A stretch of DNA of 64,000 nucleotides from Leptospiraceae bacterium. GTDB taxonomy: Bacteria > Spirochaetota > Leptospiria > Turneriellales > Turneriellaceae. The notes below the pieces were generated by a model. It was not told where the DNA came from. It did not search any database and worked only from the letters and a program-made list of their open reading frames with translations. Of this stretch, positions 1-64,000 are shown piece after piece. The position numbers and the translations under genes are program-made. Position 1 is the stretch's first letter. The number at the start of each line of letters is the position of its first letter. The stretch spans positions 434,001-498,000 of the forward strand of contig JANWWS010000013.1 of NCBI GenBank assembly GCA_025055765.1, read 5' to 3'.

Positions 1-1901
1 CTTACCTTGCCCTCCTCTAGCAAGATGGTGTTAGCAGCATACTTTTTTGGATGTAAGATACTTTCAAGTTGGGTTTTTTGATGGGAGGTGAGAGGAGCAA
101 AAACGGGAGAGCTTGAGAGCACATCCCATGAATTTGATTTCCTGGTCTCGGCTAAGCGACGAAGGGTTTCCTCTAAACGGGAACCATGAATAAAATGCAA
201 GAAATCATTTTTTTGTATAATTAGCACCTCGACATCGGTTTCGGCATAGACATCGGCAGAACGAGCTTCCCCTGTAATAAGCGAAGCTTCCCCAAAATAC
301 TCATATTTGCCATAGGTCTTCTTAAAATCGGTACCAACCCCCTCCACCCTTACCTCACCTGAGGCAATAATGTAAAATTTATCACCAGGCTCCCCTTTAC
401 TAATAATCTTTTCGCCCTGCCGGTAGCTTTTTTCTTCCACAATACCTAGAAAATCTCTTGCTTTAGAAAGAGGAAAACCCTCAAATAAATCTACATGATT
501 TAAAATATCTAAAATGCGGATGGCATCTTTGTAGCGGCTTTCTGTAATTTCTGGGTATACCGTATTTTCTATGCCAAACTTAGCAAGAGATATCTTGGTG
601 TCTTTCGGAAAATCCTTGCGAGCAATATGGTAGGCGGTAATCCGTTTTTGCACATCCTCAGGCAACGAAGCGAGGTAAGAAATAGGAGTATGGAGGGGAG
701 GGATACCTGCTTCATGGTAAATAATATTGTAATGCCAAGGAAAGTTTTTTAAAAATTCATAGCGACCCGGAGTAAGCACTCCTAAAGCAAAAAGTTTGTC
801 AAAGGCTTCCGGATAGTTGAGATGATCGGAGGTATAAAAAAATGACTGGTTGCGATAATGCATGCGAAAACCTATAGCTGGGATTGAATGAAGGCTATAG
901 TGAAAGTAAAACTCAGCTCCCTCAATGTAAACAGGCGTGTCGATCATGACAGGGTTGAACTGGAAAAGTTCATAAAGCTGCTTTTTCGGTAAACCAGTAA
1001 GAGCATGATATTTTCGTATAAAGGAGTCCATTACCGTGGGGGTAGTGTGGATCGTAATTTGGAATTCTTCTAAAATTTTCTGAAAGGTCCCTGCATCATG
1101 ATCGGCATGACAATGGGTGAGAATCACATGGCTTATTAACTTGGGATTGACATTGGACTCCCTCAGCCATTCCGTAGAATTAACAGGGGGATCAATCATG
1201 ATCCCACGCCGGTTCACCCATAAGATAAAGCCAGAGGTATTGTCCTCTGGATCAAACCCATGACTTGGGCCAAGGCAGGTAATCCCAAATTCCGGGGGGG
1301 AGAAAGGTTTGGCCAGGCGCTGGCCTATATCATACTTGATATGGAAATCCAGCACCCAAGGTATTTCCGCAATTTTCTCTCCCTTTTCATAAACAAAAAA
1401 ACCTACCCCCTCCCGGCGCTCAATTAAAACCTCCCCTAGGGCATAGCGGCTATTTTCGTCAAAAATACCAAACTCAACAAGGTCTTCAAGCTTGCGATCC
1501 CCACGAAAGTAGTCCATCTCGGCCTTAAGATTGGGGAAATGGGGAGATTTTTCACCCTGGGGAAATTCTACAGCCAAGTTGAGATTTTCGGGCCCAAAAA
1601 CCGATTCTTGCAGTACGATCTTCAGTCTTTCCCGTTGCTCGAGGGTTCCAATAATAAGGGTTTTCTTGCGGCATAAGAAATGATTAAAATAGATAGGGAA
1701 TTCCAATTCGGCTACAGCAATACCTTTTTCGACATTAAAAAGTTCCCCCGGCAAGACAAAGATAGTGGGAACCTTTTGTGGCAAAAGCATGGTATCCTTA
1801 ATGGTTTCCGGAGGTGCTCCAAATTGGATGTAACCAACCGAGGTTACAACCAGATAACCCCCTCGCGGCAGTTTATTGACACCACTTTTTAATTCCACCA
1901 C
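1..1901 (-). CDS. MBL-fold hydrolase with cyclic-nucleotide-binding domains (3' end beyond window)
   Basis: I translated the minus strand from a GTG at 1901 (a second GTG follows at once) to the window edge, giving about 633 codons with no stop. It starts 2 nt after the HisI-like stop codon. About residues 215-480 form a metallo-beta-lactamase fold, with the metal motif THCHADHDAG near residue 260 and later His/Asp positions. About 490-590 is a cNMP-binding domain (KGEPGDKFYIIASGEV, then GEASLITGEARSADV). A second cNMP-like domain begins near 595 and is cut by the edge. Proteins of this layout in Leptospira are annotated as cyclic-nucleotide-dependent 3',5'-cyclic-nucleotide phosphodiesterases. 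The fold is visible; the substrate is inferred. The adenylate cyclase at 17.4 kb could supply the ligand. The N-terminal 200 residues are unassigned. Confidence 0.85.
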   Translation of the reverse strand, partial: MVELKSGVNKLPRGGYLVVTSVGYIQFGAPPETIKDTMLLPQKVPTIFVLPGELFNVEKGIAVAELEFPIYFNHFLCRKKTLIIGTLEQRERLKIVLQESVFGPENLNLAVEFPQGEKSPHFPNLKAEMDYFRGDRKLEDLVEFGIFDENSRYALGEVLIERREGVGFFVYEKGEKIAEIPWVLDFHIKYDIGQRLAKPFSPPEFGITCLGPSHGFDPEDNTSGFILWVNRRGIMIDPPVNSTEWLRESNVNPKLISHVILTHCHADHDAGTFQKILEEFQITIHTTPTVMDSFIRKYHALTGLPKKQLYELFQFNPVMIDTPVYIEGAEFYFHYSLHSIPAIGFRMHYRNQSFFYTSDHLNYPEAFDKLFALGVLTPGRYEFLKNFPWHYNIIYHEAGIPPLHTPISYLASLPEDVQKRITAYHIARKDFPKDTKISLAKFGIENTVYPEITESRYKDAIRILDILNHVDLFEGFPLSKARDFLGIVEEKSYRQGEKIISKGEPGDKFYIIASGEVRVEGVGTDFKKTYGKYEYFGEASLITGEARSADVYAETDVEVLIIQKNDFLHFIHGSRLEETLRRLAETRKSNSWDVLSSSPVFAPLTSHQKTQLESILHPKKYAANTILLEEGKV

Positions 1902-1903
1902 GG

Positions 1904-2320
1904 CTAGCTCTCCAAAAATTCCAACTTTTCCTCAGCTAAGAGACGACGGTAAAAGCAGCTCTTACGACTTTTACCAAAGGAATTTTTCGTATGGCAGACA
2001 CCCTGGCCGAGAGGTCTCACAAGAAAGAGCAGGGAATTTTGTTCGCAGTTAACGCGCACCTCTACAAGTTCAAGGTAGTCCCCACTTGTCTTTCCCTTGT
2101 ACCAGGTTTCTTGGCGACTGGTAGAATATAGCACAACCCTTTTCGTGCGCAGGCTTTCTCTTAGCCCCTCCGCATGGATATAGGCCAGGCATAGAACATC
2201 CTTTGTAATGCTATCTTGAATCACAACGGGAAGCACCCTCTCCCGCCCTTGGGCCACCAGCTGCAACTTATCCCAGGAAAGCTGCAGCTGGACTCCCTCC
2301 TCGAGATTCTTATTCACCAT
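1904..2320 (-). CDS. hisI: HisI-like phosphoribosyl-AMP cyclohydrolase with altered metal motif
   Basis: This 138-residue protein matches HisI along its length (PVVIQDSITKDVLCLAY, STSRQETWYKGKTSGD, GVCHT, SCF). HisI opens the purine ring of phosphoribosyl-AMP in the third step of histidine synthesis, using zinc and magnesium. The three cysteines expected to bind zinc are present (C92, C109, C122). The usual DCDxD magnesium motif instead reads NCEQN (residues 91-95), and about six extra residues lie between the last two cysteines. It may therefore be a diverged but active HisI or a repurposed one. The ATG at 2320 has an AAAAAGG stretch upstream and a promoter-like pair at 2351-2379. The MBL/cNMP gene follows 2 nt after the stop, so the two are probably co-transcribed. 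Confidence 0.8.
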   Translation of the reverse strand: MVNKNLEEGVQLQLSWDKLQLVAQGRERVLPVVIQDSITKDVLCLAYIHAEGLRESLRTKRVVLYSTSRQETWYKGKTSGDYLELVEVRVNCEQNSLLFLVRPLGQGVCHTKNSFGKSRKSCFYRRLLAEEKLEFLES

Positions 2321-2350
2321 AAACCAATACGCCTTTTTAAGGTATGGTTT

Positions 2351-2379
2351 TTAATAAAAGTATAAAATTTCAATGACAA
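2351..2379 (-). promoter_or_regulatory. candidate sigma-70 promoter for the hisI-like gene
   Basis: On the minus strand TTGTCA (2379-2374) is followed after 17 nt by TATTAA (2356-2351), about 30 nt before the start codon of the HisI-like gene. The match is good at -35 and moderate at -10. The region is AT-rich, so chance similarity is possible. Confidence 0.4.
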
Positions 2380-2428
2380 TTACATGTTTTTATGTTTGCC
2401 AAATTCCTCTTATGCGAAAAGGCGGAGC

Positions 2429-2872
2429 ATGAACTATCGCAAGAAATTTCGTATCTCTGGTATTCAAAAAGACTCGCCCTTTTGTGATACCCTTAAGGCG
2501 ATGTGGAAACATCATATCAAGAAGATTAAGAAGCGCTATTTACGCTACAAGCAAACACAGGGGGTTGAGGAATTGCATGACCTGCGTATTTCCTTTCGGC
2601 GACTACGCTATAATTTAGAACCCTATTGCGTTTGTTTAAAACCCAATAAATTCAAATTTCTTTATGAGACCTTAGTGGAATTGCAAAATATTTTGGGAGA
2701 GAAAAGAGATCTCGATGTTATGGAAGAAAAACTCAAAGCAACTTACGCAGAATTAGGAGTAGACTTACCTCCAGCTTTAACTGAGCAGTGGTTAAAACGC
2801 AAAGAAGAGCTCGCAGGCCAAATCGACGAAAAATTAAACAACTTTTTTAGCCGCATTAAGGACTATTTCTAA
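2429..2872 (+). CDS. short CHAD-domain protein
   Basis: From the ATG at 2429 the protein has 147 residues. It carries the CHAD signature HDLRISFRRLRYNLEPY near residue 50 and a helical, strongly basic composition. CHAD domains are helical bundles with conserved histidines and basic residues that bind polyphosphate. Full CHAD domains are usually 200-300 residues, so this is roughly half length. I preferred 2429 to the upstream in-frame ATG at 2384 because 2429 has an AAAAGGCGG purine stretch before it and 2384 has none. The gene is divergent from the hisI-like gene and lies upstream of the PF10118-type gene on the same strand. The biological role is unknown. Confidence 0.7.
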   Translation: MNYRKKFRISGIQKDSPFCDTLKAMWKHHIKKIKKRYLRYKQTQGVEELHDLRISFRRLRYNLEPYCVCLKPNKFKFLYETLVELQNILGEKRDLDVMEEKLKATYAELGVDLPPALTEQWLKRKEELAGQIDEKLNNFFSRIKDYF

Positions 2873-2955
2873 ACCCGAATGTGCACCGCACAAAAAAGTT
2901 GACACTTTGTTCACTGTTTTAAAAGAAAGGCCAAACCAGATGACAGGAGGAAAAC

Positions 2956-3774
2956 ATGGAAGTACGAATTAACCGCGAAAGTTACGAAGAGGTTCCTAAA
3001 ATTTGGTTTGAGGCCTCTCCTTTGCAAAACTATGTGCTGTCTATATTAAGCCATATGTTCCCAGATGGGGAAAGATTTTTTATTAGAGCAGTAAAGCGCT
3101 ATGCCGACCGAGTGACAGACCCTAAGTTTCAAGAGGAAATCAAGGCCTTCATTGGGCAGGAAATGCAGCATGGCCTAGCCCATGAGCGCTTTAACCGCGC
3201 CATACAAGAAGCCACAGGTGCCGACCTTAGTTGGTTTATGTGGCTTTTCACGGTGCCCCTTTTTGACAAACTAGAAAAATATCTTACCGAAAGAGGTTTA
3301 GCTTATCGCTTCGCTTTAGGATGCACCGCCGCAGCGGAGAACATGACCGCAGCTTTTGCAGAAAATGTTTTTAAAAACCCAGAAGCCATGGAAAAGATGC
3401 GCAAAGATATTCGCTATCTCTTCGAGTGGCATGCCGCGGAGGAAATTGAGCACCGCCACATTGCCTTTGACCTCTATAAGGCAGCCGGGGCAAGCTACGG
3501 TGAGCGGATAGCAAGCGCTATTTTTACTTACTTATTAATATGGTTCTATGTAGTGGTGGGCACTTCGTACCTTATCCTGAAGGACAGGGACTACCCATGG
3601 CATAGCTTACCAAAAGAGCTTATTGATTTCTTTATGAAAGAAAATGCCTTGGGACGCATCACCATAGAAAGTTTTTTTGATTACCTAAGAGCTGACTTCC
3701 ATCCAAATGACCGACCGATACCGCACAAAGCAGAAGAATTTTTGGAACAAATCTCGCGACAAAAGGTTGCTTAA
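2956..3774 (+). CDS. PF10118-type predicted metal-dependent hydrolase
   Basis: This 272-residue protein begins at an ATG preceded by a strong ribosome-binding site (AGGAGG, 2946-2951). It resembles the PF10118 family of predicted metal-dependent hydrolases. Acidic and histidine-rich helices are spread through it (GQEMQHGLAHERF near 70; AAENMTAAFAENVF near 125; EWHAAEEIEHRHIAFD near 155), consistent with a ferritin-like carboxylate/histidine metal site. A hydrophobic helix (SAIFTYLLIWFYVVVGTSYL) near 190 suggests membrane association. The substrate is unknown. Its stop codon overlaps that of the convergent MATE gene by 4 nt. TTGACA at 2899 may belong to its promoter, but I see no convincing -10 box. 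Confidence 0.65.
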   Translation: MEVRINRESYEEVPKIWFEASPLQNYVLSILSHMFPDGERFFIRAVKRYADRVTDPKFQEEIKAFIGQEMQHGLAHERFNRAIQEATGADLSWFMWLFTVPLFDKLEKYLTERGLAYRFALGCTAAAENMTAAFAENVFKNPEAMEKMRKDIRYLFEWHAAEEIEHRHIAFDLYKAAGASYGERIASAIFTYLLIWFYVVVGTSYLILKDRDYPWHSLPKELIDFFMKENALGRITIESFFDYLRADFHPNDRPIPHKAEEFLEQISRQKVA

Positions 3775-5120
3775 GAAATTACCCGAATATTTTTCCAGCG
3801 CCCACGAGCAACACGCCAAGCAAAAACCATGGCCTGGGTGAAACTAAAGCACAAAGCAAACCCCCAGGCCAGGTATACTCCATCTGTATGGGTTTGCAAA
3901 AAAAAGGTAGGCAAAACCATAATAGGCCATGGCAAAAGCAGAGCGACGAGAAAGACAAACCGAGTATCTCCTGCCCCTTTTAAGCAAAAAGAGAAGACCA
4001 TATTAGAGGCATCGAAAATATTAAACAGACCTGCATAAAGGAGCAAAATTTTAGCATAAACGAACACACTGGGCCAGTTTGGATCTGCACTGTTAAACCA
4101 CTCTAAATAAAATTCAGGAAACAAAAAAAAAGAAATACTCACAAGACCCATGTAGGCTATAGTTAAAAAATAGCCACCCCACAATATTCGCTCAGCCTGC
4201 TCCGCGTTTTCTTCACCTAATTTATGCGCCACAAGAGAAGAAATGGCCTGAGCAATACCCATAGCTGGCAGGATAGCCAGCATCATTAAAGTAACCGCTA
4301 TCCCACTCGCCGATAGCGCCACAGTGCCATTGCGCATTTTTCCCATAAAAATTAAGAAAACGGTAAAGGCAAGCCCCTCAAGAGCCCATTGGGAACCCGC
4401 TGGTACACCGTAGCGGATAAATCGCCAGAAAAGCTTCGGGCGAAACTGCCATGAGAATAGCCGAAACGAACTTTTTTTTTCTCGAAAGAGCAAGAAAAAA
4501 CCAACAAGGGCACTAGCAAAATTAGCAACACTCGTGGCATAACCTGCTCCCTCAATACCCATTTGGGGGAAACCCGCCTTTCCAAAAATCCACAGATAAT
4601 CAAAAAGGGTATTAATAACCATGCCAATGGCATTTAGTAATATGATTATTTGTGTTTTTCCAAGACCGGTATAGTAACCACTAATGGCTGCTAAGAAAGC
4701 TGTCGGCAAGGCAGAATAACACACCGAGCGAAAATAGCTAACCTCTAAGGTGTGTAGTTCGGGGGGATGACCAAAAAAAGAAAAAATAAAATCTGCTGGA
4801 GGTATCAAAAATAGGAAAAAGCTACCCCCAATAAGACTAGCGTAAAAAGATTGCCACAGAAAAGGGCCAATAAAGGCGTACTTGCGCGCCCCGTGGTATT
4901 GGGCCACAAAAGTCATGACATAGGCCGCTGTTTGCTGCAATAGTGCCATGGGAGTCCAAAAAACACCCATGACCGTAACGGCAGCCCCGAGTGCATAAGT
5001 GGAATATTGGGATAAAAAAAAACGATCGATACTAAGCTGAATATTCCAAAAGCCATTTGCCACAATAAGTGGCCAGGCAAGGTGAAAAATTTTGGCCCAG
5101 GATTCGAGAATCTGGGACAT
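3771..5120 (-). CDS. MATE-family multidrug/toxin exporter
   Basis: The 449-residue protein is highly hydrophobic with about 12 predicted membrane segments in two related halves, as in MATE cation-drug antiporters (usual length about 440-470). N-terminal features include AWPLIVANGFWNIQLSIDRFFLS, and a mid-protein segment GMVINTLFDYLWIFGKAGFPQMG matches the conserved MATE loop after TM5. It would export organic cations in exchange for Na+ or H+ across the inner membrane; the substrate cannot be read from sequence. It lies downstream of flaB on the same strand but behind a strong terminator (5171-5204), so it is probably transcribed separately. Its 3' end meets that of the PF10118-type gene with a 4-nt overlap. 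Confidence 0.85.
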   Translation of the reverse strand: MSQILESWAKIFHLAWPLIVANGFWNIQLSIDRFFLSQYSTYALGAAVTVMGVFWTPMALLQQTAAYVMTFVAQYHGARKYAFIGPFLWQSFYASLIGGSFFLFLIPPADFIFSFFGHPPELHTLEVSYFRSVCYSALPTAFLAAISGYYTGLGKTQIIILLNAIGMVINTLFDYLWIFGKAGFPQMGIEGAGYATSVANFASALVGFFLLFREKKSSFRLFSWQFRPKLFWRFIRYGVPAGSQWALEGLAFTVFLIFMGKMRNGTVALSASGIAVTLMMLAILPAMGIAQAISSLVAHKLGEENAEQAERILWGGYFLTIAYMGLVSISFFLFPEFYLEWFNSADPNWPSVFVYAKILLLYAGLFNIFDASNMVFSFCLKGAGDTRFVFLVALLLPWPIMVLPTFFLQTHTDGVYLAWGFALCFSFTQAMVFAWRVARGRWKNIRVIS

Positions 5121-5170
5121 AAAAGCCGTGTTGCGTTAGCTAGTCACTCCATAAACAAAAATACTCCCCC

Positions 5171-5204
5171 AAAAAGAAAAAACCTTCAGGCTAGCCTGAA
5201 GGTT
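5171..5204 (-). terminator. intrinsic terminator of flaB
   Basis: A perfect 24-nt palindrome (5181-5204, arms AACCTTCAGG and CCTGAAGGTT around CTAG) lies 39 nt after the flaB stop. On the minus strand it is followed by TTTTCTTTTT (5180-5171). A GC-containing stem followed by a U tract is the classic rho-independent form. Confidence 0.9.
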
Positions 5205-5243
5205 CAGAGTGGTACGGCGATATATTGTATTTATGCGACTTTT

Positions 5244-6092
5244 TTACCGTAAAAGCTGCAGCACGCTCTGTGGCCTGGTATTAGCCTGAGCCAGCATAGC
5301 TGTTCCTGCTTGGGTAAGAATCTGGTAACGGGTAAAACTCGACATGGTCTCGGCCATATCTGTGTCTCGGATACGGCTTTCTGCAGCTTGTATATTTTCA
5401 TAGGCATTCATGAGCCCCTTTGCCGCGTGCTCTAGGCGATTGTAATAAGCACCAAGATCCGCACGCTGCTTGCTTATGATACGCAGGGCCTCATCTGCAA
5501 GACCAATGACCGAGTTTGCCTTACCCGCAGTAGAGATGGAAATAAAGGTTAATACAGTGGGATTGCGCAACTTTAAACCAGCTGTTGTCATGGTCTCAAT
5601 GTACACCCTTTCCCTCTGGTGCATATTGGCTCCCATATGGAACCACATAGAAGCCGTGGGATTGAGGCGAGCAAAAGAACCTGTTAAGATCTTCATCTTG
5701 TTAAACTCAGCTTGCGAAGCAATACGATCAATTTCGTCAATTAACTCAGAAATCTCAATTTGAATTTGCTGCCTATCCTCTTCGGTGTAAATACCGTTAG
5801 CTGCTTGTACAGCAAGGACCCTAATGCGCTGTACGATTTCCTGCGTTTCTTGCAGGTAGCCCTCAGCCGTTTGGATAAAGCTCATCCCGTCTTCTGTGTT
5901 CATCTCTGCTCGGCGCAAACCATGAATCTGGGTGCGCATTTTTTCAGACACAGCAAGACCCGAAGCATCATCTCCGGCGCGGTTAATACGCATACCGCTG
6001 GAGAGCTTCTCCATGTCTTTATCCATATTCCAATTTTGGAATTTAAGTACCCTGTGGGTATTGATCGCAGAGAGATTGTGGTTGATAATCAT
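5244..6092 (-). CDS. flaB: flagellin FlaB, core protein of the periplasmic flagellar filament
   Basis: The 282-residue protein has the conserved N-terminal D0/D1 region ([20 protein letters not shown], residues 31-50; [20 protein letters not shown]) and C-terminal D1/D0 region ([37 protein letters not shown]). Only a short central part lies between them, as in spirochaetal FlaB. The MWFHMG segment near residue 150 is characteristic of that family. FlaB assembles without a signal peptide through the flagellar export apparatus into periplasmic filaments. The start has an ideal Shine-Dalgarno sequence (AGGAGG, 6105-6100, 7-nt spacing). A sigma-28-like promoter, a structured leader and a strong terminator flank it, so it is probably a monocistronic, late-class flagellar gene. 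Confidence 0.96.
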
Positions 6093-6182
6093 TTTGTTTC
6101 CTCCTTGAAACCAGGTTTTAGCCAGCTGGGTTTCTAGGAAACATCCATGTTTCCTATTGAGGACCTTTTTCTGGCTTAGCTA
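6093..6182 (-). promoter_or_regulatory. flaB 5' leader with hairpin and two CsrA-like GGA sites
   Basis: The untranslated leader holds a perfect inverted repeat (6135-6156, 10-bp arms, 2-nt spacer). The top of the transcript hairpin contains AAACAUGGAUGU (6152-6141), which matches 10 of 12 positions of the CsrA/RsmA SELEX consensus RUACARGGAUGU. A second ANGGA (6106-6102) lies inside the Shine-Dalgarno sequence. An outer AGCCAG/CTGGCT pairing could enclose the hairpin. One GGA in a hairpin loop plus one at the ribosome-binding site is the usual layout of CsrA-repressed leaders. Neither CsrA nor FliW is encoded in this window, so regulation is inferred. Confidence 0.6.
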
Positions 6183-6188
6183 GAATGA

Positions 6189-6215
6189 TTCTCGGTGTTT
6201 TAGGAAAAAGCTTTA
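6189..6215 (-). promoter_or_regulatory. sigma-28 (FliA)-type promoter of flaB
   Basis: On the minus strand TAAA (6215-6212) is followed by exactly 15 nt and then ACCGAGAA (6196-6189). The FliA consensus is TAAA-N15-GCCGATAA, so the -35 and spacing are exact and the -10 matches 6 of 8. It lies about 97 nt before the flaB start codon, giving a leader of about 90 nt. Confidence 0.75.
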
Positions 6216-6261
6216 GCATTTTTTGATTGACACAGAAATGCGCCATAGAGGTGGCAAGGTA

Positions 6262-7137
6262 ATGACTAGAAATTGGCAACCCTGTCGTATTTGCCAAGGC
6301 CTAGGTATTATCTTTCGTCCTTCAGGAAATTCGCGCCTAATAAAAGTACTCGATCTCTGCGACTGCGTACTCCAACATTGTAGCAGCTGTCCTGGTGACA
6401 AAAAACCACCCTATTACTATTATGATGCTGATCATAACAAACTCATGGCCTGCCCATGCCGACCAGCGAGACTCCGGTATGAGAAAACCCTTCAATTACT
6501 ACAACAATCTAAGATACCAAAAAAATTCTTATACCGTAGGCTCGTCGATTTCGAAACCAAAAGTGACAGCGAGATCGAAGAGCAATACCGCTTGGTTGCT
6601 TTAGATGAAGCAAGACAAACCATCGAGCAATTTCAACATCAAGAGGGCGAACGCCGTGGCTTATACATCTTTGGCCCCCCTGGCACAGGCAAAACTCTAT
6701 TAGGTTGCATTATCTTAAATGAGCTGGCCATGCGTTATCTCTTACCCGTAAGATATGTTAAAATCACACGGGATTTTTTTAACCGCATCCGCAATACCTT
6801 TATCTCAGAATCGCAAGAATATGGGCAAGCAGAGTCAATTTTTCGCGAACTTGCTGAAGTTGAGGTCTTACTATTAGATGATTTTGGGGTACAAGCAGAT
6901 AGTGCCTGGGAGCAGCGAACCCTTTACGACCTCATCGATATTCGCTATGAAAACGAAAAGGCCACTATCATTACCTCCAATACCAGTTTATCTGAAGCCG
7001 GAAAGGACCTCGTTGGAACAACACTCAACGCAGGGCTTGTCAGCATGTACCAACGAATAATCTCCCGTTTGCGCGAAATGACCACAGAAGTAAAACTCAT
7101 CACTACTGATTACAGAGAAAAAAGAGAGTTTGGGTAA
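6262..7137 (+). CDS. DnaC/DnaI/IstB-type AAA+ ATPase with N-terminal zinc-binding region
   Basis: From the ATG at 6262 the protein has 291 residues. This start has GAGGTGG upstream; an earlier in-frame TTG at 6223 and ATG at 6238 are weaker. The N-terminal 70 residues contain eight cysteines (CRICQG, CDC, CSSC, CPC), likely zinc sites. The AAA+ core has Walker A GPPGTGKT near residue 138, Walker B VLLLDDFG near 203, a sensor-1 region IITSN and an arginine-rich C terminus. The closest functional class is the replicative helicase loader (DnaC/DnaI), which delivers DnaB to the origin. IstB-like transposition helpers share the core, but no transposase is nearby. It diverges from flaB and overlaps the convergent sigma-factor gene by 28 nt. 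Confidence 0.8.
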   Translation: MTRNWQPCRICQGLGIIFRPSGNSRLIKVLDLCDCVLQHCSSCPGDKKPPYYYYDADHNKLMACPCRPARLRYEKTLQLLQQSKIPKKFLYRRLVDFETKSDSEIEEQYRLVALDEARQTIEQFQHQEGERRGLYIFGPPGTGKTLLGCIILNELAMRYLLPVRYVKITRDFFNRIRNTFISESQEYGQAESIFRELAEVEVLLLDDFGVQADSAWEQRTLYDLIDIRYENEKATIITSNTSLSEAGKDLVGTTLNAGLVSMYQRIISRLREMTTEVKLITTDYREKREFG

Positions 7138-7691
7138 TTGTGAGAGATAAGAACCCTGTTATTGCGCATTTTTGCCAAAATGCCAGCAACCACCCTTTTT
7201 AGCGTGCGGGGTGACATACCAAAAATTTTCATGAGATCTTTGTATTTCACCCCTTCAAATTTATGCAAGATAAAGATACACCTCTCTTGATCGTTTAGGT
7301 CATCCAAAAACTCATCAAGCCTTTTTTTCATTTCTTGCCTGTATAAAATCTCATCGCCACCTACCTCTGTGGCTTTTTGGGGATGCAAGAGATTCTTACT
7401 TAGCCGCCTTAGCTCGGTACGATTATAAGTAAGGCAAAGATTGCGAGCCACACGAAAAAGCCAGAATTCAATTTTCTCACTTGAGATGTCCAGCCGAGGA
7501 AGCCTCTCATAAAAAAGAAGAAAGACTTCTTGCAGTAAATCCAAGGCATCATCACGGTTGCCAATGTTTTTCGCAATGTAATTATAGATCTTCAAATGGT
7601 ATTTTTTGTAGACCTCATGGAATTTTTTTTCATCCTCGAGGCCCAGCTGCGGTTTTGTACTATCTTCTTTTTTGTTTTGAGGTATGGCCAT
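7110..7691 (-). CDS. ECF-type RNA polymerase sigma factor
   Basis: The protein has 193 residues from the ATG at 7691, whose A overlaps the last base of the miaB stop (TGATG), indicating translational coupling. Region 2 is visible as YNYIAKNIGNRDDALDLLQ with EVFLLFYERL and FWLFRVARN (about residues 28-85). Region 4 follows as LNDQERCIFILHKFEGVKYKD with MSPRTLKRVVAGI (about 130-175), the -35-binding helix-turn-helix. There is no region 1.1 or 3, as in group 4 sigma factors. No anti-sigma gene is adjacent; the co-directional neighbour is a tRNA-modifying enzyme. Its target genes are not visible. Confidence 0.85.
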   Translation of the reverse strand: MAIPQNKKEDSTKPQLGLEDEKKFHEVYKKYHLKIYNYIAKNIGNRDDALDLLQEVFLLFYERLPRLDISSEKIEFWLFRVARNLCLTYNRTELRRLSKNLLHPQKATEVGGDEILYRQEMKKRLDEFLDDLNDQERCIFILHKFEGVKYKDLMKIFGMSPRTLKRVVAGILAKMRNNRVLISHNYPNSLFSL

Positions 7692-8995
7692 CACACTAGC
7701 TCCCCTAAAAGGGTCATGGAAGTAGCTCGGTGTATTTTTACCTGTAGCCTTTGACCGAACTGGATGTCGTCACTTGCCGGGAAAACCACCTTTTTGAAAT
7801 TACGCATGCGACCCAAGAGATGATTTTCTCCTCGTCTTGCTTTTTTTTCTACTATAACGTCAACTTGAGAACCAACATACTCTTGGTTTTTGCGCCATGA
7901 TCGCTTATTTTGCTCTTCAATTAAGATATTTAGTCTCCGTTTTTTTTCCTCGCTCGAGATATCATCTGGATAAAGCCGACCGGCAATAGTCCCCTTGCGT
8001 TCCGAATAGGCAAACATATAGGCAAAATCAAAATCAGCTTTCTCCATAGCATGGAGAGTCTGTGCAAAATCTTCTTCGCTTTCTCCCGAAAAACCCACAA
8101 TGACATCCGTACTTAAAACCACCCCTGGTACTATTTCCCGAATTTTAGCTACAAGTTCCAAAAATCTCTTTTGCGTGTAGTTACGTTTCATTTTTTTTAG
8201 GATTTTATCACTACCCGATTGCAGGGGTAGGTGGATGTAATTGCCAAATCGCTCCTCTCGGGCCATGAGATACAAAAGTTTTTCGGGGAAATCCTTTGGG
8301 TGAGGGGAAGTAAAGTAAATGCGCTTAATCTCGGTTTTCTCGAGAATCGTTTCTACAAGATCGGCAAAATCATACCCCTCATAGCGGTAGGAATTGACAT
8401 TTTGCCCAAGAAGAGTTACCATGGAAACACCCTGGGCAACCAAAAGCTGGATTTCCCGCACGATGGACGAGACCGGCCGAGATCTTTCCCGACCGCGGGT
8501 ATAAGGGACCACACAAAAAGAACAAAAATTATTGCAACCACGCTGTATAGTGACATAGGCATGGACCCCGGTGGTCTTCTTGTGAGGATAGATCTCATCA
8601 TAAGTCTCCGTTCGGGAAAGCTCCAAATACGCTGTCTTTGGACCCTGAACCTCAAGGTGGCTGAGATGACGCAAAGCATCAGGACCAAAAAGATAATCCA
8701 CTGGGGTTCGCTGCCATAGCTCTTCCTTTAGATTCTGGGCCATACATCCAAGTATGGCAATTTTCTGTTCCTTTTTTTTGTTTTGACTTAGCTCATTAAG
8801 CCGATGGTAAATCTTTTCATGGGCGTTTTCACGGATAGCACAGGTATTAAGTAATATGAAATCGGCCTCTTCGGGTATGGATACCTCTTGGAAATTTTGG
8901 TTTTCTAATAGGGTCGCCGCAATCTGGCTATCATAGACATTCATTTGACAGCCATAGCTCTCAAGATAAAAAGTGCGCTTTTTCTTCTCTATCAA
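7691..8995 (-). CDS. miaB: tRNA-2-methylthio-N6-dimethylallyladenosine synthase MiaB
   Basis: MiaB is a radical SAM methylthiotransferase that adds a methylthio group to i6A37 of tRNAs reading UNN codons. The 434-residue protein has the expected three parts. The UPF0004 domain includes YGCQMNVYDSQ and the cysteines of LLNTCAIREN and ILGCMAQN, which hold an auxiliary [4Fe-4S] cluster. The radical SAM core has CNNFCSFCVVPYTRGRERSRP near residue 155. A C-terminal TRAM domain follows. The gene appears to start with TTG at 8995, because AAGGGGGGAAG lies just upstream and no ATG precedes the conserved N terminus. It is translationally coupled to the downstream ECF sigma gene. Confidence 0.95.
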   Translation of the reverse strand: MIEKKKRTFYLESYGCQMNVYDSQIAATLLENQNFQEVSIPEEADFILLNTCAIRENAHEKIYHRLNELSQNKKKEQKIAILGCMAQNLKEELWQRTPVDYLFGPDALRHLSHLEVQGPKTAYLELSRTETYDEIYPHKKTTGVHAYVTIQRGCNNFCSFCVVPYTRGRERSRPVSSIVREIQLLVAQGVSMVTLLGQNVNSYRYEGYDFADLVETILEKTEIKRIYFTSPHPKDFPEKLLYLMAREERFGNYIHLPLQSGSDKILKKMKRNYTQKRFLELVAKIREIVPGVVLSTDVIVGFSGESEEDFAQTLHAMEKADFDFAYMFAYSERKGTIAGRLYPDDISSEEKKRRLNILIEEQNKRSWRKNQEYVGSQVDVIVEKKARRGENHLLGRMRNFKKVVFPASDDIQFGQRLQVKIHRATSMTLLGELV

Positions 8996-9049
8996 GGCTT
9001 CCCCCCTTTTTTAAGATATGCTTTTTTTAGGCGAAGAACTAGGAAATTT

Positions 9050-9550
9050 TTAGAGTCCCAACTGCACCTTGTGGCCGTCGGGATGGTAAAAAGTCAACAT
9101 TTGATCTTTTTCTTCTCTTACTAACGGCAGAAGTTTACCCTCCTTTGCCAGATACCAGCACCGCTCGGGAGCCTGGTAAACCAAATGTAACACCTCCCCC
9201 TGTCTTTTGCCGGTCAGGATTTCCACAACAAGTTCATGCCGACGCGCCGTAATACGATAAACATCATCGCCATGCTGGACCAGCTGGGTTTCCTCCTCAC
9301 CCGAAGACATAGCTAAGGGATTTGTACCCGTCCAAAATTGAACTGTATTTAATATGACAAAATCAATGAATAAGGTGGCCGAATAGACCGGCACCAGGAT
9401 TAGGGCCCACATAATAGCTGAGTTGACAAACTTATCTCCCACCTTACCATTCCAAGAATAGATCTTTTTGGTCAAAAGAAATGGCCCATAGCAACTTGGG
9501 GAAAAAGCGAGCATGGCGGAAAAAGCGATTATCCTAAACCACTTGCGCAT
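9050..9550 (-). CDS. DUF3332-family lipoprotein
   Basis: The 166-residue protein begins with a lipoprotein signal (hydrophobic IIAFSAMLAFSPSC, lipidated Cys near 20). It continues with the YGPFLLTKKIYSWNGKVGDK pattern typical of DUF3332. A hydrophobic span (MWALILVPVYSATLFIDFVIL) near 48-68 is followed by FWTGTNP and a periplasmic tail. The family function is unknown. It stands between miaB, about 54 nt downstream on the same strand, and a divergent small gene. The ribosome-binding site is weak. Confidence 0.75.
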   Translation of the reverse strand: MRKWFRIIAFSAMLAFSPSCYGPFLLTKKIYSWNGKVGDKFVNSAIMWALILVPVYSATLFIDFVILNTVQFWTGTNPLAMSSGEEETQLVQHGDDVYRITARRHELVVEILTGKRQGEVLHLVYQAPERCWYLAKEGKLLPLVREEKDQMLTFYHPDGHKVQLGL

Positions 9551-9629
9551 AGGTTAGAGTGAAGTTCTCGTCAAGCGATGTAAATCTTTTTTTAGTTGAC
9601 TTCCCAAAATTTAGGCCGATAAGAGGGTA

Positions 9630-9935
9630 ATGGATTGGACAACAATCTTGGGGCGTGATTTAGAGGAAGGAAAGATACGTGAATTATACCTTTATAAATT
9701 GCCAGTCTTAAAAACCTGCGACAATTGGAGTGCCGTTAAAGAAGTGGGAAGGGTTGACTTCAAGGGTAAGCACGCCGACTACCATGGCGGTATTGTAAAG
9801 TACGCGGAAAAAGTTTATTTTATCCCTGATGCCCGCATTGAAGCACTTGCCCCTTACCGTAAATGGAACTGGAAGACTACCCTGCGGGTGGTAACCGAAG
9901 AAGAACATAAAAAGCTGCAAAACAAGAAAAAATAA
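9630..9935 (+). CDS. conserved-looking small protein of unknown function
   Basis: The 101-residue protein is rich in Lys and aromatic residues, with no signal peptide or membrane segment. I do not recognise a family. Segments such as VGRVDFKGKHADYHGGIVKY and APYRKWNWKTTLRVV look like a small soluble beta-rich fold. The ATG has AGAGGG only 2 nt upstream. A sequence identical to the sigma-28 -10 consensus, GCCGATAA (9615-9622), sits directly before it, but its upstream partner (TTGA) is poor. Its stop codon abuts the 3' end of the convergent STAS gene. Confidence 0.55.
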   Translation: MDWTTILGRDLEEGKIRELYLYKLPVLKTCDNWSAVKEVGRVDFKGKHADYHGGIVKYAEKVYFIPDARIEALAPYRKWNWKTTLRVVTEEEHKKLQNKKK

Positions 9936-10469
9936 CTAGCTGTAAGAAAAGACAAAGTGACAGGAAGGGCAAAGATAACGCCCTTTTTTGCCTACCCTCA
10001 AAGACACACCACAGTTAGGACAAGCCATAAGCTCTTCCATCTGGCTTTTGTCAAGAGAGCTCTTGGCCTCTTCTTTTAATTCAGGATTTACATCAATTTT
10101 TTGACTATGAGCAACATGGGCCTCTGTCTTCTGTGGTAGCTGTGCTTGAAATGCTTCGACATCCGAAACTACCTCTATCTCCCTTAAAACTCCAAGAAAA
10201 CCCAAAAGACGCTCCACCTCTTCACCCACAGAGCAAAGACCAAAGCTCCCCCCATGGTTTTTTACAAGTCGACTCACCTGCACAAGCACCCCAATTCCCG
10301 CAGAGGAAACATACTCCAAATCACGGCAATCCAAAAGTATGTGGCGAAAACCCTCGAGAAGTTTCTCCTGAATAAAAATTCGAAAATCAGCCGCAGTGCG
10401 TGAATCTAGAGGACCAGATAATTCTAATAGTAAAATATCTCCCCTAAGCTGTGAATTCATGGCCAGCAT
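9936..10469 (-). CDS. STAS-domain anti-sigma antagonist fused to a C-terminal zinc ribbon
   Basis: Residues 1-110 form a STAS domain of the SpoIIAA/RsbV type, including LDCRDLEYVSSAGIGVLVQV, where the serine of the SSAG turn is the usual phosphorylation site. After a charged linker, the C terminus has CPNCGVSLRVGKKGRYLCPSC, a four-cysteine zinc ribbon. STAS antagonists bind anti-sigma kinases in a phosphorylation-dependent way; the ribbon suggests an extra interaction surface. The ATG at 10469 directly follows the TAA of the upstream membrane sensor gene, with AGGTGAG as ribosome-binding site. The pair probably acts in one partner-switching pathway, although no RsbW-type kinase is encoded nearby. 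Confidence 0.85.
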   Translation of the reverse strand: MLAMNSQLRGDILLLELSGPLDSRTAADFRIFIQEKLLEGFRHILLDCRDLEYVSSAGIGVLVQVSRLVKNHGGSFGLCSVGEEVERLLGFLGVLREIEVVSDVEAFQAQLPQKTEAHVAHSQKIDVNPELKEEAKSSLDKSQMEELMACPNCGVSLRVGKKGRYLCPSCHFVFSYS

Positions 10470-11387
10470 TTACTCACCTAAATATAGTGCGTCTAAAGGC
10501 TCCTTGGAAGCCTTTTGGGCTGGCAGCTCCCGAAGCTCTTTCTTTTCAAGTTCTTCAAGTTTGTGCGAGATATCCTGCATCTGGGCAAGTTGCGATTTAA
10601 GCCAAGCATTTTCTATACTCTGGGCCAATTCTTTATAATAGCGTCTATCAGCCACGTGGTTTCTTAGCCAAAAACCAGCTAGCAAAAAGAACCACAATAG
10701 GAAACTAAGCCCAAGAGAAAACACAAGAAAAAAAATAACTTGATCTTCTAACCAAATGTAAAATGCCTCATCACGAGCCAGCAAGACATGTACACTTGCC
10801 ACTTTCTCCCCCTTCTCAACCAGGGGCCTCGAAAAGTCAACTAAGGCCTTCCTCTCATGCCCCAAAAACCATGACAAAAAATAACGGCCTATAGCTAGGT
10901 TTGAGCTCTCCATGACCTCTCGAGCTTGCCATTCCCCCGCCGAGAGTTTTAGAGCTGAATGGTAGAATTCTGTATTATAGCGAGGATGGATCTCATCCGC
11001 TACCCGGCGCGACTTGGGAGAAATCTGGGTAAAGTCAGAATGAGCCAAAACCCTCCCTACCTTATCTAAAACAAAAATCTCTTTGACACCATTTTGCTCC
11101 TTTGATAGTTCCGCAAACATAAGACTTGCACGGGCTAGCTCAGCTCTCCTGTCCACAGCATAAGAACCAAGAGAGGTCAAAATGACACGACTAATTCTCT
11201 CCCCCTGCTCTAAGAAAAGCTTTTCCTGAATTTGAACTACCTTATTAAGAAAGACATAACTTACCGAAAAACTAAAAAGAAAGACTAAGATGACAACATA
11301 AAACCAAAAGGTAACGGCAAACCCAATGCTTATTTTCGCGAGCCGTGGGATCGCTATAGAATCAGCCCTGAGTACGGCATTTTCCAT
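10470..11387 (-). CDS. two-pass membrane sensor-like protein with extracytoplasmic domain and coiled coil
   Basis: This 305-residue protein has TM1 near 22-46 and an extracytoplasmic region of about 165 residues containing KEIFVLDKVGRVLAHSDF, which resembles a Cache/PAS-like sensor strand pair. TM2 lies near 214-240 and is followed by a cytoplasmic helical tail (about 245-300) with strong coiled-coil character. No kinase, cyclase, PP2C or methyl-accepting output domain is present. It sits directly upstream of the STAS gene with adjoining stop and start codons. I infer that it passes a periplasmic signal to a partner-switching component through its tail. The output mechanism is unknown. Confidence 0.6.
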   Translation of the reverse strand: MENAVLRADSIAIPRLAKISIGFAVTFWFYVVILVFLFSFSVSYVFLNKVVQIQEKLFLEQGERISRVILTSLGSYAVDRRAELARASLMFAELSKEQNGVKEIFVLDKVGRVLAHSDFTQISPKSRRVADEIHPRYNTEFYHSALKLSAGEWQAREVMESSNLAIGRYFLSWFLGHERKALVDFSRPLVEKGEKVASVHVLLARDEAFYIWLEDQVIFFLVFSLGLSFLLWFFLLAGFWLRNHVADRRYYKELAQSIENAWLKSQLAQMQDISHKLEELEKKELRELPAQKASKEPLDALYLGE

Positions 11388-11418
11388 TAGTTTATTTGTC
11401 GGCTAGCTCAGACAAAGT

Positions 11419-13116
11419 TTAAGGAATTTTAAACCCTCTTGAAAGAAAGCGTGTTAGGAAAAGCCGAAAAAAAAGGGATTTCTCTATCGGCAGAGGCTCA
11501 CCACAGGCGAAGGAGACAAGTGCCTCAGCTAATAACGGGCCTAAGGTAAAGCCACGAGATCCAAAAGCAGTAAAGAGAAAAGGACCTGCGCACTCCCCCA
11601 CGTTCGATGCTCCAGGTAAAGGCCCAAGAATGGGCAAACGGTCGCGGCTAACAAGACGAATAGAACGACGAACCTCTGCCCCTTTTTCCTGATAACTAAA
11701 ATGAAAACAGCTCTGTAATTCCTGAACCATTTCTTTGAGACCAATACCCTCTGGTTTTTTACCCTGAAGATAATAGGAGCCCCCCACGTACCATGAGTTT
11801 TCTAGAGCAAAAATATAATAGCGCGCAAGGTAGACTTTATCTTGCTCAAGACCTCCTATAGCCGAAGCTGGCAAAGTGTATAGCTCGCCACCATAACGCT
11901 CTACCGGTAAAGAATACAAGGAAAGCTCGTCTACACTCTTCTCACCAAGGGCCCAAAAAAGCCAAGACATGTTCTTGGGACCATCATAGCCCTTCTCTAA
12001 AAATTCCACGTAGGATGAATGAAATTCCCGTAAAAAAAAGCAAAATTCCCTACTCAAGACGAGAGCACCTTCCAAAAAAAGCTCTTGACCCTCCCCTTTA
12101 CTCCTATAATCAAAAGGAAAGCTCTCTAGATACGATAGCTTTCTGCCTCTAGCTATATAAAAAAACGTACGCTTTAAATAAAAACTCTCACGCCCAAAAT
12201 GAGAACAAAGATAGCTATAGCTGCGCCAAATAAGCCGGGCATAAATATCTTGAGGATGGGCCAAAAGTGGCATAACCAAGGCTGCTCTGTTTCCCGAAGC
12301 TCCATGCGGCTCCCGATGGGGATCATAAAGTTTAACTCGAATAGATCGGCGAGCCAGACTGTAACTTAAGGCACTGCCGGCAATCCCCGCACCAGCTACG
12401 AAAGCCTCAGAAGGATAATAGCGAAGCCTCTTACTCAAACCATTCATTTTGCCGACCAATATCTCTTTTTTTCCCGGAAAACCCGATATCTTTTCATAGC
12501 TGCATCCTGCCTCATGAAGGGCTTGGCGTACCTGAACCGCTACACTATAGGTGGCAAAGGTGGTCTCCGCATGAGAAAACTCACGTAGTTTTTTAAAAAG
12601 CAAAGTCGACCACATCTCCTTGTTCTTAGCAGGTGCAAAACCATCAAAATACCAAGCATCGACCACACCATAAAACTCTTCCCAAACCTCAGGTACGGCA
12701 CCCTTTAATAAAAGAAGAGCAATTCGGCCGCGAGCAAGAGTAAAATACCAATACCCAAAAGGCTTGGAAGGCCATAGCTGCAAAAGCTCTTCACTCAGCT
12801 CATTTTTTAAGCCATGGTAGGAATAAACCTGTGAGACAAGTTCCCTCGAAGGGAGATAAAGCTCACAAGACACAAAAAAAAGCCTCGCTCGAAGAGGCGC
12901 TAATTTTAAAAACACCGAGGCCGTGTGACAAAAATTCACACCAAAACCAAAACCAAGCTCCCCAATGACAAAAAGATTTTCTTCATTGCAAAAGCGCTCA
13001 AAAAGCCGATTGCCCCTTAAAAATACCTCCTCTGCCTGCAACAGAGCCCCTTGCCGCGGTGCATAAAAATCGCCAAATAAAGTGTTATACACACCATCAG
13101 CACGAAGCTCAATCAT
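11419..13116 (-). CDS. mnmC: bifunctional tRNA mnm5s2U biosynthesis protein MnmC
   Basis: MnmC finishes the 5-methylaminomethyl-2-thiouridine at the wobble base of several tRNAs. The N-terminal part (about 1-225) is the MnmC2 methyltransferase, with SAM-binding GELGFGFGVNFCHTA and the active-site region DAWYFDGFAPAKNKEMW. The C-terminal part (about 235-565) is the MnmC1 FAD-dependent oxidase, with dinucleotide motif VAGAGIAGSALSYSLA and GASGNRAALVMPLLA. At 565 residues it is shorter than the E. coli enzyme (about 670), mainly in the oxidase half, but both active-site regions are present. It overlaps the end of ctaA by 8 nt. Confidence 0.9.
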   Translation of the reverse strand: MIELRADGVYNTLFGDFYAPRQGALLQAEEVFLRGNRLFERFCNEENLFVIGELGFGFGVNFCHTASVFLKLAPLRARLFFVSCELYLPSRELVSQVYSYHGLKNELSEELLQLWPSKPFGYWYFTLARGRIALLLLKGAVPEVWEEFYGVVDAWYFDGFAPAKNKEMWSTLLFKKLREFSHAETTFATYSVAVQVRQALHEAGCSYEKISGFPGKKEILVGKMNGLSKRLRYYPSEAFVAGAGIAGSALSYSLARRSIRVKLYDPHREPHGASGNRAALVMPLLAHPQDIYARLIWRSYSYLCSHFGRESFYLKRTFFYIARGRKLSYLESFPFDYRSKGEGQELFLEGALVLSREFCFFLREFHSSYVEFLEKGYDGPKNMSWLFWALGEKSVDELSLYSLPVERYGGELYTLPASAIGGLEQDKVYLARYYIFALENSWYVGGSYYLQGKKPEGIGLKEMVQELQSCFHFSYQEKGAEVRRSIRLVSRDRLPILGPLPGASNVGECAGPFLFTAFGSRGFTLGPLLAEALVSFACGEPLPIEKSLFFRLFLTRFLSRGFKIP

Positions 13117-13996
13117 CTTCCTGATAATAGGAGGTTACAAGAAAAATCGCACAAAGCCACTGCAAGTCGGCAAAAAAAAGATGAGTGAGTTGCCACCCCA
13201 CCGGCGCCAATAAGAGAATATTGATTGCCCCCACCACCAACTGGACAATGGTCACCATAGCCGTCAGATAAGAAAGCCGTAGAGTCAAAAGACTCTTTGT
13301 TTTTTGCCGCAGAAGATGCACCGTGAGGAATAAATAAAAACTCACGGCCAGGGCAATAAAGGGATGAAAATTGCGCAAACTAACAAAAAGATGTACATCC
13401 CAGCGCAAACCTACCACCCCCGGGAAAAGGGTATCACCCAAGGCAGCAAGCGCACCACTCACCCCCAAGAACAAAAGGAGACCTAATAACACAACCAAAA
13501 GGCGCGCTAGGTAATCCCCCCTCTTTCTTAATGGAGCAGTACCCATGGAAAACCAAGCAGTTAAACCTAGAAATCCCAACAAAAGATAAGTATTCACAAG
13601 ATGACCGCCCATCCAAAGCGCCCGCCCCAAAGACACATCATCAGCGACATAACGCAAAAGCACAAGCCCGGCTCCTATAAGAGCCTCAAAAATCATAAAA
13701 ATAAGCGCCCCCAAGGAAGAACGACGAACCCGATGGCCATGCGGAAAATATCGAATAGCAAGAATATAAAGAACAACCACCAAGACAAAAGAAAAACCCG
13801 CCGTTACCCTGTGTGTGAACTCAACAAGGGTCTCCACCTCCCTAGCCGCCGGGATTAACTCTCCATGACACTTGGGCCAATTTTGCCCGCAGCCAGCCCC
13901 AGAACCTGTAGCCCTGACAAACGCCCCCAACAAGATGACCAAAAGGGTGAACCCAAGTACAAACCAAGCATAGAGAGGAAAGCCCCTTACCAACAT
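13109..13996 (-). CDS. ctaA: heme A synthase CtaA/COX15
   Basis: CtaA oxidises the C8 methyl of heme O to a formyl group, making heme A for aa3/caa3-type cytochrome oxidases. The 295-residue membrane protein has about eight TM helices and the four conserved heme-ligand histidine regions: EFTHRVTAGF near 60, GGHLVNTYLLLGF near 130, NFHPFIALAV near 205 and LTHLFFADLQW near 270. The first extracytoplasmic loop has the cysteine pair CGQNWPKC. It implies that this organism builds a heme A oxidase, although no oxidase subunit is in the window. It lies 3 nt after the aminotransferase gene and overlaps mnmC. Confidence 0.93.
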   Translation of the reverse strand: MLVRGFPLYAWFVLGFTLLVILLGAFVRATGSGAGCGQNWPKCHGELIPAAREVETLVEFTHRVTAGFSFVLVVVLYILAIRYFPHGHRVRRSSLGALIFMIFEALIGAGLVLLRYVADDVSLGRALWMGGHLVNTYLLLGFLGLTAWFSMGTAPLRKRGDYLARLLVVLLGLLLFLGVSGALAALGDTLFPGVVGLRWDVHLFVSLRNFHPFIALAVSFYLFLTVHLLRQKTKSLLTLRLSYLTAMVTIVQLVVGAINILLLAPVGWQLTHLFFADLQWLCAIFLVTSYYQEDD

Positions 13997-13999
13997 GGC

Positions 14000-15121
14000 T
14001 TAGCCAAAAAAATCTCGGATCGCCGAGACAACCTCGCTAATCTCTTTTTCCCCAAGAGCAGGATGGATCGGCAAAGCTAACACCTCTTCGGCTGCCTGCT
14101 CTGCCACAGGAAAATCTCCCCTGCGGTAACCCAAGTGCGCAAAACACGGCTGCAAATGTAAAGGGCGTGGATAATAAACCATCGTGGCAATACCCCGCTG
14201 CGTAAGATATTCCCGCAAAATATCCCTTTTGTTCCCCTTCACCCTAATAACATATTGGTTGTACACGTGATAGTTCCCATCCCTTTCCACCGGCAAAACA
14301 ATTTCCTCTATACCTAAATCTCCCAAAAGCTCCCGATAAAGACGCGCATTCTCCCGCCGCCTCTCTTGCCACTTGTCAAGATAACGTAATTTAATACGCA
14401 AAATAGCAGCCTGCAAACTGTCCATCCGAAAATTGCCTCCCACCTCCCAATGCTCATAGCGATTTTTCATACCATGAACACGCATCCGCATTGTCTTCTC
14501 TCTATAATGGGCATGGCGGGACAGCAAAAGACCAGCATCCCCAAAGGCACCTAAATTTTTCGTAGGAAAAAAGGAAATAGCCGCAAAATCCCCCCAAGAA
14601 CCTACTGGAGCCATACCCTGCCTGGCCCCCATACTCTGACAAGCATCTTCAATTAAGGCAATTCTATGCTTATCGCAAATAGCTCGCAAAGGCTCCATGG
14701 CGGCAATTTGACCATAAAGATGCACCGGAATCACCGCCAAAGTATTAGAATTTAACTGCTGCACAACCGAGGCGGGATCAATATTAAACGTATCTTCCTC
14801 AATATCAGCAAAGCGGGGGATGAGCCCCTGTCGCACGACCACACCAGCCGTGGCAAAAAAAGTAAAAGTTGGCACCACCACCTCACCACCTCGAGGCAAC
14901 TCAAGAACCATAAGGGCAAGTAAAAGAGCATCAGTGCCAGAACTTACCGCACAAGTAAACCCATCCGTAAGCTCAAAAAAACGTGCACAATCCGCCTCAA
15001 AAGCCGTAACCTCTTCGTTTAAAATAAATTGACCCGACTCTAAAATCCGCTCAAAGGATTTTAAAAACTCCTCCCGCAGCGGCAGGTTTTCCCACTGCAG
15101 GTCAATTAAGGGAACCCCCAT
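14000..15121 (-). CDS. DegT/DnrJ/EryC1/StrS-family PLP aminotransferase
   Basis: The 373-residue protein is typical in length for sugar aminotransferases that act on nucleotide-linked keto sugars for surface polysaccharides. It begins VPLIDLQ. It has the phosphate-binding CAVSSGTDALLLAL near 58, the VPTFTFFATA segment, the cofactor Asp in IEDACQSMGA near 158, and the PLP lysine in SFFPTKNLGAFGDAG near 185. The C-terminal YYPRPLHLQPCF matches the family. Specificity cannot be assigned. Its ATG overlaps the bL28 stop by 1 nt (TAATG). No other sugar-nucleotide genes are adjacent, so its pathway partners lie elsewhere. Confidence 0.9.
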   Translation of the reverse strand: MGVPLIDLQWENLPLREEFLKSFERILESGQFILNEEVTAFEADCARFFELTDGFTCAVSSGTDALLLALMVLELPRGGEVVVPTFTFFATAGVVVRQGLIPRFADIEEDTFNIDPASVVQQLNSNTLAVIPVHLYGQIAAMEPLRAICDKHRIALIEDACQSMGARQGMAPVGSWGDFAAISFFPTKNLGAFGDAGLLLSRHAHYREKTMRMRVHGMKNRYEHWEVGGNFRMDSLQAAILRIKLRYLDKWQERRRENARLYRELLGDLGIEEIVLPVERDGNYHVYNQYVIRVKGNKRDILREYLTQRGIATMVYYPRPLHLQPCFAHLGYRRGDFPVAEQAAEEVLALPIHPALGEKEISEVVSAIRDFFG

Positions 15122-15336
15122 TAGCGCGCCCGCTGAAGGGACCTTAAACTCTTTTTTCTCAAAGTACGTAAGGCTCTTGTTGAAAGCCGCAGCGTTACAA
15201 ACCGCTTCTCTTCCTCGACCCAGATACGTTTTTTGTGAACATTTGCGCGGATCGGCTTTTTGGTCTTACGATTAGAGTGGCTAACCATGACCCCAATGGA
15301 GGTGCCTTTGCCTGTAAGCTCACACTTGCGCGCCAT
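15121..15336 (-). CDS. rpmB: large ribosomal subunit protein bL28
   Basis: From the ATG at 15336 the product has 71 residues and begins MARKCELTGKG, with the conserved SHSNRKTKKPIRANVHKK and a C-terminal basic helix (LSTRALRTLRKKSLRSLQ). Only one cysteine is present, so this is the zinc-free form. The in-frame TTG at 15354 is unlikely because the family starts at MARKC. I see no clear Shine-Dalgarno sequence. It appears to be the first gene of the operon rpmB-degT-ctaA-mnmC-sensor-STAS. Confidence 0.93.
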   Translation of the reverse strand: MARKCELTGKGTSIGVMVSHSNRKTKKPIRANVHKKRIWVEEEKRFVTLRLSTRALRTLRKKSLRSLQRAR

Positions 15337-15665
15337 AGAAATCGATGGCAACAATCACAAGGCGCACAGACGAGTCAACCAAAAACTAGAGCGCTGCTCT
15401 AAGCGAATGTTGTGGAATTCCTAACCCAACAACCTTGTAGAATATCCGAGGACATGCTATTCTAAATTTGAAATGGGCATCTGGCGCAGCCGCGAACATA
15501 TCGCAGAAGCATCAAACGCATATTGTTTATACAAACGAGCCCAATGGCAGTCTCATGGAATACACATTTCCTAGAATGACTGTGGTGAGCTAATTTCTCT
15601 TACTCTAATATACAAGCAGCTTAGAAAAAAATCAGAACTAGAAAAAATTAGAAAAAAAGAGAGGC
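15337..15665. other. intergenic region upstream of rpmB, no gene recognised
   Basis: This stretch of about 330 bp lies between the RHH-like gene and rpmB, both on the minus strand. A TTGACT lies about 45 nt before rpmB and could be part of its promoter, but I see no convincing -10 box. A 33-codon plus-strand reading frame at 15473-15574 lacks a ribosome-binding site. I found no tRNA-like fold or repeat. The part next to the RHH-like gene has T-rich runs on the minus strand that could aid termination, without a clear stem. Confidence 0.4.
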
Positions 15666-16238
15666 TTAACGGCGGCGCTGCAAAATATAACGCAGATAAA
15701 AAGGCATACCCCCCAAAGGCACTCCCCAATAATCCCCATAGTCAAAAAATTCCCGGATATGGAAATCCACTATTGGAAAACCAGCAGGGGCAGAATAGCA
15801 AGAACGGTGCCGAACCACAAACTTAATCCCATACCAAAAAAGTCTCCAATAGGGCACGCGACCCTCTAGCAGCAGGTCTAAATATCTTACCAAAGCTATA
15901 CGCACGACCATTGTCGTCGTTAGCCGAAAACGATATTTGAGCTCGCAAAAAAGCCGCTCGTCATCCCCATAAAGACACACATTGAGCCGACACAAACGCC
16001 TGGCAGGCAAGGGCTCCTCTTGATTCTTCTCCCGCAAGGACTCTGCCAGTTCATGTAGCTTCTCCAGGTGAACCACTCTCTTGCGCGCTAAGCGAAAAAC
16101 ACAATAGCGCACTACCCAGGACATACTCACCTTATTGATCTCAGCTGCCTTCCTCACTTTTGCCATAAGGCAGGGATGGAGCAAAACCTCCCAGATCCCT
16201 GTCACACCCCCAGTAGATCTTTTTTGCTTTAAGATCAT
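15666..16238 (-). CDS. basic protein of unknown family, possibly ribbon-helix-helix DNA-binding
   Basis: The 190-residue protein is strongly basic and I do not recognise its family. Two segments resemble ribbon-helix-helix units: residues 26-52 (MAKVRKAAEINKVSMSWVVR, followed by VFRLARKR) and 87-123 (RLNVCLYGDDERLFCELKYR, followed by LTTTMVVRIALVRYLDLLL). Each has a strand-like start followed by two helices. The C-terminal third is aromatic-rich (FFDYGDYWGVPLGGMPFYLR). AAAGG lies 5 nt before the ATG, and a perfect 14-bp palindrome lies 38 nt upstream. It is the only gene in this stretch with isolated, AT-rich flanks, so recent acquisition is possible. The DNA-binding role is inference. Confidence 0.45.
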   Translation of the reverse strand: MILKQKRSTGGVTGIWEVLLHPCLMAKVRKAAEINKVSMSWVVRYCVFRLARKRVVHLEKLHELAESLREKNQEEPLPARRLCRLNVCLYGDDERLFCELKYRFRLTTTMVVRIALVRYLDLLLEGRVPYWRLFWYGIKFVVRHRSCYSAPAGFPIVDFHIREFFDYGDYWGVPLGGMPFYLRYILQRRR

Positions 16239-16276
16239 GGTGGCCTTTGCTTTCTATATAACCGCAAATCTATTAA

Positions 16277-16290
16277 AAATTTGCAAATTT
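16277..16290. promoter_or_regulatory. perfect 14-bp palindrome upstream of the RHH-like gene
   Basis: AAATTTGCAAATTT is its own reverse complement and lies within a very AT-rich stretch about 40 nt before the start codon at 16238. It could be an operator, for example for autoregulation. A palindrome of this base composition can also arise by chance. Confidence 0.3.
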
Positions 16291-16524
16291 AAGACAAATT
16301 ATTAATAAAATTAGTCATGAGTAAATCATACGTTGATTACTGTAAAATCGCCCGAGAACATAGGGGGTTGTGGAAATCCTCAGCTATAACAAGGTCCTAT
16401 TGTAGATTTGTCTTGGTAGGAAGCCCTGGGCAAAGTATTCTTATACAAATTCCCCCATGTGCCTTTCCTTGAAACCTCTTTATATTGATTGACACAATGG
16501 GAGACTTCCCAACTCTAACCCGCC

Positions 16525-17370
16525 ATGACGAGAGGGAAGGCTTTCGTCTCGGCGCGCATTCCTATTTTCTTTTTCGTTATTATATTCATGCAAACGTTAA
16601 ACGCAGAGGACCAGGCAATTTCCACCTGGAGCCACACTATGAACCAGTTAGTTCGCTTGGCAGAAATGGAAGAGGTTGCTGTTGACAATCAGTATATCCA
16701 AACCTATGGGGGGCGGCAAGGGATTTGGCTTTATTTAGGCAATGATTATATTTCGAAGGTAGCCGAGAAATACCAGGTGAGCGAAGGGGAAATTCGGGAG
16801 TTGAACAATCTTTCCAAGGCAGCCCAGCGCTTCCCCAAAGCCGATTACTATTTCATCCCCTTTTCGCAGAATTATTTAGGTTGGCTTGAATCGGCAGGCA
16901 TAAAGCGTTTTCAGGTAACTTGTCGTCGTCAGGAGTATCTATGGCCAATTCAGGGGTCGCGCATTACGAGTCGGCTTGGGAATCGTTGGGGCAGGCATCA
17001 TGATGGTATTGATATAGCGGCCCCAAAAGGGACTCTCGTGGTATCTGCGGCTCATGGAACCGTGCAGTTTTCGGGTTATGATGGCGCCTACGGAATCTCA
17101 GTAGTTGTCCAGCATGAGGATGAAACCACGGTTAGTCGTTATGGTCATCTTTCTGTTGCTTTTGTAAAAAAGGGAGATATTGTCCGCAAGGGCCAGGTGT
17201 TAGGCCTTTCGGGCAATACGGGACGTAGCACTGGTCCGCACTTGCATTTCGAGGTGAGATCTGGAGGCATGATTTTAGATCCGGAGATGTTCTTGCCCCT
17301 TTTTCAAGATTACATGGAATCTGCTCTAGAATTTGAGGCCTCTTTGAGGCAAACCCTGAGCAACAATTAA
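16525..17370 (+). CDS. secreted M23-family peptidoglycan endopeptidase with LysM-like region
   Basis: The 281-residue protein starts with a signal-type segment (ARIPIFFFVIIFMQTLNAED). Residues 70-100 (YLGNDYISKVAEKYQVSEGE, then IRELNNL) resemble a LysM carbohydrate-binding repeat. Residues 145-245 form an M23 (LytM/lysostaphin) domain with zinc ligands in RHHDGIDIAAPKGT and TGPHLHFEV. The essential His/Asp pattern is intact, so it is probably a real hydrolase rather than a degenerate EnvC-like activator. It would cleave peptide cross-links in the periplasmic murein. It lies 30 nt upstream of the adenylate cyclase gene. About 286 bp of AT-rich, gene-free DNA precede it, with TTGAAA and TTGACA sequences that may be promoter parts. 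Confidence 0.85.
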   Translation: MTRGKAFVSARIPIFFFVIIFMQTLNAEDQAISTWSHTMNQLVRLAEMEEVAVDNQYIQTYGGRQGIWLYLGNDYISKVAEKYQVSEGEIRELNNLSKAAQRFPKADYYFIPFSQNYLGWLESAGIKRFQVTCRRQEYLWPIQGSRITSRLGNRWGRHHDGIDIAAPKGTLVVSAAHGTVQFSGYDGAYGISVVVQHEDETTVSRYGHLSVAFVKKGDIVRKGQVLGLSGNTGRSTGPHLHFEVRSGGMILDPEMFLPLFQDYMESALEFEASLRQTLSNN

Positions 17371-17400
17371 AATTGAAGAGTCCATCTTAAGAGGGCGGGT

Positions 17401-20100
17401 GTGCTGGATCCCATGATAGGACGTGTTAAAGCCCTTTTATCGAAGACAAATCTAGGTATACGAGAAAAGCTAGCTTTATTTACGGCCTCTCTTATTTTTG
17501 TTACCATTTTTCTCTTTACTTATTCCGCTGTTGAACAGCAAAGTCGGATTATTTCTGAAAACTACGAGAGGCTTGCTTCGTTATCCCGTCGCCACGTATC
17601 CTCGCTCGTTAGGGAAATAAACAATATGGCGCGAAACCTCATTCAAATTGAGGAATTCCGTCGTCAGCTTGAGGAACAGCAAAAAATCCGCAAAGCCTAT
17701 CGAGCTCAAAAGGTAGTGGTCGAAGAAAAAGAGGTTAATTTAGGTTTTTTTAAAACCAATTTGTTTGGCATTCTCGGTAAAAAGGAGAAAAAATATCAGG
17801 TTGAGACTTTTTACTCTCGCTATTTAAGTGATTCTGAGGTTAAAGCTTTTGAGAATAAGGTTAAAGCAGAGGTAGAAAAGACTGTTGGTAGTACGCTTAC
17901 CGGACGGCAGTGGGATGAGTTGAAGCAGCTTTCCATGCGACTGGCCCAAGAAAATAAGGCGGAAAGAATCATCAAGCTTCGTTCCGAGTTGGACCAAAAA
18001 TTGTCTCTTTTGCTTTTCCCAACCTACCGCCGGGTGATGGAGGAAATAGGGCTCGAGAAAAATCTTTTTCGCATCCAAACCTTTCCCGTAACGGCGCTGG
18101 AGAATACCACGACTCTTCTGCCTTCTTTTGATACAAGACTTGTTTTTCCTGAGGCAAAGCTCTCTTCTCTACCAGATATAGCTGAGTTTGAGCAAAGCCT
18201 AAGAGAAACTTATGCTCGCATAGTCGACCAAGGTTCTTTAGATTTTTCTAAAACCCATGTTCGCTTACGCCATGGAGATTTCTACTTACATGCTTTTTAT
18301 TCACCCTTATTTGAAAAACCCGTTTCCACAAGTTTAGCGCAAGTTTTGCTTAATCTTCGAGAATATGCAAGTTATTTTGCTCAATTCGAGAAGGACCGGC
18401 AGATATGTCAGAATTTAAAGGAAATTTCTGACAAGTTAAGAACTCGACTCAAGTTCTTACGCGACCGCAAAGTAGCTCCCTATCTTGACAAGGAATTCCG
18501 GCAGCTTTATGGAGAATATGACAGGCTTATCAAGCAAAGGCAGGAGATTTGGCAAAAAGTTACAGGTTTTTCTCAAGAAAAAGAGGAGTTTAAGCTCCAT
18601 GAAGTAGCGTTGCTTTACCTCAGGGATTTTTTTGTCGAGGAAAATTTGCTTCTCTACTACTCGCGACGGGAAGAAGGAGTAGATGAATTTCTGATCAAGC
18701 CGGCCAATTTGAAGAATAGGGTAGAGCGCCTAGGGCAATTGCGCAAATGGATTATGCAAGCTCAGAGTGAGCTTGCACCGGCGTATTTGCAACGTTTGTA
18801 TCCTGAGGCCTTAATAGGTAAATCCCGTAGCGAAATTGAAGAAATACTGTGGGATTACGACAGCACGCCTTTTTTTGACAATGGGGTTTTTGTATTGCCC
18901 AGACTTATTTTAAAAGCCAATCTCACTTCGCTTATGCGCACCATTGTTGATGAAAGTGAGGGGCTTTTGCTTGTTCGTAAGAACCGCAACAAGGTGCTTG
19001 TAAATGCGCTTATTCTTGGTGTTTTCGCCATATTTCTAGCTGTCTATTCTTCGGGCCTTGTGGTACAAAAAATTAGACGCATTATTCAAAGTGCACAACG
19101 GGTAGGGCAGGGGGATTTAAGTGTTGTCTTTGAGCATGGCGGTCGTGATGAATTTGGTAGTCTTACTGATGCCTTAAACACAATGGTTTCTGGTCTGCGG
19201 GAAAGAGAAAAAATCAAGGGAATTTTAGGCACCATGATTGACCCAGTTGTCGTCCAAGAGGCTATGAAAGATTTAGCGGCCCTGAAAAGAGGGGCAGAAA
19301 AAGAAGTTACGGCCTTTTTTTCTGATGTGGCCTCGTTCTCAACAATCTCCGAAAAGCTAAGCCCTCCACAGCTTGCTTCCTTATTAAACGAGTATTTATC
19401 TGAGATGACTGTTATTTTAAAAAAGCACGGCGGTGTTCTTGATAAATATATTGGGGATGCCATTGTTGGTATTTTTAATTCTCCTTTGGATCTTGAGGAT
19501 CATACCTATAAAGCGGTACTTGCCTCCCTTGAGATGGTGGCTAGGTTGAAAGATTTGCGCCAAAAATGGAAAGAGCAAGATAGCTATATACCCGAGGTAC
19601 ATGAAATGAAAATGCGCATTGGTTTAAATACTGGTCTCGCGAAAGTCGGTCTTATGGGAACCGATGCCATATCCTCATATACCATGATGGGAGATACCGT
19701 AAACCTAGCAGCTAGACTTGAGGCTGCAGCCAAAGATTATGGGGTTTATATTCTTATTTCCGAAGCTGTCTACGAGCGAATTCGAGAGCGGATTTTCTGC
19801 CGCAAGTTAGATCTTGTAAGGGTCAAGGGCAAGAAAAATCCAGTGGCTCTCTATGAAGTTATTTGCAAAGTTGGGGAAGAAAGTCCCCAGTTACAACACT
19901 TTACTAAAGCCTACGAAGAAGCTCTTGAGCTTTATTTTCAGAGGCAATGGGAAGTTGCCGCTAGGAAATTTCAAGATGCGGACAAAATTTCCGGAAGTAA
20001 AGATCTTGCCTGCCAGCTACTTTATGAGCGTTGCCAGTTTTACTTGGAAAACCCCCCGCCTCCTGATTGGGATGGTGTCTATACACGCACCACCAAGTAA
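17401..20100 (+). CDS. receptor-type class III adenylate cyclase
   Basis: This 899-residue protein has TM1 near 27-45 and a large extracytoplasmic region to about 530 with long charged helices. TM2 lies near 533-556, a HAMP domain near 556-610 and a class III cyclase domain near 630-800. Catalytic features are intact: metal-binding Asp in FFSDVASFS and YIGDAIVGIF, the adenine-selecting Lys in LDKYIGDAIVG with Asp in MMGDTVNLAARLE, and the transition-state Asn and Arg in NLAARLE. This set indicates ATP rather than GTP as substrate. The tail (about 820-899) is helical and TPR-like. The start is GTG at 17401 with GAGGG upstream; ATG 17413 is an alternative. The ligand is unknown. Confidence 0.92.
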   Translation: MLDPMIGRVKALLSKTNLGIREKLALFTASLIFVTIFLFTYSAVEQQSRIISENYERLASLSRRHVSSLVREINNMARNLIQIEEFRRQLEEQQKIRKAYRAQKVVVEEKEVNLGFFKTNLFGILGKKEKKYQVETFYSRYLSDSEVKAFENKVKAEVEKTVGSTLTGRQWDELKQLSMRLAQENKAERIIKLRSELDQKLSLLLFPTYRRVMEEIGLEKNLFRIQTFPVTALENTTTLLPSFDTRLVFPEAKLSSLPDIAEFEQSLRETYARIVDQGSLDFSKTHVRLRHGDFYLHAFYSPLFEKPVSTSLAQVLLNLREYASYFAQFEKDRQICQNLKEISDKLRTRLKFLRDRKVAPYLDKEFRQLYGEYDRLIKQRQEIWQKVTGFSQEKEEFKLHEVALLYLRDFFVEENLLLYYSRREEGVDEFLIKPANLKNRVERLGQLRKWIMQAQSELAPAYLQRLYPEALIGKSRSEIEEILWDYDSTPFFDNGVFVLPRLILKANLTSLMRTIVDESEGLLLVRKNRNKVLVNALILGVFAIFLAVYSSGLVVQKIRRIIQSAQRVGQGDLSVVFEHGGRDEFGSLTDALNTMVSGLREREKIKGILGTMIDPVVVQEAMKDLAALKRGAEKEVTAFFSDVASFSTISEKLSPPQLASLLNEYLSEMTVILKKHGGVLDKYIGDAIVGIFNSPLDLEDHTYKAVLASLEMVARLKDLRQKWKEQDSYIPEVHEMKMRIGLNTGLAKVGLMGTDAISSYTMMGDTVNLAARLEAAAKDYGVYILISEAVYERIRERIFCRKLDLVRVKGKKNPVALYEVICKVGEESPQLQHFTKAYEEALELYFQRQWEVAARKFQDADKISGSKDLACQLLYERCQFYLENPPPPDWDGVYTRTTK

Positions 20101-21384
20101 TTAGCGGTACCACAAGCTAATAGCAGGAATATAGGTGATGAGCAGTTGACACAAAATGAGGAGGATAACGTAGGGCCATACTGTTCGGTACACATAGGGA
20201 AGGCTTTTTTTAAAGCGCATGGAGCTAATAAATAAATTGATACCAACGGGTGGTGTAAGATAGCCTATTTCTAGGTTAGTTAAGAATACAATACCCAAAT
20301 GAATCATATCTACGCCGTAAGCTTCCCCTAAATGGATAACAAGTGGTGAGAGCACCACAATGGCCGAAAAGATATCCATGATCATGCCAGCGGCAATTAG
20401 CAAAGAGTTTAAGAGTAACAAGAACTGCCATTTATTTTGTACAAATTGAGAAAAGAACGAAAAGAGCTTTTGGGGCACTTCCATATAGATAAGAGTTTTT
20501 GTAAGACCCATGGCAAAAAAAATAATGAGAAAAATGCCCCCCACAAGAGATCCTGCCTGCTCGACAATCCCCAAAAGATCACTTAAGCCAAGCTCTTTAA
20601 AGACAAAAACTTCCAGGAGAAAAAAGTAGCTTAAAAAAATAACCGACATCTCCACCGGAGTAATTTTTCCTTTTTGAAAAAGAAAGAATATAAGAGGTAT
20701 TATGAGAAGCTCAAGAAAGAGTTTGGTGGCTTCCTGGAAGTTGAATGGCTCGTTTTCTAAGTTTACTTTTGCTGAGCGATAAGCCATGAAATTAAAGGCA
20801 AGCAAGCTGACCAAAACAAGCATAGAAGGAGCAAGTCCCGCCAGGAAGAGTTCCCTCACACTTGTCTTATTCATAGAAAGGATACCGTAGAGGATAACCG
20901 GCAGGCTTGGAAAAAGCAAAAGACCCAGCGACCCACCGGCGGTAATAAGGCCTAACGCCTGCTTTTCCGAATAGCCAGCCTTTGTTAAAAGGGGGAAAAG
21001 AAGTCCCCCAAGGGCGATAATAGTTACCCCGGAAGCACCTGTCATTGGGGTAAAGATAAATAAGGCAAATAGTGCAAAACCCCCCGTAAGGAAGCCTTTC
21101 ACCTGCCCTCTACGGGAAAATATGAGACAAAAAAGACCAAATAGCCTTTCCGCTGTTTTGGCTCGAGCAAGTAGAAATCCTGATAGAGCAAAAAAAGGAA
21201 TGGGTAAGAGCATTTCGCTGCGGGTAATTTCCCGGTAGGGGTCAAGAAAAAGTCCCAAAAGCCCATCCTCCCAAGAAATGTCCCCAGCTAGCTCTTGGAG
21301 CATGAGCAAGAGGTTGAGACCTCCTAAGGCACTAAAGAGGGGTAAGCCAAAGACTAAAAGTAGAAACAAAATAAGATAAAACAT
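20101..21384 (-). CDS. TRAP transporter large permease subunit (DctM/SiaM type)
   Basis: The 427-residue length and about 12 membrane segments match the DctM subunit of Na+-driven tripartite transporters for organic acids. Conserved segments include SEMLLPIPFFALSGFLLARA near 57, FTPMTGASGVTIIALGGLLFP near 110 with the TGASG sodium-site region, and LTPPVGINLFISS near 378. The small permease (DctQ) and binding protein (DctP) are not adjacent; the next genes encode LolA-like and HisZ proteins. It is therefore an orphan M subunit here. The substrate is unknown. The gene ends directly next to the adenylate cyclase stop codon (convergent, no gap). Confidence 0.88.
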   Translation of the reverse strand: MFYLILFLLLVFGLPLFSALGGLNLLLMLQELAGDISWEDGLLGLFLDPYREITRSEMLLPIPFFALSGFLLARAKTAERLFGLFCLIFSRRGQVKGFLTGGFALFALFIFTPMTGASGVTIIALGGLLFPLLTKAGYSEKQALGLITAGGSLGLLLFPSLPVILYGILSMNKTSVRELFLAGLAPSMLVLVSLLAFNFMAYRSAKVNLENEPFNFQEATKLFLELLIIPLIFFLFQKGKITPVEMSVIFLSYFFLLEVFVFKELGLSDLLGIVEQAGSLVGGIFLIIFFAMGLTKTLIYMEVPQKLFSFFSQFVQNKWQFLLLLNSLLIAAGMIMDIFSAIVVLSPLVIHLGEAYGVDMIHLGIVFLTNLEIGYLTPPVGINLFISSMRFKKSLPYVYRTVWPYVILLILCQLLITYIPAISLWYR

Positions 21385-21386
21385 TT

Positions 21387-21947
21387 TTATGGCTTGAGGG
21401 GATTTTCTATTACCTGCACATGGGCTGGGGGTTTGTAGTTAAAAAGGCTTGCTTTAATGCCGCTACCCAGCTCTACTTGAGAGAAAGTAAAATGTAGTAT
21501 ATGTTCCCGGTGGCGCATTTTAAGGGAAGTAAGCACTTGATTGTTGAGGGTGATAATTATTTCTTCAAAATAGGCCTGAGCATTGTGTAGAACATAAGAA
21601 GAGCCTCTTTCTTGGATTTCGTATTGATTAAGCAAAGACAAAAGTCCCCCTGAGCTGCCACTTACCTCTTGTTTTGCACATACCCCTGTTGAAGGATTGT
21701 AAAGCCAGAGGTATACCCCATTGGTAGCCACTATGCGGCCATCGCTTGTGCGTATGTGCAGCTTGTTTGGATATTGGTAGTATATTTTACCACTTGTGGT
21801 ATATCCATCAGAGGCAGTTAGGTTAAAATTAGCAGTAAACGAGGACTGCAAGCTACGTGCTAAGATTTCCTTAAGTTTTTCTGGTAGGGGGGTCTCTGCC
21901 CACAGGGAGTAGAGCCAAAGGTTGAGAAATATTAAGCGAAATCTCAT
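21387..21947 (-). CDS. LolA-like outer-membrane lipoprotein carrier
   Basis: From the ATG at 21947 the protein has 186 residues and a signal peptide (MRFRLIFLNLWLYSLWAETP). The mature part is a LolA-type half-barrel: SSFTANFNLTASDGYTTSG, GKIYYQYPNKLHIRTSDGR, then NGVYLWLYNPSTGVC. LolA carries lipoproteins through the periplasm from LolCDE to the outer membrane. The match is by pattern and order, so a related RseB- or UCP-type fold is possible. The start codon follows the hisZ stop by 1 nt, and the gene ends 2 nt before the TRAP gene, consistent with an operon glyS-hisZ-lolA-TRAP. Confidence 0.75.
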   Translation of the reverse strand: MRFRLIFLNLWLYSLWAETPLPEKLKEILARSLQSSFTANFNLTASDGYTTSGKIYYQYPNKLHIRTSDGRIVATNGVYLWLYNPSTGVCAKQEVSGSSGGLLSLLNQYEIQERGSSYVLHNAQAYFEEIIITLNNQVLTSLKMRHREHILHFTFSQVELGSGIKASLFNYKPPAHVQVIENPLKP

Positions 21948-21948
21948 G

Positions 21949-22914
21949 TTAGCGAATTCCACACAAGGAGGAGAGGTCTAGGGCAAAACCACAGGCCGGC
22001 AAATCTTTTTCGCTATATTTGCGCAAAAGTTCTTTGTACTCTCCGCCTCGCACAGGGGGCTCTCTTAGAGTGGGAATGTAAATTTCAAAAAACCAACCCG
22101 AGTAATAGAGGGTGGGACTTGACAATAAAGGTTCCCACTTGATGTTTTCATCAGGGAATTCTGCACACAGCTCGTGCAATTTCTGCCAATAACCCTCTAT
22201 TTGAAAAACAAGCTCTTGGGGAAAAGAGCTTCTGTATTCTTCCCACAAAGAGAAGAATTCCTGGGCACTCTGGGGTGGATAGAGCAAGAAGAGAGAAAGA
22301 TGTTGGGCTTTTTTTTCCTCCATTTTCTGCGCGAGGATATCCTTAAATTGGGGAGCATTGCGTCGATACACCACAGACCGTAGCGACCTTTCCCCAAAAA
22401 ACTTCTCAAGAGATAAAAGAACCCTTATGTCTCCTAGGAGAATGGTGTACGAGGCTTTAAATACTTGGCGCAATATTTCCGTAGCTAGAGGCAAGAGCTC
22501 TCGCATACTTTTCTCTGGCATCTCCCCTAAATTTTCTGCTCCGATTTGCCATATTTCCCTTAGAGAAGGGTAGTTCTTGCGGATATCACGATAGACCGAA
22601 AGAGCATAGTAGATTTTCTGGATACCTTGGTCCTTCCCAAACAGGTTGCCCATGGCCTTCATAACCTGCACAGTGACATCACTGCGCAGTGCTAAATCCT
22701 CCCCTAGGCCATCGCGCAGACGAAAACTCTCATAGCCTTGATAAACCGAGAAGGTCTCGGGAAAATCTAACGCTGGGGGCATTATGCGCCGATAGCCAGA
22801 ACGCTGCAATATACTTTGCGCCAGCCGGGATTTTTCTTCAAGGATAGCCGTAGTTTGCACATCAAGAAAGGGAAATCCATAGGCAGGTCTTCGACGGCGA
22901 AAATTCGAATCCAT
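21949..22914 (-). CDS. hisZ: ATP phosphoribosyltransferase regulatory subunit HisZ
   Basis: The 321-residue protein is a class II aminoacyl-tRNA-synthetase-like domain resembling HisRS without the anticodon-binding domain, which is the HisZ form. Motif-like segments are GYRRIMPPALDFPETF near 40, LALRSDVTVQVMKAM near 73 and REIWQIGAENLGE near 118. HisZ pairs with the short form of HisG to catalyse and regulate the first step of histidine synthesis. The HisRS segments that bind histidine and ATP are degenerate, which argues against a true synthetase. It starts next to the glyS stop. hisG is not in the window. Confidence 0.8.
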   Translation of the reverse strand: MDSNFRRRRPAYGFPFLDVQTTAILEEKSRLAQSILQRSGYRRIMPPALDFPETFSVYQGYESFRLRDGLGEDLALRSDVTVQVMKAMGNLFGKDQGIQKIYYALSVYRDIRKNYPSLREIWQIGAENLGEMPEKSMRELLPLATEILRQVFKASYTILLGDIRVLLSLEKFFGERSLRSVVYRRNAPQFKDILAQKMEEKKAQHLSLFLLYPPQSAQEFFSLWEEYRSSFPQELVFQIEGYWQKLHELCAEFPDENIKWEPLLSSPTLYYSGWFFEIYIPTLREPPVRGGEYKELLRKYSEKDLPACGFALDLSSLCGIR

Positions 22915-25047
22915 TTATGTTCCCAAAAGCGAAAGATTGACAAGGCTCTGCACTTTTTCTGTGGCATACAGCAGCAAAGCCAGCCGGTTATCGCGCAAAT
23001 GGCGATCTTCATGCATTACCATTACTCGATCAAAAAAAAGATCAATAATTTTTTTGTTTTGCGCCAAGTACGAAAAAACCGCATAGTAGTTTTTCTCGTT
23101 TTTTCCATGGTCAATTTTTTCCCTTAAAGCCAAAGCTAACTCATATAGCTTTTTTTCTTCTGGTAAGACAAAGAGTTCCTCTTTAGGACTAGTGGGTATT
23201 GTCTCAAAAGGAAACTTTTTCTTAAAATCTTCCACAATGTTCTTCATGCGTTTAAAAGAAAGCAAGAGATTTCTAAACTCATTTTCGCTATCTTTTTCTT
23301 TTATTTGACGGATGGCCGAAATGCGCAAGTAGAGATCTTTTATATCGTCACTTTCGCTAAAAATACCAGCTTGAATTAGGCTACGGTCAAAGCCATCTTT
23401 TTCAAAAATAGTAACATATCTTGCTCTAAGAAAATCCCAGATGGCCTCCGCCACGGACTTATCTACACTTACAAGATTTTCGAAATGCGCCAAAATATCC
23501 GGCAACAGCTGAGTAAAGGAAAATGATAAATTATTTTTTAAAATTATCTCTAAAATGTAGATAGCTTGCCGGCGCAAACCCAAAGGGTCAGTACTTGCGG
23601 TTGGTTCCTTGTTGGTTAAGAAACCCGCACAGATGTTATCTAATTTATCGCAAAGGGAAAGTAAAATACCCAGTGGGGTTTGTGGGTAGAGATCACCCTG
23701 ATTGCGAGGTAAATAGTGCTCAAAAATAGCATGCACTATATCATAACTTTCGCCATCCATGGCAGCATAAATGGAGCCAATTTCCCCTTGCAGGTGGTCA
23801 AATTCGTACACCAATTTCGTAGCCAGGTCTGCCTTACATAAAAGTGCCGCTCTTTCTATGGTACTTTCGGGGATATAAGGAAATACCCCTGCCCTTTGCA
23901 AACTCTGGGCATGTTGGGCCAGACGGCGGGCTTTGTCTTTCATAGTACCTAGATTTTCTAAAAAGATAATTTTTCCCAGCTCCTCTGCTTTTTGCCAAAG
24001 AGGTGTGCGCCGATCTTCTTCATAATAAAAAGCACCATCCTCTAGTCTTGCTTTAATAACCCTTTCATTGCCCTCTATAACGTTTTGTTGGGCCACTATA
24101 TCCTGATTTGGCAGATTAGCCACAATGAGAAAACGACTTGCAAGTTCCCCCATTTCATTTTGCAAACCAAAATATCTTTGATGTTGTTGCATTTCCGACA
24201 ATATAACACAACGAGGCAGCTTTAAAAATTTTTCTGGGAAACTGCCACAGAGTACTTGAGGCGCCTCAACTAAGAAAGTGACTTCCTCAAGAAGCTCTGG
24301 GTTTTCAACTAAAAATAGTCCTTCTTTTTTTGCAGTTGCATGCAGTTGTTGTAAAATATATTCCTTACGCTTTTGAGGATCAACCCAAATGTTCTTTTTT
24401 TGTAAAAAATTATAGTAATCAGAGGCCTTTTCGATTTTGTATAGCTGGTTTTCGCAGTAGCTATGGGCAAAAACCCCGTGGCTATGTTTTACAAGCTTCC
24501 ACAGCCCTTCTTGGGGGAAGACAAGCTCCTGCCTTCCATACATGGCAAAATAACTCAGGAGGGGACGGGCATAGAGAAAATCATATGCCCCCCAGCGCAT
24601 GGAGCGGGGAAATGTTGTTTTTGATATGAGCTCCGCAAAAAGGCTAGGCAAAACAAGGAAAGCACTTTGTCCTCCTTTTTCTCTTTGCGCCTGAGCATAC
24701 TCCCTTTTGCCGTCGTAGACAAAATTAATTTCTTGCCAACTAACACCAGCCTTTGCTGCAAAGCCTAAAAGGGCCTGGCTTGGCTGGCCAGAAACAAAGC
24801 ACATCTCCCGGGGTGGCCCGCGCAAGACTTCCTTTACTTTCTTTTGGTGCGATTGGAGGTCTTGGATATACACGACCAAACGCCGTGGCGTAGCCCAGAC
24901 CTCTAGCTGCCCATATTCAAGAAGGGCCCTTTCTAATAGCCCAGGAAGACTTTGCTGCCAACTTTTCCATGCCTCAAGCTGGTAGCTTGCCGGGATTTCT
25001 TCGCTGTATAGTTCGAAAACAAAGTCGGCCTTTAAGGCATGGCTCAT
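22915..25047 (-). CDS. glyS: glycyl-tRNA synthetase beta subunit
   Basis: The 710-residue protein matches the bacterial GlyRS beta subunit. The N terminus is FVFELYSEEIPASY, followed by YGQLEVWATPRRLVVYI, VLRGPP and an HD-like middle region (LLCKADLATKLVYEFDHLQG). Further on it has DPLGLRRQAIYILEI and a C-terminal anticodon-binding helical domain with FFDRVMVMHEDRHLRDNRLA. It forms an alpha2beta2 enzyme with GlyQ, which charges tRNA-Gly and is encoded outside this window. It diverges from rpmI across about 105 bp and appears to lead an operon with hisZ, the lolA-like gene and the TRAP gene. Confidence 0.96.
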   Translation of the reverse strand: MSHALKADFVFELYSEEIPASYQLEAWKSWQQSLPGLLERALLEYGQLEVWATPRRLVVYIQDLQSHQKKVKEVLRGPPREMCFVSGQPSQALLGFAAKAGVSWQEINFVYDGKREYAQAQREKGGQSAFLVLPSLFAELISKTTFPRSMRWGAYDFLYARPLLSYFAMYGRQELVFPQEGLWKLVKHSHGVFAHSYCENQLYKIEKASDYYNFLQKKNIWVDPQKRKEYILQQLHATAKKEGLFLVENPELLEEVTFLVEAPQVLCGSFPEKFLKLPRCVILSEMQQHQRYFGLQNEMGELASRFLIVANLPNQDIVAQQNVIEGNERVIKARLEDGAFYYEEDRRTPLWQKAEELGKIIFLENLGTMKDKARRLAQHAQSLQRAGVFPYIPESTIERAALLCKADLATKLVYEFDHLQGEIGSIYAAMDGESYDIVHAIFEHYLPRNQGDLYPQTPLGILLSLCDKLDNICAGFLTNKEPTASTDPLGLRRQAIYILEIILKNNLSFSFTQLLPDILAHFENLVSVDKSVAEAIWDFLRARYVTIFEKDGFDRSLIQAGIFSESDDIKDLYLRISAIRQIKEKDSENEFRNLLLSFKRMKNIVEDFKKKFPFETIPTSPKEELFVLPEEKKLYELALALREKIDHGKNEKNYYAVFSYLAQNKKIIDLFFDRVMVMHEDRHLRDNRLALLLYATEKVQSLVNLSLLGT

Positions 25048-25152
25048 GGGTCAAGTCAATAGTGATTGGCTCCCTTTCAATTCTTTTTGGCCAATGTGGA
25101 TAATCTGTGAAAAAGAATTTGACACACTATGGCCTGTTCTGCTTGTGCTCCT

Positions 25153-25353
25153 ATGGCGCACAAGAGGAAGTCCAACCGCTCGGCAAGAAAACGCTTTCGG
25201 CTTACAGCTACCGGTAAAATTAAGCGCGCCCATGCTTTTAAAAACCATATTTTAACGAAAAAGCGTGCTCGTCGCAAAGCAAGGCTTGTAAAACCGGGCT
25301 ATGTGGAGCCCTGTGATGCAGGCCGCATAGAAAGGCTCTTAGTTTTAAAGTGA
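25153..25353 (+). CDS. rpmI: large ribosomal subunit protein bL35
   Basis: The 66-residue product begins MAHKRKSNRSARKRFRLTAT and contains the family pattern GKIKRAHAFKNHILTKKRAR. I chose the ATG at 25153 because it gives the family N terminus; an in-frame ATG at 25129 would add eight residues (MACSACAP) not seen in bL35. A TTGACA lies just upstream. The usual upstream partner infC is absent; glyS is divergent instead. Confidence 0.93.
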   Translation: MAHKRKSNRSARKRFRLTATGKIKRAHAFKNHILTKKRARRKARLVKPGYVEPCDAGRIERLLVLK

Positions 25354-25360
25354 GGCAAAG

Positions 25361-25720
25361 ATGAGAGCGGTAGACGGAACGAGGCATAAAGATCGGCGTA
25401 AAAAAATCCTTCGCCAAACCAAGGGATTTCACGCCGGCAGGCGACGGCTGTGGCGAACAGCTAAAGACGCCTGGATGAAGGCCGGGCTATGGGCTTGGCG
25501 TGACAGAAGACGCAAAAAAAGAGATATGCGCTCTCTCTGGATCGTTCGCCTTAATGCAGCATGTCGTTTACGAGGGATATCCTACTCACGCTTTATACAT
25601 GGTCTAAAAAAAGCGCAAATGCAATTAAATCGAAAACAGCTCTCTGAGCTTGCCATACACGACCCCGATGCATTTAATGCCATTGTAGAAAAGGTTCATG
25701 AAGCTCTTCAAAAACCATAG
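25361..25720 (+). CDS. rplT: large ribosomal subunit protein bL20
   Basis: The 119-residue protein has the basic N-terminal extension (RHKDRRKKILRQTKGFHAGR) and the globular C terminus (RLRGISYSRFIHGLKKAQ, RKQLSELAIHDPDAFNAIV) typical of bL20. This protein binds 23S rRNA early in 50S assembly and, in several bacteria, represses its own operon by binding the mRNA leader. It lies 7 nt after rpmI. Confidence 0.96.
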   Translation: MRAVDGTRHKDRRKKILRQTKGFHAGRRRLWRTAKDAWMKAGLWAWRDRRRKKRDMRSLWIVRLNAACRLRGISYSRFIHGLKKAQMQLNRKQLSELAIHDPDAFNAIVEKVHEALQKP

Positions 25721-25799
25721 ACTAATCTCCGCAAAATTATAACATCTGCCTCATGTTAACTCTCTTAGACTATGTGCCGTCTTGACCTAACGAAAAGGC

Positions 25800-26264
25800 T
25801 TGACCATTGGGAAAGCCCTTTCTATCCTCAGCCTGGTGCCCCAAAGCATCTTAAAGTATATGGTTTTTATGGGCATAAGCTTTGTCTCCGGCATGGGGGT
25901 CTTTCTCTTGTGGCAAAGCAAGGCCCTTTCCTACTTAAGTGATAATCCTGCCGCCTGTGCCAACTGCCATGTTATGGAAATCCACTACCAGCGCTACTTG
26001 AGCACAGCGCACAGCCGTTACGCAACCTGCAATGACTGCCATACTCCACCTTCATCTATACGTAAAATTCTCACTAAAATAAAGAATGGTATTTCTCATA
26101 GCTATGCCTTCACCACTGGGAATTACCGGGAACCTCTACTGATAACCCACTTTAACCAAAGAGTTGTGGAAGAAAATTGTTATGTGTGCCATCAGAATTT
26201 GTTTTTTAGCCACCCCATCTCACAAAGCTGCCTTCTTTGTCATAAATCTCTAGGTCATAGCTAA
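25800..26264 (+). CDS. nrfH: NrfH-type membrane tetraheme cytochrome c (quinol dehydrogenase)
   Basis: NrfH takes electrons from menaquinol and passes them to NrfA. The 154-residue protein has one N-terminal membrane helix (YMVFMGISFVSGMGVFLLW) and four CxxCH heme motifs (CANCH, CNDCH, CYVCH, CLLCH), as expected for the NapC/NrfH family. The first motif is followed closely by Met (CANCHVM), the known axial ligand of heme 1 in NrfH. The start is uncertain: TTG at 25800 has AAAAGG just before it, while GTG 25836 and ATG 25860 lie inside the likely N terminus. It is followed by nrfA after 3 nt. Confidence 0.93.
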   Translation: MTIGKALSILSLVPQSILKYMVFMGISFVSGMGVFLLWQSKALSYLSDNPAACANCHVMEIHYQRYLSTAHSRYATCNDCHTPPSSIRKILTKIKNGISHSYAFTTGNYREPLLITHFNQRVVEENCYVCHQNLFFSHPISQSCLLCHKSLGHS

Positions 26265-26267
26265 CTC

Positions 26268-27665
26268 ATGAAAGGTATTTGGCAAAAACTCGAGAGATGG
26301 TTAACGAAAAACCGAGAAGGCCGGCGCAATTTTGCTATAATGTTGCTTGTAGCCTTTGCCATGGGGCTTTTCTTTGCTTTTCTTGTAGCTCGTGTGGCTC
26401 AAAGGCAAGAAGAAGCCAAATATAATTACTTTCCCATCACCCGCATAGACGATAATACAGAGGATCCTGCACTTTGGGGTCAAAATTTCCCATATCAATA
26501 TGCCCTCTACCTAAAAACGGCAGATATGGTTCGCACTCGTTATGGCGGCAGTGAAGTTTTGAGACGGCTACCCAGTGCAAGCGATCCTCGACTGACCGTG
26601 GCTCAAAGCAAACTAGAGGAAGATCCACGCTATAAAATACTATGGGCTGGCTATTCCTTTGCCATAGATGCCCGGGAAGAAAGGGGCCATGCCTATATGC
26701 TCACTGACCAACTGTACACGCAAAGACAAAAAGCAGGACAAAGGGGTAACTGTGCCAACTGCCATGCCTCCGTGTATGTGGTTTACAAAATCCTAGGACA
26801 GGGCGATATCATGGCTGGATTTCACAAGCTAAATGCCCTGCCCTACAGCGAGGCTAAGACATATTTAAAGCATCCTGTCGCCTGTATTGATTGCCACAAC
26901 CCTACTGATATGAGCCTGCGCATTACCCGTCCCGCGTTCATGCTAGGCATAGCTGCTTACATGGCCAAACGAGGCATAAAAAACTACAATGTGAACCAGG
27001 ATGCCTCAAGGCGAGAAATGCGCACCTATGTATGCGCCCAGTGCCATGTAGAGTACTATTTCAAAGGAACAGAAAAAACACTCACCTACCCCTGGGATGA
27101 AGGTCTCAAGGCAGAGGAAATTTTGCTTTATTATGACAAGGTAAACCATAGAGATTGGCTGCACGCAGAAACAGGTGCTGCGGTCTTAAAGGCACAGCAT
27201 CCAGAATTTGAGGTTTACCAGCAGGGCATCCATGCTCGCGCTGGTGTCACATGTGTGGACTGCCACATGCCCTTTGAAAAAGTAGGGAACATCAAGATTA
27301 CAAACCACCATGTTAGAAGCCCTTATCTCAATGTACGTGCCTCCTGTGGCCATTGCCATCCATTAACCGAGGAGGAACTTAAATCCCGCATCGAGACTAT
27401 CCAAGATAGACATAACGAAATGCGCCAAGTAGCCTTTGAGGCTCTCATTAATTTTATTCAGGATTTTAAAGGTAAAATGAAAAATCTTACGCCCCACCAA
27501 ATCGAAAAAGCCCAAACATGGCAGAGAAAAGCGCAGTTCTTCTTTGACTTTATTGAAGCGGAAAACTCTATGGGCTTCCATGCCCCGCAAGAGAGTATGC
27601 GAATTCTAATGCTCTCCCTCGAAGCCACAAGACAAGGCCAACTGGCCATTCACACGAAGCCATGA
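26268..27665 (+). CDS. nrfA: pentaheme ammonia-forming nitrite reductase NrfA, CxxCH active-site type
   Basis: NrfA reduces nitrite to ammonium with six electrons in the periplasm. The 465-residue protein has five heme motifs in order: CANCH (162), CIDCH, CAQCH, CVDCH and CGHCH. The active-site heme 1 motif is CxxCH rather than the CxxCK of the E. coli enzyme, which marks a recognised subgroup that includes Campylobacter. The catalytic tyrosine is in QCHVEYYF and the catalytic histidine in KAQHPEFE. The N terminus has an uncleaved-looking membrane helix (IMLLVAFAMGLFFAFLVARV), so NrfA may be anchored. Its stop overlaps the pssA start (ATGA). Confidence 0.95.
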   Translation: MKGIWQKLERWLTKNREGRRNFAIMLLVAFAMGLFFAFLVARVAQRQEEAKYNYFPITRIDDNTEDPALWGQNFPYQYALYLKTADMVRTRYGGSEVLRRLPSASDPRLTVAQSKLEEDPRYKILWAGYSFAIDAREERGHAYMLTDQLYTQRQKAGQRGNCANCHASVYVVYKILGQGDIMAGFHKLNALPYSEAKTYLKHPVACIDCHNPTDMSLRITRPAFMLGIAAYMAKRGIKNYNVNQDASRREMRTYVCAQCHVEYYFKGTEKTLTYPWDEGLKAEEILLYYDKVNHRDWLHAETGAAVLKAQHPEFEVYQQGIHARAGVTCVDCHMPFEKVGNIKITNHHVRSPYLNVRASCGHCHPLTEEELKSRIETIQDRHNEMRQVAFEALINFIQDFKGKMKNLTPHQIEKAQTWQRKAQFFFDFIEAENSMGFHAPQESMRILMLSLEATRQGQLAIHTKP

Positions 27666-28441
27666 AAATCAACCCAACAAAGCACCTCTGGCGCACTTGG
27701 ATCCCCAATGGACTTTCCATAGGCAATTTAGTTTTTGGTTTTTTTTCTATTGTCATAAGTAGCCATTCTCTCAAATCACCAGGTCACGAATTAAATCTCT
27801 TCTTACTAGCGGCGCTTTTTATTATCATTGCCGCCTTTTTTGATGGCATGGACGGACCTCTTGCCCGGGCTCTTAACGCACAAAGTCCCCTAGGTAGCCA
27901 TCTCGACAGTTTAGCTGATCTCACTACCTTTGGCCTTGCGCCAGGAGCCCTCATGTATTTTATGTACCTCAGTGATATCAAATACCCCATATCAGGCTGG
28001 AAATACCCCCTTCCTATAGGGTTAATTATTGCATCGCTTTTTCCCATCTGTGCTGCTTACCGCCTTGCACGCTTTAATGTTGCTCATGATAGCCGGTCCT
28101 TTACAGGTCTACCCTCTCCGGTTGCAGGTCTTTCGGTAGCCTTCCTTCCTTTTTTAACTAAATATGCGGGACCCCTGCCTTTGAAATTTACCCTAAGCCT
28201 TTTCATCATCATGGCTATACTCATGGTAAGTAACATACGCTATTCTAAGCCCCAAGCTAAATTCCTGGCTCATCTAAACTGGCTTAGGCTTTTCTTTTTT
28301 GCCGTTGTGGTAGTTCTCTTGATGCTATGGCTTGGATGGTACTGGGTGATACTCGGTGTAACCATCCTCTATATTTTCTCTGGTCTTGTCTCTTTATTCT
28401 TAAATATGTTGCAAAAAATCCCTTTTTGGAAAAGACATTAG
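27662..28441 (+). CDS. pssA: CDP-diacylglycerol-serine O-phosphatidyltransferase
   Basis: The 259-residue membrane protein carries the complete CDP-alcohol phosphatidyltransferase motif D-G-x2-A-R-x8-G-x3-D-x3-D (DGMDGPLARALNAQSPLGSH, then LDSLAD), near residues 60-85. It has about seven membrane segments. The extended N terminus and the PSPVAGLSVAF-like segment (LPSPVAGLSVAFLP) fit PssA, which makes phosphatidylserine, rather than PgsA. Substrate assignment is by resemblance. It overlaps nrfA by 4 nt but is otherwise unrelated to nitrite reduction. Confidence 0.85.
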   Translation: MKINPTKHLWRTWIPNGLSIGNLVFGFFSIVISSHSLKSPGHELNLFLLAALFIIIAAFFDGMDGPLARALNAQSPLGSHLDSLADLTTFGLAPGALMYFMYLSDIKYPISGWKYPLPIGLIIASLFPICAAYRLARFNVAHDSRSFTGLPSPVAGLSVAFLPFLTKYAGPLPLKFTLSLFIIMAILMVSNIRYSKPQAKFLAHLNWLRLFFFAVVVVLLMLWLGWYWVILGVTILYIFSGLVSLFLNMLQKIPFWKRH

Positions 28442-28488
28442 TTTTTGATTTTTACTTTTCACTGCACCGCTTTGCACAAAGGTCGCAT

Positions 28489-29208
28489 ATGAGGTATTTT
28501 CTTACCTTGACTCTCCTTTATACATGCTTTGTTTTTTCCCCTGCGCCATTACCTGCCCAGGAAAATGCAGTCCCCCCCTCACAGGATGAGAGCGCAGAAG
28601 AAAAAAAAGCCCGCAAGAAAAGATTCGTCACACTTACTGAGGAAGATGAGGCAAAACCAGATCACGAACAAGAAGAAAAAGAACGAAAACTAGCCAACCC
28701 CGAAATTATTGAAACCTACCTAAGTGCGCGCAAAACAAATCTTAGCTTTGGTGAGCTTCTCTTTCTCAATATGTTGGTGGGAGCTTTTTCCGGCAGCATT
28801 TTTGGTGCTCTAAGCTCTTTATCTCAATATCATACTAATAATCTTGCGAAATACAGGCAAAACTTAGCCGCATTTGCTGGCGCAGGTGCAGCTGTGGGAC
28901 TTTTAGGAGGAGGAGGGGTCGCTCTCGTAGAATATCTCCGAAAAGAGTATCTCGTGGTAGGCCCCGTAGTACTAAATTATAGCTGGTATGGTGCTATGAC
29001 GGGATTACTCTTGGGTATGCTTGCGGGCGTGATCCCCTACTCCCAGAGTCACAATACTGATCATATTTGGAACTTTGCTGGTTACGGAACCATGGCGGGT
29101 ATAGGTTTAGGGGCAGCTCTTTTTTTTCTACAGTATCCCCATAACATCCAAACCCAGTTGAGTTTTGAGAAGACCAGAACTCATCTTGCCATAGGATGGA
29201 GGTTTTAA
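28489..29208 (+). CDS. secreted/membrane protein of unknown function, glycine-rich hydrophobic C-terminal half
   Basis: From the ATG at 28489 (AAAGG upstream) the protein has 239 residues and a signal peptide (MRYFLTLTLLYTCFVFSP, then APLPAQ). A charged Lys/Glu-rich segment (about 30-75) precedes a region of alternating hydrophobic helices rich in glycine and alanine (GELLFLNMLVGAFSGSIFGA, GAGAAVGLLGGGGVALVEYL, GAMTGLLLGMLAGVIPY). The pattern looks like an integral membrane domain with four or more helices and small-residue packing. I do not recognise a family. The next gene starts immediately after its stop (TAAATG), so it is probably co-expressed with the lipoprotein and Skp genes. Confidence 0.6.
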   Translation: MRYFLTLTLLYTCFVFSPAPLPAQENAVPPSQDESAEEKKARKKRFVTLTEEDEAKPDHEQEEKERKLANPEIIETYLSARKTNLSFGELLFLNMLVGAFSGSIFGALSSLSQYHTNNLAKYRQNLAAFAGAGAAVGLLGGGGVALVEYLRKEYLVVGPVVLNYSWYGAMTGLLLGMLAGVIPYSQSHNTDHIWNFAGYGTMAGIGLGAALFFLQYPHNIQTQLSFEKTRTHLAIGWRF

Positions 29209-30315
29209 ATGCCCCTGGCTCTTCTCTGGGTACTCGTTATCATCTCTTGCCAAAGCCCACCCAAGCAGGCAATGGATGATTATGTGATTGGTATAGGGGA
29301 ATCCCCCATCTATGAGCGAGATATCAGCCTTGCTCGAGATAGAGCTCTCTTATATGCGAAAAAAGACGCTGTTCGGAAAAAGTTAGGAACCTTAATCGAA
29401 GCAAAAACCATTACGGAAAGTGGGGTTTGGGTAAAAGGAGAGGTCCTAGCAAAAACCGAGGGTCTTGTCACAGATTACTTGATTTTAAAAGAAATACAAG
29501 AGCAGGAATTAGTGAAAATTGAGATTAGGGCCAAGGTCGAACGCCAAAGACTCCAAAATCTTGTTGACGAATTACTAGAGGCTTGGGAGAGACCGGTGGT
29601 CTTTGCTGTCGTTGAAGAGCGATTTGAAGACAAGCCTCAAGACCCTTTTTCAAATAGCGCCACACATAAACTTGCCCAATTTTTCACAGATAAGGGCTTT
29701 GCTTTTTTAACTACAAGTAAATTACAAAAAGTGCTTTTGCCACCTATCTCCTCCTCGACTCTAGCAAATCTGCAAACACAAGATGAGATTGATTTTGACC
29801 TCCTTATTTATGGCAATGGATATTGCCAAAATCGAGGACCCGTGCTCAAAAGCCAGCTTTTATCGGCACAAGCAAGCGCCGAGCTATCAATTTTCGATCC
29901 CTACACAGGTTTTTTCTATGCCGGCAGCACGAAAAATGCAGCTCATGCTCATGTTGATATAACGGTAGCTTGCCAGCAGGCTATGGCAGAGGCTATTGGG
30001 GCTATTGGGGAAGATTTGTACCAGCAATTATTAAAAAAGTGGGAACGCGAATATTCCCGTGGAAGACCAGTTGTTCTTGAAATAGAGGGTGTAATGCCAT
30101 ATCGTAGTTTTCACGCTTTCCAAGTAGAATTGCGAGAAAAAATCAGGGGAGTTGAAGCTGTCTTTGAAAAAAGCTTTGGCTCGAAAAGTAGACTTCTCGT
30201 TTTTTACAGTGGTAAAATTACGGCTCTTTTAGTAGAATTACTTAAGAAAAATTTCTCTATAAAATTTACAATAGTCTCTCGCATAGGAAATAAGCTCTTG
30301 TTAAGGGTGGTGTAA
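29209..30315 (+). CDS. lipoprotein with LPP20/FlgT-N-like domain
   Basis: The 368-residue protein starts with a short lipoprotein signal (LLWVLVIISC, Cys near 14). Residues 25-125 resemble the LPP20/FlgT N-terminal fold: a GxGxSP strand, then a helix rich in Ala and Arg (ISLARDRALLYAKKDAVRKK), then repeated charged strands. The middle (YGNGYCQNRGPVLKSQLLSA; ASAELSIFDPYTGFFY) resembles a TolB-N/FlgT-M-like alpha-beta domain, and the C terminus is a further small domain. In spirochaetes a surface or periplasmic envelope role is plausible. A flagellar role is possible from FlgT similarity but unsupported by neighbours. Its start directly follows the preceding stop. Confidence 0.6.
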   Translation: MPLALLWVLVIISCQSPPKQAMDDYVIGIGESPIYERDISLARDRALLYAKKDAVRKKLGTLIEAKTITESGVWVKGEVLAKTEGLVTDYLILKEIQEQELVKIEIRAKVERQRLQNLVDELLEAWERPVVFAVVEERFEDKPQDPFSNSATHKLAQFFTDKGFAFLTTSKLQKVLLPPISSSTLANLQTQDEIDFDLLIYGNGYCQNRGPVLKSQLLSAQASAELSIFDPYTGFFYAGSTKNAAHAHVDITVACQQAMAEAIGAIGEDLYQQLLKKWEREYSRGRPVVLEIEGVMPYRSFHAFQVELREKIRGVEAVFEKSFGSKSRLLVFYSGKITALLVELLKKNFSIKFTIVSRIGNKLLLRVV

Positions 30316-30834
30316 ATGACAAGAAAGATACTTTTCCTGGTCTTGGCACTTCCAGTTTTTGCTGAGAGAGGCCGAACGGCTTATGTCGATTTAGAGTATG
30401 TCTACCAAAACTCCGCTTTAAAAAAAGCCATATACAAAGAATATACCCAACAACGAGACAATATCCTCACTGCTAAAAAAAAAGCCGAAGAAAAAATTTC
30501 TCTTTTATCACTTGAGAAAAAAAACCTCCAACTTTTGCTTGGCTTTGAAGAGGCTGTTGATCTTTTGAAACAAATTGACAAAGAAATCGAAAAAGAAGAA
30601 AAAACCATTCAAGAAGCACGCCAAGCCCTACGCCAATGGGAAAGTGAAAACGCAGCCTTACTTTTCGATGAGGTTATGCTTGTCCTTGAAAATATCGCCA
30701 ACGAAGAAAAATTCGACCTTATTTTGTCAAAAAAAAATGCCATTATTTACGGTGATCCCTCCTTAGATATCACGCAAAAAGCTATTGATTTAATTAATGA
30801 AATTGACGAACGGGCACAGCCGGGAGCTAAGTAA
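30316..30834 (+). CDS. skp: Skp/OmpH-family periplasmic chaperone
   Basis: The 172-residue protein has a signal peptide (ILFLVLALPVFAERG), a strand segment typical of Skp (TAYVDLEYVYQNSALKK), a long charged coiled-coil arm (about residues 45-115) and a returning C-terminal body (FDLILSKKNAIIYGDPSLDI). Skp trimers hold unfolded outer-membrane proteins in the periplasm. The gene ends overlapping ruvX by 1 nt (TAATG) and follows the lipoprotein gene without a gap. Confidence 0.85.
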   Translation: MTRKILFLVLALPVFAERGRTAYVDLEYVYQNSALKKAIYKEYTQQRDNILTAKKKAEEKISLLSLEKKNLQLLLGFEEAVDLLKQIDKEIEKEEKTIQEARQALRQWESENAALLFDEVMLVLENIANEEKFDLILSKKNAIIYGDPSLDITQKAIDLINEIDERAQPGAK

Positions 30835-31286
30835 TGGAAATTTATTTAGCCATTGATTATGGCGAAAAGCAAACAGGGCTTGCTCTCTCAAGTGGAGTTG
30901 CCATTACGCCACTACCAGCCTTAAAGACAAGCAAAGAGGATTTTATGAAGAGACTAAGTGAGCTTATCATGGAAAAAAAAATTACAACTGTTGTTTGGGG
31001 TCTCTGCCTAGACCCAAACGGTAACCACACAGGCTTAAGTTCACAAATTTACCTCCAAGCCAAGCTCTTAGCAGCAAAATTCCCGTACTTGAAGATGATA
31101 TTTTGGGATGAATACCAAACCACGAAAGCTGCCGAAGAACTTTATGCTAAAGTTAAAGGAAGAAGCCTTTCTCCTGCAAAAATAAGACAAAAAAAGGAAA
31201 AGCTTGATTCGCTCTCAGCTCTTCTTATTCTGCGCTCCTATCTTGACTCTCTTTTTCCTGCAGAAGATCTGGAGGAGTGCCACTAA
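30834..31286 (+). CDS. ruvX: RuvX/YqgF-family RNase H-fold nuclease
   Basis: The 150-residue protein has the family motifs: AIDYGEKQTGLALS at the N terminus with the first catalytic Asp, WGLCLDPNGN, FWDEYQTTKAAEE with the acidic pair, and KEKLDSLSALLIL with the last Asp. In E. coli YqgF matures the 16S rRNA 5' end; Holliday-junction resolution has been proposed. The usual GLP motif is WGL here. It overlaps the 3' end of convergent rbfA by 62 nt. Confidence 0.9.
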   Translation: MEIYLAIDYGEKQTGLALSSGVAITPLPALKTSKEDFMKRLSELIMEKKITTVVWGLCLDPNGNHTGLSSQIYLQAKLLAAKFPYLKMIFWDEYQTTKAAEELYAKVKGRSLSPAKIRQKKEKLDSLSALLILRSYLDSLFPAEDLEECH

Positions 31287-31635
31287 GCAATTCATCTATT
31301 CTTGCTGCCTTTTCCAGTGAATCATCTAGCACAAATTCTACCTCAGGTACATGCTTTAAAGCTAACAGACGTCCCAGCCTTCCTTTAATAAATTTTGCCG
31401 TATGCTGCAAAGCCTCAAAGCTTTTCCGTTTGTTTTTGCCTCCACTTAGTTCCACACCCGAGATTTCCTCTCCAGGTATAGAGACATAAATGCGGGCCAG
31501 CCTTGCATCAGGACTAAGCTCACAGCGAGTAAAGGTGACAAAACCAATATTGGTATTTTTTATCTCGCGAAAATAAAGCTCGGCCACATAGCGCAAGATC
31601 TGCTTTTCCATTCTTTTTCGTTGGATTTCCTTCAT
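31225..31635 (-). CDS. rbfA: ribosome-binding factor RbfA
   Basis: The 136-residue protein matches RbfA, a cold-shock-associated factor for 30S maturation with a KH-like fold. Visible features are RMEKQILRYVAELYFREIKN, FTRCELSPDARLARIYVSI and LALKHVPEVEFVLDDSLE. It is the last gene of the classical rimP-nusA-infB-rbfA cluster and overlaps the infB stop by 4 nt. Its C-terminal tail (about 20 residues) is encoded opposite the end of ruvX. Confidence 0.93.
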   Translation of the reverse strand: MKEIQRKRMEKQILRYVAELYFREIKNTNIGFVTFTRCELSPDARLARIYVSIPGEEISGVELSGGKNKRKSFEALQHTAKFIKGRLGRLLALKHVPEVEFVLDDSLEKAARIDELLSGTPPDLLQEKESQDRSAE

Positions 31636-33830
31636 GTTGGCTCTGCCATGGCGACCCCGCTACTACTAGCGCGGGCCACAACTTTTTGTTCAAAAAATTC
31701 TAGAATGTCATTTACTTTAATGTCGTTATAATTCTCAATGGCAAGCCCACACTCATAGCCCTCCTTGACCTCCGCCACATCCTCTTGAAATCTCTTAAGG
31801 CTCTTTAACCTACCAGTAAAGATAATAACCCCATCCCTTATCACCCGGACACAGCAGCCACGCCGCACAAGTCCACTTTTTATCATACAACCAGCCACAG
31901 TGCCCACTCCAGAGATGCGAAAGGTCTGTCTTACCTCGGCCTCACCCAATACTTCTTCTGTGATTTCGGGTGCCAGCATACCGCTAATGGCTGCCTTAAT
32001 TTCTTCAATGGCTTCATAGATAATGTTATAAAGACGGATTTCCACACCTTCTTTACTTGCAAGTTCTCTTACTTTGGCATTGGCCCTCGTGTTAAAACCA
32101 ATAATCATGGCATTAGCAGCAGAAGCTAAATTCACATCAGACTCCACAATCTCACCCGTAGAGGCTAATATAACCCTTACTCTTATTTCTGCTGTCGATA
32201 GTTTCTCAAGAGAGCTTTGCAAAGCCTCGGCCGATCCCCTGACATCAGCTTTAATAATGAGTTTTAGCTCTTTTAGTTTTCCTTCTTCAATTAGCTGGTC
32301 TAAATTCTCAAGGCTTGCCTTTTTTATTTTTTGAGCCATTTGTTGCCGATAAAGCTCCTGTCTTTTTTCCATAATCTCCCGCGCCTCTCGTTCCGAGCGC
32401 ATCGAGTAAAAAGCATCACCGGCGTTGGGAACCCCACTCAAACCTAAGATTTCCACGGGTGTTGAGGGCGGAGCCTCTTTAATAGATTGACCTCTGTCAT
32501 TAAATATTGCTCTTACTTTTCCTCCTTCAAGTCCAACAACAAAGGGATCACCGACTCTAAGAGTTCCTCCCCGAACTAAAATTGTAGCTACAGGACCACG
32601 CCCTTGGTCTAATTTGGCCTCAATGACGGTCCCCACACATAGTTTTTTGGGATCCGCCTTTAGTTCCATGATCTCGGCTTGGGTTAGAATGGCATCTTCT
32701 AGCTTATCTAAGTTGATACGTTTAAGTGCGGAGACTTCCACAAAGACTGTGTCTCCCCCCCATTCCTCAGGTATAAGCCCATATTTTGTAAGCTCCTGTT
32801 TTACTCTTTCGGGATTCGCCTCTGGTTTATCGATTTTATTGATAGCTACAATAATTGGCACCTGGGCATCCTTCGCATGCTGGATAGCTTCAATGGTCTG
32901 GGGCATAACACCATCGTCGGCAGCCACAACTAAGACCACAATGTCAGTCACCTGCGCCCCCCGGGCACGCATAGCACTAAAGGCTTCATGACCTGGGGTA
33001 TCTAAAAAAGTGATTTTTCCCTTGGGTCTTGTTACCTGATAAGCACCAATGTGCTGAGTAATTCCCCCCGCTTCCGTGGCGGCGATATCCGTCTCTCGCA
33101 AAGCATCTAAGAGTTTTGTTTTGCCATGGTCGACATGCCCCATGACAGTAACCACAGGCGGCCTCATCACCAGATTGGCTGGATTATCCGGCTCCTCTTG
33201 GATTATGGTCTCCTCGTAAAGTGATATCACCTCAACCTGTGCCCCATACTCCGCTGCCAACAGGGTTGCGGTATCTGCATCGATAGATTGGTTGATGGTA
33301 GCCATGACCCCCATTTTCATGAGCCGGGCAATTACATCACCAACTTTGACATTTAGTTTTCGCGCAAGCTCCCCAACCTGAATAAATTCCGTAATCTTTA
33401 TTTTTGCAGGTACGGAACTTACCTGCTGGGTAGTTACTTCTTCTTTCTTTTTTTGCTTTTCTCTTTCTAAAAAGAACTTCTCATGCTCCTTTTGCTTGAG
33501 AAGTTCTTCGCGATAGCTATATTTTCCTTTTGCCTTTTCTTTGGCCTTTCGCCCCTCTGCCATTTTTTCCCCAAGAGAATCGGTAGCTACCGCTGGGGCT
33601 AATTTCTTTTCTTCCGGAGTAATGGGGATGCTCTCTTGCTCTTCCTCTCTTGGTTTCTCAGCTGGACTGGGGATGCCTATGGCCGAGGGTTTTTCTTTTT
33701 CGACAGCTTTTTTCTCTTGTTCTTGTTGTAATTGCTGGGCACTTAATTTTCCGGCAATAGTCTCTCCTGCCTTTGCAGGTGCTTTTAGTTTAATTTTAGT
33801 TTTTGCTTTCGTTTTTTGCTCTTCTGCCAT
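31632..33830 (-). CDS. infB: translation initiation factor IF-2
   Basis: The 732-residue GTPase places initiator tRNA on the 30S subunit. The N-terminal 150 residues are charged and Lys/Glu-rich (low complexity). An IF2-N domain follows (FIQVGELARKLNVKVGDVIA). The G domain has GHVDHGKTKLLDAL, DTPGHEAFSAMR and NKIDKPEANP. The domain order then continues through beta-barrel II, domain III and the fMet-tRNA-binding C domain (ISGVGTVAGCMIKSGLVRRG). It is a normal-length IF-2 with a short N-terminal part. It lies 11 nt after nusA. Confidence 0.97.
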   Translation of the reverse strand: MAEEQKTKAKTKIKLKAPAKAGETIAGKLSAQQLQQEQEKKAVEKEKPSAIGIPSPAEKPREEEQESIPITPEEKKLAPAVATDSLGEKMAEGRKAKEKAKGKYSYREELLKQKEHEKFFLEREKQKKKEEVTTQQVSSVPAKIKITEFIQVGELARKLNVKVGDVIARLMKMGVMATINQSIDADTATLLAAEYGAQVEVISLYEETIIQEEPDNPANLVMRPPVVTVMGHVDHGKTKLLDALRETDIAATEAGGITQHIGAYQVTRPKGKITFLDTPGHEAFSAMRARGAQVTDIVVLVVAADDGVMPQTIEAIQHAKDAQVPIIVAINKIDKPEANPERVKQELTKYGLIPEEWGGDTVFVEVSALKRINLDKLEDAILTQAEIMELKADPKKLCVGTVIEAKLDQGRGPVATILVRGGTLRVGDPFVVGLEGGKVRAIFNDRGQSIKEAPPSTPVEILGLSGVPNAGDAFYSMRSEREAREIMEKRQELYRQQMAQKIKKASLENLDQLIEEGKLKELKLIIKADVRGSAEALQSSLEKLSTAEIRVRVILASTGEIVESDVNLASAANAMIIGFNTRANAKVRELASKEGVEIRLYNIIYEAIEEIKAAISGMLAPEITEEVLGEAEVRQTFRISGVGTVAGCMIKSGLVRRGCCVRVIRDGVIIFTGRLKSLKRFQEDVAEVKEGYECGLAIENYNDIKVNDILEFFEQKVVARASSSGVAMAEPT

Positions 33831-33841
33831 ATGAACTCACA

Positions 33842-35248
33842 TTAGGATTTTTCTTCTTTATTTTGTTGGACTTCTTCCTCTCCTTCTTCCTCCTCAAATT
33901 CTACATTTTCTGCCAAAATAGCCATGATCTGTTTGGCAGTAGCTCGCCCAATACCTTCCATGTTAATGAGTTCCTCTTCTTGCAAGGAAACTAAATCCTC
34001 AATGTAGCGTATATTGTTTTGCTTTAAGATCCGGATAATGCGCGACGTGAGACCAGGGAGCTCTTCAAGGGGTGTGCCCTCCTCTTCCTGAGAAGGTATT
34101 TCTTTCGGAGGTTTGGAAAACAGCTCATCAAGGCGGCGCCGAGCTTCCGGAGAAGCCATCTCTTCACTAAATTGGCTATGGGATTTTACGTCGAGCTTGT
34201 AGCCGGTAACTTGGGAGGCCAATTTTACATTGGTGCCATCTTTACCTATGGCTATGGCTAGCTCCTTGTCTGGTACAATCACTAAGGCCTCTTTGTTCTT
34301 GCTATCTACTTTAATTTCAACGGGATTAGCTGGGGTCATGGCATTTTTAATAAACTCCGCTGGATCGCGAGAATAAGCCACTATATCAATGCGCTCGTTG
34401 CCTAACTCTCTAACAATAGCTTGGATACGCACTCCCCTCATGCCCACACAGGCCCCCACGGGATCCACATCGGAACGGTTTGAGGCCACCACTATCTTCG
34501 TGCGAATTCCTGGTGCTCTAGCAATAGCAACGATTTCCACAATCTTATCATAAATTTCAGGGACTTCCATTTCAAAAAGCTTTTGTACAAACCTCTTATC
34601 TGCTCGGCTTACGATGATCTTTAAACCTACTGGTGGCTCATTTTCAATACTTAATAGCAAAACCTTAATCTTGTCTTCTACCCGGTATTTCTCGCCTGGG
34701 ATTTGATGACGCAGGGGCATAATCGCCTCGGCTTTGCCCAGGTCTATATATACGGTGTCGTTTTTCTTGCGCAGGATGTAACCGTTCATGAGCTCGCCTA
34801 TTTTTGAACTATATTCCTGTCTAATCTTGTTTTGCTCTAAAATCTTGAGCCTTTGGCTTACCACTTGCAGAGCCGTATGTGCTGCACTTCGCCCATAATC
34901 CCCCACTCTCTCGATGATGTCTATTTCATCACCAATTTGGGCATCAGGTTTTATTTTGCGAGCTTCGTTTAATTCTATCTGCATACCGGGCAACACAACC
35001 TTGTCTACCACCGTACGCCTCGAAACAATATAGACATCCTCTTTTTCACGATCAAAGACCACACGGGCATTTTCACTAATTTTGTACTTCTTGCGGTACG
35101 CAGCTAGAAGACCCGCTTCTACTACAGCCATTACCTCGTTTCGATCAAAACCTTTGTCAGAGACTAGCTTGTGTATCTCTTCATAGAATAGTTTCGAGCT
35201 TTCCGGTGTTGCCTGCTTTGTGCTTTTTAAGGTCTTGGTACGAGCCAT
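33842..35248 (-). CDS. nusA: transcription termination/antitermination protein NusA
   Basis: The 468-residue protein has the N-terminal RNAP-binding domain (about 1-125) and an S1 domain (GELMNGYILRKKNDTVYIDL, near 150). Two KH domains follow (DPVGACVGMRGVRIQAIVRE and IAIGKDGTNVKLASQVTGYK). A single C-terminal helix-hairpin-helix unit (LINMEGIGRATAKQIMAIL) precedes an acidic tail. NusA controls pausing and intrinsic termination. The gene lies 9 nt after rimP. Confidence 0.96.
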   Translation of the reverse strand: MARTKTLKSTKQATPESSKLFYEEIHKLVSDKGFDRNEVMAVVEAGLLAAYRKKYKISENARVVFDREKEDVYIVSRRTVVDKVVLPGMQIELNEARKIKPDAQIGDEIDIIERVGDYGRSAAHTALQVVSQRLKILEQNKIRQEYSSKIGELMNGYILRKKNDTVYIDLGKAEAIMPLRHQIPGEKYRVEDKIKVLLLSIENEPPVGLKIIVSRADKRFVQKLFEMEVPEIYDKIVEIVAIARAPGIRTKIVVASNRSDVDPVGACVGMRGVRIQAIVRELGNERIDIVAYSRDPAEFIKNAMTPANPVEIKVDSKNKEALVIVPDKELAIAIGKDGTNVKLASQVTGYKLDVKSHSQFSEEMASPEARRRLDELFSKPPKEIPSQEEEGTPLEELPGLTSRIIRILKQNNIRYIEDLVSLQEEELINMEGIGRATAKQIMAILAENVEFEEEEGEEEVQQNKEEKS

Positions 35249-35257
35249 AACTTTCTC

Positions 35258-35776
35258 CTAAAGACCCACATAAAGCTGTATGCGCAGTAGATTCTCGTCG
35301 TCCACAATGAGTTCATCACCTTGAAATTCTTTTTGTTTACCTTTGTTTTTTTTCTTTAACTCCGCATAGCGAAAACGAAACTTTCCATTTTCATGAGAGA
35401 GGTAATAGACCACCGCCGATTGCTTTTTTTTCTCCTCATCTCGATATACAACTCGCATAGGAAGCTCTCGAAAACGATAAATATCTTCTTTCGTTTTAAG
35501 TTCTCTCTCCGCGCCAGGTGAGGATACCTCTAAAGTATAGCCCTCCTGCAGCCCAGATGGTTTCTTGACCTTTAACAGGTAAGAGAATCGCCGGCTAAAC
35601 TCGCTGCAGTCTCCAATATTTGGTGAGCCATAAGGATCGCTTAGTTTGTCTAAGACCACCACAATTTTTACCCCCTTCTTGTGGTATTGCACTTGAAAAT
35701 CATAAAGCCGAAGATCTTCTCTTAGGCACTCTTGTGCCAACGCGCGCACTTCATTTTCCCAATGTGCTGCACCCAT
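35258..35776 (-). CDS. rimP: ribosome maturation factor RimP
   Basis: From the ATG at 35776 the protein has 172 residues with the RimP N-domain (DCSEFSRRFSYLL; YTLEVSSPGAERELKT) and a C-terminal SH3-like domain. RimP acts in 30S assembly. The order rimP-nusA-infB-rbfA supports the call. The ATG is preceded by a run of nine T and no Shine-Dalgarno sequence; the TTG at 35788 lies inside that run's edge and is less likely. Confidence 0.88.
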   Translation of the reverse strand: MGAAHWENEVRALAQECLREDLRLYDFQVQYHKKGVKIVVVLDKLSDPYGSPNIGDCSEFSRRFSYLLKVKKPSGLQEGYTLEVSSPGAERELKTKEDIYRFRELPMRVVYRDEEKKKQSAVVYYLSHENGKFRFRYAELKKKNKGKQKEFQGDELIVDDENLLRIQLYVGL

Positions 35777-35786
35777 AAAATAGCGC

Positions 35787-35810
35787 AAAAAAAAAGCGGC
35801 CCTTGGCCAC
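35787..35810 (-). terminator. intrinsic terminator after the giant beta-helix gene (or rimP-leader attenuator)
   Basis: On the minus strand GTGGCC-AAG-GGCCGC (35810-35796) forms a six-pair stem with one G-U pair, directly followed by nine T (35795-35787). It lies about 58 nt after the giant gene's stop and 10 nt before the rimP start codon. It fits an intrinsic terminator very well. Transcripts from the candidate rimP promoter would begin at about its first base. Confidence 0.8.
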
Positions 35811-35817
35811 TTGCCCT

Positions 35818-35845
35818 ATTCTCAAAAGGATAGATAGGGTGTCAA
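35818..35845 (-). promoter_or_regulatory. candidate sigma-70 promoter of rimP-nusA-infB-rbfA
   Basis: On the minus strand a perfect TTGACA (35845-35840) is followed after 16 nt by GAGAAT (35823-35818, 4 of 6 matches to TATAAT). The predicted start near 35811 coincides with the beginning of the terminator-like stem. Confidence 0.5.
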
Positions 35846-35867
35846 CTAATTTCGCAAACGCTTGCGT

Positions 35868-38800
35868 TTAGCGCACCACTATGAGCTGATACATAATAGG
35901 CTTTTTCCAGTTGGGTGAAGTAAAGTAGATAAAGTAAAGCCCCGAGCGCAAAGAGCTTTGCGAGAGATCCCATTCTAGAAAATTGTCCCCGTCTTCAAAA
36001 TGACCATCTGCCAGGGTTTGGATGCGTCTGCCCTTTAGATCATAAAGTTCAATTGTCATGCGCCCACTTTGAGTTAAATTAAAGCCAAGGAAGGTCTTCT
36101 TTTTTATGCGAAAATCAAAGTAATTGTCGGCAATTTTGGCACTATCTGGGGAAAGCTGGGCTTTCGCCAAAACAGTGGGACCAATACCTGTTTCAAAGCT
36201 TGCCGCATCAGGGGTTTGCGGATCTAGGGTGTCTTGGTAGCTCACCGTCAGTACATCGTTATCTACAAACTGCAAAATTCCGTCAGCTGGTGTAACATGG
36301 TGCGCCGCACTTGCTGCCACATGCTGAAATATACCCGTACATGCCCCCGTCTCTTGCAAGATAAGATTCTCCTGGTCCATACCTAGCGTGTTGGCCACCA
36401 CGCTTACGCTTTCTTGGGTTGCGCAGTCAAGGTTGCGATTTAAATCCTCAAGCCGTATTTCTACCATTTCCGTGGGGTAGTAACCTCTCTTTTGCGCACT
36501 ATTCTCTAAAAGCTTTGTAAAATTCTTACGATAAAGCTCAAGCTTAGCGCGAACCCCGCGAATGACATCCCCCGATAAAGCCACAATCTGACCACCCGTA
36601 TGTTCAAAGCTGCCGTTCACTTCAAGTGTCGCATTGCCTCCTGAGCCCAAAACCAGGGTGCCTGAGCTTTTCTTAAAATTCCCGGAAAGAGAGAGCGCAC
36701 TTCCTGGAGGTATTTCAATTTGACCCCCTATTAACTCAAGGTGATGCAAGTAGGGTGCATTAAGAAAAGCGGGGCCACTACCATTCCAAGTAAGTAGAGA
36801 ACCCCCATATTGGTAGCTAGAAGCAAGTGCCACATCCCCTCCCACCACCACGTGGCTATTGGAAAAATCAAGTTGCCCACTTAAGTGCTGAAAACTACCC
36901 GCTATACTGACATTTCTGCCCTGAAAGAATAAACCACCTGCTCCCATTTTTTGGAGAGCGGCTACTTGCAAATGGCTCATGAGGTTATAGTTTGCATTAG
37001 AGTTTACTTGTAGATTCACCCCTGTAAAAGGGGAGACGGTCTCAATTACATAGGGACCACCTGAGCCGCTTAAGACTACGGTTCCTCCCGAGCCTGTTAG
37101 GTTTCCCTGTAGAACGCGCACAGAGCCATTTACCGCGAGGTTTTGGGCTCCAAGATCAAGCGTAATGGATCCCTGGATAGTAAGATCCCCCGCACTTTGA
37201 TTTGCCGATAAAGTGACAGTATAGGGCCCTGGTGTCAGAAAATGGTCGAGCCTTACCGTATCCGTGGCTAAGGGCACACCGGCAGGAAACCAATGTGCCC
37301 CCACACCCCAGTCGCCACCTCCCGCTTGAACCCACCGTTTAATGGAAGCATCAGCTAGGCGAGTATCATAGGTGTTGGCACTGTGGTGATCCAAACTGTC
37401 GTAGGCATCCATGTAGTTTAGCGAGACAACATGGTCGACAACTCCCTCGACCACGTTATTACCAACCGTGGGAGCCGTATAGGCGGTCGGAAAGCCAACA
37501 GCAGGGGTTCGAAAGATGCCCGTAGCATGGCCCGTCTCGGTGAGCGTAATAGTCTCGCTTTCGCCGGCACTTGTGGTAACTACCGCCATTAAAGTATCGG
37601 CTGAGGCTGCATTTAGATTTGCCGAGGGATCTTCTACTGTCGCATGAATTTTGTGAAAGTCAAATAGATAGCCATAGCTGGTAGGATCATCATCAATATC
37701 GTGGCTATAGCTATTGCTTTTATGGAGACGAATCCGGGAGGCAACCCCGGTTCCTAAAGCATTGGGAACCCTCAATACATCGCCCATGGCTACGGTGATT
37801 TGCCCACCCGTATGGGAAAAAGTGCTATTTACGATTAAGGTAGCATTGCCCGTCGGCCCTAGGGTAAGATTACCGCCATTTTTTTGAAAAATGGTTACGG
37901 TAAAAGTTGAATTGTCAGCCACATCCACTGTGCCTGCCGTGGAGGCAATCGTCCACTCATAGATAGTACGGTTTAGACTCTGAAAGGTTAATCCACCCCC
38001 TTGGTTTTGCAATCTAAAGAATTGCGAAAAACCACTTACCGTCGTGTTTATACCAAGGAATCGCACCGTTGAGTTAAAGGGCACAAAGCTACCCCCAATT
38101 TGATGAAAGTTTGAGCCCATATGCTCTATGACACCATGGCCCGCATGAAAAGAACCACCGTGAATGAGAAAATCCCCATTTACCTTAAGCATGCTATAGG
38201 CAAGTTCTGCTGTTCCCTGATGTAATTCAAAAGATTGGGAGAGCTGTATAGTTACCGCATGCCAGGACATACTCCCTGATGCAAGAGTTATGACACCGGA
38301 ATTGAGCTTTTTCAAAGACGATCCCGAAAAATTCGAATTAAACCGATAATCCTGGGAACTATCTATCACAAGTGCTGCCGTGAGGCTGCCCCCGTGTTGG
38401 TTTATGTTATAGGGACCTCCCGAAGTTGCCGCCAGTTCCACAAGCCCTGTGCTAGCGGAAGGAGCTATGCTTCCACCCCCCTGGTAAAAATTTTGGCGCA
38501 CCACTAGCTTTCGCCCATCGGCAATATTTATATTACCACTTGTGATGCTGAGACTTCCTGTAACGGTAAGATCGGCAGAGCTGATATTTAAGTTACCACC
38601 GGAAACGGTTAGGTCTTTCGTGGTACCAATAACATCTTGGTTCACCGTGTGGCCTGAGCAGATCTGCACGTCACTGTCGCTATGGGGAAGTGCCCCGTAG
38701 GTATTACTATGGCCACAACCCCATTCGGACCAAATATTTCCATTACTATAGTTTCCCGTAGCTCTTGTGTAGAGATAACTCGCGGGGAACCAGCCACGGG

Positions 38801-41800
38801 TATTGCCCAAGTTCGTGGAGTTAGCTGGGTTGATAACGGTGGTGCGCGCCGATCCTGCAAGGTAGTTATCCCTTATGGCAAGATACTGGTAATTTGCGGG
38901 TACCATAGCGGGACCGTTCACTGTTAAAGTGCGCGCAACTCCTGTAATATTACTGGCTATGGTTAAAACACTACCTGCACTTCCTGCAGCGGAGAAGAGA
39001 TTATTTACCGTAACACTGCTTGCCAACGAGATGGTTTTCCCCCCCACAGCTGTATGAAATTCCAAATTATAGAAAGGCCCCCCCCGCAGCTCTTGGTTAG
39101 TGGCACCGGTAAGTTTCACCGTTGAGGTGTGTGCATGGAAAGTACCACCATTGATCATGAAATTTCCCTTCACGTCAAGGGTGGAATTTCTTGTGTAGAA
39201 AACAAAGCCAGGATCATACATATCGAAGTCCCCATGGACAGTAAGCGATACACTGCCCCCTGCCCCACCGAGATCAAGTTGACCAGGCCCGGCGGTTAAA
39301 TAGAATGTTCCCCCTACCTGCCAGGTGGTGTTATTGGCGGCACTTACCTGGGCTGATGTTATGTCTAGAAACCCATTGACCGTTAGGTTTGCGAGGACAT
39401 TTACCGTGCCTGTTTCTAACCATAAATTGTGAAAGGTTTCGCTGTTGGCAATTTGACCTGTTCCTGTACCCATAAAGCGCACGGTACTCGTGCCAGCACT
39501 AAAGCTACCTCCCGTGCGCTGCCACTGGGGGTTTGCTCCCGTTAAACGAATCTCGCTGGCATTGGCGACTAGCTGACCCCCGGTTATATTCAAAGTATTA
39601 ATCGTATTATAAAGGGTGGTGCCTGTATTCAAAGTCCCACTTTGTAAGGTGAGGGTTGTCGTATTTAGAGGATCCTGTAAAGTGTAGGTGGCGTTCGGCC
39701 CTTGAACCACCAATGTGCGAAACATCTGGTTATTGCTGCGCAGGATATAACTTCCTGCCGGAGCTTGTAGGGTCACCACTGAAGAACTCCCCACGCTCAC
39801 CGTTGCCCCTGTATTATTCCAGCTGCCGCTCACGTTAACCATGGAGTTGTTGAGGGAAAGAGAGCCCCCGCTTAAGACAAATTGAGCCGCCTGCATGCTA
39901 TAATGCCCTGTGCTATGGGTGCTAAAGGTACCCGCCACGAGCTCAAAATTGCCATTGGCTATTAAAGGTGCCTGAAGAGTGTAGCTACCTCCCGAAGCAT
40001 TAACTCTCACATGATGGAAGGGAGGGCTGCTTTGGATAGTGTGGCTGCCGACCCCTGTAAAGACAAAAGTGCTGCTGCCGGCACTTAAAGTTCCCCCCGT
40101 TTGTTGAAAGTTTCCATTTACTGTAATGGTGGCTGTACCTGCCGTGAAATTTCCACCAGAGATGCTAAGCAGGCCATTTACCGTAAAATTACCACTACCT
40201 GCATCCACCGTACCCCCCTGAAGCTGAAAGCTACCCGTACCCAAGTTCCGGCTGCCCAACTGAAGGCTACCCGTACCTGACCTTAGCCAGCTGCCGCTGC
40301 AAGTAAAATGGGTGGCCAAGCTCACTTGAGAGTTTCCTGTAAGCTCAACCGGTACCGAACAAATTCCTGCGCTTTGACTTAAAGTTATCGTCCCCGAGGG
40401 GATAATGAGCTTTCCTGTAGTTGAAATGAGCTCTCCACCGGTTTGCACATAGTTCCCGCTAAGAGTAAGATTATTTATTGCTAGATCAAATACACCCGAT
40501 CCTAAAAGATGAAAACCCCCTGAGCCTACTTGTAAGTCGTGTGATAAATAACAGTCCCCACTGTCACGTAACTCCAGGCGCTCTAGACTTCCTGAGGCTT
40601 TCGTAAGAAGATGGTTTGCCCCACTTGCCAAAACAAGTTTGGGAGGATCGGGAGTATGTGCATCGGTTTGCTCAAGATAATTTTGATTTACCGTAATGAT
40701 AGAGTTATTGGCCTTCAAAATGGCATCCGCACCCCCCATGCCATCACCCACCATGAGATTTCCGGAAACGGTAAGCGGGTGGTTTGCCGCGCTTGTGTCA
40801 ACCGTACCATTTTGGATATGCAGACTGTAGAGGTTCGTAGGCCCAGTAAGGGTTAAAGAATACCCTCCGCAGACGACGGCAGCATGACCTGGGCCTGGAA
40901 AAATACCTGCCGCTGTGCGCCCTGGGACGGTGCAATTATCCACACTCCAGTTTCCCCCATTGTCCCAACTGCCTGAGGCATAGGAATAGAGAGTTCCCGC
41001 GGGTGGGGCAAACCACCCCACGTTGTTGCCCATATCCGTGGAATTGGGAGGATTTATAGCTGATCCAACAGCTGTGCCATTAATCACATGGTCTTTTATA
41101 TTGAGGTAACCAAAACTTCCAAGACTGCCATTGACCGTAATAGTGGTTTGGGTTCCAGCCATGGTGCTGCGCAGGTAGATAACCTTACCAGGGCCCCCCA
41201 AGGCGGAAAAGGTACCGGCTACGACATGAACAGCAGAGGACTGCAAAGAAATCTGGCGGGTAACACTTGCCGCAAAACTTAGGTTGTGGAAGGTGGTGCT
41301 TGCGCTCCCAGAAATCGTTTGGTTCGAAAGACCCTGGAAGACAAAGGTAGTCCCCGAAAGATCCACCACACCTGAGTTCACATTGTTAATAAAATCCCCT
41401 CCTATATTCCAAGTTCCTCCCGTAGCGACGAGGTTATTGCCCACACCTGACGAAACCTGGTTTCCTATGATGAGCGAACCACCTATCGTAATATTGGAGT
41501 TCGCCGTATTCAAGGCAAAAATATCATTGGCACCATCACCCAAAACCATGCTTCCTGCTACCTGCACGCTATGGTTATTCGTAGCAAGGGCACCCTTTTT
41601 TAAAGCAAACGGGTTCATAGAGTCATTATTAATAACAAGCGGACTTTGCAACTGGAAGCTACCGGGGCCTGTGATTTCCGCATAGCGCAGGGCTTTGCCC
41701 TTTAGGTCGATGTTCCCACTGCCCTCAAAGATGGTCTTGTGGTTGCCAGTTAGATTTAAATTCGCTGTCGGGCCAGCACTAAAGCTTTTAAGACGCAAGA

Positions 41801-44249
41801 CGTGGTTATTTGCTGTTAAGGTGGCGTTATTTTCGACTGTCAGAGAGTCAAGAGCGGCTCCTAGAGAGATATCTTGGCTAATTTCATGCCCACCACAGAT
41901 AGTCACCGCGCTATTTGCTACCGGAAAAGAATAGGTACCCACCCCCCCACAAGCAGTAGCGGACCAGCTCTCCAAATCGGACCAGGAACCATTGGCACGG
42001 CTGTAGTAGGTGGTAGGGTTTGCTAGAGCAGGATTGTTATTTTCAAAGGCACCTACAGTAAAGCCCGCGGCACCTGCATTGGGAGGGTTATCTGGGGTAC
42101 CCGGAGTTCTTGGTGCCCCATTAAAGTCGTTGTTTAGGTGGACACTAAGATCCTGACCCCCCTGGGCTAAAATAGGGGGGATATTTGTGACATAATTCCA
42201 GTTGTTGTCTAGCATGGTATCGATGTTGTTGTCCGCTCCATCTACGTCCTGAAAATAGTTCAGGGCCACAAGATCGAGGGAAAAATTGCCACTGTAGGCG
42301 GGGCTTAAGGCATGCACCTGACTAATACGGGTCAGATCTGTGGTATTTTCATCTCGATAATGGCCACTGTTGCAACGAAAAATATTGTTATTTTGCACCA
42401 TGCCGGGATCCGAAGAGGCATTTCCCTCATAAATACCATGCCCAACCCCACTTGCGGGGCAAAAAAGGACATTGTTTCGTATGTCCACACTGGGATCATT
42501 GCCGAGCAAGGATATACCTCTTCGGGCATAAATTGTGTTGTTATAAATACGTCCTGTCCCACTTGCGCCGAAGAGGATCCCCTCACTCTGGCTGCCATGC
42601 GTACCACCATGAATTAAATTATTGAAAATCCGTGTATCTATGGAAGAGCCTGCGAGGCGTATTCCATTAGTCCCGCCGGATCCTGTTCCTCCGAAAATCC
42701 GGTTTCTTGCGATAAGCGGCTTTCCAGCCGATCCCACTTGTATAGCAATCGATTGGGAGCGACCTCCCCCATGAATTAAATTGTCCACAATTTGGATTGT
42801 GTTTTGCTCTGACTGACAGAGAATACCGTAAGAAATACCGCCCGTTCCCGACTCACTTCCGTATACGGTATTTTGGGAAATAGTGATATTGCCATGCGCT
42901 GCACCCATTATACGGATCCCATGAGAGCTCCCGCCGGTAGCACCCGCACTATTACCCCAAATGGTGTTGCCCTGGATGAGCACACTTGTGGGGCTTGTGC
43001 TGCCTGTGATATTAATTGCACCCTGTAAGCTCGAGCCCCTACCCCCTTTAATCACCTGGGTGCCCAAAGTCTTGAGAATCGTGGCAGAAATAGCATTTTG
43101 CAACTGAATACCCCAAGACTGTGACCTCGTTCCCCCATCGATTAGAGGGTTGTCTTCAATAAGAACAGAGCCCGTTGTGTTGGCGAAAATACCAATTGAG
43201 ATGCTTGCAGCTCCCGTCTCGCTTCCATATATCGTGTTGTATCGTATTGTTGCCGAACTATCCCCCGTAATTTCAATACCACGGCTCGATCCCCAAACGC
43301 TTCCCGGTGAATTACCCCAGATGGTGTTTCCTTGAATTAAGGGATTGGTTGTACCACCTGTGGCAAATATGCCCCTCTGCAAAGTGCTACCTCTACCCCC
43401 CCGAATTACTTGGCCACTTCCCCCTAAAATTTGAGCTTGGGCACCATTGGCTAAGTAAATGCCGTAGGTGCTCCCACCTACGCCCCCATCAATTGTAGGG
43501 TTAGCTTGGATTATGATGCGATTGCTACTTGATGCAATGTAAAGCGCGTAAGAATCGGTGACCATTATGGCATTTTCGTTGCCGTAGATTTGATTCTGGG
43601 AAATTAGCCAATCTACCGTTGGGTTTACATCACTATGAACATAAATGCCGTAAGAGTTTCCCTCTGCCGCTGACTGGGCCCCATAAATGGTATTTTGGCT
43701 TATGATGGGTCTTGTTTCTATGCCTTCCACATAGATACCATAATTGGCGGTTGTTCCTGTCCCCCCTTTAATAATGTTGTTGGTAATGGTAGGCTTGCTA
43801 CCACCATAGAGGTAAATAGCATAAGAAGTGGCTGCCGAGCCCGCTAAAATCGTAAAGCCATCCAGAACCGTGTTAGCGGTATCACTAATGGCCCCATCCC
43901 CTTCCACAATACGGTCGGGAGAGGCGCCCACGGCCTGTATAGTAGTTACATGAGTGCTGGGATTGCGTACCGAGAAATCTGAACTATAGCCCCCGAGAAC
44001 CTTTATACCATTTTTCAGTGTGATCTTGTTACTAATCGTGTAAGTCCCCTCCGCTACACGAACTTCATCGTTTGTGAGCGCACTTGCCTGGTTTATCGCA
44101 TGCTGGATCGTAGCACATGGTAAAGCTGGCACGAGACAATTGTTTATGGAATCATTACCAGTCGTACTTACATAACGGGGTAGTGGTAAACCGGAATGGA
44201 ACCAAGCCAAGCTGAGGTGACAAAGGGAAAAGAAGGCAAATTTTCGCAT
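35868..44249 (-). CDS. giant secreted beta-helix repeat protein with FlgD/T9SS-like C-terminal domain
   Basis: From the ATG at 44249 (AAAAGGAGC upstream) the product has about 2793 residues and a signal peptide (MRKFAFFSLCHLSLAWFHSG). The first 750 residues are parallel beta-helix repeats of the DUF1565/PbH1 kind (YVSTTGNDS; VRVAEGTYTI; repeated TISQNTVYGSESGTGGISYG-like units). Four modules then begin with a W-rich lead such as YYSRANGSWSDLESWS or LYSYASGSWDNGGNWS (near 42.0, 41.0, 38.8 and 37.3 kb), each leading into Gly/Ser/Thr/Asn-rich strands. Two segments (LTETGHATGIFRTPA; LQETGACTGIFQH) are repeated units. The last 85 residues resemble FlgD-Ig/type A sorting domains (MTIELYDLKGRRIQTLADG, then LRSGLYFIYF). 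It is probably surface-exposed or secreted; the ligand is unknown. Confidence 0.85.
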   Translation of the reverse strand: MRKFAFFSLCHLSLAWFHSGLPLPRYVSTTGNDSINNCLVPALPCATIQHAINQASALTNDEVRVAEGTYTISNKITLKNGIKVLGGYSSDFSVRNPSTHVTTIQAVGASPDRIVEGDGAISDTANTVLDGFTILAGSAATSYAIYLYGGSKPTITNNIIKGGTGTTANYGIYVEGIETRPIISQNTIYGAQSAAEGNSYGIYVHSDVNPTVDWLISQNQIYGNENAIMVTDSYALYIASSSNRIIIQANPTIDGGVGGSTYGIYLANGAQAQILGGSGQVIRGGRGSTLQRGIFATGGTTNPLIQGNTIWGNSPGSVWGSSRGIEITGDSSATIRYNTIYGSETGAASISIGIFANTTGSVLIEDNPLIDGGTRSQSWGIQLQNAISATILKTLGTQVIKGGRGSSLQGAINITGSTSPTSVLIQGNTIWGNSAGATGGSSHGIRIMGAAHGNITISQNTVYGSESGTGGISYGILCQSEQNTIQIVDNLIHGGGRSQSIAIQVGSAGKPLIARNRIFGGTGSGGTNGIRLAGSSIDTRIFNNLIHGGTHGSQSEGILFGASGTGRIYNNTIYARRGISLLGNDPSVDIRNNVLFCPASGVGHGIYEGNASSDPGMVQNNNIFRCNSGHYRDENTTDLTRISQVHALSPAYSGNFSLDLVALNYFQDVDGADNNIDTMLDNNWNYVTNIPPILAQGGQDLSVHLNNDFNGAPRTPGTPDNPPNAGAAGFTVGAFENNNPALANPTTYYSRANGSWSDLESWSATACGGVGTYSFPVANSAVTICGGHEISQDISLGAALDSLTVENNATLTANNHVLRLKSFSAGPTANLNLTGNHKTIFEGSGNIDLKGKALRYAEITGPGSFQLQSPLVINNDSMNPFALKKGALATNNHSVQVAGSMVLGDGANDIFALNTANSNITIGGSLIIGNQVSSGVGNNLVATGGTWNIGGDFINNVNSGVVDLSGTTFVFQGLSNQTISGSASTTFHNLSFAASVTRQISLQSSAVHVVAGTFSALGGPGKVIYLRSTMAGTQTTITVNGSLGSFGYLNIKDHVINGTAVGSAINPPNSTDMGNNVGWFAPPAGTLYSYASGSWDNGGNWSVDNCTVPGRTAAGIFPGPGHAAVVCGGYSLTLTGPTNLYSLHIQNGTVDTSAANHPLTVSGNLMVGDGMGGADAILKANNSIITVNQNYLEQTDAHTPDPPKLVLASGANHLLTKASGSLERLELRDSGDCYLSHDLQVGSGGFHLLGSGVFDLAINNLTLSGNYVQTGGELISTTGKLIIPSGTITLSQSAGICSVPVELTGNSQVSLATHFTCSGSWLRSGTGSLQLGSRNLGTGSFQLQGGTVDAGSGNFTVNGLLSISGGNFTAGTATITVNGNFQQTGGTLSAGSSTFVFTGVGSHTIQSSPPFHHVRVNASGGSYTLQAPLIANGNFELVAGTFSTHSTGHYSMQAAQFVLSGGSLSLNNSMVNVSGSWNNTGATVSVGSSSVVTLQAPAGSYILRSNNQMFRTLVVQGPNATYTLQDPLNTTTLTLQSGTLNTGTTLYNTINTLNITGGQLVANASEIRLTGANPQWQRTGGSFSAGTSTVRFMGTGTGQIANSETFHNLWLETGTVNVLANLTVNGFLDITSAQVSAANNTTWQVGGTFYLTAGPGQLDLGGAGGSVSLTVHGDFDMYDPGFVFYTRNSTLDVKGNFMINGGTFHAHTSTVKLTGATNQELRGGPFYNLEFHTAVGGKTISLASSVTVNNLFSAAGSAGSVLTIASNITGVARTLTVNGPAMVPANYQYLAIRDNYLAGSARTTVINPANSTNLGNTRGWFPASYLYTRATGNYSNGNIWSEWGCGHSNTYGALPHSDSDVQICSGHTVNQDVIGTTKDLTVSGGNLNISSADLTVTGSLSITSGNINIADGRKLVVRQNFYQGGGSIAPSASTGLVELAATSGGPYNINQHGGSLTAALVIDSSQDYRFNSNFSGSSLKKLNSGVITLASGSMSWHAVTIQLSQSFELHQGTAELAYSMLKVNGDFLIHGGSFHAGHGVIEHMGSNFHQIGGSFVPFNSTVRFLGINTTVSGFSQFFRLQNQGGGLTFQSLNRTIYEWTIASTAGTVDVADNSTFTVTIFQKNGGNLTLGPTGNATLIVNSTFSHTGGQITVAMGDVLRVPNALGTGVASRIRLHKSNSYSHDIDDDPTSYGYLFDFHKIHATVEDPSANLNAASADTLMAVVTTSAGESETITLTETGHATGIFRTPAVGFPTAYTAPTVGNNVVEGVVDHVVSLNYMDAYDSLDHHSANTYDTRLADASIKRWVQAGGGDWGVGAHWFPAGVPLATDTVRLDHFLTPGPYTVTLSANQSAGDLTIQGSITLDLGAQNLAVNGSVRVLQGNLTGSGGTVVLSGSGGPYVIETVSPFTGVNLQVNSNANYNLMSHLQVAALQKMGAGGLFFQGRNVSIAGSFQHLSGQLDFSNSHVVVGGDVALASSYQYGGSLLTWNGSGPAFLNAPYLHHLELIGGQIEIPPGSALSLSGNFKKSSGTLVLGSGGNATLEVNGSFEHTGGQIVALSGDVIRGVRAKLELYRKNFTKLLENSAQKRGYYPTEMVEIRLEDLNRNLDCATQESVSVVANTLGMDQENLILQETGACTGIFQHVAASAAHHVTPADGILQFVDNDVLTVSYQDTLDPQTPDAASFETGIGPTVLAKAQLSPDSAKIADNYFDFRIKKKTFLGFNLTQSGRMTIELYDLKGRRIQTLADGHFEDGDNFLEWDLSQSSLRSGLYFIYFTSPNWKKPIMYQLIVVR

Positions 44250-44338
44250 AGTGCTCCTTTTATTTGACGAGGCGGTGCATAAAAAGTAAACCATTTTTCC
44301 CTTGCCGAGACGACTTTTTTTGCATTTCTTGTTTGTAA

Positions 44339-44749
44339 GTGCGCCAAAAACTCTTATTCCTTATACCAGCCCTTGTGCTCTCCTCCGTGGGGTTCATAAT
44401 AGCAACCTCTCAAGGCTCCTCCCAACCCCACTTAAAGCTAGGTGAGTTCCAAAAAATCTTAGCCCAAAACCCCCAAGAGCTTGGCAACACCTACCTCACC
44501 TTATACGGCAAAGTAAAAGAAGGTAGTATCGAGCGCCGAGGGACTCAAGCTTATTTCATTTTAAGCGAAGGAAAAGATGAGCTACGAGTATATTACACAG
44601 GCCAAAACCTATTGCCCGATACCTTTCAAGATGGCTCCGACGCGGCCGTAAGCGGCCAATACGATCCTCAACGACAAATTTTTGTGGCAGACCATGTCTT
44701 AGCCAAGTGCGCTTCCAAATACGAAGGCATGGGAAAAAATAAGCCATGA
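44339..44749 (+). CDS. ccmE: heme chaperone CcmE, CxxxY (histidine-less) type
   Basis: CcmE carries heme from CcmABCD to CcmF during cytochrome c maturation. The 136-residue protein has one N-terminal membrane anchor (LLFLIPALVLSSVGFIIATS) and the OB-fold pattern of the family (GKVKEGSIERRG; LRVYYTGQNLLPDTFQDG; VSGQYDP). Where classical CcmE has LAKHDENY with the heme-binding histidine, this one has LAKCASKY, with Cys 124 and Tyr 128. CxxxY CcmE proteins are known from archaea and some sulfate reducers. The start is GTG at 44339, with no strong ribosome-binding site. It overlaps ccmF by 4 nt. CcmABCD and CcmGH are not in the window. Confidence 0.9.
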   Translation: MRQKLLFLIPALVLSSVGFIIATSQGSSQPHLKLGEFQKILAQNPQELGNTYLTLYGKVKEGSIERRGTQAYFILSEGKDELRVYYTGQNLLPDTFQDGSDAAVSGQYDPQRQIFVADHVLAKCASKYEGMGKNKP

Positions 44750-46827
44750 GTGAGCTTGGCTCTTTACTTAATAGCCTTTCTCTCGCAAGTTCCCTAGGTG
44801 CGGTGGTGGTTTCGCTTATCTACCATTTTTCCCCTAGACAAGAATTTTATATCGTTTTGCGCCGTCTTAGCCACCTGCACTTTTGGCTGCTTTGTGGTGC
44901 TGTGGTGATTTTACTTTCCCTTCTCTTACGCCCTGATTTTTCCAATGTCTATGTAGCCGAAAATGTGAATACCACACTTCCCCTTTTTTATCGCTTCACC
45001 GCTCTCTGGGCCGGGCAGGCCGGTTCCATGTTGTGGTGGAATTTTCTTTTAGCTTTTTTTTCCATTTTGGCCCTTATCCAAATTGAAAAAAAAGAAGCCC
45101 GTCTTATTCCTTATATGACCATGATTCTCATGGGCACGAGCTTTTTCTTTAGTGCCTTAACGAATTTTTCCGAAACCTCAGACCCATTTCGCCAAATAAG
45201 CCAAAATGGCCTACCCTATAACCCAGGAAATGGGAGGGGTCTAAACCCTCTCTTACAGCATTGGGCTATGGTAATCCACCCCCCCATTCTCTATTTTGGC
45301 TACGTGTCCTTTGCCATACCCTATGCCATTGCCATGGCCACTCTCATGGTTGGGCGTACCGACATCCCCTGGACAAAACTTGTGCGCCGCTATAGTCTTT
45401 TTAGCTGGTTTTTCTTGGGAACGGGTATGCTTTTAGGTGGCAAATGGGCCTATGAAGAGCTAGGATGGGGAGGTTATTGGGCTTGGGATCCTGTAGAAAA
45501 TGCCTCCCTCATGCCCTGGCTTTCGGCAACTGCCTTTGTACATTCCATCATTGTGCAAGAAAGACGAGGAATGCTAAAAGTTTGGAACATGGTCTTGATT
45601 TCTCTAAGTTTCATCTTAACTATTTTTGGCACTTTTCTAACCCGCTCAGGGGTGGTAAGCTCAGTACATTCCTTTGCCAACTCCGACCTAGGACCCTTTT
45701 TTCTTAGCTATATAGCTTTTGCTGTACTTTTTAGCAGCATCCTTATTATAAAAAACCTCCATCTTTTGCGCAGCGAGCGCACTTTTGAGTCTTGGCTAAG
45801 CCGTGAGGTAGGCTTTCTTTTTAACAACATGGTACTTATGATTGCCCTCTTTGCCGTTTTTTGGGGCACTTTGTACCCTACCCTAAGTGAAGCCTTTAGC
45901 GGAAAGCGGGTTTCCGTAACAGCCCAATGGTTTAATGATTGGATGGTCCCCCTAGGTCTTATTGTTTTATTTCTCACAGGAGCAGGTCCCCTACTTTCCT
46001 GGCGCAGCACCTCTGCCAAAACCTTAAGAAAAAATTTCCGCATACCCCTGCTTGTTTTTCTAATTATCTTGGTTCTTTTTTGGAGCTACTGGGCTTTTGA
46101 AGGAAAAGACATAGAGTTAAAGCATGTTTACGCCTCTTTAAGTTTTTCTCTAGCTGGGTTTGTCGCCGCCGGTATTTTTGAGGAATGGATACGAGCTAGC
46201 TTAAACCGCAGCCAATATACGGGTGAGCCACTTCCTTTTGCCTTTATCTCTCTTCTTTTCCAAAATAAGCGCCGCTATCTTGGTTACATGACCCATCTTG
46301 CTCTTGCCATTCTCTATGTTGGTTTTGCTGGCCAGGCCTTTGGCAAAGAAAAAAGACTCGAACTATACCCTGGCGAAGCCGAGTACTTTGCGGGATATCT
46401 CATCTGGCTCGAAGAAGTACAAAATATAAATGTAGGTCAGGCAGGGGGGATCCACTATGCAACCCAACTTGCCCGACTAAGTTTTTACCATAAAAACCAC
46501 CTCGTGGGTCAAGACACCACGGAAATCCGCCGCTACCCAATGCTAAGCCTGGCTACTTTCCGCTATAGCGACCCTCCGCAGACCACCTCGGAGCCCGCCA
46601 TAATTTCCCGCCCTCATGAAGATATCTACGCCCAATTGGGCGGCCAGGCCGAAAACGGCAGGTATATTTTACAACTCTGGATTAATCCCCTCGTTTTTTG
46701 GGTGTGGTTTGGCTTTGGCTTCTTTGTGCTCTCCACCCTTCTCTTGCTTCTCCCCGTGGGCGAGAAAGGGGAAGTTTCGCTTTGGGGAAGAAAAATGGTA
46801 TTAAGAGCCCTTCCCAGAAGCATATAA
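44746..46827 (+). CDS. ccmF: cytochrome c maturation heme lyase CcmF
   Basis: The 693-residue membrane protein has about 14-15 helices and the conserved tryptophan-rich WWD signature WGGYWAWDPVENASLMPWL near residue 245, with WAGQAGSMLWWNF near 88. Heme-ligand histidine regions are visible (HWAMVIHPPILYFGY; FVHSIIVQERRG; SVHSFANSDLGPFF). CcmF attaches heme to CxxCH cysteines, which NrfH and NrfA in this window require. It follows the CxxxY CcmE with a 4-nt overlap, which supports their joint use. Confidence 0.95.
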   Translation: MSELGSLLNSLSLASSLGAVVVSLIYHFSPRQEFYIVLRRLSHLHFWLLCGAVVILLSLLLRPDFSNVYVAENVNTTLPLFYRFTALWAGQAGSMLWWNFLLAFFSILALIQIEKKEARLIPYMTMILMGTSFFFSALTNFSETSDPFRQISQNGLPYNPGNGRGLNPLLQHWAMVIHPPILYFGYVSFAIPYAIAMATLMVGRTDIPWTKLVRRYSLFSWFFLGTGMLLGGKWAYEELGWGGYWAWDPVENASLMPWLSATAFVHSIIVQERRGMLKVWNMVLISLSFILTIFGTFLTRSGVVSSVHSFANSDLGPFFLSYIAFAVLFSSILIIKNLHLLRSERTFESWLSREVGFLFNNMVLMIALFAVFWGTLYPTLSEAFSGKRVSVTAQWFNDWMVPLGLIVLFLTGAGPLLSWRSTSAKTLRKNFRIPLLVFLIILVLFWSYWAFEGKDIELKHVYASLSFSLAGFVAAGIFEEWIRASLNRSQYTGEPLPFAFISLLFQNKRRYLGYMTHLALAILYVGFAGQAFGKEKRLELYPGEAEYFAGYLIWLEEVQNINVGQAGGIHYATQLARLSFYHKNHLVGQDTTEIRRYPMLSLATFRYSDPPQTTSEPAIISRPHEDIYAQLGGQAENGRYILQLWINPLVFWVWFGFGFFVLSTLLLLLPVGEKGEVSLWGRKMVLRALPRSI

Positions 46828-46869
46828 TGTCTTTCCTTTACAAGTTATTTTTTAGCTCTAGCTTGGGCT

Positions 46870-49548
46870 ATGAGCGAAAAGCGCCGGCAGCTCCCTCCTC
46901 TTTATAACCCTCACGGCTTAGAACAAAAATGGTATCCTATATGGGAAAAAGGGGGCTTTTTTTCTTACAAGAAGGCCTACCATAAAGAGGGGCAGCCAAC
47001 AAAGACATTTTCCATGGTGCTGCCACCCCCAAATGTGACAGGGTCTCTTCACCTAGGCCATGCCCTAAACCATACTATCCAGGATATTTTAGCACGCTAC
47101 CACCGCATGAAGGGAGAAATCACTTTATGGGTTCCTGGCACAGACCACGCGGGCATTGCCACCCAAAATGTCGTCGAGCGCCAACTTCACGCCCAGGGAA
47201 AAAGCCGGCGCGATTTTAGTCGGCAGGAGTTTGAAAAACTTATTTGGCGCTGGAAAGAAGAAAGTGGTGGCATGATCACCCAGCAAATGCGTCTTTTGGG
47301 AGAATCTGTTGACTGGGATTACGAGCGCTTTACTTTAGATGAGGGGCTGTCTTTTGTCGTAAGACGAGTTTTTGTGCGACTATACCAGGATGGGCTTATC
47401 TACCGCGGTGAGCGGATGATTAACTGGTGCCCTAAAGATGAAACAGCTCTCTCTAATATTGAAGTTGAGTACAAAGAAGTGCCAGGAAAGCTTTATTTTG
47501 TGAAGTACTTTTTGGAAAATAGCGATGACTTTCTCTTGGTCGCCACCACCCGCCCTGAGACTATCCCCGGCGATGAAGCCGTAGCGGTGCATCCCAGCGA
47601 CGAGCGCTATAAAAATTTTATAGGAAGATATGTCATACACCCGCTTAACGGGAAAAAAATACCCGTAATTGCTGACCACGCAGTGGACCCCCAATACGGC
47701 ACAGGAGTTGTTAAGGTAACCCCAGCTCATGATTTTTTAGACTTTGAAATTGCCGAAAGACATAAGCTTCCCCTTACGAATATCTTTAATGAAAAGGCTG
47801 TCTTAAATGAAAAAGCTGGTCCTTACAAGGGTCTCTCGAGAGAAAAGGCAAGAGAAATCATTGTAGAAGAGCTGAGGGATAAAGGACTTTTAACCCTGAC
47901 AAAGGATATCCGGCATAATGTAGGGCATTCCTACCGATCAGGAGTTGCCGTAGAGCCTCGGCTTAGCCTTCAATGGTTTGTGAAAACAAAACCTCTTGCC
48001 CAACTTGCCATAGAGGCCGTACAAGAAGGCAAGACTCAGTTTTTCCCTAAACGATGGGAAAATCTTTATTTTGATTGGCTTCAAAAAATCGAAGACTGGT
48101 GTATTAGCCGCCAACTTTGGTGGGGACATCGCATACCAGCTTTTTATTGCCAAACCTGCGCCGCTATGCATGTCTTAGAAGAAGATCCCACCTCCTGCCC
48201 TAGCTGTGGTAGTAGCCAAATTAAACAAGATGAGGATGTCTTGGATACCTGGTTCTCTTCAGCTCTCTGGCCCTTTTCTACTCTGTTAGGTAAAGACAAG
48301 ACCACGGTCTTATGCCAGTGGCCAAATAAAATTCCAAATTCAAAGGAACTAGAGCTCTTTTACCCCACCTCGGTTCTTGTGACAGGTTTTGATATTATCT
48401 TCTTTTGGGTTGCCCGCATGATGATGATGGGGCTTTATTTTATGGGAGATGTTCCCTTCCGCCATGTCTATATCCATGGGCTTGTGCGAGACGAAAAGCG
48501 CCAAAAAATGAGCAAATCAAAAGGTAATGTGGTGAACCCACTTGAGAAAATGGAGGAATATGGCACCGATGCCTTCCGCTTTTTCCTTATAAGTATTTTG
48601 CCGGAGGGCAAGGATATTGTCTATGATGAAAGCCGACTTAAGGGTTACCAAGCCTTCTGTAACAAGATTTGGAACACGGCGCGCTTTATTTGGATGAACC
48701 AAGAGGAAAGCTACAGGCCAAACGATGAGGCTTGCTACGAACTAAAAGACGCCGATATCTGGATTTTAGAGCGCTACAACCACACGCAAAAAATGGCCAC
48801 AAAGGCCCTCGACAATTACCGCTTTGCCGAATATACCCAACTCATCTATGACTTTTTTTGGAAGGATTTTTGCGACTATTATGTCGAAATAGCAAAGCTC
48901 TTCTTAAGAGATCAAGAACAAGACACGGTCCGCTATGTATTAAACCGCACTTTAGAAAACTCTCTAAAACTCCTACATCCTGTTATGCCCTTTATTACGG
49001 AAGAGCTGTACTCCTATTGGAGCCGCCCCCAAGATGACCTAATCATTGTCTCAAGCTGGCCTACGGTTTTTTCTTTAAAAGAACCAGAGGCTGCCATAAA
49101 GCGCATGGAACTTACCTTAAAGCTTACCGCTAAAATAAGGCAGCTTCGCCACGACCTACAAATCCCCCCCCAACAAAAACTAAGTTTTGGCTTTATACCC
49201 AAAGAAGGATATTCTTTAAACAACTACCACAAGAAAATTCTCATTGGTCTTTGTAAACTGCAGGATGTTTTTGATAGCAAGCCAGAGGGAAAAGCCATCC
49301 GCACCGCCGTGGAAGAAGGGGAGCTCTATCTTCTGGTAACTAAAGAACTAAACCTTGCCAAAGAAAAAGAAAGGTTAGAAAAGGAACTCTCTCATTTACG
49401 AAAAGGGCTCGAACACGTACAACAAAAGCTCTCTAACCCTGCCTTTTTAGACAAAGCTCCTCAGGAACTAGTGGCCCAAGAAAAAGAAAAAGAAGAAAGC
49501 TATCTTGCAAAAATGAAAAGTCTTGAAGAAATCCTCCAGGAAATTTAA
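46870..49548 (+). CDS. valS: valyl-tRNA synthetase
   Basis: This 892-residue class I synthetase has a HIGH-type motif in PPPNVTGSLHLGHALNHT near 50 and an editing CP1 domain (ATTRPETIPGDEAVAVHP). A zinc-like Cys cluster (CQTCAAMH, CPSCG) is followed by KMSKSKGNVVNP near 545, an anticodon-binding domain and a C-terminal coiled coil (from about 825) typical of ValRS. Zn-cluster retention and length are normal. It lies 42 nt after ccmF and converges on clpP with a 5-nt gap. Confidence 0.97.
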   Translation: MSEKRRQLPPLYNPHGLEQKWYPIWEKGGFFSYKKAYHKEGQPTKTFSMVLPPPNVTGSLHLGHALNHTIQDILARYHRMKGEITLWVPGTDHAGIATQNVVERQLHAQGKSRRDFSRQEFEKLIWRWKEESGGMITQQMRLLGESVDWDYERFTLDEGLSFVVRRVFVRLYQDGLIYRGERMINWCPKDETALSNIEVEYKEVPGKLYFVKYFLENSDDFLLVATTRPETIPGDEAVAVHPSDERYKNFIGRYVIHPLNGKKIPVIADHAVDPQYGTGVVKVTPAHDFLDFEIAERHKLPLTNIFNEKAVLNEKAGPYKGLSREKAREIIVEELRDKGLLTLTKDIRHNVGHSYRSGVAVEPRLSLQWFVKTKPLAQLAIEAVQEGKTQFFPKRWENLYFDWLQKIEDWCISRQLWWGHRIPAFYCQTCAAMHVLEEDPTSCPSCGSSQIKQDEDVLDTWFSSALWPFSTLLGKDKTTVLCQWPNKIPNSKELELFYPTSVLVTGFDIIFFWVARMMMMGLYFMGDVPFRHVYIHGLVRDEKRQKMSKSKGNVVNPLEKMEEYGTDAFRFFLISILPEGKDIVYDESRLKGYQAFCNKIWNTARFIWMNQEESYRPNDEACYELKDADIWILERYNHTQKMATKALDNYRFAEYTQLIYDFFWKDFCDYYVEIAKLFLRDQEQDTVRYVLNRTLENSLKLLHPVMPFITEELYSYWSRPQDDLIIVSSWPTVFSLKEPEAAIKRMELTLKLTAKIRQLRHDLQIPPQQKLSFGFIPKEGYSLNNYHKKILIGLCKLQDVFDSKPEGKAIRTAVEEGELYLLVTKELNLAKEKERLEKELSHLRKGLEHVQQKLSNPAFLDKAPQELVAQEKEKEESYLAKMKSLEEILQEI

Positions 49549-49553
49549 GAGCC

Positions 49554-50237
49554 CTAACTTTTGGTTTTCTTATCTTTTTTCGCAACTTCGGTTAGTTCTT
49601 CCAAAAAAGAAAAACTATCCAGTATTTTATCGGCTAGACCATAGTCCACGGCTTCCCGGGCATTCATGTAAAAATCACGGTCCGTATCCTTTTCTATTTT
49701 TTCAATTTTTTGTCCTGTGGCTTCTGATAAGATACGGTTTAGCTCATCTCTTGTTTTTTTAATTTCCTCAGCATGGATCTTGATGTCAATGGCAGGAGCA
49801 ATGATTTGCCCACTAATGAGAGGCTGGTGTATCATGACCCGCGCATGGGGGAAAACATAGCGATGCCCCTTTTCTCCCGCACAAAGTAAAATAGCTCCCA
49901 TAGAGGCCGCCATACCCATAGTTATCGTGTACACAGGTGAGCTAATCATCCTCATCACATCATAGATGGCCATGCCTGAACTAATCACCCCCCCAGGAGA
50001 GTTAATGAAAAATAAAATAGGCTTACCGGGATTTTCTAATTCAAGGTAAATTAGCCTTTCCGTTATGATCTCCGCCGAGCGGTCGGTTACGGGGCCCCAT
50101 AAAAAAACCTGGCGGCGGCTTAAAAATTTTTCCTGAATCTTTTCTCTTAAAGTAGTAAGCTTGGCTGGCTTCTCCTCGCTTATTTCTTCTTCTGATTTTC
50201 CAAACTCTTGCCAACTCACCATAAGCTGGATGTCCAT
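49554..50237 (-). CDS. clpP: ATP-dependent Clp protease proteolytic subunit
   Basis: The catalytic triad is visible: Ser in GMAASMGAILL, His in RVMIHQPL, Asp in KDTDRDFYM. The substrate-pocket segment FFINSPGGVISSGMAIYD and the C-terminal AVDYGLADKIL match ClpP. The usual GQAASMG reads GMAASMG. At about 227 residues from the ATG at 50237 it is somewhat longer than average, because of a charged N-terminal extension (EEEISEEKPAKL) and a Lys-rich tail (KKDKKTKS). ATG 50222 is an alternative start. No clpX or tig is adjacent, so this may be one of several clpP genes. Confidence 0.92.
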   Translation of the reverse strand: MDIQLMVSWQEFGKSEEEISEEKPAKLTTLREKIQEKFLSRRQVFLWGPVTDRSAEIITERLIYLELENPGKPILFFINSPGGVISSGMAIYDVMRMISSPVYTITMGMAASMGAILLCAGEKGHRYVFPHARVMIHQPLISGQIIAPAIDIKIHAEEIKKTRDELNRILSEATGQKIEKIEKDTDRDFYMNAREAVDYGLADKILDSFSFLEELTEVAKKDKKTKS

Positions 50238-50333
50238 GGCCGCCACAGGGCGCAAAGTATTTTTCCAATACGAGAAGAGAAAATTTGTGAAAAATATATT
50301 TTACAAATTTTACATGTAAGCCAAGCCTTGACC

Positions 50334-50789
50334 ATGCCTGCTTTGCGTAAAATTTGGCCAATCACCTTTGCTCTCTTTTGTGCCAGCTACCCTGCCTATA
50401 TTTCTGATAATATGCTACAAAACCTAAGCGAAGAAGAAGCCCTGCGTTTGCGCGAAAAAGAGCAGCTTGTCCTTGATAAAAAAAAAGAATATGATGATGC
50501 AAAATCGGCCTATTTTTTAGCAAAACAAGAACTTGAGCAATACAAAAGGGAAGTTCCTTCTGTTAAAGAAGAAAAAAAGCTTCTAGAACTCGAAGAAAAA
50601 GAAGCAGTTTATGCTCAAACTTTAAAGCTGCGCCAGCAAGAGTTTATGTTAGTCTTAGCTGAGCTCGAAGAATACAAAGCAAAACTTTTAGCAACTAGAA
50701 TGCCCTTTGATACAAAACCATATGAAGAGCAAAGAAGGGAAGAACAAAATCGCCTAGAAAAACTAAAGAAAAAACAACAGGAGAAATAA
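50334..50789 (+). CDS. periplasmic coiled-coil protein of unknown function
   Basis: From the ATG at 50334 the 151-residue protein has a signal peptide (ALRKIWPITFALFCASYPAY) and a mature part made almost entirely of charged heptads rich in Glu, Lys and Leu (about 35-150). I see no globular domain. It is transcribed just upstream of the OmpA-like gene, whose N-terminal half is also coiled coil, with 1 nt between them. The two could form a periplasmic complex; this is inference. Confidence 0.65.
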   Translation: MPALRKIWPITFALFCASYPAYISDNMLQNLSEEEALRLREKEQLVLDKKKEYDDAKSAYFLAKQELEQYKREVPSVKEEKKLLELEEKEAVYAQTLKLRQQEFMLVLAELEEYKAKLLATRMPFDTKPYEEQRREEQNRLEKLKKKQQEK

Positions 50790-50790
50790 T

Positions 50791-51933
50791 ATGAAGCCTC
50801 TCTTGTACTTACCCTTAACTTTTCCTCTCGCGGCCGCTTTCTACTACACACCAAGAGAATACCGAGAGCTTGAAAGCGAAAAATATGCCCTCGAGCTTGA
50901 ACTAAAGCATCTACAGGAGCGCTACCTTAACGAAAGACTCTCCTTTCGTGAAAAAATAGCGAGTCTTGAAAAATCTCTTGAGGAGCTCCAAAAAGAATAT
51001 GATGAAAAAAAGCGGCAATTTGCACAAATAACGCGGCAAAATAACGAAAAAATTGTAAGCCTAGAATATGAGAACCAAAACCTTAAATTAACTCTCGAGA
51101 ATACCCAGCGTGAAAAAGCCGAAAACGAAAGACTTTCCCAGCTTGAGCTCAACCGCTTAAGAGGGGAGCTGGCTCTCTTAAAACAAGAAGCAAGTGCAAA
51201 AGAAAAGGCTCTTTTAGACGAAAAAGCGAAAAGTGAGTTCAATCTAATCTCAGAAATAAAACAGCTTAAAAAAGAACTATTTGAGGAAAGAGAAAAAACA
51301 AGACGAGATATGGAGGAACTAAGCCGGCAACATCGACTTAAATACATGGAACTGGAAAAAAACAATAGTGAGCTACAACAAGAGCTTTGGCAAAAAGAAG
51401 CAGAAAATAAAAAGCTCAAAGCAAAACTTCAAGAGCTAGAGAATATAAAAGAAAGCCAGAGAAAAGAACTGGAAAAATTAGCCGAACAAGCAAGGGCACT
51501 TGAGGAAAAACTGAAAGAAGAAATCACACTCGGGGGTATTAAGCTAAAACGCTTGAAAGATCGGCTCGTCATTAACCTTGAAAACAAAATCCTTTTTGAC
51601 TCGGGTAGTGCCATGTTACGTAGCGATGAGATAAGACGCACCTTAGATAAGATTGCCGAAATTCTAGCCCAATATGGAGAAAACCAAATTGTCATTGAAG
51701 GGCATACCGATGATGTACCAATTCGCAATGAGAAATTTCGGGACAACTGGCAGCTCTCCACAGAAAGAGCGATGTCGGTACTTTACCACTTGTTGCGCAA
51801 CCCCAAACTTGATCCCTCCCGTTTTCGCATTTTGGGAGCAGGACCCTACCAGCCACTTTTACCTAACACCACATCCGAAAACAGGGCCCAAAACCGCCGT
51901 GTGGATATTGTCATATATCCCCCCTCTCCCTGA
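50791..51933 (+). CDS. OmpA/Pal-like peptidoglycan-binding protein with long coiled coil
   Basis: The 380-residue protein has a short signal-like N terminus (MKPLLYLPLTFPLAAAFYY) and a long coiled coil (about 25-245). Its C-terminal OmpA-like domain (about 255-378) contains LFDSGSAMLR, VIEGHTDDVPIRNEKFRDNW, LSTERAMSV and ENRAQNRRVDIVIYP. These residues bind diaminopimelate in murein, so the protein probably bridges murein and another envelope layer. It overlaps the convergent SDR gene by 23 nt. A MotB role is unlikely because no membrane ion-channel helix with the required Asp is seen. Confidence 0.85.
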   Translation: MKPLLYLPLTFPLAAAFYYTPREYRELESEKYALELELKHLQERYLNERLSFREKIASLEKSLEELQKEYDEKKRQFAQITRQNNEKIVSLEYENQNLKLTLENTQREKAENERLSQLELNRLRGELALLKQEASAKEKALLDEKAKSEFNLISEIKQLKKELFEEREKTRRDMEELSRQHRLKYMELEKNNSELQQELWQKEAENKKLKAKLQELENIKESQRKELEKLAEQARALEEKLKEEITLGGIKLKRLKDRLVINLENKILFDSGSAMLRSDEIRRTLDKIAEILAQYGENQIVIEGHTDDVPIRNEKFRDNWQLSTERAMSVLYHLLRNPKLDPSRFRILGAGPYQPLLPNTTSENRAQNRRVDIVIYPPSP

Positions 51934-52711
51934 GGCGGGCTTTTTCTTTTTGATAACGCCAGTATAGCCCCTCACGAAAAATCAGAGGCAAAAAGTGAGC
52001 CCCAAACTGAAAGATTTTGTTGGCAAAGCCAGGGGCCACTTCTCTCTGGCGTTTGTGAACCACCTGCCAAATAATCTCTGCAATTTCCTGGGGGGATTTT
52101 ACACTAATGTTCGACCTCTCAGCCTGACCATCACTTGGCTCTCGGTTATGGAAATCCGTAGCAACTCCAGCTAGACGCAAAATAGATACCTTAATGCGAC
52201 GCTCTCTAAGCTCAAGCTCCCATGCCTCCGCTAGCTTTTCAAGGGCAGCTTTGCTTGCGCTGTAGATGCCTCTATTGGGGATTCCCCAGACCGCCGCAAG
52301 AGAGGAGACCATAACAATCTGTCCCTTCTTTTGCAAAAAGCCAAGAGCAGCCTGGGTTGCTGCCACCACCCCCAGGACATTTACGGCAAATACCTGCTCT
52401 GCCTTTCGCAGATCAATCTGGCCGAGCTCACCAATATGGTTAATGCCCGCATTGTTAAGCAAAACATCCAACTTAAGCTCATGTTTTTTAAAAAAATCCC
52501 TAAGTAGGAACTCTGCCTCAGGTTTTGCCAAATCGCAGGCCAGGGCCAGGTGTCCCTCGCCTGGTAGCCCTGAAATAACCTTCGTTAATTTTTCTTCCTG
52601 GCGGGCAATCCCCACCACACTCCATGACCTAAGAGCAAAGAGGCGGGCCGTACTTTCCCCAATACCTGAAGAAGCACCTGTTATACAAATGACATGCCTC
52701 CCCTTTGCCAT
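51911..52711 (-). CDS. short-chain dehydrogenase/reductase
   Basis: The 266-residue protein is a classical SDR. The Rossmann nucleotide motif TGASSGIGEST is near residue 11, LNNAGINHIGE near 86, and the catalytic Ser/Tyr/Lys set in VSSLAAVWG and IYSASKAAL near 155. Arg residues after strand 2 (GIARQEEKL) suggest NADP(H). The substrate is unknown. The C-terminal helix FREGLYWRYQKEKARLRERG is basic. It lies 41 nt after the CapA-like gene on the same strand. Confidence 0.88.
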   Translation of the reverse strand: MAKGRHVICITGASSGIGESTARLFALRSWSVVGIARQEEKLTKVISGLPGEGHLALACDLAKPEAEFLLRDFFKKHELKLDVLLNNAGINHIGELGQIDLRKAEQVFAVNVLGVVAATQAALGFLQKKGQIVMVSSLAAVWGIPNRGIYSASKAALEKLAEAWELELRERRIKVSILRLAGVATDFHNREPSDGQAERSNISVKSPQEIAEIIWQVVHKRQREVAPGFANKIFQFGAHFLPLIFREGLYWRYQKEKARLRERGDI

Positions 52712-52752
52712 GGAAAAACTTATCTCTAAAGTGCTTTTTGAAAACCAAAAAA

Positions 52753-53769
52753 CTATTCTTTTATTTTTAAATTCCCCTCATCGTCTAAAACTAGCTTTGT
52801 TTCTGGGAAGTCCTCTCTTATGAGTTTTTGCAGAAGCTTTATTGTTTTCTTTTCTGGGTCATAAGCGGGTATATTCGCCTTGCTTAACTCGAGTGGTATA
52901 ACGCGGCCTCTCATAAAATCTCCTTTTTCATTAAGCTCTGCCTCGAGGATAAGAGAGTGGTTCGTATAACCTTTTGTTCCAAAAACATAATAACCCATAA
53001 AATTGCCTAGGGAGTAGGCAATAAGTTTTCCTTTGTAGAGCTCTAGGGCACGGGGGACATGAGGTCCGTGTCCAATCACAATGTCGGCCCCAGCATCAAT
53101 CATAGCTCGTGAAAAAGCAACAACATTGCCTCGGTTTTCCCCCACATACATCTCTATTTGGTTTCTTGTGTGGATGTAGGCACTGCCTTCAGCTCCACCA
53201 TGGAAGGTTACGACCACAATCTCAGCCCCCCCTTTCCTTGCCTTTTTCACAAGCTCAGCGCCTTTTTTTAAATCATGTATGGAGTTATGTCTAAGATAGC
53301 TAAAGCCAATAGCCGCTACTTTTTTTCCTCCCAGTTGCATATACTCAATATGGTCAAGCATACCTGTTACCGAAATGCCATACTGGCGCAAGGCCTTTTG
53401 GGTATCGACATAACCCTCATAAAAAAAATCCCCACTGTGATTATTTGCCACATTCATTAAATGAAAACCTACATCGGCTAGGACCTTGGCATATTCGGGA
53501 GGAGCTCGGAAAGCAAACATATTAGGTCGTGAAATATTCTTAGCAGAACGAGGATGGTCGGTGAGCGTTCCTTCGTAATTACCCATTAAGAGATGAGCTC
53601 CCTTGAGATATTCTTCAACATGGCGGAAAAGGGTCTTCCGGGGATTCTTTGGTAGTCTATCAACAGGGTAATTTGTACCAAAAACTAAATCACCCACCGC
53701 CTTAATCCTAAATGTCTGGGCAAAAAGAAATTCAAAGACAAGAACAACAAACGCAAGATAGTGCTTCAT
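52753..53769 (-). CDS. CapA-family (PGA_cap) metallophosphoesterase-like secreted protein
   Basis: From the ATG at 53769 the 338-residue protein has a signal peptide (MKHYLAFVVLVFEFLFAQ) and a CapA fold. Visible motifs are AVGDLVFGTN, LMGNYEGTLTD, NVANNHSGDFFYEG, VVTFHGGAEGS, IVIGHGPHVPRALE and IAYSLGNFMG. These are the conserved metal-site blocks of the family linked to poly-gamma-glutamate capsule synthesis. No pgsB/C genes are nearby, so the family label does not establish a capsule role. The upstream in-frame TTG at 53802 would place residues before the signal and is unlikely. Confidence 0.88.
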   Translation of the reverse strand: MKHYLAFVVLVFEFLFAQTFRIKAVGDLVFGTNYPVDRLPKNPRKTLFRHVEEYLKGAHLLMGNYEGTLTDHPRSAKNISRPNMFAFRAPPEYAKVLADVGFHLMNVANNHSGDFFYEGYVDTQKALRQYGISVTGMLDHIEYMQLGGKKVAAIGFSYLRHNSIHDLKKGAELVKKARKGGAEIVVVTFHGGAEGSAYIHTRNQIEMYVGENRGNVVAFSRAMIDAGADIVIGHGPHVPRALELYKGKLIAYSLGNFMGYYVFGTKGYTNHSLILEAELNEKGDFMRGRVIPLELSKANIPAYDPEKKTIKLLQKLIREDFPETKLVLDDEGNLKIKE

Positions 53770-53850
53770 GCTTTCGCACAGGAAAGGTAAGTTAGCTGTC
53801 AAGCTAAAACATTATGTCACATAACCTTTTTCTTTAAGATAAGGAGCTTC

Positions 53851-54297
53851 TCAAATTTCAGGCCTAGTACTTTCTTCGGCTTCCCGGCTAGCACGAATTG
53901 CTTCTTCTAGAGCATTTTGAAAGTCGCGCTCCCTTTGAAATTCTTTTTGCCATTTTTTTATCCTTTCCTGTAGTTCACCTAAACCTTGGCGCAGAGCCTG
54001 GTAGGTTTGATGAAATTTCTCCTCAATCTTTTTTTTGTTTTCTGTTAGCTCGGGATACCTATTGGCAAGTTCCCTATACTCTTGAGCGGTTTTCTTTACC
54101 GATTCACCATACTGACGCAATATTTCTATTACTTCCTCTTTAGATTTTGCTGTCCGAGCTTTCTTTAGCAAATCATTTAACTTTTGCCTCGCCCCTTGCA
54201 TGATCTTCTCTACTTCCTGAAGATATTTTTCTTCCCGGCTTTGACAAAAGGCCAAGAGGAAAACCACAAACCACAAAAAGACAACTCCACCTCTCAT
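53851..54297 (-). CDS. small helical lipoprotein
   Basis: The 148-residue protein has a lipoprotein signal (FLWFVVFLLAFC, Cys 18) followed by an uninterrupted charged helical region with heptad character (LQEVEKIMQGARQKLNDLLK; KKIEEKFHQTYQALRQGLGE). I do not recognise a family. It is in line with the UbiA-like, lipoprotein and CapA-like genes on the minus strand, with gaps of about 80-90 nt on both sides. Confidence 0.6.
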   Translation of the reverse strand: MRGGVVFLWFVVFLLAFCQSREEKYLQEVEKIMQGARQKLNDLLKKARTAKSKEEVIEILRQYGESVKKTAQEYRELANRYPELTENKKKIEEKFHQTYQALRQGLGELQERIKKWQKEFQRERDFQNALEEAIRASREAEESTRPEI

Positions 54298-54350
54298 GAA
54301 GTTAGGTTAACGAAAATGCGAGCTTGCATCAACGAAAAAATCAACCAGAT

Positions 54351-54373
54351 TTTTGGGAAACCTTGTCCCAAAA
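54351..54373. terminator. possible hairpin after the UbiA-like gene
   Basis: TTTTGGGA and TCCCAAAA (54351-54358 and 54366-54373) form an 8-bp stem with a 7-nt loop, just after the stop at 54387. No continuous U tract adjoins it on the minus strand, so termination is uncertain. Confidence 0.35.
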
Positions 54374-54386
54374 GCAAAAAATCTTT

Positions 54387-55841
54387 TTAGATAGAGAACA
54401 AAACCAAGATAACAGAAAGGGTACTGAGAAAAGCATAAAACCACTTTGCCTTGGCCGAGTTTAAGAGAAAGTAGGCTGCTATTGCGGAAAGAATGGCATG
54501 TGTAACTAGAGAAAAAGCATCAGAATAATAGAGATAACCTGCTATTATAAGAAAGATAAAGCTGGTTACGGCATAGAGACGCTGAAAGAGCCTTAGCCTT
54601 ACCCCCTTTTTATATAAATAGGTGTAGAAAGTAACCCTTTTTTCATGAAAGTCTTGGCGGATGTCTTTCGCATCTTTAGCTACGGAAAAAAAAGAAAAAC
54701 CCCCAAAAAGCACCAATGAGTAAATGACTGTTTCTTTATGGGGAAAATCAATTTGGCCTGCCATGGCCCCTGTAAGATAGCTGAACATCCCCCATAAACC
54801 CTCAATTTTCATCGAGCCATAGGCAGTGTTGCGTGCCTCATAAAAGGGGTAGTGGTAAAGTACGGATAGGCTCCAGCTGGCAAGTCCTAAGAGGGCAAAT
54901 TTATAACCTGCAAATAAAATCATGAGAATAATAGCTACCGCAAAAAAATTGGCTACCAAACCATGTCGATAAAGCGAGGGATGTTTTTGTGGATCTACCT
55001 TACATTGGAAGTCATTATGGGCAATGGCCACCAGAGCTGCGCTTAGAGTAACCCCTAAGGCCATGAGATAATGCGGGAACATAGCCATACTTTGTCTAAG
55101 CCCAGCCCAAGTTGCGAGTAAGAAAGGAGCCACGTGAAAGAGTCGCCTTAGATAATTTTTCAAAGACTTAGTCATGTGAGCATCCACAAACCAAGAAAGA
55201 AAAACTTGCATGAGAGCTATAGCATAAACAATTTGGCGTTTTTGACTAAAACTATAGCTTGAAAATCCCTCAGGGGTGGGTATTTCTCCAAAAAGTAACA
55301 ACATCCCTGAAGCCGGTAGGGCTAGGGAATAGGTTAGGTAGGCAAGATAGCCCAGAAACAAGGAGAGAAATGCTTTTCCTATATTTTTTTTTATGTAATA
55401 TACATAGGTAAAAACTAGAAAAAAGGAAAGCCAAATGGTTATAGCCTCCCCAAGGGGATAGTTTTTGGCGGGATTATAACCAAGCCAGGGAAAATTTTCC
55501 CAATCTCTCGTGACAAAATAGCCATAAAATACGGAATGGGTTTTATCGGTACCAAGCAGAAAATCTATAATGGGGGGAAGTAGCCCTAAAAGTGTAGCGA
55601 AGGTAACTGCTTGCAGGATTTTCTCATATGCCAATCCCAAGAGAGATAAAAAAAAACCATAAACAAAGGGCAAAGACAAGTAAAAAGGAACAAAAGCCAA
55701 AACATCACTAGCTCTTGCCTCAATACCAAAAAAAACATGCTCTAATATCCCCCTCGCTATGCCCACAAAGAGGGAAAAAAAAAGCAGGGTTTGAAGAGAA
55801 AAATCAGTCTTTCTTTGTCGCAGGATCCAAAAGCGGATCAT
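54387..55841 (-). CDS. polytopic membrane protein with UbiA-like C-terminal half
   Basis: The 484-residue protein has about 13-14 predicted membrane segments. The first half (about 1-215) has no recognised family. The second half shows two aspartate motifs spaced as in UbiA prenyltransferases: AHNDFQCKVD near residue 275 (usual NDxxDxxxD, one Asp replaced by Cys and one residue shorter) and KDAKDIRQDFHEKRVTF near 387 (DxxDxxxD). UbiA enzymes join a prenyl chain to an aromatic or other acceptor in the membrane. Function here is uncertain and the first motif is degenerate. Its ATG overlaps the upstream lipoprotein stop (TGATG). Confidence 0.5.
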   Translation of the reverse strand: MIRFWILRQRKTDFSLQTLLFFSLFVGIARGILEHVFFGIEARASDVLAFVPFYLSLPFVYGFFLSLLGLAYEKILQAVTFATLLGLLPPIIDFLLGTDKTHSVFYGYFVTRDWENFPWLGYNPAKNYPLGEAITIWLSFFLVFTYVYYIKKNIGKAFLSLFLGYLAYLTYSLALPASGMLLLFGEIPTPEGFSSYSFSQKRQIVYAIALMQVFLSWFVDAHMTKSLKNYLRRLFHVAPFLLATWAGLRQSMAMFPHYLMALGVTLSAALVAIAHNDFQCKVDPQKHPSLYRHGLVANFFAVAIILMILFAGYKFALLGLASWSLSVLYHYPFYEARNTAYGSMKIEGLWGMFSYLTGAMAGQIDFPHKETVIYSLVLFGGFSFFSVAKDAKDIRQDFHEKRVTFYTYLYKKGVRLRLFQRLYAVTSFIFLIIAGYLYYSDAFSLVTHAILSAIAAYFLLNSAKAKWFYAFLSTLSVILVLFSI

Positions 55842-56431
55842 CAGTACTCCCGCAATGGGGCTCGGAAGGGATCAGCATAATATTGAACAAGTTCACTGCT
55901 TTCGCGTCTCTCAGCCCTAAGTCTTATACGATAGCCATCTGTCAGGTAATACCAGAGCCTATTTTCCTTTTCGTAAACCAACACACTCTCCTCCACGTAT
56001 TCTCTACCCTGTCCATCTCTTTTAAGAAGCCGTAGAATAAATCTTGAGCTGTTCTTATATGGGTATAGTTTTCCCTGACTTGCACTAAGGTTGTAGTGCC
56101 TTACGACAAAAAGCTGATACACAAAAGGATTTTCCATGCGAAAAAATAAATCACTATCTTTTAAGAGATTTTCTATAACTTCAGGACTGTTTTCATGAGC
56201 CTGTGGTTGATAATTCTTGAGAAAACGCTGGCGAATGTAGTGGGAAAAATCACTATGCTCGGCTATCCAAAGACCTCTCCCCTCACCGTCATATAATGGT
56301 GGGTTTGTAAAAAAAAGCCTCACCACCTCATAGCGGGGGTCCTCTTGGAATAGCCCTCCCCGCTCTTTATTGTCCCGGCTACAAAAAAAAGTAAAAGTAA
56401 GCAATAAAAAGAGCCAGAAAGAATACGCCAT
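55841..56431 (-). CDS. lipoprotein of unknown function
   Basis: The 196-residue protein has a lipoprotein signal (FWLFLLLTFTFFC, Cys 17). The mature part is beta-rich and aromatic, with no recognised domain (VRLFFTNPPLYDGEGRGLWI; RFILRLLKRDGQGREYVEES; RLWYYLTDGYRIRLRAERR). It begins 1 nt after the stop of the giant lipoprotein gene and overlaps the UbiA-like gene by 1 nt, so these three are probably one transcription unit. Confidence 0.6.
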   Translation of the reverse strand: MAYSFWLFLLLTFTFFCSRDNKERGGLFQEDPRYEVVRLFFTNPPLYDGEGRGLWIAEHSDFSHYIRQRFLKNYQPQAHENSPEVIENLLKDSDLFFRMENPFVYQLFVVRHYNLSASQGKLYPYKNSSRFILRLLKRDGQGREYVEESVLVYEKENRLWYYLTDGYRIRLRAERRESSELVQYYADPFRAPLREY

Positions 56432-59400
56432 CTAGGGTGGCTGGATGGCCGCATCAACAGCCGGGTCAAGCTTACAGCTTGCCGACTGATAATTTCTTTC
56501 TGTTTTCCAGCTGCCTCCATTCATAAAGCAACTTTGCGCAAGCGCGCGACCCGTACCAGAGGCGTTAGCTCCACTACAATAGGTACCAAAGTAGAAGCCA
56601 TAGGAGGAACCGCTGGACGTGTTTCCCAAATCACCCGCATTTAAGCCTTCTTGGACACAGAGCCAATTGTTAGTATCCCGGTTTTCATCGTTTCTGGTAC
56701 AATAACTCTGGACCCCCGCGGCAGGATCACTGTCAATTACAACCGTGCCATCAAAACCACGCGGGGGAGGAAAGCCGACCCAACTGTTATTTGTCGTCAT
56801 AACCCAACCCACAATACCACTACCCTCTCCTTTAAGCACACTCCATAAATCATTTCCATTATTCGTACTATTGTTGTTTTCTGTATTGGAGCCAATCCCA
56901 TCATCCATGTTGCCAGCTATACTGCTAAGCCCATTCCATATGATGCGGTCTGTTTCGTCTTCTATGGTCACGACGAAACTACCTCCAGATTCCTCTGGCA
57001 GGTAAGCTTGGCAGTTTTCGGTTCTTACTCCTTGATTTGTACCCCATTGATAGTTTCCATACTTGTAACCGGCAGTAACCTCCCTAGCACGAATGCACTG
57101 AGGGGCTGTTGGCCTGGGATTACCCGGAGGCGACGCCGTGCCGTAGCTGCGCCCCACGGCCTTATACATCCCCCCTGAAGCACCATCACTCCAGCTTACC
57201 GCGGGACAGGCTCCCGGATGTTCGCCGTTATCCCGTGCCCAACCACAATTCATGGCAGCAATCGCCACCTGCCATCCCATGTTGAAAAGTACTCCCTCGA
57301 GATAAGGACCTGCTTCTAAATTTAAGACCGCTGCCAGCCGACGAGGACCTAACCCCGTAAATTCTAGGCAGGCGGGAGCAGAGGTACCAGCATCATTGCC
57401 AACATTTCTACGAATGATTCTCGTGCCAAAGTGTACCATGGAGGCAAATGCTTTGGCTGTCTCATCTTCGTCATCATCTAGATTGTTCGCTAAATATACT
57501 AGAGAGCGGTTAATTGCCGCCGGATGAGTGTCATTAATTAAAGCTGCGGTTACCTGCCCCGGCACCCACTTTAGGAACTGGCCCAGACTACGAATCCTGC
57601 GAGTGGAGTTAACCATATTTATGGTTTTTCCTGTGTCCTGTACATCCCCAACAACATACGAAAAGGGTAGACCATCATTGACACTGAGCATCATGGTCAC
57701 CAAGCGAGCTCGACCATCATAAGGATCGTTGTTGTTATAGTAACCCCCACTTACGAGAGTTCTTGTCGGCTTGGTATATACCGGATCATTACAGCTGTAG
57801 TACATATCGCTTACCGAAACCCAGTTGGTATTGTTGGCATGTTTTGCACGCCAGAGATAGCCGGCTGCGTTACAAGCTTCCTCGTACTGATAGGCCTGAT
57901 GCTGTAGCGTGCCACTGGCATTGACACAGGAGGGGCCATACTGGATATACTTGTCAAAAGCTGGTTTAAGCCCGCAATACTGAATACCATTTATGACACG
58001 GACCACCCTTACTTGCTGCCCGTCGGTTCGTGGCGTCGAACCGTTATAGCCTAACTTATTTACGACATCATATAGTACCAACATATCCCCCACAGCTTTG
58101 CTGGTAGAACTTGCCCCTAAAAGATCTCCCTCTCCCACATTACCACGCAGGCGGCTGTCACCTACACCGTTAATTAAAGCCAAGAGCTTGTTAAACTCTG
58201 CCCCTCGCCAAATGCCACCCGCAGCGAGGCAACCAGCGCGGGTCGTTTGTGCTGGGTGTGTGAGACAGCGCCCCACTCCAAACCATGTACCACCCGCCGA
58301 GGCACAGGTTGTCGAGTTATCCGTAGTATCATTTATCCCAGGCACATATACCGTACAAGCGTCGGCTCCATTGATTATCTTTATCATGAGATTTACATTT
58401 TGCAAATGGTTGATAATATGAGTTAGGTAACGTATGCGGTTTACTTGCGCAATGAGGTCTTTCACGTAGCTAAAATCTTGGGTCTCATTTACTAAGGCAA
58501 TGGTATCCGCAATATTGGTAATTTCGTTTATCATAACCACTGTTTTACCTAGCCGATCCACATTATTCGTGTCGCAGCCTTTGCCATCGGGGAAGCCTGA
58601 CATAGTGGCACAGCCGCCCCCGCTAGGATTGGCCCCATATTTGGGACTTACATCGGCAGCTAGGCCCACGGCAGATCCATAGGTTAGATTACCCATACTA
58701 TTCAACAAATCAAGAAGACGAGCTGAATTCGGAGAGTTATTTATGAGTTGCACGACAAGATTGATGTTTGTCGCTTCGTTAATGGTCCGGTTTAAATATA
58801 CCATTCTCTCAATGTTCAATATGAGGTCGGTTAAAATGGGAAATTTATCTATGGGCGTAGTCTGTACTCCATTAACAAGAGAAATCACATTGCCAATGCC
58901 CCCTGTTACGTTGTTTATAAGCGAAATAAGTTTGCCTAATTTGTCGTGGTCAGGGCTCATCTTCATGCGGTCGCCCCCCGTGTTGTTTGTGGGATATTTG
59001 GGCGTCGGATCACCAAAATTTGCCGTAGCATCGCCGCAGGTATCAATAATTCTTTCAATACGTGTGATATCCGTGGTATTGGGATGATTTAATAAATCTT
59101 GAATTAGACTGACATTGCCCGTTTCTGACACCATACGGGACAGATACTTAATACGATTCGTATTTTGAACTAAGTAGGATAGATAGCCTAGGCGAGCATA
59201 GGTAGTTCCATTTACTAACGAAGCAATATTATATCCTCCGTTTGCACCCATATCCCCCACCAAGGTGGTTAGCCGGCCAAAGATATCCGCTGTAGCGTTC
59301 GATGTTGCATCATTGTAGCGAGGGCTACTCATGGTGCGCAGCTCCCATAAGACCTCAACCATCCTGCGCATGCCACTTTTAACTGGGGCATCCGGATCCA

Positions 59401-61876
59401 GGTAGCTAACAATTTTGGCTACATTGACAGCACCTCCGGAAAAGCTGCCAATGTCTATAATAAGGCGTGCCAAGTGGTTTTCAATACAAAAGAGATTTTC
59501 ATTGGGATTTCTCACATATGGTCCATAGGGGGGATTAACATAAATTTGCGAAGAGGGGGTCTCCCCAAAGACTTTGCTGCAAGAAGGCCAATGACCCTGG
59601 GATACGCTTACATTTTGCAACTCATTAAAGACAGCAGCTAACTTCTCACCCCCGTCCGCTCCTGCATTGGTGTTAAGAGGCACATCTTTACCATGTAAAA
59701 AGAGATTATTTAATATAACGGCAACATCACTTGTAGAGGGGATATTGTTAATTAAAATTTGCATATTTCGATTGGGCACACCATCAATCATCCGCACAAG
59801 GTTCGAAGCCCCTGCTGCTGTGAGATTATTCACAACATCCGTAATTTTGTTCCCTGCGTTGACTCCCGTTAAACCATTTACCAAACCCACTAAGTTCGAG
59901 GCATTGTCGTTAAAATCAATGGCAAAGACCATGCGTTCAAAACCATTTCCGTTTAGACCATTCAAGATATCCACCATAGTGGGGACAGACGTGAGATCTT
60001 TTACAATGGTCACAAGTTTGGGATCACTGTTTATGTCGGTGGGATATTCCACGCGGTTGATAATTCCGATGAGGGCATCAAGGCCATTGTTGTTGGTTGG
60101 CGTACAAGTATGTGGTGTATTGACACAGGCCGGTGCACTTACTCCGTTTAGGATTTCCGCTACATTCGTGATGGAATTGATCCGAAGTTTATTGAGCATA
60201 ATGGCCACTTTTTCCGCAGCTGTTCGAGGTGCTCCCTTCTCACCTGGAACCTGAATGGAATCTACCCAAACCTGACTTGTATCGCCTATGGGCCGTACTA
60301 GTTCCCAGCGAAAACGATAGCGCCCCGGTGAGCTTATGGCATAGTTAAAGGTACTCCAGGCACCTGGTGAGGCAATATTTAGCCGGGCAACATTATTTAC
60401 ATAAAGCTTAAAACTTGCTCCTCCCGCAAGATTGGTGTAGGCACGAAAGGTGAGATTGCCCGTCTCGAGAACATTGGCAGTCATTTCCATCACGAGGACC
60501 CTTGTGTCTTCGGTAGCAGCTGCCGGATTAGTACGTGCAGAACAAACACCACCGTCCACAATGCCAGTTCCAGAACGCCAGCCATGGCCCCACCAAGGCG
60601 CCCCTGCCGGACCATTGGCGGAAAAAGCTATACCAAGCCGATTCGCGAATAGCCCGTTGGCACAGTCTGTTCCATTGTCAAAATTTTCATCATTGGAAGC
60701 GGTTGGGACAGTATCTAGATTGTTCACGACATAGGTGAGACGATGAACATTGCTGATATGATTTAAGGTGGCAACCATAGCATCAACACCCTTGTCAGAG
60801 CCTGGATTGCCATCATTCGTAAGCTTATTCATGATTTCGTTGAGGTTATTCACATTTGTCACAAAGTTTACAATTTGAGAAAGTTTATGGGTATTGGAAC
60901 TCCAACTTTGATTGGCCAAGCGACAAGCCGACTTTGTACGCAGGGTTGGATTGCTACAGATACCACTCTCATTGATAATACGTATCATCGCCGCAATACC
61001 ATCTCTGGCACTGCCTATTAGCCAGCTGCCTCCATTCGCGGTGCAGGCGGCTTGCGTTGTATAGGGCTTACCTGTCGCTGGATTGTTCACCGTACACGTA
61101 TCATCTTCCGTTAAACCGGAAAGGATACTTGTGATATTACTTAAACTTGTAGTAGCATTTATAATTGCCGCCAACTCCTTTACATCATGGATCTCGTTGA
61201 TAATGCGCAGAATTCTTCTTGTTCCCTGACTAGAATATACTCCACCAGGAGCACCTACCTGGTTAATGATTGTCGGTAACACACTCATGTTTTCATCGAC
61301 AAGCGCCAGGAAATACCCCAAGCGCAGCATAGCTCGCTTGCCGTTAGCTATACCTGGATCCCCCACATCAAAACTCGTTGTTGGTTCAAGACCCCGAATG
61401 ATTTCCTTTAATGACTTCATTCCCTCAAGGCTGACACTGTTAATTAAATTTGCCACTTTGCCTATCGTGTTTGTCGAGCTTGCCCCTGGCCAAGTCACCG
61501 CTGTGTTGGTCTGCAAAAGTAAGTCTAGCACCTCAATTGCCGTCAAGCGATTAGGATCGGACATGAGCGCCACTAGTTTCGTGCCATCTCCTATTGCGTT
61601 AATTAGCTGTGTCATGTTCGAGACCCCTGCTCCATACGCCAAGGTTTGGAAACTTTCTTCTCCAATACCAGCAATGAGAATATCGTAGTTTTTCCCTATA
61701 GCCCGTCTCCACTCCTCAGGGGTATAGGTTTTAGCACTCTCCTTGTCTCGCTTAAGGTTCCGTGAAAATTCCGTTTCGCTGACTTTCTTCGAACAGGAAA
61801 CATAGAGAATAATAATTGACGGCAAGAGAATAGCACGAAGTGACTTTGCAACTAGGCAATAGATGCGGTCTTTCAT
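56432..61876 (-). CDS. giant asparagine/leucine-repeat lipoprotein with Cys-GGxW inserts
   Basis: The 1814-residue protein starts at an ATG with AAAGGAGG upstream and has a lipoprotein signal (ILLPSIIILYVSC). Most of it consists of irregular repeats of about 25-30 residues built on the pattern LxxLVNxINxxxN (for example IVNFVTNVNNLNEIMNKL and VIGLVNGVQ-like units), probably short helices. At least six inserts share a Cys-x(n)-Cys-x(4-5)-GGxW core (TQAACTANGGSW; TRAGCLAAGGIW; AQSCFMNGGSW), suggesting disulfide-bonded loops. Residues of about 395-545 form a beta-sandwich-like insert (TANVLETGNLTFRAYTNLAG; QVWVDSIQVPG) resembling carbohydrate-binding or MAM-type modules. It is likely on the cell surface; the function is unknown. 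Confidence 0.8.
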   Translation of the reverse strand: MKDRIYCLVAKSLRAILLPSIIILYVSCSKKVSETEFSRNLKRDKESAKTYTPEEWRRAIGKNYDILIAGIGEESFQTLAYGAGVSNMTQLINAIGDGTKLVALMSDPNRLTAIEVLDLLLQTNTAVTWPGASSTNTIGKVANLINSVSLEGMKSLKEIIRGLEPTTSFDVGDPGIANGKRAMLRLGYFLALVDENMSVLPTIINQVGAPGGVYSSQGTRRILRIINEIHDVKELAAIINATTSLSNITSILSGLTEDDTCTVNNPATGKPYTTQAACTANGGSWLIGSARDGIAAMIRIINESGICSNPTLRTKSACRLANQSWSSNTHKLSQIVNFVTNVNNLNEIMNKLTNDGNPGSDKGVDAMVATLNHISNVHRLTYVVNNLDTVPTASNDENFDNGTDCANGLFANRLGIAFSANGPAGAPWWGHGWRSGTGIVDGGVCSARTNPAAATEDTRVLVMEMTANVLETGNLTFRAYTNLAGGASFKLYVNNVARLNIASPGAWSTFNYAISSPGRYRFRWELVRPIGDTSQVWVDSIQVPGEKGAPRTAAEKVAIMLNKLRINSITNVAEILNGVSAPACVNTPHTCTPTNNNGLDALIGIINRVEYPTDINSDPKLVTIVKDLTSVPTMVDILNGLNGNGFERMVFAIDFNDNASNLVGLVNGLTGVNAGNKITDVVNNLTAAGASNLVRMIDGVPNRNMQILINNIPSTSDVAVILNNLFLHGKDVPLNTNAGADGGEKLAAVFNELQNVSVSQGHWPSCSKVFGETPSSQIYVNPPYGPYVRNPNENLFCIENHLARLIIDIGSFSGGAVNVAKIVSYLDPDAPVKSGMRRMVEVLWELRTMSSPRYNDATSNATADIFGRLTTLVGDMGANGGYNIASLVNGTTYARLGYLSYLVQNTNRIKYLSRMVSETGNVSLIQDLLNHPNTTDITRIERIIDTCGDATANFGDPTPKYPTNNTGGDRMKMSPDHDKLGKLISLINNVTGGIGNVISLVNGVQTTPIDKFPILTDLILNIERMVYLNRTINEATNINLVVQLINNSPNSARLLDLLNSMGNLTYGSAVGLAADVSPKYGANPSGGGCATMSGFPDGKGCDTNNVDRLGKTVVMINEITNIADTIALVNETQDFSYVKDLIAQVNRIRYLTHIINHLQNVNLMIKIINGADACTVYVPGINDTTDNSTTCASAGGTWFGVGRCLTHPAQTTRAGCLAAGGIWRGAEFNKLLALINGVGDSRLRGNVGEGDLLGASSTSKAVGDMLVLYDVVNKLGYNGSTPRTDGQQVRVVRVINGIQYCGLKPAFDKYIQYGPSCVNASGTLQHQAYQYEEACNAAGYLWRAKHANNTNWVSVSDMYYSCNDPVYTKPTRTLVSGGYYNNNDPYDGRARLVTMMLSVNDGLPFSYVVGDVQDTGKTINMVNSTRRIRSLGQFLKWVPGQVTAALINDTHPAAINRSLVYLANNLDDDEDETAKAFASMVHFGTRIIRRNVGNDAGTSAPACLEFTGLGPRRLAAVLNLEAGPYLEGVLFNMGWQVAIAAMNCGWARDNGEHPGACPAVSWSDGASGGMYKAVGRSYGTASPPGNPRPTAPQCIRAREVTAGYKYGNYQWGTNQGVRTENCQAYLPEESGGSFVVTIEDETDRIIWNGLSSIAGNMDDGIGSNTENNNSTNNGNDLWSVLKGEGSGIVGWVMTTNNSWVGFPPPRGFDGTVVIDSDPAAGVQSYCTRNDENRDTNNWLCVQEGLNAGDLGNTSSGSSYGFYFGTYCSGANASGTGRALAQSCFMNGGSWKTERNYQSASCKLDPAVDAAIQPP

Positions 61877-61900
61877 AGGGGCCTCCTTTACCTATCTATC

Positions 61901-61929
61901 GTTATATAAAGCGTTTTCCGGATTGACAG
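61901..61929 (-). promoter_or_regulatory. candidate promoter of the giant lipoprotein gene
   Basis: On the minus strand CTGTCA (61929-61924) is followed after 17 nt by TATAAC (61906-61901), with a leader of about 20 nt before AAAGGAGG. The -10 matches 5 of 6 and the -35 matches 4 of 6. Confidence 0.5.
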
Positions 61930-61953
61930 GGCCAAAAATTTTGCAAGAAAATT

Positions 61954-61982
61954 GTGCGCCGCACAAAATTAGTGCGCCGCAC
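61954..61982 (-). terminator. terminator formed by a tandem near-palindrome spanning a stop codon
   Basis: Two copies of GTGCGCCGCAC (61954-61964 and 61972-61982) are each nearly self-complementary. In the minus-strand transcript they can pair as an 11-position stem with one central mismatch and a 7-nt loop that contains the stop codon of the upstream gene. AATTTT follows. The layout fits an intrinsic terminator with a weak U tract. Confidence 0.6.
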
Positions 61983-62832
61983 CAAAAGAGAGCTCAGTGC
62001 CCAAAAAAATAAAAAAATAACTTGGTCGAGTTACCGCATAGACAGCGTTTTCCGAGCTTACATGGGTAAAAAGGGGATTGCCGTTCCCCAAGAGCCTAAG
62101 ATAAGCATGCGATAAGACAAGTCTCTGAGCGGGCAGAAGGCCAGCTCCCATTCGAAGACGTAACGGCAAATTAACCAAGGAAAAACGATTTTCCACAAAT
62201 ATCTGCATTTCCACAGAGAGAGGTGATTCTTCCTGCCATAAGGCGCGCGCATCCACGGTGTAGAAACCACTATGGGGACCTGCCTGGAACACACTCCTCT
62301 CGGATCTAAGCTCATAGCTACCCTGCTGGTATAAAAGCCCTCCTCCCAGAGACAATCCAACATATGGCTCGACCCAGGGCCTCCCGAGCCACCCAAGCGA
62401 GTAGAAAAGATGACTATAAAAAAAATAGCTTTCTTTCTCAAGCAATACTTTTTCCCTTAAAGGGAATTCGGCCGAGGTGAGACTCGCATGGGGAGCCGAG
62501 GGCCAATAAAATCTTTCGGTTCCGTAGTAAATCCTCTCATTTTGCCATTGGGTTATGGAAAAACGCAATGACAAAGCCCAGCTGAGCTGGGGTAAAATTT
62601 CCTTTTTGTTATGGATTTCCATAACAACCCTAAGTTCGGGGGCAGCAAACGCAATAGTTTTTTCCTTAAAGTAGTATTCCATGGCCGCGCTTCGACGAGC
62701 GCGTGATACAAAAGGCGAAAGATCCTGACTCTGGTACAAAAGGCAGCCCTCAAGGCCCGGAACAAGATAAAGTGTCTTATCTTTGGCAAGAAGAGCTAGG
62801 GTCTGAAATAAAAAAATAAAAAAATACCTCAT
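61969..62832 (-). CDS. probable outer-membrane beta-barrel protein
   Basis: From the ATG at 62832 the 287-residue protein has a signal peptide (MRYFFIFLFQTLALLAKDK) and alternating aromatic/hydrophobic strands typical of outer-membrane barrels (YVGLSLGGGLLYQQGSYEL; LSVEMQIFVENRFSLVNLPL; YFFIFLGTELSFGAAH). No family is recognised. The start codon overlaps the upstream stop (ATGA), and the two proteins have similar size and layout, so they may be diverged duplicates or partners. The last codons lie inside the terminator stem. Confidence 0.6.
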   Translation of the reverse strand: MRYFFIFLFQTLALLAKDKTLYLVPGLEGCLLYQSQDLSPFVSRARRSAAMEYYFKEKTIAFAAPELRVVMEIHNKKEILPQLSWALSLRFSITQWQNERIYYGTERFYWPSAPHASLTSAEFPLREKVLLEKESYFFYSHLFYSLGWLGRPWVEPYVGLSLGGGLLYQQGSYELRSERSVFQAGPHSGFYTVDARALWQEESPLSVEMQIFVENRFSLVNLPLRLRMGAGLLPAQRLVLSHAYLRLLGNGNPLFTHVSSENAVYAVTRPSYFFIFLGTELSFGAAH

Positions 62833-63740
62833 AAATCCCAGCGATACGATACCTCGGCAAAGATACCCCACAAGGTTATCTGAAGACCCACCGCAGGTGG
62901 GATAAATGTGACACTCTGGGCATAGATATCCTCATCTTTTATGGCAGAGAGTCTAGCCCAAACCGTGTTACGCAGCCAGAGTAGCCCTCCTTGAATGCCG
63001 AGAGTAAAGGAAAGATCCCTAGAAAAGCGCACATAGGGGCGCAGGGCAAAACCTCGGCCTGAGATCCCCCGGCTATGCCAGCTTGCTACCATCGCATAAC
63101 CATGGTCTTGTTCAAGGCGGCTTAACTGCCAGTTGAAATCTATCCGATTATAAAGCTGGTAATATTTCAAGGAAAGACCCAGGTAGAGCGGTAGGGAAAA
63201 CCAGATCCAAGGTTTTTTCCACTCTACATATAGAATGGGGGATACTCCCCAATACCATTCGTTACCAGTAACAATAAGCTCATAGGTGGCCATCCCGTGA
63301 GTCTCCTCTACAAAACCCCAGCGTGCCAGGGGGCAGTGATGTAACTCTAGGGGGGAGCAAACCCTAGACTCCTGGAGTAAGGAGCTCCCCCGGAAAAAAA
63401 CCGTGTTTTGGGGAAATCCCAATAAAACCTGCAAACCGAGAGAAAACTCAAAATCCGTGTAGGTAAGGAGGGCTTTCCCTATAATGGGGCCAGAAAACAA
63501 AGGGATGACCTCTCTTTCCACATGTTGGGTTGCTCTTACGGAAAAACGGGTATGGAAATCCTGATCCTCAAGCAGAATCTCTCCCCCATTTACTGTGTTT
63601 AATAGCTGCTTCTCCAGAAAATTCGCCCGAAGACCAGGCCAAAATATTTCGGCGCCATAGCCCGTAAGTAGAGCCAGGCATGGCCTGGGTCCAAAGGTGA
63701 CACATAAAAGGATAGCTATTTTTTTTATTCTATCTAACAT
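62829..63740 (-). CDS. probable outer-membrane beta-barrel protein
   Basis: From the ATG at 63740 the 303-residue protein has a typical signal peptide (MLDRIKKIAILLCVTFGPRP, then CLA). It is followed by strand-rich, aromatic sequence (YTDFEFSLGLQVLLGFPQNT; PWIWFSLPLYLGLSLKYYQL; LQITLWGIFAEVSYRWDL). No family is recognised. A GTG at 63791 would extend it by 17 residues but lacks a ribosome-binding site and spoils the signal peptide. A 14-residue leader frame (63778-63734) overlaps the chosen start and could couple translation. It lies downstream of nadB. Confidence 0.6.
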   Translation of the reverse strand: MLDRIKKIAILLCVTFGPRPCLALLTGYGAEIFWPGLRANFLEKQLLNTVNGGEILLEDQDFHTRFSVRATQHVEREVIPLFSGPIIGKALLTYTDFEFSLGLQVLLGFPQNTVFFRGSSLLQESRVCSPLELHHCPLARWGFVEETHGMATYELIVTGNEWYWGVSPILYVEWKKPWIWFSLPLYLGLSLKYYQLYNRIDFNWQLSRLEQDHGYAMVASWHSRGISGRGFALRPYVRFSRDLSFTLGIQGGLLWLRNTVWARLSAIKDEDIYAQSVTFIPPAVGLQITLWGIFAEVSYRWDL

Positions 63741-63778
63741 TCGTTTGGTAAAACAAAAAGCAGGTTGTGTTTTTCCAT
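63734..63778 (-). CDS. possible 14-residue leader peptide overlapping an outer-membrane protein start
   Basis: The frame MEKHNLLFVLPNEC begins 17 nt after the nadB stop, with GAGGACA upstream at good spacing. It ends with a TAG that begins 4 nt after the first base of the next gene's ATG at 63740. That downstream ATG has no clear ribosome-binding site of its own, so translational coupling is plausible. The peptide may have no independent role. Confidence 0.35.
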   Translation of the reverse strand: MEKHNLLFVLPNEC

Positions 63779-63794
63779 AATATGTCCTCACAAA

Positions 63795-64000
63795 TCAAGT
63801 TTGCGGACCCTGGTAGGGGTTTTTAAATTCGAGAGGCTCAAGAATTGTGTCGTTGCGCGACTCGTCCCGTACCTCAGCGTAGTCGGTGTTGTAGTGTAAG
63901 CCCCGGCTTTCTTTTCTCTCCATAGCACTTCGAATCAAGAGTCGGGCCACGAGGGAGAGGTTACGCAATTCTAGAATCTCTCGGGTCACTGTAGTGCGGT
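63795..64000 (-). CDS. nadB: L-aspartate oxidase NadB, C-terminal end only
   Basis: The reading frame is open from the window edge to a TGA at 63797-63795, giving the last 67 residues or so. The helical segment [20 protein letters not shown] followed by [15 protein letters not shown] is the C-terminal signature of NadB, the FAD enzyme that oxidises L-aspartate to iminoaspartate in NAD synthesis. Succinate dehydrogenase and fumarate reductase flavoproteins share a similar end, but the SRGLHYxxDY form favours NadB. The start lies outside the window. Confidence 0.85.

Follow-up and report, generated by a model that had tools for sequence, protein, structure and literature searches.

The window analysed here, a stretch of 64,000 nucleotides, is part of a 528-kb contig in the 2.5-Mb genome of a Turneriella-like spirochaete (G000). 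On its minus strand are four consecutive genes, and all four open reading frames lie where a preliminary description of this DNA had placed them. They encode a giant lipoprotein of 1814 residues (56432-61876), a putative lipoprotein of 196 residues (fam3, 55841-56431), a UbiA-like membrane protein of 484 residues carrying an additional N-terminal six-helix domain (fam1, 54387-55841), and a helical lipoprotein of 148 residues (fam2, 53851-54297). A Shine-Dalgarno sequence of good quality is found upstream of the giant's start (AAAGGAGG, junction sequence). The TAG stop codon of the giant directly touches the ATG of the 196-residue gene, in the same frame, giving a gap of 0 nt and not the 1 nt first described. 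The 1-nt overlap described for the next junction is present, in the form TGATG, and a further 89 nt separate the UbiA-like gene from that of the 148-residue protein.

Two terminator-like hairpins, found by pattern match only, lie directly upstream of the giant (61952-61985, minus strand) and suggest that the transcription unit begins there. Just upstream of the giant we also see one gene for a putative outer-membrane beta-barrel (fam8, 62829-63791, minus strand), homologues of which adjoin other giant lipoprotein genes in genomes G003, G005, G007 and G010. For a second, barrel-like upstream ORF (61969-62871), no relative could be detected among the other loci. The opposite flank is a gene for a PGA_cap-domain protein (52753-53802, minus strand). 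Elsewhere in the window, a secreted protein of 2808 residues with no Pfam match (35868-44294, minus strand) is encoded between rimP-nusA-infB and a CcmF-like gene; judged by eye, it seems to end at the C-terminus in a FlgD/sorting-type Ig tail, and a short stretch of it matches an 860-residue gene adjoining PGA_cap in the sister genome G004. A HAMP and adenylate/guanylate cyclase protein of 899 residues is encoded at 17401-20100 on the plus strand.

The calling of three of the four products as lipoproteins holds at the family level. In all members of the giant, 196-residue and 148-residue families with an intact N-terminus, the signal peptide ends in a conserved Cys right after the hydrophobic stretch, and this lipid-attachment Cys is the only invariant column in the alignment of the 148-residue family. 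The lipoboxes of the window proteins themselves are atypical in the residues before the Cys (YVSC, TFFC and LAFC). The 148-residue family is so divergent that a firm tree is not possible; it has strong matches in all eight family genomes with this type of giant, as well as in G009, and additional copies exist, with no strong match in the near-complete genomes G002 and G006. PADLOC models gave no defence-system match, only weak coiled-coil matches of the helical 148-residue protein.

The giant lipoprotein falls into two parts. Residues 1 to ~1124 (58503-61876, minus strand) comprise a signal peptide, the lipid-attachment residue Cys28 and Asn-rich repeats, and this part appears to be vertically inherited. 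Residues ~1125-1814 (56432-58503, minus strand) form a putatively exchangeable C-terminal module with Cys-rich inserts, which we refer to as type A. Over their ~600-700 residues, the C-terminal parts of types A and B align as homologues from end to end, most stretches being about 29-49% identical. Sequence searches of Pfam, NCBIfam and PDB were empty for the whole giant, whether as a single sequence or as an alignment, and the C-terminal module likewise gave no Pfam, NCBIfam or PDB match. An AlphaFold model of residues 1090-1814 together with eight homologues had a pLDDT of 34 and was unusable. The giant family is present in 8 of the 13 family genomes, and G103, of the same phylum, has a single clear distant relative. 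Three of the four families in the cluster have no match to a curated family or solved structure, and no description of these families was found in literature searches.

For the membrane protein, the Pfam UbiA model (PF01040) is matched by 8 of the 11 fam1 members, several of them above the curated cut-off (best 1.4e-11), and the window protein on its own gave no match. Its AlphaFold model (pLDDT 87) has a six-helix N-terminal part and a nine-helix C-terminal part, the latter being the alpha bundle that characterises the UbiA superfamily. Foldseek comparison of this model with the PDB returned UbiA proteins as all of its top hits (probability 1.00, best E 2e-3, TM-score normalised by target ~0.6). 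On the basis of this model, we assign the protein to the UbiA superfamily. The UbiA-type aspartate motifs of the preliminary description are borne out in part: motif II, of the DxxxD type, is intact (KDAKDIRQD, residues 389-397, 54651-54677, minus strand), but motif I is degenerate (NDFQCKVD, residues 276-283, 54993-55016, minus strand), with a Cys in place of the second Asp of the consensus NDxxDxxxD. This Asp is also lost in G007 (NDFNVTAT), and is kept in the other 9 of the 11 aligned fam1 members. As motif I is broken, ordinary UbiA catalysis at this locus is doubtful; the UbiA-like protein would at most be an active enzyme in some of the relatives. The N-terminal six-helix domain has five invariant residues across fam1 (R30, E34, D93, Y106 and E132) and no relative of it was detected. 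Yip1 was considered as its identity, but the Yip1 model misses these genes and no link emerged with HHalign, albeit with a poor comparison set. No internal duplication of the UbiA domain was seen.

Gene order was then compared among relatives, the majority of which are draft metagenome bins. The nearest include the sister genome G004 (IF-2 identity 73-75%), G003, and a group of Turneriella genomes consisting of G005, G007, G008, G009, G010 and G011, where G005 is a near-complete genome of 4.4 Mb in two contigs. Whether the four genes stay together in related genomes had been put forward as a test of their association, and the outcome is largely positive. Turneriella sp. G007 has all four genes in the order and strand seen in the window. 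The giant, 196-residue and 148-residue genes are found together in G005 and G011, the giant, 148-residue and UbiA-like genes follow in that order in G008, and in G003 the giant is followed by a CCP/MauG di-haem protein, a FAD_binding_4 oxidase (both assigned by Pfam), the UbiA-like gene and the 148-residue gene. The exception is the UbiA-like gene in G005 and G011, which was undetected anywhere in either genome; the last two genes there overlap by 4 nt exactly where it is missing. The complete cluster occurs only in the window and G007, the same two that lack the second Asp of motif I. Pairs of the 196-residue and UbiA-like genes also occur with no giant in G003 and G010. Because the order recurs in other genomes, the arrangement is more than chance.

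Giant paralogues commonly adjoin either an NHL-repeat lipoprotein (fam7) or the putative beta-barrel fam8, a wider neighbourhood pattern that fits an envelope system. Several further neighbours were recorded. The large fam7 lipoprotein adjoins giant paralogues at G000:C41:82000-96000 (L060) and at L058, L061, L142 and L143; it has a HExxH-like motif by eye, and is also present in G103, which belongs to another lineage of the phylum. In G005, G007 and G011, the giant and its partners have as neighbour a convergent cluster of GT2, GT-C-like and GNAT genes (L052, L053, L043 and L112). This cluster is present in duplicate in both G005 and G011, with a further small UbiA gene behind it in G005. Di-haem CCP/MauG proteins neighbour type-B giants or their UbiA-like genes at L044, L047, L048 and L054, and in G003 the pair of 196-residue and UbiA-like genes comes after one for a protein of the lipase maturation factor (LMF1) family (L045:3348-4973).

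Comparison with the sister genome shows where the two parts of the giant meet. At the nucleotide level, the window resembles contig C159 of G004 as far as 58503, and similarity to G004 picks up again at 53715, within the PGA_cap gene, leaving a segment of ~4.7 kb (53851-58503, minus strand) that comprises the C-terminal module and the three smaller genes and that differs in type from G004. The PGA_cap gene is 75-76% identical to its G004 counterpart, which likewise adjoins UbiA-like and 148-residue genes, and only 48-50% identical to the Turneriella copies, which are located elsewhere. The adjacency of giant and PGA_cap gene in G004 is inferred, because the giant is on contig C159 and the PGA_cap region on C154. 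At the protein level, in a comparison that covers residue 602 onward, where the G004 giant is sequenced, identity is 80-91% over residues 601-1100, then drops to about 40%, and is 37-49% beyond residue 1200. The opposite is seen against G007, with 29-44% over residues 601-1000 and about 55-72% past the break; the C-terminal module is 42-70% identical to those of G005 and G011.

Phylogenetic trees give the same picture. Those of the N-terminal and middle parts of the giant match the species tree, built from IF-2, within the limits of its resolution, placing the window with G004, and G007 and G010 as sisters inside Turneriella. In the C-terminal tree, the window instead groups with G005, G007 and G011 (support 100/100), and both expected pairings are rejected, window with G004 at an AU p of 3e-44 and G007 with G010 at p 1e-4. 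The UbiA-like trees also reject window with G004 (AU p 1e-35, and p 4e-44 in another test) and G007 with G010 (p 2e-133). For the C-terminal part of G010, type B against a deep branch gave p 0.32. These p values are somewhat optimistic, as the clades were defined once a first set of trees had been viewed, but their size leaves room. These trees assign the last third of the giant and the UbiA-like gene to the Turneriella type, and the type of the UbiA-like gene tracks that of the C-terminal part in both genomes whose giants are discordant between parts, namely the window and G010. Taken with the flanks, they indicate that the last third of the giant and the three small genes were replaced as one block by a relative's version. 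The block may be mixed in origin, as the window's 196-residue protein groups, weakly, with those of the giant-free pairs and lies outside the G007/G005/G011 versions. Base composition changes little across the break, and when used to judge recent transfer it gave no clear signal.

Such a replacement suggests that the proteins work together, and supports this better than adjacency does. The earlier proposal of a joint function gains from the co-segregation of UbiA-like and C-terminal types and from the recurring order. Since linkage by itself can move neighbouring genes together, the cause cannot be read from their co-inheritance, and G010, a draft genome in which the giant and the UbiA-like gene are on different contigs, is the sole evidence that goes beyond linkage. 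The UbiA-like gene is off the giant's contig in G004 as well as in G010, and those contigs are short. It is conceivable, if on balance unlikely, that these are independent envelope genes in a loose neighbourhood, with no joint function and a block moved by linkage only. The families do also occur separately, as in the giant-free pairs of G003 and G010, there are the extra copies of the 148-residue gene, and many giant paralogues have other partners; against this, order and overlapping starts recur in several genomes, and the types still match in G010 despite the separate contigs. We regard as improbable the model first offered for this locus, in which a lipid-linked product synthesised by the UbiA-like protein is joined to the giant lipoprotein or carried by it. 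The UbiA fold, the intact motif II and the co-segregation with the C-terminal type speak for it, as does the case of G003, one of the type-B genomes, which keep the second Asp: adjoining its UbiA-like gene are a di-haem CCP/MauG enzyme and an FAD oxidase that, among solved structures, is closest to cytokinin oxidases, berberine-bridge-type enzymes and an LctD subunit. Yet precisely the genomes with the complete cluster have lost that Asp, G005, which is near-complete, and G011 retain three lipoproteins with the UbiA-like gene undetected, and neither an acceptor motif nor a transferase came to light. The broken motif I and the two genomes without the gene weaken the idea, which is unsupported at this locus; lipid attachment is possible in type-B genomes.

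The replacement itself could be read in two other ways. A conserved N-terminal part, with an exchanged C-terminal part and exchanged downstream genes, is the hallmark layout of a polymorphic-toxin-like locus, wherein the exchangeable third would be an effector and the small proteins immunity or accessory factors. This is very unlikely here, as the type A and type B parts are long homologues and not the unrelated C-terminal domains of such toxins, and no toxin, nuclease or defence family was matched. Least probable of all is that an assembly or binning chimera has joined two strains within the giant gene. The break is indeed sharp at the homology level, but the contig is 528 kb long, the ORF stays in frame across the break, G004-like sequence returns on the far side, and base composition barely changes; moreover, even the nearest Turneriella copy differs from the C-terminal part by 28-45%, which leaves no known strain as its source.

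The explanation we prefer, with confidence that is evenly balanced, is that this is an envelope locus in which the lineage-specific N-terminal two thirds of the giant carry an exchangeable C-terminal third that acts with dedicated small proteins encoded behind it. The joint function is here inferred from gene order and co-inheritance. The giant and the two small lipoproteins would be Sec-exported and lipidated and would end up in the outer membrane or at the surface, with the N-terminal two thirds of the giant as anchor and stem and the C-terminal module as the probable working part, which the 196-residue and 148-residue lipoproteins may fold, anchor or join in a complex. The UbiA-like protein would be an inner-membrane protein, and versions of it with intact motifs would process an isoprenoid substrate for the same complex. 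Having lost the second Asp of motif I, the window protein most likely no longer performs ordinary Mg-diphosphate prenyl transfer; it may retain only a binding role or a role for its N-terminal domain, or be nearing loss as in G005 and G011. A bolder version, to which we give little credence, is a new envelope system of interchangeable giant-lipoprotein tips, each with a cognate maturation set that chemically modifies or arms the tip. The type-B set would then comprise a UbiA enzyme that processes isoprenoids and bears a new N-terminal domain, along with a di-haem MauG-like oxidase and, in G003, an FAD oxidase, and the type-A set the small lipoproteins and a decaying UbiA.

A tail replaced along with the adjoining genes amounts to a natural experiment, one that indicates partners without any work at the bench. 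Provided the link is real, it offers a route to the function of giant lipoproteins in free-living spirochaetes, and a case in which a UbiA-type protein is seen to lose a catalytic motif, and finally its gene, within such a system.

Among the closest known systems is the UbiA superfamily itself (PF01040), represented by A. fulgidus UbiA (4tq3/4tq4), archaeal DGGGP synthase (6m31/7bpu) and a membrane-bound PRTase (8j8j). As in these proteins, the C-terminal 260 residues are modelled as nine helices, motif I following the second and motif II the sixth, whereas fam1 adds the six-helix N-terminal domain and has a broken motif I in the window and G007. The decaprenyl-phosphoribose pathway combines UbiA with DprE1 and DprE2, and prenyl-aromatic pathways with UbiA and an FAD oxidase also exist. 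The UbiA-like gene similarly adjoins a FAD_binding_4 oxidase in G003 and G025; the window cluster differs in having no such oxidase, and DprE1 is not among the hits of the relatives' oxidase. In polymorphic toxin loci (CdiA-CT/CdiI and Rhs), and in the phage tail-fibre tip with its chaperone, a C-terminal part and its downstream partners are exchanged together. The window likewise keeps the N-terminal part and appears to have exchanged the C-terminal part with its partner genes, but its C-terminal variants are long and homologous, no toxin or chaperone family is represented, and the partners are three accessory genes, two of which encode predicted lipoproteins.
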